Shown one piece after another: positions 1 through 64,000 of a stretch of DNA of 64,000 nt. Numbering within the stretch: position 1 is the stretch's first letter; every line of letters begins with the position of its first letter. Below the pieces are notes generated by a model. The model was not told where the DNA came from. It searched no databases and saw only the letters and a list, made by a program, of their open reading frames with translations. This stretch comes from Limnoperna fortunei (taxonomy: Eukaryota > Mollusca > Bivalvia > Mytilida > Modiolidae). The stretch spans positions 85,201,756-85,265,755 of the forward strand of contig OX104112.1 of assembly GCA_944474755.1 (NCBI GenBank), in the 5' to 3' direction. A program made the position numbers and the translations under genes.

Positions 1-556
1 AAAAAGTATCGCGATGCATTTTTATTTCATGCATGATGTCTTTTTTCATTACGGTGCCATCACAATTGTGACAGGATCGGTAAGGGTAGATGAAAAAAGC
101 TATCCGATACTAAGCATAAAGCTTTTTCCATCGCGATGCTTTTAACAAGTATCGCGATAGAAAAATGCAGGCCAATAGTCACAATTGTGACATGAACGGC
201 AACTGAACTGTTTGGTTTGTTTCTTTGTTGTATAGTTGTTTGAAGTATCAGCAGAAAATGGTTCAACGGATATGGCAAAGAAAAACATTACTGAAGGTTG
301 ACGATTATAAAAAGAAATCTAAAACAAGTAATGTAGATAAACACCAGACATTTTAATTATAGACTTCTAAGAATTAATTCTGTTTTCTCAGACATTCATT
401 TTAAACTTATATGTAGCATCAGCCATTCACATTGTAACAGTATATTTTGTCACCAAACTGCTCGCAATATCTTAAAATTTTATACAACTCGTTGTATTAG
501 TTTTGCATGTATTCTTATAGAAAGATATTGTTGGGTTAAATGGCGCCTTATTGGGT
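1..556. other. Gene-free flank with repeated palindromes
   Basis: No credible exon is seen. The 12-bp perfect palindrome TCACAATTGTGA occurs at 60-71 and 179-190. The motif TATCGCGAT recurs near 7 and 151, with a variant near 131. This suggests a small diverged direct duplication. The rest is AT-rich without recognisable content. Confidence 0.4.
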
Positions 557-566
557 CATGCTAAAT

Positions 567-810
567 TAATGTTTGTTTGAATAGTATTTAACACCACTTT
601 TAGCATTTTTTTCAGCTTTATCAATTCGTTAAGTTTTCATTGAGGGAGGAAGCCGCTTTGCCTGTAGAAAACCATCTACACGTACCATTGTCAATTACGA
701 TTGGAGTCGAGAACACCCTGCCCGCAGTGAGATTGTAATCCGCAACCTCAGTGTTGACAGACACGTGGTCAGTAGTACACTACTTTAACCACTAAGCCAC
801 CAAGACTCTC
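567..810 (-). mobile_element. tRNA-derived SINE copy
   Basis: Reverse-orientation copy of the SINE seen intact at 26189 and 48784. The tRNA-like head (box A and box B remnants) lies at the high-coordinate end and the GTTTG-rich tail at the low end. It is flanked by a 10-bp target-site duplication, CATGCTAAAT, at 557-566 and 811-820. It is more diverged than the other full copies. Confidence 0.85.
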
Positions 811-857
811 CATGCTAAATCAACATATGACAATAAAAACACAATTAAAATATACTA

Positions 858-863
858 TTTATT
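858..863 (-). terminator. Candidate TIMP polyadenylation signal
   Basis: AATAAA on the minus strand about 55 bp past the TIMP stop codon. Another AATAAA at 912-917 almost touches the stop codon; the distal one is the more usual position. Actual use is inferred. Confidence 0.45.
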
Positions 864-917
864 AAATATAAAAAATATTATGTGTGGGACTAGCAATATT
901 ATACACAATTGTTTATT

Positions 918-1109
918 TCATTTCTTCAATCCGATCATGGATCGTAGGAAATATGTATTAAAAATGTCATGAGAAGACGGACATGTTTGCCATCTACATC
1001 TCCCTCTAAATCTGGTGCAGTAGGCGTTGTCTACTACCTCTACTGGAAATGCCATTTTACAAGATTGACTTGAAGATTGGCAAACTTCATTTGCACCACA
1101 AGGAGTAAT
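918..1109 (-). CDS. TIMP terminal coding exon
   Basis: The acceptor is GAATTTCAG, followed by 63 codons and TGA at 918-920. It encodes ITPCG and five more cysteines, corresponding to the C-terminal domain that follows CxC in TIMPs. Confidence 0.88.
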   Translation of the reverse strand: MTPCGANEVCQSSSQSCKMAFPVEVVDNAYCTRFRGRCRWQTCPSSHDIFNTYFLRSMIGLKK

Positions 1110-4100
1110 CTGAAATTCAATATATACCAATATGAAAAATATATCAATTACAATGAAAAATAGTACTTAATATTTCTATAATCATAATAATCCAAACCTA
1201 TAATTGAAATATCATCTCGTAAGTATCCATTGCCTTTAGACGATTTGAGAACCCTATTCCCAGATGGCTGGAAACCGAGAGTTTGGGCTTGATTGATTCG
1301 GGCCTTTAAGTGATAAATTGCAAAAGCAAAATTCTTTTCACAAGTTGTTTTACCACGAGGAACCAATATCAGCCTCGAGGGTCTTCAATAACAATATTTT
1401 GTTAAATAATTTGCAGTCTGTACTTTTCATTCAAAAATTAAAGATTAACAGGGCTGTATCTTATCCTCCTAACATGGAGTTAGATAAGCCATGCTGTAAC
1501 GGTGATACACTCAGATCCAACAGATGATTGAAATTTAATGTTCCTCAAAACAAATACATAGTGCAACATTAAAAGCATGATGGTTAAATTTAGTCATTTA
1601 CAATATAGCTCAAAGGTAAGATGTAGCGTTTTTAACACTATGTCACCTTGCTCCATCATGTCCCTGTATTTTGCATACTTCTATTCCAACATTATTTCCG
1701 GATAAATTCTTTAGGGGTAACAAAAGGGTGTGATCATTGGTATGCGATACGGATATGGTGGGACAATTGTTGTGTGTTGTATATCTAATGTAGAGATAAA
1801 TGTAAGGTATTCAGAACCACAGTTTCAGTTTTATACACCAATGATAAACACAGTGGCAACAAGTATAGGATGTCGCGGGAAGCTTCTCTAAAATATACCA
1901 TTTAGTGTTATATTATGTACCTGGCATCCACAGTCGTACAGTTTGTTTATCAGAGAGTTTCTTTGACATTCCGGTACATATTTCCATTCTGTAACTGTAT
2001 CACATAATCCAATCCGTAATCCAGAAGAACCGCCTATACCTGTACCAAAACCATTAAGAATACATACAAAATACTAAAGAACCTTAGTGAGCAAACTTAC
2101 ATACCCCACGCTCCCACATATTTATCAAGTTCAATAAAATTGTGATCAGTAGTTTCTGAGTATAAGTGCATACAAGTTGTTTCATACATATATTTTCAGA
2201 AATTTCAAGTTTAAAAGGGGAATATCTACTACAAAAAATATTGTGTCATTATTTTCTGTCAATATGCACAACATATGGTGTCCTTCATTCCTACCAAGTT
2301 AAACTAGTAAAAATCTTTCAAAATTTTGTGAAATTCGATTTAGAATTAAAAGAGTTTCATGAAAATCAATTAAAAAAATGAAAGCCATAGGCGACAACAT
2401 TGAATATACATTTGCATGAAAGTTGATTAAGTCCCCTCCAAAAATATAGCCCCCTTGACGAATTTCCTTGAAAATCAAACCTATCTAAGCACCTACTAAA
2501 AGTAAAAATTTCCCGAAGTTTAATGAAAATCCACGAAGAAATGAAAGCGATATCCAGGCGATAACAAATGGATATACATGTACATGAAAGTTGACTAAGT
2601 CCCCCTCCCAAAAATATTGTCGTTCTTGACGAATTTCCCTGAAAATCCATCCCATCCAAACACCTGTATACCACATTGTAAACTTACCACCAAGTAGATA
2701 GTCTCCTTGTGATAACTGTATTCCACACTTTAAACTTACCACCAAGTAGATAGTCTCCTTGTGATAACTGTATTCCACATTGTAAACTTACCACCAAGTA
2801 GATATTCTCCCTGTGATAACTGTATTCCACACATTAAACTTACCACCAAGTAGATAGTCTCCTTGTGATAACTGTATTCCACACATTAAACTTACCACCA
2901 AGTAGATAATATCCTTGTGATAACTGTATTCCACATTGTAAACTTACCACCAAGTAGATATTCTCCCTGTGATAACTTTATGCCACATTGTAAACTTACC
3001 ACCAAGTAGATAGTCTCCTTGTGATAACTGTATTCCACACATTAAACTTACCACCAAGTAGATAATATCCTTGTGATAACTGTATTCCACACTTTAAACT
3101 TACCACCAAGTATATAGTCTCCTTGTGATAACTGTATTCCACATTGTAAACTTACCACCAAGTAGATAGTCTCCTTGTGATAACTGTATTCCACATTGTA
3201 AACTTACCACCAAGTATATAGTCTCCTTGTGATAACTGTATACCACATTGTAAACTTACCACCAAGTAGATAATATCCTTGTGATAACTGAATTCCACAC
3301 TTTAAACTTACCACCAAGTAGATAGTCTCCTTGTGATAACTGTATTCCACATTGTAAACTTACCACCAAGTATATAGTCTCCTTGTGATAACTGTATACC
3401 ACATTGTAAACTTACCACCAAGTAGATAATATCCTTGTGATAACTGAATTCCACACTTTAAACTTACCACCAAGTAGATAGTCTCCTTGTGATAACTGTA
3501 TTCCACACTTTAAACTTACCACCAACTAGATATTCTCCCTGTGATAACTTTATGCCACATTGTAAACTTACCACCAAGTAGATAGTCTCCTTGTGATAAC
3601 TGTATTCCACATTGTAAACTTACCACCAAGTAGATATTCTCCCTGTGATAACTGTATTCCACACATTTAACTTACCACCAAGTAGATAGTCTCCTTGTGA
3701 TAACTGTATTCCACACATTAAACTTACCACCAAGTAGATAATATCCTTGTGATAACTGTATTCCACATTGTAAACTTACCACCAAGTAGATATTCTCCCT
3801 GTGATAACTTTATGCCACATTGTAAACTTACCACCAAGTAGATAGTCTCCTTGTGATAACCGTATACCACATTGTAAACTGTTTCTGTTACTCTGAAGTT
3901 TGATAATGGTTCCTTCTTTAATTGTATTAGAGTCGTCCTGTAGAGTAAATAAAAAATAAGAAGTCATGTTAACATTTGACATTTACGTTTACTTATCTTC
4001 TCTTTAGGAATGTTAGAACCATGCAGCGACCTTTTTCTGTCAAATAAGTATCATTTTATTACTTCAAAGTACAAGTTTTTTTTTGTAATTAAAAAAATTT

Positions 4101-5648
4101 AATTTCAGGTCGGTAAAAGCTCAGTAGAGCGTATATTCTGTTGTTCAGATAAGGAAAACCATTGAAATGAACGTAACCCTTCTACTATTCTCAAATGAAA
4201 CATTTTGTTATTTAAATAGATCCAGATTATACAATTTAAATCAAACTAGAGCATAGTCAAACAATGTGAAAGGTGTACTGCAGAGAACCAAGAACTGGAA
4301 ATAAATGTACTGACCTAATGGCATTGTGATATTAATTATAAGCACATTCATATAAAATTAAGATTATTAGTTACTACGTCACAGCCAAATGATAAATATT
4401 ATATTAAATGATATATTGTTATTAACCTAGATACCTTGAGAGGTCACATACAGTTATAACTGTAGATACCTTGAGAGGGTAAATATAAATTGCTATTAAC
4501 CTAGATGGGGTAAATAGAGATTGTTATTACCTTTATATAGTAAATGTAAATTGTTATTATCTTAGTTACCTTAAATACATTTATGACATTGACTGTATGA
4601 ATGACAATCTGTTCTTGTCCTGCTTGCGATGAATTAGTTACATTCATTACCTGTCCTCTGATTACTGCAATATAAAAACGAGAAAATTTTAGAGTTGTCG
4701 TTCGTTGATCATTACGTTAACAACAATGCATCTTTATTTCGTTATCAAAGGTGTATTACTAAAAATCTATTCTTCCCTAAATATCATAGGCAGCAACGAC
4801 ATCAATATAAGTGTAATAGGTTACACCTTCAAATTAACAGAAACACGTTTCATTTCATTGACTTTTTACTCGAGTTTGGTTTGTTTGTTTGATATTGTTT
4901 AACGCCACTTTCAGCAATTTTTCAGCTATATCATGGGGTCCAGTTTTTAGAGAGGGAGTATGCCGAAGTACCCGGAGAAAACCCCCGACTCGTGGTAGGA
5001 AAACTGGCAATCCTTGTCAATAAAGATTGGAGTCGAATACACCCTGCCTGCAGTGAGAATCCTCGAGTTTGGGATTTCTACTGAAAAAAAATTGTCTGAC
5101 TTTTCATTTATTCTATTTGTAGTTTGTTTGCTTTTTGTTGGAATATTTTTAGCTAGCCTTTTGTGGCCTTATTAAATTTTATTTCTTAAATAATGACTTC
5201 TTTGACCTTAAATTGTTGAGTCACTGACACTGCTGGTGGTCTGTTTGTCCTCGAATGTTTACATGAAGTATACTTTTTAAAAAAATTTGCTGCTTCCAAT
5301 TTTTTATATAGTTTAAAATTAATGTTTATTCCCTTTTTACAAATGTATCCTTAGATGAATTTGACTTAAATTTTAATGATCTCTCTGATATTTCTTGAAT
5401 CCTAAAATATACAGCTGCGAGCGTTACTAGTAAGGCAATTAACGCGCGTCTAACGCGTGCAATAATAAAGGTATTTTTATGTTATATATATGACATTTGT
5501 TTCTCGTATTAAATACAGATCTGACAGGGTACTTACCATAGTTTGATTTACAGAATTGTTCCTGATGGTGTCCTTTAAAACACATACATCCGTGGACCGT
5601 GTTACAAGCAAGTATTGCCAATAGAAGAGTCAACAGAATACAGATCAT
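918..5648 (-). CDS. Tissue inhibitor of metalloproteinases (TIMP), 5 coding exons
   Basis: Secreted inhibitor of matrix metalloproteinases. The five exons join with consistent phases (1,0,1,0) into a 207-aa precursor. Residues 1-20 form a hydrophobic signal peptide. The mature chain begins CMC, and the first three cysteines fall at mature positions 1, 3 and 13, the TIMP spacing in which the N-terminal Cys chelates the protease zinc. Partner cysteines fall near 72, 97 and 121, as expected for the N-terminal inhibitory domain. Exon 5 supplies a short six-cysteine C-terminal domain. Length is normal for the family. About 14 cysteines are present instead of the usual 12, and one extra lies at about mature position 109. 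The ATG at 5648 has A at -3 and follows a spliced 5' UTR. Function rests on family knowledge; gene structure is read directly. Introns 2 and 3 carry donor-derived tandem repeats. Confidence 0.9.
1110..1920 (-). other. TIMP intron 4
   Basis: AT-rich intron. The short open frames around 1148-1527 have no splice signals or recognisable domain. Nothing else is identified. Confidence 0.6.
1921..2039 (-). CDS. TIMP coding exon 4
   Basis: Acceptor TTGGTACAG, 119 nt, donor GTACAT (weak at +4). Phase 1 entry, phase 0 exit. It encodes LCD...W and the DCGCQ segment closing the N-terminal domain, matching the TIMP pattern. Confidence 0.88.
2378..2663. repeat. Two-copy ~160-bp tandem duplication in TIMP intron 3
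   Basis: The block 2378-2540 is repeated, diverged, at 2541-2663. Shared phrases are GAAAGC..GGCGA, CATGAAAGTTGA, AAGTCCCC and GACGAATTTCC.TGAAAATC. The second copy directly abuts the 52-bp minisatellite. Confidence 0.65.
2664..3880 (-). repeat. 52-bp minisatellite derived from TIMP exon 3 end and its donor
   Basis: Twenty-three copies of a 52-bp unit. Each contains the complement of TACTTGGTGGTAAGTTT, that is, the last exon-3 codons plus a GTAAGT donor. The copy at the high-coordinate end is the functional exon end and donor (3826-3832); the other 22 lie in the intron. Units differ by a few substitutions (AGATAGTCTCC, AGATAATATCC, AGATATTCTCC, AGTATATAG), and the variants recur in patterns suggesting multi-unit duplication. 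Because 52 is not a multiple of 3, read-through meets a stop inside the second unit. Confidence 0.93.
3832..3937 (-). CDS. TIMP coding exon 3
   Basis: Acceptor ACTCTACAG, 106 nt, donor GTAAGT at 3826-3831. It encodes the LQCG strand with the partner of Cys1 and ends in YLLGG. The final ~48 nt of this exon together with the donor are the founder of the 52-bp array that fills the adjacent intron. Confidence 0.88.
4414..4578 (-). repeat. Degenerate ~35-45-bp repeats at the TIMP exon 2 donor
   Basis: About five diverged units with the phrase TTGTTATTA.CCTAG.TACCTT. The last one contains the real exon-2 donor (4564-4569). Minus-strand units read CAAGGTATCTA, resembling AAGGTAACTA at the true junction. 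Confidence 0.6.
4570..4664 (-). CDS. TIMP coding exon 2
   Basis: Acceptor TATTGCAG, 95 nt, donor GTAACT, entering in phase 1 and leaving in phase 0. It encodes a VIRGQV-type strand typical of the second part of the TIMP N-terminal domain, with one NVT glycosylation sequon. Confidence 0.88.
4880..5061 (-). mobile_element. 5'-truncated SINE with target-site duplication
   Basis: Same SINE family as 26189, reverse orientation, lacking the tRNA head upstream of box B. It is bounded by an 11-bp duplication, CTCGAGTTTGG, at 4869-4879 and 5062-5072. Truncation at the 5' end with a duplication is the signature of LINE-type reverse transcription. Confidence 0.88.
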
Positions 5649-5663
5649 GGTATCAGGTTTTTG
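5537..5663 (-). CDS. TIMP exon with start codon and signal peptide
   Basis: The acceptor is TATTTTGCAG just above 5663. Coding starts at ATG 5648 and runs 112 nt to the donor GTAAGT at 5531-5536, leaving in phase 1. It encodes the signal peptide and the mature N-terminus CMCF plus 13 further residues. The 15 nt before the ATG are 5' UTR. Confidence 0.9.
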
Positions 5664-6050
5664 CTGCAAAATACAGAAAAATTAGGAATAAAGTACATAT
5701 AGTACACTATAATCTTATTATTAAAAGCAAATAGTAACCAATGGCTGTAAATTTAATTGCACGAAAAAGGAGGCATTGGGTCTATGGGGCGCATGCCCCA
5801 GCCGTTAGAGACAATTTAATTTAAAAACCTTATTCTATTAACTTACTAAATAATGAATAAAAACTGGAATTTGGTAATACTAAATGCCAAAAAATATTTG
5901 AATATCAATTTACAGCGACACACTTGCAACGACCACTTTACCTGCAGTAAGAAAGATATGTAGAATATACTAACATATGTAATATATATAGTTTTCAGTG
6001 GGTCAGTACGGTCATTTTTTATAATGACGTTAGTTAATACGCATTCTTAC

Positions 6051-6112
6051 CTGTAAATTAGTCATGTAAAAGATGTCATTCTGGTAGGTGTATAAAGATA
6101 TACTGATGTTGG
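6051..6112 (-). other. Candidate TIMP 5' untranslated exon
   Basis: A good donor, TTTACAG|GTAAGA (6045-6050), precedes the TIMP start exon by about 390 bp, and the start exon has an upstream acceptor. The upstream end is not defined; no clear TATA box is seen. The segment includes a short upstream ATG frame. Confidence 0.4.
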
Positions 6113-6573
6113 ATTGGACAATCTTTATTCAGTTAGGTACAAATAATATCGTATATGTCACTACAAGGTGTTGTTATTAAATTAATTGTATGTAAAGATT
6201 TACTAAAAACCCGCAATTATTTCCTTATTTTACCACGCTTTATCATCAGTGTGAAGATATAGAGGGAGACTTTACAACATGTTTAAAATTACAGAATTTT
6301 TTTTTGCGTAAGACTTTCTTATTACAAGGGAAATTTATTAGAACGATGAGAACTTTTATAGTTTATGGGCACTGTTCCTCGATCTCAATTATTCTCATAT
6401 TTACTATGGGTTTGTGTTGTTTTGGGGGTAAATATTTAACTTTAGTCCGGCGCCTTTTTAAAAGCTCGTGATAATTACTGATTTGTTTGCTTTTAAATTG
6501 TGTTTTTCATATGAAATTTTGTGGATTTTTTTTTACATTTTCGTTAATAAAACGAACGTACACAAAATATTAC

Positions 6574-6830
6574 GGGGCCTCGGTGGCCGAGTTGTTAAGG
6601 TAGTTCGTCTACTATTGATCACGTGGTCTGTCAACACACAGATTGCGGGTTCGCGTCTCACTGCGGGCAGGGTGTACTCGACTCCAATCTTAATTGATAT
6701 GGATTGTCAGTTTTAATACCGAAGGTCGGGGGGGGGGGGGGTTCCGGGAACACCGGCTTCCTCCCCCAATAAAAACTTAAAGTCATGCTGAAAAATTGCA
6801 GAAAGTGGCGTTAAACACCATCAAACAAGT
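6574..6830 (+). mobile_element. tRNA-derived SINE, near full length
   Basis: It starts GGGGCCTCGGTGGCCGAG (box A), has GCGGGTTCGCGTCTC as box B, and continues through the CCGGCTTCCTCCCCCAATAA core to GTGGCGTTAAACACCATC. An internal poly-G run marks a slightly expanded core. The copy is diverged at the tail, where a second short GGTGTTAAA segment follows. Confidence 0.85.
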
Positions 6831-8689
6831 GGTGTTAAAAATCATGCAAACAAAAAACACCATAATATTGCGAATAGTTACGTAGTTAGTGTACCCTAGA
6901 TGTTAAGCCACCTATGACAAATATATGGATTTATTTGTATGTTTATTACAAGTGTTCATATAAAGATATCAAAACCATAATATAATTTCAACATAGTCAC
7001 TGTACTACCCCGGCGATCACAAAATTTCTTCATATGGCATGTATTTTTAAGAATATTGTCACTGTTGACATATTGTATACTCGGAAAGCACTTACCAGTT
7101 GATACTAATTGAAACGATTGTTATAGATAATGCATTTAAGGTCTGTTTCTACAAGCATAATGTTAAATACATTTAACACAACTATTCAGAGGATTTATCT
7201 AACCCTAATATGGAAACTACAGACACCAACGAAGCATTGCTTAGTAAAGCATTGTCCATACTTTTAAACGAATTATCTTGCTTATTCGTGCATTTGTAGT
7301 CTTTAGTCAATATATTTTTCACTAATCGATGATCTAACATCATACAAAGATCATTACTTGTATTTGAACACGTTATATTTAATAAACCTTTTTAATAATG
7401 TTTAGTGATTTGAAATTATCGGTTTGTCTGGTCGAAAGTTTTGGATTTATCTTTATATTTATTAAAAGTTCGTGAATATGTAATAGTAACACGAATAAAT
7501 GTGATTTGATCTTTGTTGTGGTACTATAGACTATTAAATACTTTCTGTCTTACCTGTGTTTATCTCAGCTTTTTACGTACACTCCCAAAATAGGTTCTCT
7601 AAATAATTATATAAGTCTCATATTGAAAAATCTGTATTAAGACCAATTTGAAGTAGTTTCTCTTATACAAAACAAAAGAAGCTGACTTATGATCTAATTA
7701 ATTTTAAAAAACTTAAAGGATTTAATATTATATTTTGTTTCCAAACCATTTAACCATAGTTTCTTAATGAAGCCTCTGTGGTACAATTTATCACTAACAT
7801 GTGAACACTGATATTGCGAGTTCTAGCTTGGCTTTGGGCAGGGTGTGTTTAAAACCAGCCTCAACTCACAAGGATTGCCAGTTATTAGCCAAAGTTTGAT
7901 GATTCCCAGTTAAATATGGAAGCCATTATATTATGAAATATTGTTGTATTTCAAATTCAAACAAACAAACTTATTTGAAGTTTTTGTTTCAACATGAAAT
8001 TCATTCGATACAAAATCATAATCGCTCAACGTAATTTTGACGTCAAAACATATAATTTAATTTGTTGCAAACTTTGATTGCTTGTTGGACAAAGAAGAAT
8101 ATTGTTTATAATAAAATTTCAGTGTATGATGATTAATCTTATTGGTCAGCGTCATGGCAACGAGTATATGCATAAATTTTTTTTTAAAACGACACGAGCC
8201 TGACTTTATACTACAGTTAGTTTTGTTATTACTGATTCGATGAGGAGATTCTTCTTACTTTTGCTTTTTTGCCAATATACTTTTAAAACGAAGCCATTTA
8301 AAAGTTACGTGACATATCATTTTTGTGATTGACGACAATTATAAGCCACATAAATCCTAATCGGAATTTACATTGAAACTGTCAGAGTTTACATCAGAGT
8401 TATCTCTCTAAATCAAATAAAAAATTGGCTAAACTGCAAACATTTTTAAAGATACTGGAAAAATATGGGGTATGGTTAGTGGCTATAACGAGCCTACTCC
8501 TATCGACATCTACAAAAGGTATCTTTATCGTGGCCTCCCAGCCATAAATAAACGTTGTTATTGCGTAATCTATGCAACCATAATAGATGAATTTAGGGTG
8601 GGAAATATTGGGTGACTGATGGGACAACTCTTACATATTTTTCCAAAATTTTAAGGTGGGCATATGCCAGTTATTTCCCTTGGAAAATG
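6831..8689. other. Gene-free tract with a SINE relic
   Basis: AT-rich and non-coding by inspection. A strongly decayed plus-strand SINE lies at about 7790-7985 (GGGCAGGGTGT, AAGGATTGCCAGTT and TGGAAGCC are recognisable). Nothing else is identified. Confidence 0.5.
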
Positions 8690-9560
8690 TTATGATTGCG
8701 TTAATGGTCAATACTTACAAACAGAAAGTCGTACACAACTTGGGCCTTCTCATTCTTGAGACATGAAAATGATTTTAAAATCAAAGTGACTTGGTTGTCG
8801 GAACCTTTGATCTCGATCTTTGTTATAATGACAGCTCAAAAATTAAAAGAAAAACTAAGAGTCAAACTATATAGTGTTTGTAGCGTAAAAACGAAAATTT
8901 GTCGTGTTTTCACCGAATACTTTTGACGACTCATTACGGTTACAGTAAAGCTGTTAAAAAACCGGAAGTCGTAAAGACCTTGGTTCTCATATTGGTCATT
9001 CTAAGGAATAATCTCAGGGCCAAAATAACATCGCTACCTTGACATCTGATCTTTAACATAGTGGTCTAAATTACTCGAAAATCGAGAAAACAGAGAAACT
9101 AAATATCGAAAAATTTGTATCAAAAAGGCATAACTTCATTGGCAGTTGCACTAAAGCTGTTATGGGCAAAAACATTAAAAACATTAAAACCATAAGTCGT
9201 AATGACATAGAGTCTTTACCATTGATCATTTTTATATTTGACCTTGAAAATAGTGTACCTTTCATTTTTTTGAAGTGCCTAACAACCATATATTTTTGGA
9301 TTTAAGCCAATATTACCTGTAGCATGGTTCCATTTTATTTTTTGTCAAAATTCACAAACAGTAAGTCATAAACGCCAATGTTCTGAATCAATGGTCATCT
9401 GAAGACTTGACCTTGAAAATAGCATTAGCATCCGGTTTTGACAAGCGCCTCCGGTTTTCAAAACTCCAAAGCAACCATATTTTTTAATTCAGGACATTAG
9501 TTTGCTATTACAAAACAGATTATTCCAGTTTAAAATATGCCTAGTAACCGTATATTTTCA
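8690..9560. repeat. Diverged long-period repeats
   Basis: The phrase .AGTCGTA (variants AGTCATA), followed by TTGGTC/ATTGATCAT and CTTGACCTTGAAAATAG, recurs near 8727, 8966, 9197 and 9362, at spacings of roughly 170-240 bp. It is probably an old non-coding repeat family. Confidence 0.4.
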
Positions 9561-10725
9561 AGTTCAATTAGACAGAAAAAGAAATACCTTCTCATAAGAA
9601 TCTGGAAAAAGATGGTCTAATAAATTGTTCGGTAGCAATTAGTTAGTTCTATCTTTGTTAGTAAACTTTGTATTAATATTTTTTCCGAGTGGTCAAAATT
9701 TACTTAAACCTAAAACCTCAAGTAGACTGGAATAATATGCTAAAACAATACAAATATGACAGATTATTATATGCTTTTTGTTTTGTTCAGCTGCTACGCC
9801 ACTATCAGCGTTTTTCGGATATATATATATTCATGACCTTCAGCCAAAAGTATGTAGTATGTTTAGTATGTACTAGTAAAAAATACACCTACAAAGCTAC
9901 AAACTGATCATTTATTCAAGTTGTCTAACTAACGTTTCTTCAATATACACTTCAATGTTCAACAAATCATTTTTAATTAGTCGATCCAGATAGTTTATTA
10001 CAGCCAAATAAACTGAAACAGGTTAACAATAGCATATAATTCTGTGTTTATGACACTTCAAAAGTAATAACAGGGGTGTGAAGTCGACAAAAACTGGCAT
10101 TTTTAAAATCCAATTTAGAGTGAGAGATGGTAGATTGATCTTATAAGAATGATATAGTGATAAGTAATGTATACACGGACAGGACTGAACACAGTCGATA
10201 CTGAACACCTTTAAGTATATTTGATATTAGTTTTATAATAGCTTTTTAAGTCAAGAAGGATTTTGTTCCGAATCATTGTTAAACATAGTCTGCACGCATT
10301 CAAACTTTGAATTAATTTACTTATGCTCATTAAAATGTTTTGTCACATTAAAGATTTAAATGAGCTTGGTTGTTGTAAAGCGGATATGTCATTGCCAGGA
10401 GAAGATTGAAAACGTATCACAACTTAATTATTATATTCGCATATTAATGATAAGGCCGCTCGCATGTTGCAAGTCATCTTCAATATAATTTTAGCAATTT
10501 AAACTTTTATAAAAGGAAAGGTAGTGTTTTCGAATAATTGATTTTTTTTCTGCTTTTTGATGAATGACAAAATGTGGTTGCATTAAGTCAACAGTGGAGT
10601 AACTAGAAAAGTTTGAATGTGTTAAATTAAGTCAAATTTTCAAGTTTCTATGTATCGACGGAATTCAATCTGAGAAGTACGAATCAAATATCAATTAGGC
10701 TTTGCAAACCGAAATAAATCTACAA
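9561..10725 (+). other. Upstream region of the death-domain gene
   Basis: No exon is seen. It presumably holds the promoter and 5' UTR of first exon A. No clear TATA box lies close to the ATG at 10726. The sequence is AT-rich without recognised repeats. Confidence 0.45.
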
Positions 10726-11018
10726 ATGGCGGAAAAATCTCGCAGGAGACCAAGCCGAGAAAAAAAAGACAATCTTTTATCGCAAACGATATTTGAAAAT
10801 AGTGATGAAACTGAGTCTTATGCGAACAGTGATGATGTTCCAGATATAGACCTGGAAAATCCGATAAATTCTGAAAGACGCGCACCATATAAAAGTCCAG
10901 GGACGCCGACAATTGATGCAAAGCTACAAAGAGAGACACGAGATTTAGTTATATATACTTTGAACGAATCCTCGGGTATTTCAGAGGAGATGAACAACAA
11001 TGATGGGTCTACAGACGG
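10726..11018 (+). CDS. Death-domain gene, first coding exon A
   Basis: ATG at 10726 (MAEKSRRRPSREKK), 293 nt, donor GG|GTAAGC, phase 2 exit. It encodes a basic then acidic, Ser/Asp-rich tail of 97 residues, likely disordered. An in-frame non-ATG extension upstream is not needed. It is 19 kb from the common exons. Confidence 0.75.
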
Positions 11019-14000
11019 GTAAGCTAACCTTTTATCGTGTTAAATCATCTATTGGGAATAGTTGTATAAGAAAAAATTGTAAAACTAATTAAAAGCATAT
11101 ACTAACATGCGATTTTTAAGTCATTTTCTGGTCAACAAACTTAGTCTGAAAGATGACAAACAACAAGAAGGGTTTGGCGTTCATACAAATATTAATATAC
11201 TATCAACGGCATTATTGACCTAGTGATTGGGCATTAAACACATGAACATGGTCACTGAAGGCTTTTTATAATCTTTTTGCAACTTAACAGTGAATTAAAA
11301 ACAATATTTAAATATTTAAATTTCGAGAATAGACAAAAATGTGAAAGTCTGTACTTTGAAAATGTGTTTTATTCTTTATTTTAAATACAAATGTTTGTTG
11401 TTATGGTTGCAATGTATGTTCAAATATTTGTGTTGTATATATCTGTATGCGAATTTAGCATTTTGTGTTAAGTTGGTCGTTCAGATACAAGACAATCTTT
11501 TATTGAAAATTTCCATAGACTAAAGTTGAACAGGGATTAATCATTGTCCAATGTTAATGAAGATTTTAGCTAGGTGTCAATGATACACAAACATAAACTG
11601 TTTATTATATATTAATCAATAACACGCGGATAAACATTTTTATACTTCATCTAGTATTTTGTTATTTAGTTTTCAGCTAAATTTAGTTTTTGAACAGTTG
11701 AACAAAAAAACTGCCAATTCTAGTCAATGCAAGTTTAAGTCTTGCACACTTTTCACTTCGCAAGTTCGAACTCACAACACCACTGTGTTGATACAGCGAT
11801 GACCAATAGTACATAGGACTACCTATAGGCCACTCGGACCCTGTCTTACCTATAGACCACTTGGACACTGCCGCACTATAGCCACTCGGACACTGCCTCA
11901 CCTATAGACTACTCGGACACTGCCTCACTTATAGACCACTGGGACAGTGACTCACCTAAAGACTACTCGGACAGTGCCTCACCTATAGACCACTCCGACG
12001 CTGCCTCACCTATAGACCACTCGGACACTGTCTCACCTATAGACCACTTGAACACGGTCTCACCTATAAACTACTCGGAAACTGCCTTATCTATAGACCA
12101 CTCGGACTGTGCCTCACCCATAGACCACTCCGACACTGCCTCACCTATAGACCACTCGGACACTGTCTCACCTATAGACCACTTGAACACGGCCTCACCT
12201 ATAGACTACTCGGACACGGCCTCATCTATAAACCGCTCGGACAGTGCCTCACCTTGTAGACAACTTGGACACTGCCTCACCTAAAGACCATTTGGACAGT
12301 GCCTCACTTATAGCTATATAGACTACTCGGACGATGCCTCACCTATAGACCACTCGGACAGTTCCTCACTTTTAGACTACTTGGACACTGACTTACCTAT
12401 ATACCACTCGGGCACTGCCTCACCTATACAGCACTCGGACAGTGCCTCATCTATAGACCAATCGGTCACTGCCTCACCTATAGACCACTCGGACACTTCC
12501 TCATCTATAGGCCACTTGAACCCTGTCTCACTTATAGATCACTAGGACATGCCTCGCCTATACAAAACTCGGACATTTACTCACCTATAGACTACTCGGA
12601 CACTGCCTCACCTATAGACCACTCGGACACTGCCTCACCTAAAGACCATTCGGACAGTGCCTCACCTATACACTACTCGGACGATGCCTCACCTATAGAC
12701 CACTCGAACAGCTCCTCACTTTTAGACTACTCGGACACTGCCTCACCTTTTGACTACTCGGACACTGCCTCACCTATAGACCTTTCGAACACTTCCTCAT
12801 CTATAGGCCACTCGAACCCTGCCTATAGATCACTCAGACATGCCTCACCTATAGAAAACTCGGACATTACCTCACCTATAGACTACTCGGACACTACCTC
12901 ACCTATAGGCCAATCGTATACACTCAAAGAGTATAGGACTCACGGGGGGTAATTTGGTATATATAGGGTAATACGGATATGCGGCCCGAATGGGTAAATT
13001 TTTTACCTCTCCAAAATATATGAAAGGGTAGCTTTTTTCATTGAAAAATATACTTCCTTGGGTGTAGTTGTAAATTACCTAAATATATCCATGCCTCAAT
13101 TCTCATAAGCCTATGTAAACAACAGTTATTTTGCAAACAAAGTGTTCCATTAACATCATTTTGGTAGTGAATGGACTATTTTGTCAATGGGGATGAGCAG
13201 TAATAAACTATATGAATAGGTCTGATTTAATAATTCAATATATGATTGGGTCCCGTTTTAAACATCCGAAAATATATGAACAGGATGGGTTTTGCAATCT
13301 CCGTCCGCAGACCTGTACCTAAAAGTATCCTTAGTTACCCCCTCCCCCCGTGATAGGATAGGACTTAACTTCGAACAGCGACGAATATTGTCTTTGCTAT
13401 GCGTCCAGCTTGATGTAATATTCAAACGTATAATTTTATTTTTCAATTTGAAGATAACACTCTTCGGTCATGTTGGAGGACAACAACCTTTAGTTTAAAA
13501 CAAAATTGAATATACCTTCTGTATAAAGTAAACAATGAATAATACATAGATTTATTAGTCATAACAGTATCCAATTTGTCAAGGACTGTGGTAACTCCCG
13601 TTGTCAATATTTATGTACCCGAATGAACATTTACTACTTATTGTTTTGTACAACATTTTGTTTGCAAACTCGTTCTAAATAACTACATGCTATAAAAACA
13701 ACCAAACAAATAGCTCATTAAAACTTCAGTCTCTATGTGCCACTTAAGAATTTTATCTCGATCGGATCATGATCTTTAGAGATATATATTTACCAATCCT
13801 CTTCGATCCGCTGGTTGCAAAATAAAACGCCCTTCATTTTTATACTAAAATGTCATTTAAAGTTTACATTCCTCATTTAAGATATCCGGTATCCCAAATT
13901 CCTGGTATCTGTTCTAACATCTTGATCGTGATGCGATACTGTGGCGTGGTCGTTCGCTACAATATATGCATAAAACTTATATTGAATGGGGAGCTTTGAT

Positions 14001-17000
14001 AAAGAAATACGTCGTGTTTGTCGCTAAGCTTGAGTCAACGGCTATCTAAACATTTTCCAATTGATTAGTCATTTTAATCAACCTGGGGGCTCCTGATGTC
14101 ATTATTGTTAGCAAATATATCGTCAGTAACTGTTTATAAAATCAGTGTAAACTTGTTATTTACTTTTATTTACATTTTTTGAACATTATTAGAATTCTTG
14201 CAACTTAGCAAATTGATTTTTATAAGGAAAACGTGTAACAAAAACTCCACAATTTATTATAAATATATTAAATGAACCAGTTAAAACAATTGCTTAATGA
14301 TAAAGTTCAAATCTCAACATGGACTAATATTCATTTTATTATTCCCAAATATATAGTTACGTCTTCATTGAATTTCCAACGAAATTACATTTCGAAACTT
14401 GTTGTGTTTATTGGTAATCGTTTTATCTTATTACCTTATTAGTATGCGGCCGACAAGTCTGACCATTCTGAGAAATAGTAAACCAACAGTTATGACAACA
14501 TTGAACATTATGACATAGCGGGTTCATGTGTATAACACAACAAACTGCGTTGTAAGAATATTGTGAATAATAAATAGTTAACGAGTCAATTGTCGTCCAT
14601 AATAAGGTCTTTCTTAATGTCGTAACTTTAATTAACTAGAAAAGAAACTTGAACCGTGTAGACCCTCACCGATCCTATAAAGTTTATAGATATATTTTCC
14701 ATTGACGAATAAATTTATTGAATGAACAGTATTTGTTATCAATATATGTACGCTCGACTGGGCGGATACTGTTTAAACTTGTTAGTTCGTCTTTAACATT
14801 TAAATGACCGAAAATATTTCTAAACAGGAACATTAAATATGCAAATCTTGTATGCATAAAACTTTAATATAAATTATAATCGATTTCCGGCAGCATTTGG
14901 CTCGGTTCTGTGAAAAATTTATTCTAACAAACTTGGAATTTATATTCATGAAAATATTAGAACAAATTCAGGTTAAAGAACCAAGTACGGTAAGTTTTTA
15001 ATTAAAGGTATTAACTTGTTCAATAGACAGAAATGATTAATAGATCAGAAACCTTGAAATCTATTCTATCACAGTTATTCACGCTAATGTATTTCTTACA
15101 AAATCAAAATTTTGATATTATTTAAAATCTCTTTCAATAAATTTCAAATGAGAAAACATAAATAAACCTAAAATACAGTGGATTCTATCGTCATATTCCA
15201 TTTAAGTGATAAGTATTTGCTGCTTAAAACCGTATGATTTTCTGTCTGACATATTCGGTTATTTTTTTTTAAGTATACTCATCTAAACCAGTCTATATTC
15301 TGTTTGGGTACAATTATCGTATGTTTCATCGTGTTTCTTTTCGTTTTCTTTCGCATGACCACATGAGTTATGCTTGTTTGAAATATAAATTTTTAGCTAT
15401 AACATAAGGTTAGGCAGATATCTATATTATAATTTCTGAAATCGTGTCGTAGCCATCACTGATGTGTTCTAAACAAGACATCGTATAATAATAGTACAAC
15501 ATAACTAAAGGAAATTGTTAAACCACACACATCTATTTGTTCGATTTTGTATCGTAACAAATAATTTTCAATTGCCTGGCACTTCGTTTTAATTATACAT
15601 TATCAAACTAATTTTACGTATTAAATTGTTTTTCCATTCTATTTTACCACCAAATTGCCTACAATGGTAGTTCTGTTCCGTAATTGATTTACTTTATGCA
15701 TTCACATTTCAGTAATAGCGTTAAAGCGGATATTACAGTTTTAGAAAGTTTTAGCTTAATGTGATCAACGTTAAAATGTCGTCTATAAATGCAATATACA
15801 TTTCACACGATCAATGATCGCCTACAGGTCATCATATTCTATTGACAATGGTAGATTTATTCACATCATGTCAGGTGTCATAATAATAGATTTTTAATTC
15901 AATCATCGTACTGATACTTTAAGTCTGTTCAAGCCAATTATCTACATATATACGAATGTGATCCTAATTAACCCCTTTGAGTCTATGCCAATGTATTTTT
16001 TACACCTGTTTTATAATATAATATTAGCTTTATCCACTTTTCAAATTAGACACATAAAACATTTCTGATGTTTTTGTATATAAAACGGGATTATGACTAC
16101 GTCCAATCTTTACCCCGTGGTCTGTGACCGACTTGTTGGTCTTCGGAAAACTAAGCATATCTATCATACAACTACGCCTTGAATAATCCCGTCATATGAA
16201 GCTTTAAACTTTGCATACATTTGTAACGTCATGAAACTTTACAATTGTGAATATTAATCAATTTAACGTTACGAACACACGTTGCAGTTATATTTAAGAT
16301 AATTGATCACAAAACTAAAAGTCGCCATCTTTGCCACACTAACTAATCAACTCAAATTAAAAGAAATTAACGAATTACATCTATAACAAAGGGGTGTCGC
16401 TTTTTTTAATTGGCATTTTATTTCACTTTTCTTTGTGACCCCCACCCCCTGGGATAACCTCCGATCTATTACTAGAATCAATTCTGAAATTTGTTGAACG
16501 AATTTTGACCTTTGACAAAGGACATATATGAATAGGAAGGTAATTATATTCAATCAACCATTTCAATAAGCTGTTTGTTTAAGCCAGATCGAAAATAACA
16601 GATTTCGTTCCATATAAATAAATGCACTTTAGGAATGATTAACGAAGTTTAATTTTCCTATTGAGTTTCAACTATTTACAAAGCTTAAACGTTTCATAAT
16701 ACAATCTTTTGATATTCTGCATTAAATTTATAACAGTACTCGATTGATTAATACAAAGGTTTGCTAAACACTCACAACAGTAAATACGTTAAATTTCTAT
16801 CTGTGAAAGCAGTCCCCTGTCACCAATAAAATATGATATAGATGGTAGGTGTAATGTTCGACAATCAGAAATATGGCTGAAGCAAGGTAAGGTTTCAATG
16901 TTACTTTAAATTTATAATTAATTCTCTCAAAGACTGGTAAAAATATTATCACCCTGTTTTAGAATAGCACGGAATGAATTATTCGCTGTTGCCGTCGACG

Positions 17001-20000
17001 GTCGGGGGTTGTCCGGCTTCAAACCCCAAATAAAAAGGGCACGCAATCTGAAAAATTGCTTAAAATGGGGGACAAACGATAATTATTCGCAATCGTCCAA
17101 GAAATATACATTTGATGAAAATTGTAGAGAATTATAAAATCGTTGAAAGCAATACTGTATTTGAAGACAATGTACGTATAAATCACCCGCTGTGTTTTGC
17201 AATATGAATATATAACTTAATTTCGCTAAATTTCTGAAAACTAAGATATCTTGTATTTTGCCAAGTCAGGAGGTCTTGCAAATAAACCAAGACTTTTATC
17301 AGACTATATTCTCCATTCGTTGCCAGATGATATTAATTAGACTAATTACTACTTGTTTCATTCTATTTTGAAAAGTTCTTAGAAGATCCGTACACACTAG
17401 GGAAAATACTTATAAAGAACAATATTTTACGGAACCCTGAACTCAAATATAAGATATTTTCAGACTAATAACAAATCGTGTGTGTAAGCAATTTTTATCA
17501 TGTGGTAGTTCTACAATATATATTTACAAGGAAAAAAAGGAATGGATGTCGAAGTGACACAAATAGAACACGCATTCTATTACCGACATTTGCGAGACCT
17601 ATTAAAGCACAGATACTAGTATATTATTTTTTACCATTTCATGTGTCTTTCCGACTATGTCTATTAATGTCTATATAAAGGCAGAAACAAATGTCTAAAT
17701 TACACTGACTGTTGCTTCAAGTGACAACTCAATCCAGGATGCTATTTAATCAACACAGGGTGATCACAACCCAGGATGCTATCCAATTCACTTGGTATGA
17801 CAACTTAACCTGCTTTGCTATCAAATCACCAGGTGTTGACAACATAACGCCCTATGCTATCCAATCATCAGGGGCTGCAACCTATCTCAGGATGCTGACC
17901 TTTCACCAAGGGGTGACAACATAACCCCGTATGCTATCCAATCATCATGGGCTGACAACCTAACGCAGGATGCTATCCAATCATATGGTGGTGAAAACTT
18001 AACACCGTATGCTATCTTATCACCAGGGGGTGACAACTGAACACCGTATGCTATCCAATCACCAGGGGTAACAACCTAACCCAAGATGCTATCAAATCAC
18101 CGGGGGAGGGGGGTGACAACTTTACATCGTATGCTATCCAGTCACCAGTGGTGACAACCTAAACCAGGATACTATCAAATCACCAGGCAATCGGAACATC
18201 TCTCGGCCATTTCCGTCAAGGGTCGGGAAAGTGACCTCGGATGTAAGTGATCTCCATTTTGAACTATTTTCAGTGATTTCAAAGAATTTGTTACGTCACA
18301 AGTTCGTTTGTGACGTTTCAGTTCATTCATTGATTGGCTTGTCATTGACGTCTAGTTGATTGTTACGAATGACGTCAGAATGTAAACAAATACTTATCCA
18401 TTTAAACGTTGATTGAGAAGGAATTTTTTGGCAGTGTTAGCGAATTTAAGTTTACAAAATACAACCTTCTATCCGATTTTTAGTTCTTCTTCGATAAAGA
18501 TCTGTTTAGTTGAATAATTCAAGGATAATCTATTTCATCGCACTAAAATAATGTTGTTGTGTAAACAGGCTAACCGTATCACATTTGGACCGATTGTTTG
18601 GTCTATATCCATACACTTACCTCCGAGATTACTTTACGACCATAGGCGGAAATAACCGAGGTGATCCTATTGATCAGCAGGTAGTGAAAACTTGACCCGG
18701 GATGCTATCCAATCACCAGGAGTTACAATCTAATCCAGGATGCTATCCAATCACAAAGGGATGGCAACTTAACGCGAGATACTTCAAAATTATCATGGGT
18801 GAAAACCTTACTCGGGATGTTATCTACTCACATGGAAATGACCACTTAACACGGGGTGCTATCTAATCACTTGGGGATGACAACTTTTTATTAACAGTGC
18901 AAATTCATAAATGTTTATTCCTATTTATAAAATATGACGTGTAAATTTGCAGTTCAAAATAATACCCACTGATAACAGATAGGTTAATTATGTATCATTT
19001 ATGAGTGTCGTGAAAGGACGCAGTTTTTGTGGACATTTAATATGGAATCCCAATCTATAAACTAATTTAATATTTAAAAAAATATTTAAATAACACTCGC
19101 CATTATATTGTCGTATTTTGCCTATTAAATACTGAAAATGTTTTTTTTAATACTCTTAGTCATCTAATTCTGATTACACGAGTTTCCTCTGATTTATTAA
19201 CTAAGTACATATGTATATGATTTACCTAGAATGTATTAAATCAACGTAGGTGTAATAAAGACGGATCAAAGTCAAAGACTCATTGGTACCTATGTTTATT
19301 TATGACAAAATTTATTTACATAGAGATAAGGTAAATCACCCGGTAACTCACTTGTTTTATATTGACACTAACGTTGATAGGTATCTGGGTTAAAATTAAT
19401 GTGATGCAAATCTATTAAAATGTCATTAAAAGTTTAAAGACTTACTGTTTACAAAATTTTAAACTCAGGTAAAGCTCTGGGGAATGTCATTAGCGCTGTG
19501 ATTTGATCACTAGAATGTTTTGTAAGCAAAATAAAGAAATGGGTTGATCGCCTGGACGATTGCTTTGCGTCCAGCGACCTGTTAATTCAGATATATTCAT
19601 GACGCGAATACGTTAACAACCATTTAATGACGTCCTTATAACGTCTATCGATATCTTACCCGATATATCCCCGCTTCGCACACGAGCAACGCGACGCAAT
19701 CTATTTAAAATTAAATCTTTCACTTGCTCCACATTTTTGTTATTGGTTGTTGCGTTGTACCATAGCAAAAAGGGGGGAGCAAGTGAAAGATTTAATTTTA
19801 ATTAGATTGAAGGCGACGTAACGTCACAAGAGGTTTTACGACGTCAAATACGAAATATCGAGGGCACTTTATGGTAAAATATTCGATAGATGTTTTGTTA
19901 AAGTGTATTTTATCCACCGTACATTGCAAACTTGAAGGATTTCTTTACCACGTATTTTTTACCATGAAAATGGCGACTAGAAAATCACTTATACGGCTCG

Positions 20001-23000
20001 CTTGAATAAAAAAACACGGGATTTTGACAAATAAGAATTGTAGATTTATATTCATATTATATATTAATTTTTATGAAAATAAAGGCCCAGCCCATGTGTA
20101 AAGGTACAACATCATACCCCTCATGAATAGTTTCTTGAATAAAATCAACGGGAAAAAGGGGTGGGATGAGACATAGGGAACAAAAAGTATGAACTTGAAG
20201 TATTGGGTAAGGGCGGAGAATTTAGCCTTTTGAGCATAAATCTACAAAAGGGATCTTTATCGTGCAATGAGCATGAGCATAGCACTCTCAAAAAACGTTA
20301 CCCACTATCATCCGCAGCCAGGCTTTCCGTATCATGACCTGACAACCCCTAACGAGAGGGTTGCCTTTATCCGCCAACCAGGGACGGCTGCTTTGGGCTG
20401 CTCTGTGGGTCGAGCACTGGGAATCCTCCCAGTATGTCCCAGTAACGAAAGGAGGTCATAACCTACACTATTTATAAACTTTATCGAAAGAATTAAAGCT
20501 TAACACTTTTTAAATGGAATTAAACATGTTGATTAAAATATTATTGGTTGTAATTTTAAATTTTGTAATATAATAATTTAAGTTTAGCGAACGTAAGTGT
20601 TTCATTTACTGTTTAGCTAGATTCGGGTCTTAAATCGAATTATCTTAAAAGCAATAAAATCATAGTAATGAAAAATATGGCCAGCTATTCCCGGAAATAT
20701 CTGCATAGAAATATCTATCACAGACGAGATTATCTACTCCTTTAAAAGTTATATTCATTTCATATGTTCATAAGAATTAATGATGTTTACCACAAAAATT
20801 GGGAAAGGAATTTGCATCTTGAATTTTTCTTGTCGTGTGTGTTCTTCAAAGCACATTTGAATTAATTTCTGAGCCGTTTTGTTTCTTGTTGAGTCAATTT
20901 CAATGTTTATTGATTTTTGCGTTCAAGTCTTTCAATGATTTATCTTGAAAACGTACCGAAAAAATGCATGCATATTTTGAAGCATTATTTTGTTTTCTTT
21001 TTTGCCTGTTTTTTAATTAGAGAAAAAACTAAAAATTACCATCAATCAGGCGACACGGTATGACTGTTTGAAAGTACTAGAGTTGTTACACTCACAAAAC
21101 AGCTTCCTTGGCGTATTTACATTAAAAACTTTAGTTAAGTTAAAATATTGAAACCGCACAACAAGATAAAAACCCAAACTATTGAAAATTCAATTCACAA
21201 TCTATTAGTTTGATAAATTTTAGAAAAGAGTTTACATAAATTTTACGTTTATGGGCTATATCCAAAATTAAATTGTTGTAAAGTCGATGTAATGTCGGTG
21301 TCTATTTTTATTTTTATGCTGGTTGTGACGCGGGTAAAATAACAGAAGACATACACCAGAAAGTAGACTTAAGGATGTCACGCGGGTCAAATGTGCCACA
21401 AAACTAAGATGTTACCATTTGAAATACATTCTATATGATGAAATAATTTCTACGATGTCACCCGGATCAAATGCAACCCAACTGTATGAACGATAAAAAA
21501 ATAAACATAACAATAGATCACGTCCGGATCAAATGAACGGTAAGACAACTACTGGGAATTATACAATATCAGAATAAATATTGATTTCCACGAAGAGAAC
21601 AATTATTAACAACGCGCCAAAAATGATCTTAGTAATGTTGACCGTAGCGACCCTTTAAGCCTATTTAATAAACAGTCTATTAAATGCTGTAGGTTTTACA
21701 AATATGGGCAGGCTCAAATGAGTCAAGTAAATATGTTTATGGATTTAGCATGGGATTTTAATCAGACAAAGGTTTTCGTTTGTTTATTTTCACGTCCCTC
21801 TATAAATGGTATACATGTATAATCAACAATGACATATATAGCTAATTAAATCTCAATGGAATAGCAAACTTAAAAGGTATGTTCTTTTTTAAGGAAACTT
21901 CGGTATAGATTTTAGCCTTATACAGCAATAATCAACCTTGTAATATAACAATTAATTTCTTATAATTAATTCAATTTTAACAGTTGGTTTTTATAAGTTT
22001 TGTCGCTTACAATATTTACGTAAACATTTCGCCAGTCTACCATTACTCGCTGAAGAATTTCTGAAAGGGTTAATCCGTAGATTAATACCGATGCCAAACG
22101 GTCATAAAACCCCTTTTAATTTTCTGTATTCTTCTTTTATATCATTCAAATCAAATGATTCTTGTTCGAAATGGACGCATTATGAATTATATGTTGACTA
22201 ACTTTGGAATACTAATTGGTAGCATTCAGACATTAAACCTAATCGCTGCCCTGTAATGGCTGCTGACTTAAGTACAATAATGGTCAAAACATTTATCAAA
22301 GGAATGTTTAATGGTATAAATTATTGAAATTACATTGTTTTACACTTAAAGAGCGGCGTGGACAATTTAACGTTGAGTGATAGCAATTTCTTCGATTTTT
22401 GGTTTGTGTAATAATGGAGATATTGGCTTGATTTAACACCAAACATTTTAATTCCATTAACTGCTAAAGTAAATATTAAATCTGGGAACTAACTTTTATT
22501 AAAAACCAGAAAATGGATTTAATTCGATATATATCAAACGTCTCGTCGTTACCGCTTAAAAATAATTATCTTGTTTGCTTTTTGTTTCAATCTACATCTA
22601 CAAGTAGGCTTAAATTGTTTAAATAACAAAGACGTCAAAACGTCGTCTGCAACAAAATGAAAAACAGTGGCGGACGCATAACACGCGTCTTTGGAAAATT
22701 GATTCGCGACTGAAAGATGTAATTGTATTCCTGAAAATCGGAGCATTTTACTATAAACACTTCGAATTAAACTAAGAGTAGGCCTGTTGTAGCCACAACA
22801 TTACCCCATAATTTTCCAGTAACATTGCCATTTTTTCCTGCTTTTCCAAATTTATTTATTGTTTCGGTAACTTGTTCTTGTCCCGAGTTTAGCTGACGTC
22901 AAACAAACAATCCATTAATCAATCAATTAAACATCTGAGGCAATGCTGCACAAGGATCTACAGACTGTATTGTTGCTATTCATCATGAAATTAGACAGTA

Positions 23001-26000
23001 TTTCATGTTTTAAACAGTATTAACAAGTTTGTATGTTCTTTATACAACTTTCTGTAATGTTATTTTATCAAACAGCGACATGTGTTTGTTATAAACTTGA
23101 ATACTTGGTGTCATGTTTCATTGTTTTTATTAATTTATTGTCGCTTGTTTTCATAATTATTTCGATTCTAATATGAAAATTAGAATTTAGAATGTGTTCC
23201 CTATATATAAAGATTTTCCCATTATTGAAAAGGTTTTCTTTCAAAGTCGTAAAAACCGTCTAAAATTTGTTGCATAATAAAAAAAATATGCATAGCAGAA
23301 ATTAATAATAATTACCAATGTTATTTAACCAATCAGAACGACAAAAAGTTATACGTTTCGTCACATGACATCTTGTGCACAAGAATGTTTGCCAAGGTAA
23401 CGAACAGAAAGCTTAAAATGTTAGTCGACATATCGAAGTAGATATTATTGAGTATAACCGATATTATGATCATGGTAGGAGCTTTGTAATTAAAAAATGA
23501 CAACAAACACTGCCGTTTTGACTTGTTATGAAAATAATGTTATAAAAAGTCGGCGTGACGATCTTTTATTGCATATTTAAATATGGTATTGTTTCTAAAG
23601 AGCATGAAGCTTAAGATCGTCATTAAGATTTTAGCAACTGAATGATATTTAACAGAGCCGTTTCATAAAGAGAACTTAAAGAATTGGAAAAGCGTGAGTT
23701 TTCATTACTGATGTTCTCTTGTGTATCAAGTATGGGAAAGTAGATGATATTCAACCCTTATGTTTATAAAATTTTCTCTAAAACAAGTTTGAGATGAAAT
23801 TTCTGAATATATTTATAGAAAATATCTTGATAAGTAGACAAATGAAGGAAGGCCATAAAGGCGCTTAAAAATCATTGATCAAAACCAACCAGCCTTGCGA
23901 AAAAATAAAAAATCCCCTCGTTTAACAACATGACAATTTTTAGATACGTTTTCATTCAGTTAAAAAAAATCCAATATGCTTATTAACGAGACTTGTCATA
24001 TAACTATTTACAAGGCAGTAGCTCAGATTTCACAAGTCGGTCGAAATTTTATTACCTTTTATATTATTCTAACTGAAATTGAATTGCACTAAATATCTTT
24101 AACATAAAATAATTTAATATTATTGTATTAAAAAAAATCTACATTAAAGCACAGATTTGACCAAAATAGACCCTTGAGATGACGAACATGTAACTCGAAT
24201 TACTGCAGATGTCAATCAACCGAATTATATAGCCTTCGGACCCATCATTGTCGTAATAACCGGATTTTAACATTCGGGCATTGTATTTACTTAAAGCTAG
24301 TTCATTACCATTAGATTTGTGAAATATACTGTATAAGTGTTTTGTTTAAGTCGATTTTTTAAACAAAAGGAATTGATTTTCACTGTTTAAAAACTGGACT
24401 ACTTAGACTAAAGTTTCATGTTTGAAATATGAACCAAAATCAATTGTTTCAAAACGTTGTTTCAACAAAATGTCATGATATATTGTTTCCGCATGTTAAT
24501 TTTCCTGCAAGAAATATCTCCCCTGCAGCTATCACAGTAGTTGTGTTTGTTTTGTAAGCAATGCTTTTTGTTTTGAGATCACACACTTACTAAGGTTCTA
24601 TACAAGTAAGTAAGTAATTTAATTTTAAGTTTTATACTTCATGAGGGTTTTACTAAAATATAATACTACGAAGATGATATATAATTAATTCGGAAATGTT
24701 TAGTACATAATATTCACTACGTTTGTACTAATATGTAAGGTCTGTACAGATGTTGGTTGTGCTAAAAGTTAAGGGACCGAACTGTGTACATACAGATTGT
24801 TCGTGCTAATGGTTAAGAAGGGAAGTGTTTATATTTGACTGTACTAATGGTTGAGGGCAAGTGTTACTTACGACTGTACAGATGTTGGTCGCACTTATGA
24901 TTAAAGGAGGGAAGTCTTTTTATCGAACTGTTCAGATATTGTTAGTCGCACAAATGGTTTAAGGCGGGAAGTGTTACATACGACTGTACATACGTTGGTT
25001 GTAAAGATGGTTACAGAAGGGAAGTGTTTGTATTTGATTTGACTTTATAAATAATGTTGGTTAGTACAAATGGTTAAGGGAGAGGAGTGATTTATTTACA
25101 ACCTAACAGATAATGTTGTCGTATAAGAAAGTGTTTATTTTACATCAATATAGTACTTAAATGTTTACATGGAAAGAAGTCGGCATTATACTACACGGAA
25201 TTATCCTCGACACAAATGAGGAGGGCATTTTGTATATGACGAGACATGTTACACATATTTAGATATGTTGGTTGTTATGATGGTAATGAAGGGGATTTTT
25301 GTAAACATTATAAATTGAGAAGAGGAAATTGTGTATACTACTTATACGACGATAATGTCAGATGTTATGATGGTATTGAGGCTATAAAAAATAAACGCCT
25401 ATTGAGATATTTCTTATTATATTACATTTAACACAAATGCTTTTTTCCTTTAAGTTGTTGTTTTAATACTTGAAGATGAATGCTCATATTCTTGATATAG
25501 TCCTGCAAATTCACTTTAAAGATCTACTTTATGTAAACATTAAGCTTTATTGTAATGTAGTTGTCACTACTTACGTAATATCTTGTATCAATCAATTAAA
25601 CCCGGTGCAACGTAAATAATGAATTCGTCGACGTGTTGTTGCCTTTGTTAAGCTTTTCAATAACCGCGCTTTGTAAATATTTGCTTTTTTTGTAAATCGT
25701 AGTTTTCTTAAGATATTTCTATAAGATAAAGTGCTTTCAAGTATTTTTTAGTTGCTTAAGGAGTTTTTTTTAATTCATACACACTTTAATAATCGACTGC
25801 AATAATTGGAACATTGGAACAGTTGTATTAGAACTATGAGCTATCCGACCATATACTCTTTATAACAATAGCTTTTGTATATGTTGTTCTTCATAAACCT
25901 ACGAGTGCATGGTGTATATGACACAAGTGAGCAATGTTTCAGCAAAAAAAAAACTTTTAATTTGTTTCCCGATTCGGGGACTTTATCACGACAACACCTG

Positions 26001-29000
26001 AGCGGTTCTTACGCTACAGTGTAAATGCTACTGCTATGCGATATTTCTGAAAAAGTCTAAGATATTAACACTCGTGGCAGCATTCTACATTCGTTATCAT
26101 CTAAATGAATTCTTTGTTACCAATACCATCTGCATCTGTCTTTTGTCATTTTACCTTTAAACAATGGTCGCATTTCATAATTAATAGAGGGGCCTCGGTG
26201 GCCGAGTGGTCAAGGTAGTTCGTTTACTATTGATCACGTGGTCTGTCAACACTGAGATTGCGGGTTCGATTCTCACTGCAGGCAGGGTGTACTCGACTCC
26301 AATCTTAATTGACAAGGATTGCCAGTTTTCCTACCGCAGGTCGGGGGTTCTCTCCGGGTACTCCGGCTTCCTCCCCCAATAAAAACTGGACGCCATGAAA
26401 TAGCTGAAAAATTGCTGAAAGTGGCGTTAAAACACCATTCAAACAAACAAACAAACAAACATAATTAATAGTATTAATGGGCATCCTCTAAAGAACTAAT
26501 CCATGGCATGTATAGCAACGGAATAAATTCCAAATATTAACGCCCATTCGATGTGTTAATTAGCACAACGCAATGACTGTCATGAATTATTCCGATTCTA
26601 ATAGAAAAAGTACGGAAATTTCAGTACATGTGATACATACGATGTTGTATTGGATGTTCTGATAAAACGAAGCAATTCTTCCTTACTTTTGAAATGACTG
26701 ATGAATTTAGTAAAATTTGCATTCATTTTTTGTGGTACGGATATTTGCTGTAGTTAACATATTATGTCATATTCCAATTTTCAACGGAGTTGCCAAGTCA
26801 CCATGTAAATAGATGTAAATAGAAAAATTAAAACGATACCATGTTCACAAATTTACAAATTTAACTCAATTTTTGTGAAATACAGGGTTAACTAGCTAAC
26901 GTTCTAACTTTAAAAATGTTTCATTAGATTTTATTTAAAATAGAAGCGCGCAGCTAGCGAAGATATATCCTGTGTTTACATTCTACATAATTGTCATTTG
27001 ACGACATGGGTTTGCATGACATTCATGAGCCAATGTAATCATAAATAATTCGAGGAATGTTTAATTTTTTTTAATTTAGACTCTCTAAAAAATTATTTTG
27101 TTATATATTTTATTAGATTGAGGGTAAACATATTGTACTTGTTGTTCGTATTATGAATAACTATTGGTACATCACTGCGTTTGCGCTAAAGGTGCAATTA
27201 TTGAGTATTACATTGACGTACATCAAAAACATGAATACACACGATATACGTCGACAAAGGCTGCATTTAATTTTTAATTGCTATTTAATGCGTTATGCAA
27301 ATACTGTATTATACAGATGTCAATAATGCGTTCTTCATCACAAACATTTAATGAACGGGCGTGTATAAAAGCCCATGTGTTATGATTTTTGCTTCAATAC
27401 AACACCAGAATTTAATAATATATAAACTTTCTCGTATTAAATGCGCTTTTGATTTATGTGGATAATGGTTAAAGACCTAAGTGTATTCCGTTTCTATACA
27501 CTAAATATTTTCTTTTAAAATGTTTAAACACCAACTAGTTTATTTGTATGTAGATTATCCTTTTAAAAGTTCTACTGTGAAAATTAAATTGTGCGTTTGG
27601 AAATTCATTATTTGTTCGATTGTGATGGGAAAATATGTCTCAGAGTAAAACCAAACAGAGGGAGTCTAAAAAGTAAGTTTGTTACCTATATTTTTTTCTA
27701 CATACTCCGACCGATACGTATTGTGTCATTAATGTATTAAAGTGATATAAAGTTATATTGGTTTTTTTTTAGTTTTTACAGTTTATGTCATATGTTGGTA
27801 ATTGCAAAATATTTCTCTCGAAAAAACACATTTTAGGGTTTTTTTACAGATGTTAAGGGTTTAGTTGTATTTTTAATAAAATGTCTGATATGTTTCTGTT
27901 ACGTATTAAGTAAATATTAAAAAGAATAACCGTTTGAATGTTCTGTTGTTGGGAAAACTCATAACATTAACTGATTTCATTGTACGAATGGATGCAAATA
28001 GACGCTAGTTTTGACAACTGTATTTATGGGTCTTTTTAGTTTTTAATTGTGTATAGAATAATACTTTACTATTTTTTTAATTTCTACGGAAAGGGACACA
28101 GGGTTATAAAACAAAAAATCTCACAAGGACTGTTCTTTAACATATCTACTCGGGGATTTTTTTTTAAATTTTAATGATGTGTCCAGAAATTGTACAATAT
28201 TAAAAAATGGTCAGCCTTCTCGTTTGTTGTTTAGATTATTTCGCAGTTTTTGACATATTTGTTTTTATTACTTTCCCTCATAAATCTATAGACGTTAAAT
28301 TGATTATGTGTAAATAATACGCATGTTTTTTCCATAACGGTATAAATTATGCTGTAGTGCTGTTATCAATATAGATATAATGACTATAATACGTCCTTTG
28401 AAATAACTTTGAGTTATTGAGTTTAATAGTATTGTATAACTGTCACGTATCGAAGGTCTTCGCTGTATGCATTCCTTTGTATAGATCAACGTCGATCTGT
28501 TGTGTATTCATATTTATGTTTTTTTCGGACCTTTAGAAAATCACCAAAATAAGACGAGATTATCTTATTACGCGGATCATATTACTTACAGCTTTTTGTT
28601 AGTAGTCATTACTTTGTGTTGACTTAAAAGTTCTAATTCCCTAAAGTCTCTTAATTGAATTTAATTGGTTTCCTATAATAACTCTTTACAATATATCCTA
28701 AGGTTTTGTAAAGTTCAATATGGAGGTCAAGCCACCTGTAACAGCTATCCCATGTTATAAGTCACATATATGTATTGCATGAACTTGTTAATTTATGGCT
28801 AAAAGTACTACCTCACTGTAGTTACCGTTAAAATAAAATGATCGGTAGTGTAACAACAAATCAGGTGGTCGTTCCTCTACAGGAAGTACTTTCTTGTTAT
28901 ACTGTTTTATTTTTTATGATGTTATTTTGCGTCTTAGAGTCGTAAGATTGTGTGTTGTATATTGAGCTTACATTACAGGGTTAAACGAAAATGAGGATTC

Positions 29001-32000
29001 ATTCTGGATGGGAGTTTACGTACGAAGATAACATTACTCCCCAGGATGACGAGGACAAAAATAAAAAACATTTCGTAGAGGTGGAACTTAAAAGACCTAA
29101 AACGCCCCAGTAAGACAATAAATCTATGGTGATGGGGTAGCAATGAAAAAATGTCCACGTTGAACGGGATGTGCATTTTATTGTGACAATGAATTTGCAC
29201 TTATTGATACATGTAGCACGTATAGGGTATATGCACATTTTGTCAAATTATAACTTATGACTATAGTGTTTAATCAGGCGGGATAAAACTTTCATTCACA
29301 TAAAAAATTCTTCATTTTTCAGACTGTATACATTGCTTATTTGAAGTTGAAGAGCAATTTAAGTTTTAAAGAAATCATTAAAATTAAATTAAAGCTGCTT
29401 TTTACCTCAAGCCGAAGTAATAAGAAATAAAGCCCTCTCGTAGACATTACTTAACATTATAAAACACCTTATACTATAGGTACAGTTATTAATACTGGTA
29501 TGTCCACCACGGACTTTAATGAAGGGAAATTTTATACGTTATTAGACAGACACGAGCTTAATTAAAATAACTTTTACACGAGATTGCACATAACTTACAC
29601 AATCACTATGGTCACCGCCATATTAATTTAAAAGTCCAAATCAATATTTAATTTTAAAAGCTTTAAGAATGATGTCATTCAAATCAGATTAAATGAGATT
29701 TACATGTATATCCAAGACTGACCAATATTTGTATTACATTCGGTCATACTTTAGACGAATGGGATGACATACATTTTGTTAATGTGTTAATGCGCTACAG
29801 ATTTATGGAATGTTTTTGTAAGTTTCCTTTTTAAAAATTTAGTTCGTTACAATTTCGTATCATCTATGAAACATAAGCAAGCCAAGTTGTGAAATTTATA
29901 AAATAATATACGGTAAAGAATATACGTAATGGTTCAGGTAACCAGTGTCGGAGAAGTATAACTTTTACATATTTATGGTGATATTATCTAGAATTGCAAA
30001 TGGAAAGCGTTTTAATGTCAAATAATAGCATGAATAGTTGTAAATATAAGTCTGAGCATGCGTAAGATATTACAATCATGTTATCTGCAAATGTTTAAAC
30101 ATATTTCTTTAGGAGACAGACCGGAAAAGCAACTTTGCTTATTTCTGAATCATAATTTTTATAATTTTTAAAACTGTTTTATGTAATCCTGTATGATCAT
30201 GCTTGTGTTACGTAATAAATATGTTTACACCACGTTTAAGGACATTATAGTATTACTTTATTTTTAAAGTGTGTTTTTCTACAACTCGACACTATTTCCT
30301 TTAATAATCGTTATTTCAACCTCGAAATATTTTCTTTTACCAGCCAGCTGTAGTGTCAAAGAAAATGTACTGACTATGGTTAAAGATTTAACCTTTTTCT
30401 TTTTTAGACCAGATATTGACGGTAATATGAAGAACAAACAAATATCCAACTCTTGGAGTGTGGGTATTAATTCAACACAGAAAGATCTTTTGGACGATGA
30501 CGCTCAGTAAGTATTCCTTCTAGATTCTTTTTAAAGCAGACAATTTATGAAAAAATCGTAGTAGAATATGCTTATGGTGCCTATTGTCTATATTCTGTCG
30601 CCTAATTATTCCCAAATTCTATCTCCTATTTCAAGTTTTTGTTTATTATCTGTTTGCAAATTTTTACATTTATAGTTTTATATTTATTTGAACCGGAACT
30701 GTTGTATTACTTAAGCAATGCCCAATGAATTGGTACACTATCAAGGTATAATCTTTGTAAGTGCTATTTATGTCCACGTTACTTGTTCACAGCTTGAAAG
30801 TAAGCTACACCCCGGGTAAGAAAGGAGGAAACTTTGGACTTCCACTCGGAGCTAAGCTTACGGTGCCAGAAGGATTATTTGGCAAAAAGGATTCAATTTC
30901 ATGTCAAGTTGCTCCACCTTCTCAGCGGTGGCGACACTCTCCAGTGTTGCCTTATTACGAACACTTAACAAGTGAAATATTCATACTGAATTCATCAGTC
31001 CATCCACTGAAGAAAAATGTGATAGTACGAATTCCTTATTACCAGATTGACTCGGAACATAACGAGATAAATGTTAAAGGGAAGTGGAAGGATGAGAATG
31101 AATGGGTCAATGTCGGATTCCTTCACAAGGTAACGTTTGACAGACAATTCTAGTCAAGCACCAATTGTAACAATAATTATGTCTTTTCTATTTTAATAAT
31201 AATAATAATAATAATAGTAATAACAACAATAATAATAACAACAACAATAATAACAACCACAACAATAAGAATAACAACAATAATAATAATATTAATTATG
31301 ATGATGATGTCCTCGTGCTTCTGAAATTACATTGATAAATTGTTAAAGGAAGCAAAGATTTTTATGGTGTGTAACTATTATGCTATAATTTAATGGTGCA
31401 AATAACAGAGCAGAAGTAATTATAATTATCGTAATTGCCAAAGAATAGCTAATTAAATACAACAACACGACATGACACGGATATGCAACCATTTACAATT
31501 TTAAAGCACTATCCATTAAAAAAATCGGACCATAACTTTTTCTTCAGCTCTTAATATATCATATCTTCACCCCTTGGTCTTTATAGATGTAATAAACAAA
31601 ATGACTTGTCGAAACAATAAGATTTTCTGACATCCGGAACCCCTGTTGGTTTAAAACGGTTTAAAATTGAAAATGTAGTTAATGAAGGATATATCTATTT
31701 TTGTATTTAGAACAAACATATTTTTGCTATATCTGTATATTATTTGTAAATAAATTACAAACAGATTCAATATATTAAGCCCTTTGTTATGTATGTAAAT
31801 TGGCGGCTTGTTATTACAACGCACCTGCTTTCCCTTTAACTAAAAACGATTGTTTTGTTCACAGACAGACACGGCCTCCCCTTGTATAGAGTTAGAAATA
31901 GACCGTCTTGGAGTGTTTATAGTCACATTTACTCCTAAGAAAGAAACATTTGAAGTCACAACACAAGGGTGTTTGTATAACGCACATATAAGCAAGTACA

Positions 32001-35000
32001 TCAGCATTCGTGTTCCGAAGAAAGCCGCAGATAAAAATTTTCAGTGTGCAATACAGGTATGTATGTGTCAATGAATAGGTGTTATTAGTTGGAGGTACCA
32101 TTGGATATGATGTGTATTTAACTATTTCTATTATAATGCTTAACTTTTGATTATTTTGATGGTTGTTTTTTCTTGATTTATTCAATCTATAATTTTTCGG
32201 GCTATTATTACATCCTTTATTTTTTTTCTCTTTCGACTAATGGTTTAAATATTTAACAAATTCGTATAAATGCAAAAACGCTATAAAGAATAGCATTTAG
32301 TCTGTTTATAATACATCTACGTTTGAAAGTTAGATGTTTGAGTGTTGGGGTGTCTGTAAACAAATCCATTCAAACGGGATTTGGTTTATATTTTTCAGAT
32401 AACTCCAATCGCGGACGAGAAAGTGAAACTAGCAAAGGAATTTTACCCATTTGAAACTTCAGACTTGGAAAATGTTTCGGAAATAATTGACCTAATTCCG
32501 AGTTTGCAGTGTACATTCAAGAGAGCCGTTAGTGTCAAGCTGCCACTACCTGCCAACGTTGAAGTAGATAACGAAACTAGCAACAATGATATAGCCGTGT
32601 TACAAAAGTCCGAATCCGGATGGGAACTCATTGATGCAAAATACCGATTCACCAGGACTACTGTTACTTTTGACGTAAAAAATTTGACAAGGTATGATGT
32701 TTATGTTAAGACAACCAGTCATTTATACTACAAGTGAGTGAGTTTTGCTTGAGGTTTTTTGCATGACAATTGAAAACTGCTATCCACTATTGTCGAATCA
32801 GCGATTATTTTCCACAGTTAATCAGCGTTGTGAAAGGCTGTTTATTATTTTGATATAGCGGTTTTTCTAGAACAATTTGAACCGTTTATGATTGGAAATG
32901 TAACAAAGTCTCGTAGTTTGTCTGAATAACATAGAAAGTTGAAATGGAATGCAGACGAACCTTTGTAAACAACTTAAGACCAATTATCCCTAAGCACCAA
33001 AATAACTGGGACATGACATGTCTCAGATTTTGCTGATTTTAATTTCATAAGTTGCAATTGACCATTGGATCATAAAAATGATGACTGTTTGTTATGATTG
33101 ACCACGGTTGCCATGGTAACTGAGGCAGTCATTTTTTATCATTTCTCATACTGCGAAATAGCCTATATTCAATTCCCAATTTGTTATTCAAAAATCAATG
33201 CATATTCAATAAAATGTTTTATTTGCTTAATTCAATACCTCATTGACAATATTCAAAACATTTTCAAGACTAAACATAAATGTATAGTCAGAAGGCTATC
33301 CAATATGTCAAGAAATCATGCATTTTTTCTGGAATTTTTCTACTAAAAAATTACCATTTTTGCCACTTTACTGACTCCATTTTCAGAAAATGCACCAATC
33401 ACAAATACTTAATATTCAAAACTTATAAAAATCTCAATGGGGTAATAAAAGATGTCTAAAGAAAACACTGTCAAAGATGGTTACCATGGTAACTTGTGAA
33501 CAAAAGCCATTTTTGTATTGTTCAATATTTCCATGAAACTACTGTTTCTCTTAGGAATAAATTAAATCATCCTTAATTATTATTTTTAACAGACATACTA
33601 TAAACTTAAAATGACATTGAAATAATTTCAGGGAACAGTGTCTCAAGGTCAAGGTCAACTAAAAATTGAACTTTCAAATATGAAAATTTCGAAGCCAAAA
33701 AATTTTAAGTGACCTTGAGAACAACACAAGTGACCTTGAAAGTTTTCTAAGGTCATACTATGTTAAAAAGTTCCTTTTAGGTACATATGATGACAACAAT
33801 TGTTATCTTGGCTCATATTAGAAGTATGGTCATACATGTATTTTAATATCGAAAAATTGCCGTTTTTGTTTTATTACCATGGTAACCAACTTTAGCAGTG
33901 TTTTTTAAAGACATTTTTTCTTACCCCATTGAGATTTTAAAAATGTTTGAATATTAATCATCAATCTATGTAAATATATTCATGATGATTATTTGTGATT
34001 GGTGCATTTTCTGAAAATGAAGTCAGAAAAGTGTCAAAAATGGTAATATTTTTTACCAAAAATTATAGAGAATAATGCACTATTTCTTTACATGTTCAAT
34101 AGTCTCAGTCTGATCACACGTATACTTAAAATGTTGTAACTGTTTTGAATATTGTCAATGAGATATTGAATTAAGCAAATAAAGAAAGTCTATTGAATAT
34201 GAATCGATTTTCCCCTGAAAAATTGGGATTTGAATATTGCCCTTTTCACTGTAAATTTAATCCGACCAAAATGGCCGCCACCGTTACCATGGCAATCGAA
34301 GTCAAATCATAACAAACAATAATTATTTTGTGGTCCAATGGTCAATTTCAACTTATAAAATGAAAATCAGCTAAATCTGAGACACGTCATGTCTCACCCT
34401 ATATGGAAATCCTTTGATCCTTATGGAGAATTGGTGTTAAGATTATGTTATTCTCGTACCCTGACGAAATATCCTCTTTAGCATAAGCGGCTTCTGCTAT
34501 AAGTTCAGGTCAGGAGCAATAGATTAATCGGAGAAAGCGTTTAAATTTACGTTCGGAAATTCTCTTGATTAAAAATTTTGTAAAATAGATCACATACGCC
34601 AAAAGAACTATGACGTCATTTCTTTTTGACGTTCAATGTTTACATTTCTCAGCCGAGTTGTTTACATTTAGATTGCGTAATTTAACGTATATTTGAAATG
34701 TGAAAAATATAAGTTTTCTAAAGTTGTAAAAGTCATATTTGAACGTGTTATCGTTATAATAATTTTTTTTGTCAATTTGCTTTGTAAAAAGTTACAATAT
34801 GTAAACAATATACAAAATGCAATAAACAATTTTATTTCATATCAGTAAAATTATGTTTGTTTCAATTGGATAAAACAAGGTCAGCTGGTATTAATTAACC
34901 TGCAGTAATTTGACATGAGGGCATTATCACGCCGTGGTAATGCCCTCTCCAGTAACAAGCAACATAAAACTGTTTATTTTTTAATTTATGAAAAAAATAT

Positions 35001-38000
35001 ATGTACATGTACAATCTAAATGAGGAAAATATGTCATTAAATTTAGAAAAATAACTATGTATTGCCTGAAAATGCTAAACAATGATATATAATGAGGTCC
35101 ACTTTCAAATCATACAGTAAGCATCTACAAATAAATAATACAGTTTTAAACAAATGGTTTCCTAATTCTTCAATAAAATAAATTGGCTCGGGCATTATCA
35201 ATGTTTCAGGCAATACCACTGTCCCGAGTGCAGTCAAGATATCACGACAATGCCTTCTATATAAGCAACTATTGTATAAGCATAACACAGGGTGTGACTT
35301 TTAATACAGACAGATTTTAAAAATTTTTTGAAAAAACAGGTATTATTGGTGAACTTACATTAGAAGTACTTCTATTATTTTGTAATCTTTTTTCCAATTG
35401 AAGGTGTTTTCAGGTTATTATTACAATACTGTTTTTATAATTTGAAATATGGAAGGGGTTTATGTGTATCATGGTACATATCAGTATTGTACCAACATGT
35501 GCATTCATATTGCACTTACAAAGCTGACCTTAGACGGTGTAAAGAAAAAAACATGTTTTAAACAAATTATACACAGTAAGATAGTTCATACTGCATTTTA
35601 TTTTAGATTTTGTGTTATGAAATCTAAGCCTGATCGGAAGAAAAGAATGGCTGCAGCTGCTGGTATCTTAGAAGGTCGATGTGAAATGGAGAAAGGCGAT
35701 GTAATGGCTTTCGTAAATTTTCAGGAAAAAATGTGGTATTTGGTGCTTGAATGTTTTCCTAAAAGTAAATTGGACACAAAAATTGCCGAAATGAAGGAAA
35801 AAGGCTTTCGGCATTACAAAAAAGAAATCATGCGACCAGAAGAACCTGTGGATAACAAACAACATTTTAGGAGACCACCTCCAATTAAATCTAAAGTTCA
35901 AGGTACACCAACTGAATTTGAAATATTTGATGGAATGAAATGGACATTCAATGTTTCTGATGATATTAAAGCAAGTTTAGATAGTGACTATATGGACAAC
36001 AAGGACTTGCAATATTATAAGCATTTACCTGAAAGTTTACGCAAATTTGTCATAGAACCAAAAACAACAGAAGAACGGACATTAATTGGTGCAATAAACC
36101 TCACCCCAGTTGGTGTAAATGATCAAAAAATTAGGGAATCTGCATCAATGTCGCTAAGAATTGAAATAGACGAAGAGGTGGTCAGAGCATACTTCAAAGA
36201 AGACCCTATACCAGAAGAACCGGAAGTGAAAAAAGAAAAACTAAATCTAGACCTCCTAAAAACACCCGAAATAAAAGTAGATAAACCCGTAGTTCCTTCA
36301 ATACCAAAATTTAAACCATTACCTCCTTCAGTGATGGAACGTTTGATGAAAACAAGCCGTCCACAGATTATTAGTATGTATTCTTTAGTTTCTGATATCA
36401 GAATATATAATTATTTCTGAAATCTTAAAAAATATTACAGAGATTATTTTTCTTCTATTTAAAGCACATTTATAAAACGGATATTATTTCCATAAAAGCT
36501 TTCCTAGGAGTTGAGTATGTTTAATGCTTAGTGATTGAAGAGAGTAACCAAGCCAGTCCGTTGTACTGGATTATGTACTGGGGAACCATGTCTACATTTC
36601 AAATTGTGCATCAAACCAACATTACATTTAGTATTAAGTTTTAATACTTTTGTAGATCGAAGACTAGGTAAATGTTTGAGTTAGATGCCAGTATACATAA
36701 TTGAAATTAGAGCTTTATTTTGCTGTTTTTATTATTGTATATTTTGTATAGTCTGCGTGATTTCATTGTATTATGTAATGATATTATGTTTAATTTTTGC
36801 TTTTTTACATTATTCATCATTTTTTCGTTTATTTTACTTATGTTGCATATATTTTCATTTATATATACAGATATTTTTTTTTATTTTTTACTTATTTATT
36901 ATCTGAAGAAATTAAAAACCGTTGCAATGATAAAGATGTGTACAAGGCGTTTTCTTTGACATGTTGTCACTTGTACTAAATTTGAAAATTAGTATGCTAC
37001 ATATTCGTGCAGGATGCTTCCGTTTACACGATTTTGCATTAATATACTATAAAGTTTGACATGTAATTATTATTTTAAACTGGCAAGTTTTGGCTCGTTT
37101 TATATCAGGAGTTTCATTGTTCGATAGGTATTTTAAATGCAAGTTTGTATTTAGTTCGTACAAAAAAGTTGCATGTCGGTCGCATGTTTTACTGCTTTAT
37201 GTAGATTCACATCTCCGCCATTATATTATTCAATTGGTATAACCATGTCACATCATATAGTGTGATATACACATTATACGTACGCATGTAAACATAAAAC
37301 CAAATTTGATGTGTAAAAACATACGGTCAGTTTTCAGATTTTCATATTAAAATACTGTTTGGTAATTAGACAAATAATAGGAACACGCAGTATCCAATTG
37401 AATATCACACGATAAATACACAAGTCATGTTTGGAGATATACTATTTCGTATTTTTAAATGGGGGTTTAAACAGCGGTAGCGTCATATGTAATAGAATCA
37501 TTCATGCTAATTGTACATTTACATATTAACTGTAAGCTATGATCACAGAAAACTGTTGTGAACATCGGGGTACAATGAGAAATGTTTTAAAGGTTCTAAG
37601 CTATTTACTAAGCAAAGCGCGTTTCGTATCATCAGACCTCATATATGGCGCTCAAACTAAAACTTAAATTCCTAATAATGTAGACTTTAAGAGCTTCACA
37701 AAAATTACCAAATCCTGCAGTTGGCCATTTACACCTTTGACCATAAACCGTTGATAAATTAAAATATAAATAAATGTATAGATAGTTCTATGTTTTAAAC
37801 GGCATCATGTTTTCTATTCGCAGTCGAAAAAGAATCAAAGGCGATAACTGGAAGAAGTCTACGTAACCTGTCTCGATATGTACCCGAAGGGTTGACGCTG
37901 GCTGTACATCTAGACCTGCCAGACAGTACCATTACTGGTCTTGGCTTCGATGCAATATCAAATGGATTGTCAATGGCGGATGTTACTTACAAAATTTTAT

Positions 38001-38173
38001 TATATTGGAAACGAACGAGAAAAGATAAAAAGGATGCTGCAGTTGAAATGTTAGCAGGAGCCCTTCGGGAGATGGGGCGGCTTGAGGCAGCTAATGTGGT
38101 GTTTCAGTGTCACAAGGACAGCAAAGAAATAACGCCAGAAGCGTTCACAAAAATCATTTCCCAGATGTCTTGA
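10726..38173 (+). CDS. ZU5-ZU5-UPA-like-death-domain protein, multi-exon gene
   Basis: Predicted cytosolic adaptor with the C-terminal architecture shared by PIDD1, UNC5 proteins and ankyrins. Common exons 30408-30506, 30793-31129, 31865-32056, 32399-32733, 35607-36373 and 37824-38173 join with exactly matching phases. In the 790-aa form starting at 10726, residues ~138-270 form a ZU5-like fold (GGNFGLPLGAKLTVPEG), ~271-410 a second ZU5-like unit, ~425-590 a UPA-like segment, ~590-670 an acidic/proline linker and ~680-765 a death domain (LDLPDSTITGLG, ADVTYKILLYWK). No signal peptide, membrane segment, leucine-rich repeats or ankyrin repeats are visible, and the HFS autoproteolysis motif of PIDD1/UNC5CL is absent. 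Other first exons would give 705 or 732 aa. The role (apoptosis or innate signalling) is inferred from domains only; the UPA assignment is the weakest. Confidence 0.88.
11019..11814 (+). other. Start of intron after exon A
   Basis: AT-rich intron sequence leading into the 27-bp minisatellite. No exon is identified. Confidence 0.5.
11815..12925. repeat. 27-bp minisatellite, about 40 copies
   Basis: Consensus CCTCACCTATAGACCACT followed by CGGACACTG. Because 27 is divisible by 3, one frame stays open for stretches (nine-residue unit ASPIDHSDT, for example 12048-12284), but substitutions and indels break it elsewhere and no splice sites bracket it. It is read as intronic minisatellite, not as a protein. 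Confidence 0.9.
12926..17704. other. Gene-free intronic tract
   Basis: No exon or RNA gene is recognised. A SINE core relic lies at about 16985-17100 (GGTCGGGGGTT, CAAATAAAAAGGGCACG, TGAAAAATTGC). The short open frames here lack codon or splice support. Confidence 0.5.
17705..18187. repeat. ~38-bp minisatellite, first part
   Basis: Degenerate units with the phrase AGGATGCTATCCAATCACCA then GGGGTGACAACCTAAC. The array stops at an inserted element and resumes at 18673. Confidence 0.85.
18188..18672. mobile_element. 485-bp terminal-inverted-repeat element (MITE-like) inside the minisatellite
   Basis: The two ends are inverted copies over about 60 bp: CAATCGGAACA..CTCGGCCATTTCCG on the left against the complement CAATAGGATCA..CTCGGTTATTTCCG on the right. 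The match continues inward through GGTCG.GAAAGT..(C/T)CTCGG.(T/G)GTAAGTG. It interrupts the 38-bp array. Flanks ATCACCAGG (18179-18187) and ATCAGCAGG (18673-18681) may be an 8-9-bp target duplication, though the array itself could explain the likeness. No transposase is present. Confidence 0.8.
18673..18890. repeat. ~38-bp minisatellite, continuation
   Basis: More diverged units (GGATGCTATCCAATCACCAG, GGGGATGACAACTT) of the array interrupted at 18188. Confidence 0.8.
18891..19697. other. Gene-free intronic tract
   Basis: AT-rich; no exon, RNA gene or clear repeat is recognised. Confidence 0.5.
19698..19808. mobile_element. Small inverted-repeat element (hairpin)
   Basis: Arms 19698-19730 and 19776-19808 are inverted complements over 33 bp with one mismatch (GGAGCAAGTGAAAGATTTAA core), enclosing a ~45-bp loop. 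It could be a tiny MITE remnant or an RNA hairpin source. Confidence 0.75.
19809..24719. other. Gene-free intronic tract with a dispersed repeat
   Basis: 20265-20460 is a diverged match to 50007-50132 (shared ACGTTACCCACTAT / GCTTTACCCACTAT and CTGTGGGTCGA.CACT.GGAA), so it is a dispersed repeat of unknown class. Near 21374, 21458 and 21523 the phrase CA(C)..CGG.TCAAATG recurs three times. No gene is recognised. Confidence 0.45.
24720..25400. repeat. Degenerate tandem repeat, units ~55-65 bp
   Basis: Recurring phrase GACTGTACAGATGTTGGT then AATGGTTAAGG.GGGAAGTG, at least eight diverged units. An open frame at 25246-25431 arises from it and is not considered a gene. Confidence 0.65.
25401..26175. 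other. Gene-free intronic tract
   Basis: AT-rich, with no recognised feature up to the SINE target duplication at 26176. Confidence 0.5.
26189..26459 (+). mobile_element. Full-length tRNA-derived SINE with target-site duplication
   Basis: The head is GGGGCCTCGGTGGCCGAG with box A TGGCCGAGTGG and box B GGTTCGATTCT (Ser/Leu-type tRNA pattern). A central conserved core follows (CCGGCTTCCTCCCCCAAT), then GTGGCGTTAAAACACC and an (AAAC)n tail. A 12-bp duplication, CATAATTAATAG, lies at 26176-26187 and 26460-26471. The intact head, tail and duplication indicate a fairly young insertion. Confidence 0.93.
26472..27363 (+). other. Gene-free tract upstream of first exon B
   Basis: No exon is recognised. 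The 3' end of this interval contains the candidate TATA box that would drive first exon B. Confidence 0.5.
27364..27371 (+). promoter_or_regulatory. Candidate TATA box for first exon B
   Basis: TATAAAAG in a GC-richer setting (GGGCGTG before, CCCATG after). An initiator-like TTCAATAC lies about 30 bp downstream, near 27393. It is 264 bp ahead of the exon B ATG. Several upstream ATGs lie between, so a 5' UTR intron or leaky scanning is possible. Confidence 0.5.
27635..27672 (+). CDS. Death-domain gene, first coding exon B
   Basis: ATG with A at -3, 12 codons (MSQSKTKQRESK) plus two bases, donor AA|GTAAGT, phase 2 exit identical to exons A and C. It gives a 705-aa protein with a minimal basic N-terminus. 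Confidence 0.65.
27673..28990 (+). other. Intron between first exons B and C
   Basis: AT-rich, no exon recognised. An acceptor-like ATTACAG|G at 28978 precedes exon C, but its use leads at once to an in-frame TAA or TGA in every possible joining with A or B. Confidence 0.5.
28991..29109 (+). CDS. Death-domain gene, first coding exon C or cassette exon
   Basis: ATG (MRIHSGWEFTYEDN) in good context, 119 nt, donor CCCA|GTAAGA, phase 2 exit. A TAA lies four codons upstream in frame, which favours a true start. Alternatively an AG at 28994-28995 would make a 114-nt phase 2-2 cassette spliced after exon A or B, but that acceptor lacks a pyrimidine tract. Confidence 0.6.
30408..30506 (+). CDS. Death-domain gene, common exon 2
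   Basis: Acceptor TTCTTTTTTAG, 99 nt, donor CA|GTAAGT, phase 2 in and out. It encodes PDIDGNMKNKQ and an Asp-rich end. Being symmetric, it could be skipped without frame change. Confidence 0.85.
30793..31129 (+). CDS. Death-domain gene, ZU5 exon
   Basis: Acceptor TTGTTCACAG, 337 nt, donor AAG|GTAACG, phase 2 in and 0 out. It encodes the ZU5 start (GGNFGLPLGAKLTVPEG) and the strands to VNVGFLHK. Confidence 0.9.
31130..31864 (+). repeat. Intron with (AAT)n/(AAC)n microsatellite
   Basis: An imperfect trinucleotide tract of AAT and AAC units spans about 31190-31290 and ends in GATGATGATG. The rest of the intron is featureless. Confidence 0.85.
31865..32056 (+). CDS. Death-domain gene, exon spanning ZU5-1/ZU5-2
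   Basis: Acceptor TTGTTCACAG, exactly 64 codons, donor CAG|GTATGT, phase 0 both sides. It encodes LGVFIVTFTPKKE and YISIRVPKKAAD. Confidence 0.88.
32399..32733 (+). CDS. Death-domain gene, second ZU5-like exon
   Basis: Acceptor ATTTTTCAG, 335 nt, donor AA|GTGAGT, phase 0 in and 2 out. It encodes KRAVSVKLPLPANVE and ends YDVYVKTTSHLYY. Confidence 0.88.
32973..34441. mobile_element. 1.47-kb fold-back element in intron
   Basis: Very long diverged inverted repeats. The left arm (~32973-33520) matches the complement of the right arm (~33855-34441): CTTAA.ACCAATT.TCC ends, GACATGACATGTCTCAG, TGACCATTGGA, GTTTGTTATGATT, TGCCATGGTAAC, and the inner ATCTCAATGGGGTAA and GGTTACCATGGTAA. The ~330-bp centre contains repeated CAAGGTCAAGGTCA and GACCTTGA phrases. 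There is no transposase frame. It lies between the second ZU5 exon and the UPA-like exon. Confidence 0.88.
34442..35606 (+). other. Intron tract with a short hairpin
   Basis: GAGGGCATTA and TAATGCCCTC at 34917-34947 form a perfect 10-bp stem. A related, longer phrase ending TGCCTTC..AAGCAAC lies near 35190-35275. No exon is seen before the TTTTATTTTAG acceptor at 35606. Confidence 0.5.
35607..36373 (+). CDS. Death-domain gene, UPA-like and linker exon
   Basis: 767 nt, phase 2 in and 1 out, donor A|GTATGT. The open frame extends upstream and downstream, but the phase and acceptor fix the start at 35607. Content: EGRCEMEKGDVMAFVNFQ, a long beta-rich stretch, then an acidic/Pro linker (FKEDPIPEEPEVKKEK, PKFKPLPPS). 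Confidence 0.88.
36374..37823 (+). other. Last intron of the death-domain gene
   Basis: AT-rich, with T-rich runs near 36680-36900 that create spurious hydrophobic frames. No feature is recognised. It ends at CTATTCGCAG. Confidence 0.6.
37824..38173 (+). CDS. Death-domain gene, terminal exon
   Basis: Enters in phase 1 and ends at TGA 38171-38173, encoding 115 residues. The death-domain pattern is clear: a leading RNLSRYVPEGLTLAVHLDL helix, ITGLGFDAI, ADVTYKILLYWKR and LAGALREMGRLEAANVV. A decayed copy of this exon lies at 51958. Confidence 0.9.
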
Positions 38174-39949
38174 GATTGTTTTGCATACTTAGTTGTTAGA
38201 TTTATTTTGTTGCATTTATAATGACATTTTTTTATCGCCCTTGCTCATTTTGTCATTCCAAATTTTCCTAGATTTAACAAATAACACTGGATGAAAAACT
38301 TCAGTAAAGGAAAACAAATATTTGCTTCGTGCGTCTTGTTTGTGTCTGATAGGAAATACACCAGTTGAACAGTGTAGATTTGCAACATCAAAAACTAAGC
38401 AATGATCCTTTAAAATATGTTGATTCATAATGGCTTATTTTACAATTTCTTTTCTACAATTACACTAATTGAATGATATTGATTTTAGTTATGACATATT
38501 TTAATGAATTAAAATATTGTGAAAGGAATAATCTCCATATCTGTGATAATAAATAGTTTTATTCCCTTAGTACTTTTTTTTATTGTTGAGTATATAATAG
38601 ACCTAAGCCGCTTTGAGCTCTTAATGAATGGACGGAATACATTTTCCTATCGCTTTCTATATACATTTCACATAACTCTGATTTTACAAGACGTTTCACC
38701 ATTAACCATCTTTGTGCCACGGGCCAATTTTGGGCCACTTATTTTATACTACTTTCAATGCCATAGGGCCAATTTCGGACCAATGTTACGTTGCTGTAGT
38801 GGTAAAATACATGCAACTTGTCAGCGCATTCCGCAAATTCAAGCTTGCACTCATGTTACATTTAAAATGTCGTTCCAAATGTATAAATACAAGAAAATAT
38901 TCTTATTGCAAATAATTCAATAAATAATTATGAACGAATGATTTTAAGTTTAATTCCACATTATGTGAAAATGCCGGATTTTGATTGGATAAGAGCTTTA
39001 ATGTTTTTCTGCAAATTTTAGAACTTTAAAAAGATTTCTATTTCTGCCGTGGTACCTTTTCGCGCCGTTTGAGGTGAAATTGAATTTTTGAAATACAACG
39101 CAATCGGGGTTAAATCCAGGATAAAATTAGCAATTTACTAAAAGATAGCGGCAGACAGGATCAAACTGACTATACAGAAAAGATGCTTCGACTCAGCTCA
39201 TTGTATTTGTCCAAATAGTTATAACATGGATTCAGACAGATTGAACTCTATTGAAGACTGTTGATATAAAACAAAATACAAACCGTGGGTGTACTCAGGT
39301 GCTACGGACGAGTAAGCATTGCTTGACTATAACTAGACACCCTTCGAGTTACAATGTTATAATGTTTTGGAGAAAATCAAATCCGGGAATAGGAAAGACT
39401 ACTTTTGACACAGAGGAAATGTGGACAACAGTTTTGTCCTTCCATGATGGTTATTGTTTAATAATTAAGAAACTCAGAACCAATTAAAAAGTCATTTGTT
39501 CAGGAAACAAATGTGAGGTCTTCCCTTGCATTTAATTAGTATTATGTCTAGGTATATGGTTGCTAATGACTTTACGATCAGTTGCTTTGGTTTTAATATA
39601 CAAACAAATGGTCCCAAGTAAGAAAAAGCACGGTTTCTAAGGACTTTTAGTCGGTTGCTATGGACCAAATATCACTTCTGGTCATAAAATACGATATTTG
39701 AATTCGCTAAGTGATCCCGATTCAGAAAATATGTGGTTGGTAAGTATAAAATGTAACAGTCCGGTTTTCTGAATAGCATATAATATACATTAGACCAACC
39801 TAATTCTAAATATATCTAGTTGGAGTAAACTTTTCTCGTTATCTTGTTGCAATGGAATGTCCTTGACCTCAAAATGTAGCTCTTTCTTACTGATCACAAA
39901 AAGTATTCATGTTAACTATATTAACCATAGAACCAGTTTAAAAATACTA
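38174..39949 (+). other. 3' flank of the death-domain gene
   Basis: 3' UTR and intergenic DNA. The stretch to ~38605 is shared with 52210-52495. A possible AATAAA lies near 38921. Open frames at 38519-38923 and 39251-39487 have no support. Near 39500-39700 weak matches to the 8690-9560 repeat phrases occur. Confidence 0.45.
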
Positions 39950-40770
39950 ATCAATGGTAATAGCTCAAAAACGACAAGTTTTAAGCTTTAGCATCTGAAA
40001 TATTTTTTGTAGATGTCGGCATTAGAAACATTTTTCTCTTGTATTGTCCGTCCATTTTCTACGGTTTATGTGTTTTTCTATAAAACCTGTTTACGCTGTC
40101 GGCCATTTAGAAAATGGCTGCCCGTAACCATCCGACTTTGGTCTTTAATCGAAGGGCTTGTTATGAAGGTCACAAAAACCCTTATGTTTACTATATTATC
40201 TCTGACGGTTTAAAAGTTATAAGCCAAAAATTGATCTGCCGAAACGTGTCAAGGGCCATGACTGGAAACGGTTTGGCGCACAGTTTACAACCCTTATATT
40301 TTTATGATATATTGTCTGTTTCAATTTATTTAATGGTTTTGAGTTATATTGAAAACAAAATTTCAATGGCGGCCAGTTTGAAAATGGTGGACCGAAAAAA
40401 TATTTGTAATATGTAATTAGGACACTCATATCTACTTCGAAACCAAGTTTTGTGGAAATCAAACAACTGTGACGTTTTTGACAAACTGCACGTCAAAAAC
40501 GCGTAACCAGGAAGTTAATCGAAAATTTTTTTTGCGTGATTAATCATTGTCAGGAGCCAGATGACAATTTAAACACCTTAGAATTTTGATATCGGGTACG
40601 GTTTAAGAGTTTAATTGAAAACAAGGGAAAAACAGTGTTTCTAAAAATAGATCGGTTTTGCAGGGTGACTCAGGTCGAGCCCAGGTAGTGTCAATAAAAT
40701 GTGTGCCAAGTTTCGAAGCGATACGTCAAGAAAAAAAAACAAATACAGCAAGGTCTTACCTTTTGGAAAA
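39950..40770. repeat. Old relative of the 52.7-64 kb monomer repeats
   Basis: Contains AATGGCGGCCAGTTTGAAAA near 40366, GCCATTTAGAAAATGGCTGCC near 40100 (20 of its bases quoted elsewhere as two halves), AACCAAGTTTTGTGGAAATC near 40440 and GCCAAGTTTCGAAGCGATA near 40704. The same alternation of CCAAGTTTC..TC and GCCATTTTGAAA phrases marks the big array. No terminal hairpins are found, so this is a decayed or internal fragment. Confidence 0.55.
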
Positions 40771-40779
40771 GTGAAGGAC

Positions 40780-41140
40780 CTTAATAAAGAATTACCTAAC
40801 AGTTGAATAAGTTTTGTCGGTAGTTATGAGTGGATACCTCTTTTTTTTATTTCCGGGCTTGTCCTCAATTACAATCGACGAAGACTTCTCATTCTGTCAG
40901 CACGTTATACATATGTTTCCGTTTTTGTTTTCGGACATTTAAATCGAGTTTTTATTTTCAGTTTTGCTCGGAGATAAACAAATTTCACTTGTTTTTAATA
41001 TAGCAAGGAAATACTACCGAAACCTATGGCATCTCTACGGAGATTCGAGATAATGGATACTCTTTAAAGCAGTCCGCAATATCTTAATTGCATTAATAGC
41101 TGTTCAAACGGCAGTTAAATATATGAATAAGCTTTGATTC
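40780..41140 (-). pseudogene. TRIM-like paralogue relic A, C-terminal part
   Basis: Diverged match to 45748-46100 of the TRIM-like gene, for example CCTAACAGTT, GTTATG..GGATACCTC, TTCAGTTTTGCTCGGAGATA and GTTAAATATAT. Frames are broken by many indels. Confidence 0.75.
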
Positions 41141-41881
41141 CATAATTGGTGTTCTTCATCTACAAATTAGTCCTCATTTCATTGTGATCAGACAAAACAT
41201 CCCGCCATGGACAATCTTATTTTTGCTCTCTCTGTTTTTTACATTGTCATGTCTGAAGAAACTACAAACCATAATGGATTGTTATTTGAAGGATTGCAAT
41301 CAAATTGGTAATTAAATAGCCAATTGAAAGTGTTATTATCTCCTGCTGACCTGACCAAACCCAACGACAGAGTCAACACAATTATAACATGCGACAATAT
41401 TGACAGGTCACATGACATGTTGACTCTAATTTTGGACGAGAGTTGGCAGTCATGTAGTGGAAAATAAATTGATACCACATAGTAAACAAACCGAATAGAA
41501 ATTGACTATACGCGAATTAAAATTAATGAGGAATAATAATTTGTTATAACGATTTTGCAAACATGCTACAATTACAAAGCTATTTTAAGAATTTATGTAA
41601 CTTACTGTACATGTATTTAAAAAAAACTACTGGCAGCTAAGTCATTATAAGTATTTAAATATAGCTAACTGATAACAAGATACTGATTTCGTACATGTTA
41701 AACAACTAACTCTGTTGTTATACTAAATTTGCTCAGTTCATAATAGCAAAGTCTTTATAACAAGTTGGCAAAATTATTATAATGAGAAACCTTAAAGTTT
41801 ACTTACAATTACCTAAACGTCGTAAAAGATATATATTATATATATATTTTAAATGTTAGGTATTTGTTTCAAATTTACTGC
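41141..41881 (-). other. Spacer within TRIM relic A
   Basis: No match to the middle of the TRIM-like gene is seen here. A 79-residue open frame at 41239-41478 with a hydrophobic start has no recognised domain. Confidence 0.4.
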
Positions 41882-42250
41882 TTCTTTCTAGCAATTCTGC
41901 AAGTTGAGTCCTAAATGCAATTTCTTTCCCATTGATACTTGGCCTTTTGATTAAATTTCATTAGTTATTTTAATAATTCTATTAAGTCGTAGTTTTATAT
42001 GCAAATATCGAAGGCTTCATTTGCATTTTTCATAGCCTTACTGAATTCTTTCATTAAATCTTCTTCTAAAAGTTTGTCTAAAAAGGTTCGCTATACTTTC
42101 GTTTAAACGGAATGCACTTAATATTATCATCAATCGATTAATTTTGTAAAGAATGTTTAGTTTTTTGCTGTTTGTACCACTACCTTGTTCATTCTTGAAA
42201 TATGGTTATCTGCATCTGTAGTATAGTAGTTATCAATGGTGTCTTAGGCC
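41882..42250 (-). pseudogene. TRIM-like paralogue relic A, coiled-coil part
   Basis: Diverged match to 46628-46990, the coiled-coil coding part (GATTAAATTTCATTAGTTAT, AATATTATCATCAATCGATT, TTGAAATATGG.TATCTGCA). Stops and indels throughout. Together with 40780 it keeps the order of the intact gene but lacks its middle. Confidence 0.75.
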
Positions 42251-43529
42251 AAGACATTGGTCAAGTGTCTTTCATCTACAAATTTACGTTTTTTGGTAAA
42301 CGTGCATACTTCGAGGTTTTCAGCTTCGTTACTTCTCATTTTAAAAATAAAACTTAATTTTTTGAAACCCTGAATTATAGGTGAAAATAAATTTGCGAAT
42401 TATTTTCATGTGACGATTTGACAATTGACAATTTGTTTTTCTGAATGTTTGCGTGAGTCTTAGATAAATAAAAAAACATACATCAGAATGATATCATACA
42501 CAGGCTTTAAAAAATCGGATAAATACCTCCTGTTGCACTTAAAAGCCTTGGACACGCAATTTTGTCAGCTTAACAAAAATGATGATAAATGTGAGATAAT
42601 TCTTTACGTACTAACGGGAACGTAAGGATCTTTGTAAAACAAGCTTTAAACAAACAAAGGGTTAAATATGATTGAAAAAATCATATTTTAGAATCTTTTT
42701 GTAATTATTCTATATACATTGTATTTGTAAACACCTGTAACAAGAACTAATGTAATGGAATGGCTGAATGTTGTGACTGATTTTTGAAATTCCTGGTAAT
42801 AACATTAATTTCAATAAAAGTAAAAATTAAATTAAAGAAAAAACACGAAGAGCTCAGTAAAACTGGTCCTTGAATAATTTATATGTTGACATAAAAGCAA
42901 TTTAACAATTTGTAAGAGTTTCCATTACAACAAAATATATTATAAATAACAAAGGATTCAAATTACAAAACATAATGTTTTAAAATATGTTTTAGACAGA
43001 AACAGTGCAAGTTATTTATTTATATGTTCATTTTATTTCTGCATGTTTCATTCCCAATGAATATTAACTATGCTTCTGCTGCTTTTAATTGTGTCTGGAA
43101 AACAATAAATTAAGCTACTATTATTTCACAAAGAAAACGCAAACTTAACAATTTTCTATCTAATAATTCTGTTAAAACTTTCTTTAAACATATATATGAG
43201 GGTAAGAAAAACATTTGAGAATATTAAAATCTAATTCTTAGATTTTTGGGCTTAAATATCTGGTGGTAACCCTGTATTTCGGTTGCTTCAGAATCCGCTG
43301 GATAAATATATTATATGGTTGTCACAATACTAAGACGCATGTATATAATTTACTTATTGTGAATGTATGACAAGAAACTTTGTCATTCTATATAATAGAT
43401 ACAAAAATGCTTAGTTAGATTACTGTCAGATTAATACGTATTGGTTACAAAAATTCTATCGTCTACGCCAGTACACATGTACTATATCTATCTTTCTGTT
43501 TCATCTCGGTTAATGAAGCTATATTTCAT
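42251..43529. other. Gene-free tract
   Basis: AT-rich DNA with no recognised gene or repeat. A faint resemblance to the B-box region near 42290-42340 was too weak to call. Confidence 0.4.
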
Positions 43530-43625
43530 AATGGATTTAACCGAGTGGTCTAAACTGGACATAATGGAAGCCAATGGGGGAAAAATGTTTCATAACTATG
43601 TGAGTTCAAATCCCGCTGAGGGTAA
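43530..43625 (+). repeat. tRNA-like pseudogene or SINE head
   Basis: A box A-like TTAACCGAGTGGTCTAAA and, 60 bp on, a box B-like GAGTTCAAATCCCGCTGA are spaced as in a long-variable-arm tRNA. There is no acceptor stem pairing and no SINE core downstream, so it is a decayed tRNA-derived sequence. Confidence 0.45.
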
Positions 43626-44329
43626 TTAAAAATTTAAAATTATTAAAATCTAATTCTAACATTATTAGGCTTTAATTGTAGACATATAATATACGTCTAC
43701 AAATTCAACCCAACACTGTTAGAATAAGATTTTTAGTACTGTAAAATTTTTGCCTATTTACTGATAACAACTGTGCAGTATTTTTATCCGTTCAGACATT
43801 TATCAGATACTGAACGGTTCCCTTTATCGACATCAACCGTAATGTCTAAAATTAGTCGTATCTACTTTAAAAGACATAGTGCATGGTGGTAGAGCGTTTC
43901 GAATGATCATTGATGATGTCTTTTTTCCGAGAGTAATGATTCAATGGATTTCAAATAAATAACTAAAGAAGATACTTAACTCTTTTGTTATATTGATAAT
44001 AAGCAAAGAAATATAAACGGAATGCACATGTCAGTACTTTACGGCGTGTTTGTAAAACTGCATATTCAGTGGTCTGTTCGATTCGTTGTTTTGCACACGA
44101 AATCTATTGATTCATCACTTGTATTTGTCTTTTCATTTTTCTATCAGTAACACAATTATTTTTTAATTAACGTCTTCATATACAAAACATATGTTTGTAA
44201 TGCTTTAATGTATGATGTCAATCATTGTGTGTATATATGTATGTTTCTGGAAAAGACAGTATAAATTGATGCAATCGTTTTAAACAATAAAATATTTTTA
44301 AATCAAAAATACAACAAAGTTACAGCAAT

Positions 44330-44530
44330 AAAGTTTGCTATGCCTGACACGCGTTTCGTCTATTCAATACTCATCAGAGGCGCTCTACCCAAAAGATTTA
44401 AAATGCAAAACACTATATGAATCTGAGGAGCATAGAACAATAAACCAAAAACATGCCAAACTGGATACCCAAACTATACCTGGGGTAGGAAGAACCTTAG
44501 GGTTTTGACAATTTTGAAATTTACACGTAG
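44330..44530. repeat. Dispersed repeat fragment
   Basis: Contains ACGCGTTTCGTCTATTCAAT and ACTCATCAGAGGCGCTC followed by GGTAGGAAGAACCTTAGGGT. I recall this GCGTTTCGTC..ACTCATCAG motif as a common dispersed repeat in mussel sequences, but cannot verify it here. No open frame. Confidence 0.35.
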
Positions 44531-44749
44531 AAAGGATCGGTCAAGAATACACTCTTGTGGACTTAAAAATGTAAACAGTCAACTTTCGTCATATATACAT
44601 CAAAGACAAACCCGTTTTCAATCTAAAATTAGAACACATTTTGCACAGAACGGTATTCAATGTTTTGTCCATAGTCAAACATACATGCATTTCTGAGATT
44701 TGCATACCTTTCTGACATTTATCATCATTTACCTGGGCTACAAAATTTA

Positions 44750-45240
44750 AAGGCAAATTGCAATATATCTTTATTTGCTTAAAAAGCCGTGCAAGTGGCT
44801 GTTAAATATTTTGAATGAACCTTGAAGTGATATTTAAATTTAAAGGTGGGTTAGCCCCTAGAATTCTAGAAGAATGTTGTGTTGTTATTGATATGATGTT
44901 AAACAAACTATGAAATAATACATGCTATTTACTTTCTGTGGCATTGGACGTATTAATGAAAGTAAATTGGTAAAAGTTGGCTGTTCTGTACTTAAATCCA
45001 GTTGGTCAATTTCTTTTCCTATGATGCATCCATGTTTCCACTGTATTGTTGGTATAATACGAAGAACACATTTATTCTTGATGAAAAAGATGTAACTGTA
45101 CTATATTGACGCAGTTGTTTGTGCAAATTTTGCATGAATGTCGCTACTTGTCTCGCCATATAGAAACGCTGAATCTGTATTGTTTTTGCCATTTGAAGAC
45201 TTGCCTTTAATTGAAGTTTGTCATAATTTCCATGAATGAA
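44750..45240 (-). pseudogene. TRIM-like paralogue relic B, middle part
   Basis: Diverged match to 46028-46510 (AAGCCGTGCAAGTGGCTGTTA, 20 bases of it colinear; TTGGCTGTTCTGTACTTAAA; CAATTTCTTTTCCTATGATGC; GTCGCTACTTGTCTCG). It overlaps in homology with relic A at 41070-41140, so it derives from a second copy. It sits just beyond the intact gene's 3' end. Confidence 0.78.
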
Positions 45241-45375
45241 ATTTACATTATAAAAATACAAACACATTTTAAATGGCAAATAATTCAACATACACTGATC
45301 AAATGATTTTCAATTAAACGATTGAAACCAAAAGGTCAAAATATCTTCACTGAGCGCATAACATTGTTACTAACA

Positions 45376-47159
45376 TCAGTCCCTAAAAATCTTATGAATA
45401 TGGAAATAACACTGAATATTATTTGGCAACAAAACAAAAATATATAAGCGATCAATAACAAGATTACTTTGTACATTAAATCTTCTGAGACTTGGTTCTC
45501 TAGACGTAGTCCATATATTAGTCTGTTTTTGAAGCACTTCATAAGTCATATCTTCATATTCCATCAGCTGGATCGTACCATCATCAAATCCCACCCAAAT
45601 TAAGTCGCATTCATCAACTGCAAAACAAGAGGGCTGATTAGAATAGCTGTTAATCTGTAGAACGTCGCCTATAGCATTAATGAGATGTTGACAACAATTC
45701 TGTGTGTCCAAAATGGTTATTATTCCATCTTTAAGAAACTCAGCCCCAATAAAGTAGTGCCTAACAGTTAAATCGGTAGTTATGGAAGGATACCTCATTT
45801 TTGTACTTGCGTACTTGTCCAACAGTAAAATCCACGATGATTTCTCAAGAGGTAAGCACGTTATGCATAGGTTTCCGTTATTGTTTTCGGACATATGAAT
45901 CGGACTTTCAATTTCAGTTTTGCTCGGAGATACACACATTTCGCTTACTTTCATTTTACCCGAGGAATACCACTGAATTACAATTTGCTTCTCTTCAGAT
46001 CTTCCAAATAACGGATACTCAATAAGACAAACTGCAAAATCTTGATCTGCGTGAAAAGCTGTGCAAGTTGCTGTTATATATTTTGAGTGAATTTTGATGT
46101 GAGATTTTAACTTAGAGGTGGGTTGGCCCCTTAAAGTTCCAGAAGAACATAACTTTTTTATTGATTTACTGTGAGAAAAACTAAGTAATAATCCATGCTC
46201 TTTACTTCTTGTAGCAGTAATTGGACGTTTGTCTGTTAATGACAGTAAATGAGTATACGTCGGCTGTTCTGTACTGAAATCCAGTTGTCCTATTTCTTTT
46301 CCTAGGATCCATGCATGTTTCAACTGTTTTGTTGGTACAATACGAAAAACGCCTTTGTTCGGATTAAAAGCTGTTAATGTAATATATTGGCGCTCTGTTT
46401 TGTTTGGTGCATATTTTTCATAAAAGTCGCTACTTGTCTCGTCATATGGAACCGGTGAATCTGTATTAGCTTTAGGCGTTTCAATACTTTTATTTAATTG
46501 AAGTTTGTCGTATTCTCTATGATCAAAATGTCCCATGATGTCATGAAGATTTTCCATTTTTTCATAATGGTCATCAAAGAAATATTTTGGCTGTTCAATT
46601 TTAGGCATCGTTTCAGATGTATGGCTGCTTTCTAATATTTCTTTAAGTTGACAGTCATAAAATGCTAATACCTTTCCGTCGATGCTGCGCCCTTTCGATT
46701 GAATTTCATTTGATATTTCGTTTAGTCGAGTAATTCGTCGTTTGAGTTGATCTGCGAATTCGTCGAAACTTTCGTTTGCAATTTTGCGAGCATCATTGAA
46801 CTGTTCTATCAAATCATCTTGCAATTTATCAAAATTGGCTCGTAATACTTCTCGTTTAAACTGAATAGTCTTAATATTGTCATCAATCGATTCATTGAAT
46901 GCAAGTTTAGTTTTTTCTGTTTGTTCTAGTACATTGTACAGTCTTGAAATGTGGGTATCTGCACATGTCGTAAAATCTATCAATGACTGCCTTGTTCAGC
47001 CAACTTTGTTTTATTGCATTTGGAATGTGTACCTAATCCTGCAATACAATCATCACAGATATACACGTAGCAGTTTTCACAGTAGAATCGTATTTCTTCG
47101 TTTGGATGTTCAAAGCAATTTGATGTAGGGTCTGAAGAAAATTTTATGTTTGTCGCCAT
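45376..47159 (-). CDS. TRIM-like protein (B-box, coiled coil, propeller-like), one frame break
   Basis: Probable cytosolic TRIM-family protein of the molluscan B-box/NHL-like type. ATG at 47159 (A at -3, G at +4) follows an acceptor TTTTTTTCAG four bases upstream, implying a 5' UTR intron. Codons 1-59 encode a B-box 2 zinc site: Cys15, His18, Cys27, Cys30, Cys35, Cys38, His45, Cys48. The frame then stops at 46980-46982. The next frame, open from about 46998 to the stop at 45376, encodes ~535 residues: coiled coil (~1-150; ANFDKLQDDLIEQFNDARK) and a beta-rich region with repeated WILG, IVIQWYSSG and DLIWVGFDDGTIQLMEY motifs suggesting a propeller. A -1 shift at about 46985 joins the parts. No RING is present. 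It is either a sequencing or assembly error or a recent pseudogene; the long frame is otherwise clean. Confidence 0.75.
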
Positions 47160-48312
47160 TGTCCTGAAAAAAATTGTGCGACGAATGAAAATAGTTATCT
47201 AATACTTTTTTTAATTCAATATTCATAAAGCTGTATATATGGAATTAAAAAAGCTAGTGTTATAAAGCCCAGACCATCTGTAGGAAAACTGCTAATCTTT
47301 GTCAACTAAGGTTTGAGCACACTGGCTTAAATCAAGCCTATTTAGTATTAATTTGATGACAAATAATCTTGTCATAAGGGGCAAATACTAACATAAACAT
47401 TTTACTATCCATCATTTTCTTCCTGGATTACAATATAGCAGGAAAAAATAGATTTTTAAACAAGTTAGCTGTTTATCAGAAATAAAATTTTCAATCGTCA
47501 AACATATAGACAGAAATAACTGAATTACTGAATAAAGGATGATTTATCAATTTATAGCATTGTTGTGTCGGAAATGGTTAAAAAGTCGGAATGCGTCTTC
47601 ACATGATTATATACATATTTGTCTATTAATATATATGTATTTTGGAAGTTAATGTTGAGATAAAAAATTGTAACGATATTTTGTCTTTCGTAAGAGTAAG
47701 TACAATTTCCTTATAGTAAAAATCACTTTCTACCAGTTAAAATTATACACCAACGATCTGAGAAATTTTATCAGAGAGTTGTCAAATCGGTGGACAAAGA
47801 TATTGTCGGCAGTAACAGAAAGACAGTAAAAATACTAAGAAACGGTTTACTCGCGAAGTATTAATAACCATATGTGGATTCTTAAACTTTTCTAAAGAAC
47901 CTTTGGACAACTTAAAATCAAGGTCGATATATTTTATCTTTGACTTTTTAACTAATTATACCACTTTGCCATACTATTAAATTAATACTCGTCTGAAAGA
48001 AACCTTAAATATGACACATACGGTTATCTTAGCACAAGAATTTACACCAAACGAGGCGATTTTAATTTTAAAATTATACATTTCCTCACTATGCAGCAAT
48101 CTCCCAGCTTTTCCTGCATACGGTGTCTGTATATCAATTGATCAGGTTTGCAAGAGCTTGCAGTGAGTGGGTATGATGCTTTTTGCAAGCGCCACCAATT
48201 TCTTTGGGATAAACAATAAACAATTACTATAGATATCATTTCCCTGTTGAAAATAATCTCGTTTGAAAATAAAATATTTTTCTCAATCACAGTTATTTTA
48301 GTGCGATGATTA
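47160..48312. other. Upstream region of the TRIM-like gene
   Basis: Contains the implied 5' UTR intron. A short SINE relic is likely at about 47265-47330 (GTAGGAAAACTGCTAATC). No other feature is recognised. Confidence 0.4.
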
Positions 48313-48540
48313 TTGGACACACCTATTACTGACTAGTGTTATATAATAACCATTCACATTATCAACAAACCAACTAACAATCATACTACAGTAATGGAAG
48401 TGGGAGTTTTTGCATGCTATTAAACCCGATTTAACCCACTATTTCCTTAAAACGCCTGCACCAGGGCCATTGCTCTAGTTGCTACATTTATGGTTGTCGG
48501 TTTTTAGCTTTGCCGGTTCTAGGATTTTGATTTGTTGATT
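48313..48540 (+). repeat. Duplicated segment matching 52482-52695
   Basis: Shared, in order: ACACCTA..ACTGACTAGTG, ACAAACCAACTAACA, ATGGAAG.GGGAG, GACCATTGCT.TTG.TAC and GATTGTCTTT. Its partner lies directly after the relic death-domain exon, so this may be another remnant of that duplication. Confidence 0.65.
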
Positions 48541-48769
48541 GTCTTTGTGATTGTTTTGGTATTTTGTTATTACCTTCACTGTAGAATATGAACAGTCCAT
48601 CAGTACCGGAATTTTGTTGACAATTAAGCTACTCAAAACAGTGCGGTTATTGTATCTACTTAATTCAATTATTATTTTTGTTGGAAGGGAATCGTGTTTC
48701 AGTAGCGTTAGCTACCGAAAAACACAAGCCATTAGATCCAACGAGAAATAAAAAATAAAAAGACGAGTT
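48541..48769. other. Short intergenic tract
   Basis: No feature is recognised between the duplicated segment and the SINE. Confidence 0.4.
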
Positions 48770-48783
48770 AATAATATTTTATG

Positions 48784-49046
48784 TTTGTTTGTTTTGTTTG
48801 ATGGTGTTTAACGCCACTTTCAGCAATTTTTCAGCTATATCATGGCGTCCAGTTTTTATTGGGGGAGGAAGCCGGAGTACCCGGAGAAAACTCCCGACCT
48901 GCGGTAGGAAAACTGGCAATCCGTGTCAATTTAGATTGGAGTCGAGTACACCCTGCCTGCAGCGAGAATCGAACCCGCAATCTCAGTGTTGACAGACCAC
49001 AAGATCAATAGTAGACCTACCTTGACCACTCGGCCACCGAGGCCCC
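48784..49046 (-). mobile_element. Full-length tRNA-derived SINE with target-site duplication
   Basis: Reverse-orientation copy with complete head (GGGGCCTCGGTGGCCGAGTG on the minus strand) and TTTG tail. A 14-bp duplication, AATAATATTTTATG, lies at 48770-48783 and 49047-49060. Very similar to 26189, hence recent. Confidence 0.93.
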
Positions 49047-49060
49047 AATAATATTTTATG

Positions 49061-50840
49061 CGCATTTTGCATAAAGTAATGTGCATTAAAAGAAATAGTA
49101 TTTTGAATTTTGTTATTGTTAAATGGATTATATCAAATTACCAAAAAAAAATAATTTAATTTATTATATATGTTTAAGATTAAATATTTAACATGTAACT
49201 GACACATAGTTGTTTTTGTTTCATTCAACGACCTACTCAAAAGTTGATTTTATTCCCTTCGAAGTAGAATTGCCGGCGCAACGTTCTTTTTTTGGCTGAA
49301 GTTTAGATATCCATTTTATTTCCTTTATTTGACTTTTACTCAGAAAGGCGACGAGTGTCGACGGTTCTTTACTTGGCCAGAGCACGTAAATGCACCCATG
49401 GTTTTATTTGGGTTCATTTACTCACTTTCTGTTTAGTTTTTTTGTTTCGTGTCGTCCCTTTTTCGGTCCTGTTACTTGCTATTTTCCTGCGACATGTTTA
49501 TTTAACAACTAAGTTTGTATATTAATATAAAACCGAAAGTGTCGTTAGAAGAACTACTATAACTTACCACTTTTCCTCCTATGATTAATCGAATTAAAAC
49601 AAATGTCACTATGACTCTTGTGTATGTAAATAATATGACAATGACACATATATTAAAACTATACTCATTTCGTCTACACGAATACAAGAAGTAAAAGATA
49701 CTGCCAAATATAGTGGTTATTTATGGTACGCCGATATCGTAAAACAATTCGACAGATATATTTTTTAACGTAACGGTTCTGACACGTCAAATACGCACTG
49801 TATGGTATTCACGGGCCACAATTAACTGAATCTTCATAAAAGAAGGCTGTTGGTTATAGAAAGAGTGATAAAGCAGAGAGTCGAAAGTCGAGCTCAGTCC
49901 TCACGATATAAGTTTAAAGTCACCGCATAAAATTATTTAACGGGCGTATTTAGCTTTAACAAACGAACACAATAAACCTACTCTTTCGAAATCTGTAGAA
50001 GTAGTCATGGAAGCATGGCACTCTGGAACGCTTTACCCACTATGGTTACGTTTAGGCCTTGACAATTTCATCTGTAACCTGTAGACGCGGTAGGCAGTTC
50101 TGTGGGTCGATCACTAGGAACCCTTCTAGTAAATACATGAACAAATAACTTTGTATATTAAACATTTTGAATATATTTTGACGTCACGTAAAGTATTGAT
50201 AACGTAAGTCAGTGTAAATGTATTTACTATATCTTTATTTGTATTTACAAAAAGTCCCTGCGTATTTTGAACGAACAACCTTGTAACGTGGTTTTCACAA
50301 GAACGGCGTTCCATAGTTTTTCCATTTATCATACCAATACAATTATCAAGTAGCAGTAAATTTTATACAGGTACAATAATTATTTTATTGAATTTGCGAA
50401 TTTGAGTAAAGGGCCTTTTAAATATTTTGTTGCGTAACCTTTAACGTTAAATATTTAGCTGTTAACGTTGCAACCACTTAAATCAGTCGCTATCCCAGGG
50501 TTTCACCAGAATTTTGGAAATAAGAAAAACAGATCTTTCAGTATTATTTGCAATTTTCAACTTCAATTTGAATCTCTAGTTTTATACTTGTGTTTATGAA
50601 TTATTATTATTTAGCTATCCACAAATGACCATGCAGATTTCAGAAGTGCTGAGTAAAATGTTGTGGTTATCATGGTTATTATTGTTTTTGCAATAAAGCT
50701 AGAACGAATAATGTTCAAGAATGAACATCTGCTGTATATCACAACAGCACTTATATGTATATTTGAAGATCAGAAAGGAAACATAAATAGTCTATAAACA
50801 ATTTTAAAAAGCAATAAAAAGTCAATAAAAATGTACTTAC
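49061..50840. other. Gene-free tract with a dispersed repeat
   Basis: 50007-50132 is a diverged copy of the repeat at 20265-20460. No exon is recognised. Confidence 0.45.
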
Positions 50841-51002
50841 GTTATCCGATTTATACCCCGCACATCTGTTTTGTTTTCTGTGGGCGCCGACAATAAAATA
50901 TTAGGTACTCGAAATCTCGAAACCGTTCCTCTATTGTAAACACACATTTTGTTACATTTCCTGATTTGATGTTGGTTGACGCGAATGAAACTGAATTCAT
51001 TG
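50841..51002 (-). CDS. Candidate orphan exon
   Basis: A pyrimidine-rich acceptor (TTTTTTTTCTTAG) and a strong donor (GTAAGTAC, 50833-50840) bracket 162 nt that stay open in the frame starting EFSFIRVNQHQIRKCNKMC and ending VRGINRIT, phase 2-2. No partner exons and no domain are recognised. A second frame is open too, so this may be chance. Confidence 0.25.
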
Positions 51003-51957
51003 CTAAGAAAAAAAATGTTGTCGGGATATACAGCAAATTTTCTGTTTTTTATTTTGTGTTTTGTTCTCAATATTTTGTATCATGTTCTGCAGCCAAAAGG
51101 CACATGTAAAACAAAAACACATATATCATGGGAATAGTGATCCATCCTAGCAACAAGCCATTTACAAACCACATATACAGAAATAGCTGTGTAAAGCTGT
51201 TCATAAATGTGTCAACATTGTTACATTCTTGAACAGGAACTTCAAATAAAGAACCCATATGTCTGTATATACATAACACACATTGAAAACATTCCCTTTA
51301 GATGTGGATGTCTCTTTGTTATTTGATAGTGGTATTGAAATGTTGATTTGAATTCGACCTAACTAGGCAATCAGAGTAAATTTTTTGAACGTAAAAACAA
51401 TAGTTTGTTTAAAGTCTTCATCTGAATCTGGTATATTAATTACTAATTTAGCCGACATAGCTTATAGTCTTTTTTACCTTTTATCCTTTCAAAAATCGTT
51501 GGATATAAATATTTGCTTTGAATGGATTTTTTCAAAATAAATCAGTGTTTATTTTTTGTTTTCATATGCATTCTTTATCCTCGTCTTTGGTTATCATGTT
51601 TTATTGTGAATGTCTATTCATTTTTGAAGATTCTTTGATTGAAACAAACTGCCGTTTTAAATAAGTGCTTTGGTCGTTTCTTTGTTTAAATGAAGTTTAA
51701 CTCCACTTTCAACAATTTGCAAGCAACATCATAATTAGTTTTTATTAGGCAAGGAGGAAGCATGAGAAGCTCCCAACTATTAGTTCGCTTTTGTAGTTTT
51801 ATCTGAAATTATTTGTCGTCAATGTTTCTGTTAAATTCTTTCCTAATGCATTTGCTTTGTTTTTCATACATTCATTGATTAAAATAAACATTTTATTCAA
51901 ACTATGTTTTCCTTTAACAAATCATTCAATTTCAAATTTCAAATATTTTATATTTTG
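51003..51957. other. Gene-free tract
   Basis: A hydrophobic open frame at 51067-51279 (minus) has no splice partner or domain. A decayed minus-strand SINE fragment is at about 51680-51790 (TTTAACTCCACTTTCAACAA, GGAGGAAGC). Confidence 0.4.
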
Positions 51958-52495
51958 AAACGAAAGGTTTCACAGGCGATAACTGGCAGAAGTTTGCCTA
52001 TATAAGTGACTGAAGGGTTGACACAGTCTGTCCTTCTTCAAACAGATTGTTATTTGCTGCTGTTACAAAACTGAATTTCGTCAGAAATAAACGAGTGAAT
52101 ATGTAAAGAATGATGCAGTTAAAATTTGAGGAGGACCCTTTCGAGAGATGGGACGCTTGCGATAGGCAATAGCGTTCACAAAAATTCTTACTCAGAAGTC
52201 TTGTGTTGGATACTTTTATTTTTAAATTTATGTTGTATTTATAGTTACTATAGTTTTTCATCAAACCTCGCTCATATTGTCATTAAAAATATTCATATTT
52301 TTACATAATCTATTTGGATAAACCTTCAGTTTTGAATTACTCTAACACCTAAACTGATTACAATTATACTGATCTTATTTGAAATACATTACAGTGATTT
52401 TGAATATTGTAAAAGAATATTTTCTATATCTGTGAAAGTAGATTATTCTGTATTCTACCTTATTTAAATTTTCGAGAATAATACACCTAACAGTG
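51958..52495 (+). pseudogene. Decayed copy of the death-domain exon with 3' flank
   Basis: Matches 37830-38605: GGCGATAACTGG.AGAAGT, GAAGGGTTGAC, GATGCAGTTAAAAT, GAGATGGGACGCTTG, GCGTTCACAAAAAT and the following non-coding flank (TCGCTCATATTGTCATT, ATCTGTGA). In-frame stops appear within the first ~15 codons. Shared flanking DNA indicates a DNA-level duplication, not retrocopying. Confidence 0.82.
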
Positions 52496-52695
52496 ACTAG
52501 TGGTATATGATATCTATCCACTTTAATAAACAAACCAACTCACATTCTACAGAAATGGAAGCGGTGGGAGGGGCGGGGGCTTAGCATGCCAAGTCAGGAC
52601 CATTGCTGTTGTTACTATATTTTTGGTTTTTGGTTCTGAAATCTGAGTTATGGATTGTCTTTTTGACAGTTTCATGGTGTTTGGTATTTAAAATC
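52482..52695 (+). repeat. Duplicated segment matching 48313-48540
   Basis: See the partner at 48313. Located between the relic death-domain exon and the first hairpin-ended element. Confidence 0.65.
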
Positions 52696-52713
52696 AACAA
52701 GAATTAAAAATAA

Positions 52714-53332
52714 TGTGCTGGGATGCCAACACAGAAGTCGCCCAAAATCCCCATGGATAGTATTGCGTTCCACTCAGGACATTAAGATGTACCTACATAT
52801 AAAATTTCATTCAAAACGGACCACGTTTAACATTTGACGTTTTTTGGCGGCCATTTTGAAACGCCAGGTGGAAAAAAAATTCTGAATTTGAATTGCCACT
52901 CGATACACCTAAATCCACCTCCACACCAAAGTTTGTTGCAATCGGAGCACTGAAAATGTCATCGAGATCGCATAACGTTGAAAATTATACACGTTTTTGG
53001 TGACCATTTTGAAACATGAAGTCGGAGAAAAATTTAAAGGTAGCATTTCACTCGAAATACTAACATCTACCTCCATACCAAATTTCGTTGAAATCGGACC
53101 ACGGAAAATTTTTTGCCATTTTTGGGTGGGTGTCGTCAAGTGGCGGCCATTTTGAAATGGCGGCCTTTTTCAAAATTCTGACTATTGATTGCACCCCTTC
53201 ATATGCCGATGTACAACTGTGCCAAGTTTTATTTGATTCGATTAAGGCGTCTCTGAGAAATGTGGCGGACAAGTTCACGGTCTAGAAAAAGTGGAAACCG
53301 AAATAATAATAATAAAAATAATAATAAAATTT
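52714..53332 (-). mobile_element. Hairpin-ended element W1 (left end and body)
   Basis: Left-end hairpin TGTGCTGGGATGCCAACACA (52714-52733), then the terminal repeat AAGTCGCC (52735-52742) and a ~600-bp body of four CCAAATTTC.. / GGCGGCCATTTTGAAA monomers, ending GTGGAAACCGAAATAATAAT. Element A1 is inserted in this (AAT)n tract. The expected W-type right end is not found; 55042-55072 occupies its place but is A-type. Confidence 0.75.
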
Positions 53333-55017
53333 ACGTTTCCCGAAACGTTGAAGTCGCCTCCCGTTCCGCACTTTTGACCGAGTAGAGGGAACTAAAAGTC
53401 AAGAGCACAACTTCATAACATGAGCTTTCAGTTGGCCAAGTTTCATTTCGATCGGTTAAAAGATGAGCGAGAAAACGAGCAAACTTTAAAACGGCCGCCA
53501 TTTTGAAACCGGAAGTCGGACAAAAAATTTTTTTTGCAAAAATGCTCAGGATAGTTAGCTGTATCAGTATACCAATTTTCATTGAAATTGCTCTGGCCAT
53601 AACTGAGATCTGACAACGGCCGCCATTTTGTAAAACTTTAAAACGGCCTCCATTTTGAAACCGGAAGTCGGACAAAACATTTTTAAATAGTGGCACACTC
53701 AGGGTATCATAAGCTACCTGTATACCAAATTTCGTCTAAATCGGATGACGTTTAAATTTTTACATTTTTAGGGGGGTGGTGTTCGGATGGCGGCCATTTT
53801 GAAATGTCGGCCGCGTCAAATTTTTTTTTGCAAAAATGCTCGGGATAGTTAGCTGTACCAGTATACCAATTTTCATTGTAATTGCTTTGGCAATTACTGA
53901 GATCTGACAACGGCCGTCATTTTTTTCAACGGCGGCCATTTTGAAAATGGCGGCCATTTTGAAAATTTCAAAAGTGGATTGCACAACTTCAAGTCACCCT
54001 TAACATGTTCCCAAAGTTTCATTTCGATCGGTTAAAAGATGAGCGAGAAAACGAGCGGACAACATTGCGAGGGGAAAACATAAGAAATATGAAAATAATA
54101 ATAATAATAATTAAAATTTACGTTTCCCGAAACGTTGAAGTCGCCTCCCGTTCCGCACTTTTGACCGAGTAGAGGGAACTAAAAGTCAAGAGCACAACTT
54201 CATAACATGAGTTTTCAGTTGGCCAAGTTTCATTTCGATCGGTTAAAAGATGAGCGAGAAAACGAGCAAACTTTAAAACGGCCGCCATTTTGAAACCGGA
54301 AGTCGGACAAAAAATTTTTTTTGCAAAAATGCTCAGGATAGTTAGCTGTATCAGTATACCAATTTTCATTGAAATTGCTCTGGCCATAACTGAGATCTGA
54401 CAACGGCCGCCATTTTGTAAAACTTTAAAACGGCCGCCATTTTGAAACCGGAAGTCGGACAAAACATTTTTAAATAGTGGCACACTTAGGGTATCATAAG
54501 CTACCTGTATACCAAATTTCGTTTAAATCGGATGACGTTTAAATTTTTACATTTTTAGGGGGGTGGTGTTCGGATGGCGGCCATTTTGAAATGTCGGCCG
54601 CGTCAAATTTTTTTTTGCAAAAATGCTCGGGATAGTTAGCTGTACCAGTATACCAATTTTCATTGAAATTGCTTTGGCAATTACTGAGATCTGACAACGC
54701 CCGTCATTTTTTTCAACGGCGGCCATTTTGAAAATGGCGGCCATTTTGAAAATTTCAAAAGTGGATTGCACAACTTCAGGTCACCCTTAACATGTTCCCA
54801 AAGTTTCATTTCGATCGGTTAAAAGATGAGCGAGAAAACGAGCGGACAACATTGCGAGGGGAAAACATAAGAAATATGAAAATAATAATAATAATAATAA
54901 TAATAAGAAACGGAGTAAAAACAATAAGTCGCCCGACACTTCGTGGTCGGCGACTTAATAATAATAAGAAACGGAGTAAAAACAATAAGTCGCCCGACAC
55001 TTCGTGGTCGGCGACTT
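53333..55017 (-). mobile_element. Hairpin-ended element A1, hosting A2
   Basis: Left-end hairpin ACGTTTCCCGAAACGT (53333-53348), terminal repeat AAGTCGCC (53351), ~770-bp body, (AAT)n, then the nested A2, then the right tail AAACGGAGTAAAAACAATA and right hairpin (54987-55017). The open frames at 53331-53696 and 53760-53984 are products of the repeat, not genes. Confidence 0.75.
54120..54956 (-). mobile_element. Hairpin-ended element A2
   Basis: Uninterrupted A-type element: left hairpin 54120-54135, body almost identical to A1, (AAT)n near 54882-54905, tail AAACGGAGTAAAAACAATA, right hairpin 54926-54956 with an ACTTCGT loop. Confidence 0.8.
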
Positions 55018-55041
55018 TATAAGAAACGGAGTAAAAACAAT

Positions 55042-55072
55042 AAGTCGCCCGACACTTCGTGGTCGGCGACTT
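55042..55072 (-). mobile_element. Third A-type right-end hairpin
   Basis: AAACGGAGTAAAAACAATA plus the same hairpin as 54926 and 54987. It has no A-type left partner in the window and takes the place of the W1 right end. It may reflect tail duplication or gene conversion. Confidence 0.7.
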
Positions 55073-57444
55073 AATTAAAAATAATGTGTTGGGATGCCAA
55101 CACAGAAGTCGCCCAAAATCCCCATGGATAGTATTGCGTTCCACTCAGGACATTGAAATGAACCTACATATCAAATTTCATTAAAATCGGACAACGTTTA
55201 AAATTTCACCCGTTTTTGGCCGCCATTTATGGAAACCACGGCCGAGAAAAAATTTCGAATGTAGAGTTCCACTCGGGACACTTAAATCTACATCCACACC
55301 AAATATCATTGCAATCGGAGCACGTTAAATGTCATCGAGATCGCATAACGTTGAAAATTATACACGTTTTTGGCGGCCATTCTGAAACCGGAAGTCCGAG
55401 AAAAAATTTAAAGGTAGCGTTTCACTCGAAATACTAACATCTACCTCCATACCAAATTTCGTTGAATTCGGACCACGGGAAAATTTTTGCCATTTTTGGG
55501 TGGGTGTCGTCAAGTGGCGGCCATTTTAAAATGGTGGCCATTATCAAAATTCTGACTATTGACTGCACCCCTTAATATGCCCATCTACAACTGTGCCAAG
55601 TTTCATTTGATTCTATTAAGACGTCTCTGAGAAACGTGTCGGACAAGTTCACGATCTAGAAAAAGGAGAAACCGGAATAACAATAATAATAATTAAAATT
55701 TACGTTTCGCGAAACGTGAAGTCTCCCAAACGAAGTTACTGATAGTCCTGTGCAGCCTGTGAATCACCTTATATTTGACTTTACAGGTTGCTATTCACCT
55801 AGATTTCAAATTCTAATAAAATTGAAAAAAATGGTAAATTTTCAAATTTTACTGGTATTCTGTTGACACAGACATGTTTCACCTGTCCCACATGAACGTT
55901 GTTGATTTTTTGCCGATTTGGCAACTTCGGCGGCCATTTTACAAAAAATAGCGCGTATTAAAAATTCTGAGTTGACCATTGAACTCGACATGCTAAATTT
56001 ACTTTAGGAACCAATTTTCATTGAGTTCCGACAATGTTGAATTTTTGCCGATTTGGCGACTTTGGTGGCCATTTTTTAAAAAATGGCGGGTCGTATAAAA
56101 AATCTGAGTGTACCGTTGAACTCGGCATACCAAATTTACTTTTAGAACCTATTTTCGTTGAATTATGACAATGTTGAATTTTTGCCCATTTGGCAACTTT
56201 GGCGGCCATTTTACAAAAAATGGCGCGTCGTATAAAAATTCTGAGTTGACCATTGGACTCGGCATACCAAATTTACTGTTAAAACCCATTTTCGTTGAAA
56301 TCCGACAGACTTGAATTTTTGGCGATTCGGCGGCCATTTTGAAAATGGCGGCCGGTTCGCGCGCGATTTTTTGCCAAAAATAAATCAAGACCACTATGCT
56401 GAACCTACATACCAAGTTTCATCGAAATCCATCTGGCGGTTCTCCGGGAACTGCATTTTGGCGGGAAAACTTAAATGGCGGCCATTTTGAAAGTGGCGGC
56501 CATCTTGGAAATTCCGAAAGATGATTGCACATCTAGCCAATAGGGTCTAACATCCTACCAAGTTTCAAATTGATCCCATTTACGGTTTCTGAGAAAAGTG
56601 TCGGAAATCTCTACGGGGAAACCAGAAGAAGAATAATAATAATAATTAAAATTTACGTTTCCCGAAACGTTGAAGTCGCCTCCCGTTCCGCACTTTTGAC
56701 CGAGTAGAGGGAACTAAAAGTCAAGAGCACAACTTCATAACATGAGCTTTCAGTTGGCCAAGTTTCATTTCGATCGGTTAAAAGATGAGCGAGAAAACGA
56801 GCAAACTTTAAAACGGCCGCCATTTTGAAACCGGAAGTCGGACAAAAAATTTTTTTTGCAAAAATGCTCAGGATAGTTAGCTGTATCAGTATACCAATTT
56901 TCATTGAAATTGCTCTGGCCATAACTGAGATCTGACAACGGCCGCCATTTTGTAAAACTTTAAAACGGCCGCCATTTTGAAACCGGAAGTCGGACAAAAC
57001 ATTTTTAAATAGTGGCACACTTAGGGTATCATAAGCTACCTGTATACCAAATTTCGTCTAAATCGGATGACGTTTAAATTTTTACATTTCTACGGGGGTG
57101 GTGTTCGGATGGCGGCCATTTTGAAATGTCGGCCGCGTCAAATTTTTTTTTGCAAAAATGCTCGGGATAGTTAGTTGTACCAGTATACCAATTTTCATTG
57201 AAATTGCTTTGGCAATTACTGAGATCTGACAACGGCCGTCATTTTTTTCAACGGCGGCCGTTTTGAAAATGGCGGCCATTTTGAAAATTTCAAAAGTGGA
57301 TTGCACAACTTCAGGTCACCCTTAACATGTTCCCAAAGTTTCATTTCGATCGGTTAAAAGATGAGCGAGAAAACGAGCGGACAACATTGCGAGGGGAAAA
57401 CATAAGAAATATGAAAATAATAATAATAATAATAATTAAAATTT

Positions 57445-59433
57445 ACGTTTCCCGAAACGTTGAAGTCGCCTCCCGTTCCGCACTTTTGACCGAGTAGAGG
57501 GAACTAAAAGTCAAGAGCACAACTTCATAACATGAGTTTTCAGTTGGCCAAGTTTCATTTCGATCGGTTAAAAGATGAGCGAGAAAACGAGCAAACTTTA
57601 AAACGGCCGCCATTTTGAAACCGGAAGTCGGACAAAAAATTTTTTTTGCAAAAATGCTCAGGATAGTTAGCTGTATCAGTATACCAATTTTCATTGAAAT
57701 TGCTCTGGCCATAACTGAGATCTGACAACGGCCGCCATTTTGTAAAACTTTAAAACGGCCGCCATTTTGAAACCGGAAGTCGGACAAAACATTTTTAAAT
57801 AGTGGCACACTTAGGGTATCATAAGCTACCTGTATACCAAATTTCGTTTAAATCGGATGACGTTTAAATTTTTACATTTTTTGGGGGGGTGGTGTTCGGA
57901 TGGCGGCCATTTTGAAATGTCGGCCGCGTCAAATTTTTTTTTGCAAAAATGCTCGGGATAGTTAGCTGTACCAGTATACCAATTTTCATTGAAATTGCTT
58001 TGGCAATTACTGAGATCTGACAACGCCCGTCATTTTTTTCAACGGCGGCCATTTTGAAAATGGCGGCCATTTTGAAAATTTCAAAAGTGGATTGCACAAC
58101 TTCAGGTCACCCTTAACATGTTCCCAAAGTTTCATTTCGATCGGTTAAAAGATGAGCGAGAAAACGAGCGGACAACATTGCGAGGGGAAAACATAAGAAA
58201 TATGAAAATAATAATAATAACTAGTGCTGATTGTGTTGGGATGCCAACACAGAATGTCTCCCAAACGAACCCCCATTGCCACTATAATCCTTATGGATAG
58301 TATTCATTCAAATCAGTACATTAAAATATGCCTAGAAATCAAATTTTGTTGAAATCGGACAAAGTTGACTTTTTCCTGCAGTAAAATGGCCGCCATTTTG
58401 AAACCGGAAGTCAGACAAAAAATTTGTAAATAGTGGCACACTCAGAGTATCATAAGCTACCTGTATACCAAATTTCGTCTAAATCGGATGACGTTTAAAT
58501 TTTTGCATTTTTAGGGGGGTGGTGTTCGGATGGCGGCCATTTTGAAATGTCGGTTGCGTCAAATTTTTTTTTGCAAAGATGCTCAGGATAGTTAGCTGTA
58601 TCAGTATACCAATTTTCATTGAAATTGCTTTGGCAATTACTGAGATCTGACAACGGCCTTCATTTTTTTTCAACGGCGGCCATTTTGAAAATGGCGGCCA
58701 TTTTGAAAATTTCAAAAGTGGATTGCACAACTTCAGGTCACCCTTAACATGTTCCCAAAGTTTCATCTTGATTGGACCTAGAAATCAAATTTTGTTGAAA
58801 TCGGACAAAGTTGACTTTTTCCTGCAGTAAAATGGCCGCCATTTTGAAACCGGAAGTCGGAGAAAAAAATTTTAAATAGTGGCACACTCAGGGTATCATA
58901 AGCTACCTGTATACCAAATTTCTTCTAAATCGGATGACGTTTAAATTTTTTCATTTTTAGGGGGGTGGTGTTCGGATGGCGGCCATTTTGAAATGTCGGT
59001 CGCGTCAAATTTTTTTTTGCAAAAATGCTCAGGATAGTTAGCTGTATCAGTATACTAATTTTCATTGAAATTGCTTTGGCAATTACTGAGATCTGACAAC
59101 AGCCGTCATTTTTTTTCAATGGCGGCCATTTTGAAAATGGCGGCCATTTTGAAAATTTCAAAAGTGGATTGCACAACTTCAGGTCACCCTTAACATGTTC
59201 CCAAAGTTTCATCTTGACTGGACATTGCATCTCTGAGAAAATGTGCGGACAAGATTGAACGGAAAGAAAAAAGAAAGAAAGAAAGAAAGAAAGAAAGAAG
59301 AAGAATAATAATAAGAAACCGGACAAAAACAATATGTCTCCCAAAACTTCGTTTGGGAGACATAATAATAATAATAATAATAAGAAACGGAGTAAAAACA
59401 ATAAGTCGCCCGACACTTCGTGGTCGGCGACTT
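57445..59433 (-). mobile_element. Hairpin-ended element A4, fourth level
   Basis: Left hairpin 57445-57460 and a body nearly identical to A2. Interrupted by element E. Right hairpin 59403-59433 of A type. Confidence 0.75.
58232..59363 (-). mobile_element. Hairpin-ended element E, innermost
   Basis: Uninterrupted 1,132-bp element. Left hairpin TGTGTTGGGATGCCAACACA (58232-58251), terminal repeat ATGTCTCCCAAACGA (58254-58268), whose exact complement forms the right arm of the hairpin 59334-59363. The body contains a ~450-bp internal duplication (58380-58760 and 58820-59210), then (GAAA)n, (AAT)n and the tail AAACCGGACAAAAACAATA. Confidence 0.82.
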
Positions 59434-59632
59434 AATAATAATAATAAGAAACGGAGTAAAAACAATAAGTCGCCCGACACTTCGTGGTCGGCGACTTAAT
59501 AATAAGAAACAGAGTAAAAACAATAAGTCTCCAAACTTCGTTTGGGAGACTTAATAATAATAAGAAGAAGAAACGGTGCAAACACAATAAGTCGCCAAAA
59601 CTTCGTTTTGGGCGACTTAATAAAACATGATT

Positions 59633-60650
59633 ATGATCTTATGGATCATAACTGGCTCCCAAACGACCCCCGTGGACACTGGAGTTCAGACATCCATTCA
59701 CAGCAACTTTATCTACCAGGAAACCAAGTTTCGTTCAAATCGGAGCATTTTTCTACTTTTTTCGGCCATCTTGGATTCAAAATGGCTGCCATAATTCAAC
59801 ATGTGCGTCATATGGTGCGGTATAACATACTCTACTTATATCCCAATTTTCAGCGAAATCTGTTTACTTTTGGACTTTTAAGGATTTTTTCATTTCAAAA
59901 CGGCCACCATTTAAGATGGCCGCCATGACCAAATTCATATTTTGATGACTAACATCTGATCGCAACATGGTAATCTATCTAAAAGCCAAGTTTCGTGCTA
60001 TTCCGAGCATTTTGCATTTTTGGCGGCCATCTTGGATTCAAAATGGCCGCCAAAAAGGTCGACATGGGAGGCATATGGTGCGGTATAACATACCCTACTT
60101 ATATTCCAATTTTCATCGAAATCCGTTAACTTTTGGATTTTTAAAGATTTATTATCATTTTCAAAATGGCCGTCATTTTAAGATGGCCGCCATGATCGAA
60201 TTCAAATTTTGATGACTAAAATCAGATCGCAACATGGTAATCTACCTAAAAAACAAGATTCGTGCGATTCCGACCATTTTGAATTTTTGGCGGGCATCTT
60301 GGATTCAAAATGGCCGCCATAAAAACTCAACATGTGCGTCATATGGTGTGGTATAACATACTCTAATTATATTCCATTTTTCGTCAAAATCCGTTAACTT
60401 TTGGATTTTTAAGGATTTTTTTCATTTTCAAAATGGCCTCCATTTCAAGATGGCCACCAATTTAAAAATTTTAAACCTGAAAAGCACCACTTCACATCAT
60501 GACCTTTTTTTGTGTGAAGTTTCATTTGGATCCAATTTACGGTCTCCGAGAAAACACCCGGACAAAATTCTGGCAGAAAGTGGAAGAAAAAAAAATAAGA
60601 AGAAACGGAGCAAAAACAATATGTCTCCCACACTTTCGTTTGGGAGCCAT
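59633..60650 (-). mobile_element. Hairpin-ended element D
   Basis: Left hairpin TATGATCTTATGGATCATA (about 59632-59650), then TGGCTCCCAAACGA. The right hairpin 60621-60650 ends TCGTTTGGGAGCCAT, carrying the same private GAGCC variant. The body is three ~290-bp repeats (CATATGGTGCGGTATAACAT; CATCTTGGATTCAAAATGG) and the tail is AAACGGAGCAAAAACAATA. Confidence 0.8.
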
Positions 60651-60671
60651 AATAATAATAATTAAAAATAA

Positions 60672-61296
60672 TGTGTTGGGATGCCAACACAGAAGTCGCC
60701 CAAAATCCCCATGGATAGTATTGTGTTCCACTCAGGACACCTATACATCATATTTCATTAAAATCGGACAACGTTTAAAATTTGACGCGTTTTTGTCGGC
60801 CATTTTGAAACACCAGGTGGAAAAAAATTCCGAATTTGGATTTTCACTTTGGACACTTAAATCCATCTCCATACTAAATTTTATTGCAATCAAAGCACTT
60901 TAAATGACATCGAGATCGCATAACGTTGAAAATTATACACGTTTTTAGCGGCCATTTTAAAACCCGACGTCGGAGAAAAAATTTAAAGGTAGCATTTCAC
61001 TCGAAATACTAACCTCTTCCTCCATACCAAATTTCGTTGAAATCGGACCACGGGAAAATTTTGGCTATTTTTGGGTGGGTGTAGTCAAGCGGTGGCCATT
61101 TTGAAATGGCGGCCATTATAAAAAATCTGACCATTGACTGCACCCCTCCATATGTCGATCTACAATTGTGCCAAGTTTCATTTGATTCTATTAAGGCGTC
61201 TCTGAGAAATGTGTCGGACAAGTTCACGATCTAGAAAAAGTTGAACCAAAATAGGTGCAAAACAATAAGTGCCCAAAACTTTGTTTTGGGCGACTT
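60672..61296 (-). mobile_element. Hairpin-ended element W3, uninterrupted
   Basis: Complete 625-bp W-type element: left hairpin 60672-60691, AAGTCGCCCAAAA, four monomers, tail AATAGGTGCAAAACAATA, right hairpin 61267-61296 ending TTTTGGGCGACTT. It serves as the empty-site reference for W1, W2 and W4. Confidence 0.82.
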
Positions 61297-61308
61297 AATT
61301 AAAAATAA

Positions 61309-61922
61309 TGTGTTGGGATGCCAACACGAGGTCGCCCACAATCCCCATGGATAGTATTGCGTTCCACTCAGGACATTGAAATGAACCTACATATCAAATT
61401 TCATTAAAATCGGACAACGTTTAAAATTTCACCCGTTTTTGGCCGCCATTTTGGAAACCACGGTCGAGAAAAAATTTGGAATGTGGAGTTCCACTCGGGA
61501 CACTTAAATCTACCTCCACAGCAAATTTTATTTCAATCGGAGCACGTTAAATGTCATCGAGATCGCATAACGTTGAAAATGATACACGTTTTGGCGGCCA
61601 TTTTGAAACTGGAAGTCCGAGAAAAAATTTAAAGCTAGCGTTTCACTCGAAATACTACCATCTACCTCCATACCAAATTTCGTTGCATTCGGACCACGGG
61701 AAAATTTTTGTTATTTTTGGGTGGGTGTCGTCAAGTGGCGGCCATTTTGAAATAGCGGCCATTATCAAAATTCTGACTATTGACTGCACCCCTCCATATA
61801 CCCATCTACAACTGTGCCAAGTTTCATTTGATTCTATTAAGGCGTCTCTGAGAAATGTGTCGGACAAGTTCACGATCTAGAAAAAGTGGCAACCGAAATA
61901 ATAATAATAATAATTAAAATTT
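61309..61922 (-). mobile_element. Hairpin-ended element W4, right end not seen
   Basis: Left hairpin 61309-61328 (one mismatch), W-type body to GTGGCAACCGAAATAATAAT. A5 is inserted in this tract. No W-type right end follows within the window. Confidence 0.75.
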
Positions 61923-62732
61923 ACGTTTCCCGAAACGTTGAAGTCGCCTCCCGTTCCGCACTTTTGACCGAGTAGAGGGAACTAAAAATCAAGAGCACAA
62001 CTTCATAACATGAGCTTTCAGTTGGCCAAGTTTCATTTCGATCGGTTAAAAGATGAGCGAGAAAACGAGCAAACTTTAAAACGGCTGCCATTTTGAAACC
62101 GGAAGTCGGGCAAAAATTTTTTTTTGCAAAAATGCTCAGGATAGTTAGCTGTATCAGTATAATACCAATTTTCATTGAAATTGCTCTGGCCATAACTGAG
62201 ATCTGACAACGGCCGCCATTTTGTAAAACTTTAAAACGGCCGCCATTTTGAAACCGGAAGTCGGACAAAAATTTTGAAAATAGTGGCACACTCAGGGTAT
62301 CATAAGCTACCTGTATACCAAATTTCGTTTAAATCGGATGACGTTTAAATTTTTACAGTTTTAGGGGGTGGTGTTCGGATGGCGGCCATTTTGAAATGTC
62401 GGCCGCGTCAAATGTTTTTTTGAAAAAATGCTCGGGATAGGGAGCTGTATCAGTATACCAATTTTCATTGAAATTGCTTTGGCAATTTATGAGATCTGAC
62501 AACGGCCGTCATTTTTTTTTCAACGGCGGCCATTTTGAAAATTTCAAAAGTGCATTGCACAACTTCAGGTCACCTTATTATGTTCCCAAAGTTTCATTTC
62601 GATCGGTTAAAAGATGAGCGAGAAAACGAGCGGACAAAATTGCGAGTGGAAAACATAAGAAATAGGAAAATAATAATGATAAGAAACGGAGTAAAAACAA
62701 TAAGTCGCCCGACACTTCGTGGTCGGCGACTT
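61923..62732 (-). mobile_element. Hairpin-ended element A5
   Basis: Left hairpin 61923-61938, slightly diverged A body, tail and right hairpin 62702-62732. Uninterrupted. Confidence 0.8.
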
Positions 62733-62743
62733 AATTAAAATTT

Positions 62744-63487
62744 ACGTTTCCCGAAACGTTGAAGTCGCCTCCCGTTCCGCACTTTTGACCGAGTAGAGGG
62801 AACTAAAAGTCAAGAGCACAACTTCATAACATGAGCTTTCAGTTGGCCAAGTTTCATTTCGATCGGTTAAAAGATGAGCGAGAAAACGAGCAAACTTTAA
62901 AACGGCCGCCATTTTGAAACCGGAAGTCGGACAAAAAATTTTTTGCAAAAATGCTCAGGATAGTTAGCTGTATCAGTATACCAATTTTCATTGAAATTGC
63001 TCTGGCCATAACTGAGATCTGACAACGGCCGCCATTTTGTAAAACTTTAAAACGGCCGCCATTTTGAAACCGGAAGTCGGACAAAACATTTTTAAATAGT
63101 GGCACACTTAGGGTATCATAAGCTACCTGTATACCAAATTTCGTCTAAATCGGATGACGTTTAAATTTTTACATGGCGGCCATTTTGAAATGTCGGCCGC
63201 GTCAAATTTTTTTTTGCAAAAATGCTTGGGATAGTTAGCTGTACCAGTATACCAATTTTCATTGAAATTGCTTTGGCAATTACTGAGATCTGACAACGGC
63301 CGTCATTTTTTTCAACGGCGGCCATTTTGAAAATTTTAAAAGTGGATTGCACAACTTCAGGTCACCCTTAACATGTTCCCAAAGTTTCATTTCGATCGGT
63401 TAAAAGATGAGCGAGAAAACGAGCGGACAACATTGCGAGGGGAAAACATAAGAAATATGAAAATAATAATAATAATAATTAAAATTT
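62744..63487 (-). mobile_element. Hairpin-ended element A6 (right end beyond window)
   Basis: Left hairpin 62744-62759, directly after the A5 right end. The body lacks ~15 bp at 63174 relative to A1. A7 is inserted in its (AAT)n. Confidence 0.75.
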
Positions 63488-64000
63488 ACGTTTCACGAAA
63501 CGTTGAAGTCGCCCCCCGTTCCGAACTTTTGACCGAGTAGAGGGAACTTTGCAGTTATAAGCTTTAAAAATGTTAAAACTTACTCTACAACCGTACCAAA
63601 TTTCAAAACTTTTCATCGAGCGGTTTTCCCGATATAAGCGATGTCCTAAATTATGACCCTTCAACTTTGAATGGCAACTGTGTCGCGTGCGGGGGTATCT
63701 GTGAAAACGAAAAGTCAAGAGCACAACTGCTCAGAATAGTTAGCTGTATCAGTATACCAATTTTCATTGAAATTGCTCTGGCCATTACTGAGATCTGACA
63801 ACGGCCGCAATTTTGTAAAACTTTAAAACGGCCGCCATTTTGAAACCGGAAGTCGGACAAAAAATTTTTTTTGCAAAAATGCTCAGGATAGTTAGTTGTA
63901 TCAGTATACCAATTTTCATTGAAATTGCTCTGGCCATAACTGAGATCTGACAACGGCCGCCATTTTGTAAAACTTTAAAACGGCCGCCATTTTGAAACCG
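63488..64000 (-). mobile_element. Hairpin-ended element A7, cut by window end
   Basis: Left hairpin ACGTTTCACGAAACGT (63488-63503) and AAGTCGCCCCCCG. The body has a different ~170-bp start (63545-63720) before rejoining the A sequence, which is itself duplicated at 63728-63835 and 63890-64000. Confidence 0.7.

Follow-up and report, generated by a model that had tools for sequence, protein, structure and literature searches.

Nested arrays of probable Helentron-like (HINE-type) elements in element-borne (ATT)n tracts of the bivalve Limnoperna fortunei

Helentrons are reported to insert into TT without duplicating the target (Thomas et al. 2014, PMC4067079). In the part of that paper available to us, Helentrons, HINEs and DINE-1-like elements carry subterminal inverted repeats (subTIRs) at both ends, and the 5' subTIR is palindromic and terminal. 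In HINEs the 3' subTIR is followed by a short palindrome, and the target is T-rich and is not duplicated. HINEs are also without coding capacity and occur in clusters (PMC4067079, PMC7492417), and in the Cg_HINE elements of the oyster a microsatellite lies beside the 5' module (PMC7492417). All of these features are shared by the elements that we describe here from Limnoperna fortunei. The elements differ from those of the oyster in the microsatellite itself, which is ATT here and has GTCY-like 3- to 8-base motifs in Cg_HINE (PMC7492417). They also nest in an ordered manner into their own microsatellite, of which the available parts of the two papers (PMC4067079, PMC7492417) give no account.

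A likeness is also found to the FoHeli elements of Fusarium oxysporum (Helitron2), which have hairpins at both ends and asymmetric terminal inverted repeats. Their 5' start, T(c/a)AGTCC..GGACTT, resembles the TAAGTC..GACTT of our elements, and one nested case is described, as are copies that combine a single 3' end with several 5' ends (PMC5148889). In the available part of this source, however, FoHeli nesting is rare and lies off microsatellites, whereas here it is repeated at one internal tract. The SaTar elements of guayule and rice are non-autonomous MULEs that, like the present elements, are short, targeted to microsatellites, assembled into multimers of mixed families and, in many cases, without target duplication (PMC5907723). 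As far as the available part of that paper goes, they have MULE termini and are uniformly non-nested. Because the microsatellite lies inside the element here, the arrays nest, unlike those of SaTar, and we therefore rejected linear, uninterrupted arrays of the SaTar kind as a description of this locus. Clustering of rolling-circle elements is known from maize, where Helitrons insert near other Helitrons (Yang and Bennetzen 2009, cited in PMC12477314), and from bats and plants, where tandem Helitron arrays occur (PMC5876387). As presented in the accessible parts of these sources, such cases concern neighbourhood or head-to-tail arrangement rather than paired nesting at a tract inside the element.

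The window, that is, the whole stretch of 64,000 nucleotides analyzed in this study, lies on contig 2 of the assembly, and the proteins encoded in it include ZU5 and Death domains. A preliminary description of it had proposed a tower of five hairpin-ended elements nested like matched brackets. Inspection of the sequence located all ten ends at the positions claimed, with the left ends in the order W, C, A, A, E and the right ends in the order E, A, A, C, W. All five elements lie on the minus strand. The outermost, W2, occupies together with its contents 55,075-59,618 (left, or 3', palindrome at 55,085; right, or 5', hairpin end at 59,618). Within its AAT tract stands C (55,694-59,552; palindrome 55,702, hairpin end 59,552), within that of C the outer A (56,647-59,497; 56,655 and 59,497), within that of the outer A the inner A (57,437-59,433; 57,445 and 59,433), and within that of the inner A the innermost element, E (58,219-59,363; 58,232 and 59,363), whose own AAT tract is short and uninterrupted. 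At each left end a palindrome precedes a subterminal repeat, and each right end is a hairpin, the closing arm of which is complementary to that repeat. The five 5' modules (E, A, A, C, W) are stacked on the minus strand at 59,304-59,618 with a spacing of 55 to 70 bp, and each of them is composed of a hairpin, a conserved GAAAC..AAACAATA segment and AAT.

The end repeats were typed by their complementarity, using a match score of +1/-2. The scores between ends of the same type were 19 for C, 16 for E, 14 for D, 13 for W and 8 for A. The best partner of C was C and that of E was E. The W left end scored 13 with its own right end, in a tie with the W right end at 61,296 outside the tower. Type A was assigned by the whole hairpin and body, because its 8 bases also fit W ends. 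That is, the idea that the type can be read from the end repeat held for C and E, and D and W were separated too, but A needed hairpin and body.

Since the elements are read on the minus strand, what had been called the right end is the 5' end. In this direction the order is a palindromic subTIR, a conserved GACTTATTGTTTTTACTCCGTTTC-like segment, (ATT)n, a non-coding body, a second subTIR, a palindrome and 10-12 nt. This anatomy fits the known Helentron/HINE group; the preliminary description had named no described family with such behaviour. HINE subTIRs are about 11-15 bp long, and the scores of C, E, D and W reach this size; that of A is only 8. The 5' subTIR is terminal and palindromic and lies directly at the tract junction, and the 5' hairpins of the five types fold far better than shuffled sequences (z -4.8 to -7.7). 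The 3' palindrome lies 10-12 nt from the junction, inside the 8-35 bp of HINEs. The 3' palindromes fold modestly (z -1.0 to -3.0); among 200 shuffles, 33 matched the fold of A and 32 that of C. In A, C, W and E the 3' subTIR is 27-33 nt from the 3' terminus, outside the 38-60 bp given for mite HINEs (PMC4067079, available part) and nearer the 30-40 nt of FoHeli (PMC5148889, available part). As in HINEs, no coding capacity was found: the three longest stop-to-stop frames that lie within the elements or run across them match no Pfam family. As to the ends of canonical Helitrons (5' TC, 3' CTRR, insertion between A and T), only E ends in CTAG, beside TTATT, and no TC start was seen. A cut-and-paste MITE was rejected because the ends are asymmetric, with a hairpin at one and a palindrome plus subTIR at the other, and because the site of a solitary W copy (described below) shows no duplication. 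We therefore consider it quite likely that the elements are non-autonomous Helentron-like rolling-circle elements of HINE type, belonging to several families.

AAT units flank all four nested elements of the tower, as had been claimed, and in all four the tract becomes continuous once the insert is removed. When three other insertions were added, the tracts rejoined uninterrupted and in phase in six of the seven insertions tested, the exception being A in W1. This result and the site of the solitary W agree with the TT or T-rich target without duplication that characterizes HINEs. The distance from the insert to the right terminus of its host was 55-70 bp in six cases, indicating that the target is one small site per host. 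Insertion of a Helitron-like element into a microsatellite is a likeness to Lepidoptera, where, to go by the title of Coates et al. (2010), such elements disrupt a (GAAA)n microsatellite.

Homologous recombination would offer another main route to such nests, if the (AAT)n carried by circular copies served them to recombine with an (AAT)n already in place. The tract is common to all copies, right-to-left end junctions expected from circles do occur (nine in the window cluster, four of them with the same type on both sides), and a recombination model exists for SaTar elements (PMC5907723, available part). This process, however, predicts the order host-left, new-right, new-left, host-right. The types present as single copies (E and D, and C in two of three) show the left end before the right end with matching types, as predicted by insertion at the terminus. 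Recombination of circles is thus already disfavoured, and we regard it as improbable.

The ends in the window were then considered as brackets. A stack (bracket) parse gave 10 of 11 closed pairs with the same type (p = 1.15e-4 when right-end types are shuffled), and a first-in-first-out (queue) parse gave 5 of 11. The mismatch was the W left end at 52,714, which is closed by position with the A right end at 55,072, and three left ends were still open where the window stops. The right module occurs in the window in 10 copies at no more than 2 mismatches (0.02 expected), all of them at 54.9-62.8 kb.

The tower belongs to a larger cluster (about 22 kb), which extends from 52,714 to 74,647 in extended window coordinates, that is, 10.6 kb past the window. 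Its left edge is W1 (52,704-55,072, minus strand), to the left of which stands ordinary non-AAT DNA. W1 contains an outer A (53,325-55,017, minus strand; palindrome 53,333), and inside this an inner A (54,112-54,956, minus strand; palindrome 54,120) with an uninterrupted AAT tract. On the outer side of the W2 hairpin, and also on the minus strand, adjoins D (59,620-60,650), followed by W3 (60,662-61,296), which is uninterrupted and nearly without AAT tract, and by W4 (61,299-64,000; palindrome 61,309), which is open at the window end and contains one closed A (61,923-62,732) and two more A left ends (62,744 and 63,488).

In the whole cluster 26 left ends stand against 24 right ends. In each of two F elements a pair of left ends has a single right end, and if these doublets are taken as units, a choice made post hoc after the doublets had been seen, the ends balance at 24 against 24. 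The types matched in 20 of 24 pairs with the doublets as units, or in 18 of 24, plus two open left ends, when each F left end was counted; the left ends at 52,714 and 63,488 had been added to this parse by hand. In either count none of 200,000 shuffles was as good as the observed pairing (shuffle means 8.0 and 7.4). A re-parse with other thresholds gave 18 of 23 matches and missed the right end at 74,530. Thus, the mirror pairing is exact in the tower but not over the whole cluster.

The misses were W1, closed by A, and C and two A elements, closed by W right ends. The body of W1 is 88-90% identical to W copies, so that closure of this element by an A right end is a genuine exception. Four W right ends stand in a row at the right edge of the cluster (74,479-74,647) and three A right ends at 54,956-55,072. 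In such runs of identical right ends the spacing is 51 to 66 bp, resembling a minisatellite, which speaks for local tandem duplication with unequal exchange in (AAT)n and without transposition. In contrast, the families interleave in mirror order, the ends balance with the F doublets as units, and the same families occur as solitary copies elsewhere, as at locus L023. As the leading process we consider tandem duplication highly improbable; as the sole cause it is refuted by the mirror order of distinct types, and as a secondary process it is likely. The type mismatches probably arose when the tandem 5' modules exchanged or converted one another, and such exchange may also explain the runs of identical right ends.

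The site of insertion was judged for 43 left ends, drawn exclusively from the cluster of the window, the C1 tile and L023. For 29 of these the site is an AAT tract; 11 adjoin the outer side of a hairpin already present, two (W1 and the solitary W) lie in ordinary host DNA, and one, the A left end at 70,146, lies at an apparently eroded tract. The preliminary description had placed every insertion in the inner AAT tract of the host; this is correct for the majority, and 11 left ends at hairpins and three elsewhere depart from it. The solitary W at L023 is a founder-like copy. Its surroundings are ordinary DNA, its (AAT)12 is intact, and its length is 687 bp by the boundaries used. On the element plus strand its site reads GTATATTT|TATTATC, without duplication.

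With regard to relative age, W copies diverge by 5.1-13.0%, the outer A copies of the two towers differ at 8 of 760 sites (1.05%), and the inner A copies at 1 of 760 (0.13%). As judged from these divergences, the values fit an order in which the outer elements would be older and the inner ones younger. Among the nine A-in-A pairs of the cluster, the guest had the shorter terminal branch in six, which is not significant. In the dating, which covers W and A copies, the proposed ranking of age by nesting depth is borne out for W, outer A and inner A of the tower and falls short of significance over these pairs.

The near identity of the two inner A copies also suggests that insertions may have been few, and that composite nests such as A in A were afterwards mobilized or copied as a whole; the depth would then overstate the number of independent insertions. 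For Fusarium Helitrons that join several 5' ends to a single 3' end, the explanation given was that self-insertion came first and that the chimera then transposed (PMC5148889, available part), and the F doublets with a single right end would fit this. However, the outer A copies are 8 sites apart, which means that there was no simple copying of the entire A-A unit, and their hosts differ (W1 and C). The proposal that the A-in-A pair moved as a unit, made from shared variants seen by eye, found no support in the same comparison of outer with inner copies, and the broader explanation by composite units seems to us possible but rather unlikely.

The genome assembly comprises 1,335,373,924 bases in 285 contigs. 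Contigs 1-15 appear chromosome-sized (judged from the lengths of 12 of the 15), and contig 16 has 42,561 bases. The right module had 7,476 exact matches (3,601 and 3,875 on the two strands; reversed-pattern control, 1), and the A left end had 4,115 (2,001 and 2,114; control, 0). Strand and spacing were read from 100 matches of each, all on contig 1. Among the 100 right modules listed, which form 11 groups, neighbours less than 15 kb apart were on the same strand in 89 of 89 cases, and 41 of 99 gaps were 45-100 bp, as in the stacked 5' modules. Among the 100 A left ends listed, such neighbours were on the same strand in 85 of 87 cases, a mixed-strand group near C1:34.02 Mb being the exception. 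Their spacing was 700-800 bp in 34 cases, which is the length of one A body without the 5' module and hence the spacing expected for nesting, and 801-900 bp (abutting) in 7.

A second cluster, of 16.7 kb on another chromosome (C1:2,442,455), had 10 of 12 pairs with the same type. The preliminary description had made its account depend on the pairing of end types at other loci, and on this point the outcome is mixed. Both misses concern a further type, X, which has a W-like left end and a body unlike W and is closed each time by an A-type right end. A 4-kb stretch (L053, covered over 4 kb only) contains three A left ends, one A right end and then an F element. In 16 random 10-kb stretches from C1-C5 there were 10 raw hairpin matches, one of which (L022) was judged by eye to belong to the family. 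The exact right-module pattern had no match in viral contigs. The sole match of this pattern in a set of genome contigs (L001) and the sole match of the hairpin pattern in viral contigs (L002) were rejected as chance on reading the sequence; their surroundings read as bacterial and phage DNA. Repeats so similar to each other are easily collapsed or misjoined, and an artefact of assembly might be suspected on that ground. The same organization is, however, present at other loci of the assembly, and the levels differ from one another in type and in substitutions, which makes an artefact extremely improbable.

Taken together, serial insertion in the same orientation into the (AAT)n of an earlier copy is well supported both here and at other loci. 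The anatomy, the nested order, the location in the tract, the continuous tract after removal, the common strand, the recurrence at other loci and the solitary founder-like copy are probably best explained by HINE-type families that nest serially, in one orientation, in element-borne (ATT)n. Against this explanation stand the mismatched closures, the result of 6 of 9 in the age comparison, the modest 3' folds and the one mixed-strand group.

The process may be pictured as follows. The elements would be inserted with the 5' end rightward, each carrying (ATT)n, on its own plus strand, beside the 5' hairpin, and insertion would take place between T and T without duplication of the target. In (AAT)10 the count of TT is 0 on the AAT strand and 10 on the complementary strand. 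Since TT occurs on only one strand of (AAT)n, the guest may be expected to take the orientation of its host. Each arriving copy would supply a fresh tract, and because a new copy brings a new tract the process would repeat; later copies would land inside, and the matched brackets would grow. Some copies would instead settle on the outer side of the hairpin, a place that likewise has one AAT unit. Movement is presumably by a rolling circle, with Rep/helicase supplied in trans.

Nesting of Helentrons in their own microsatellite is not described in the open-access literature covered here; subscription papers and Repbase lie outside this scope, and a prior notice there is possible. We are evenly divided on the wider idea that the families share a self-renewing (ATT)n pad, which would recruit any family with such ends, channel insertions into earlier copies and spare the genome outside, while the 5' modules grow into a minisatellite of about 60 bp. 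If true, this would represent a self-addressed and orientation-fixed mode of accumulation of rolling-circle transposons, so far undescribed.

The order of the nest equals the relative order of insertion and requires no clock, so that stacks can date families against each other. The stacks also reveal the choice of site by rolling-circle elements, which is poorly known, and they would confuse repeat annotation and assembly. In addition, they show one way in which the ends of transposons can turn into tandem repeats. Should the elements enter earlier copies as a rule, they would restrict the damage that they do to the host.

The cluster was closed at its right edge by four successive W-type right ends (5' hairpin ends), located at 74479-74647 in window numbering carried past 64,000, in the further genome stretch L004. 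When the ends were paired bracket-wise, however, W accounted for only two of the five elements whose left ends were still open there. This run of W right ends may reflect conversion among tandem 5' modules. In the same numbering, two F doublets, each composed of two left ends and one right end, lay at 67636/68475 and 72400/73376, in stretches L003 and L004. Multiple termini have also been described in Fusarium Helitrons (PMC5148889), but at the opposite end of the element.

Near 34.02 Mb of contig 1, the A left ends of one group among the matches listed switched strand twice in about 30 kb. At 31194-31296 of the window, the host DNA has a (TAA)n tract, about 100 bp long, that runs in the same direction and contains no element.

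Outside the cluster, the window contained long tandem arrays at 2664-3880, 11821-12916 and 17768-18187, whose repeat units measure 52, 27 and about 39 bp, respectively; the 27-bp array has an open frame with a repeated SPIDHSD-like motif. The frames with ZU5 and Death domains (30761-31150 and 37799-38170) are likely to be exons from an animal gene, either for a receptor or PIDD-like.

A distinct hairpin family, GGTCTTTCC..GGAAAGACC, was observed at about 400-760 of stretch L041 (contig 1, 4113967-4116989). There, six right-type hairpins follow one another consecutively, and their spacers consist of AAT tracts and a CATAAGAAAG segment. That is, this unrelated-looking family stacks like the elements of the main cluster.
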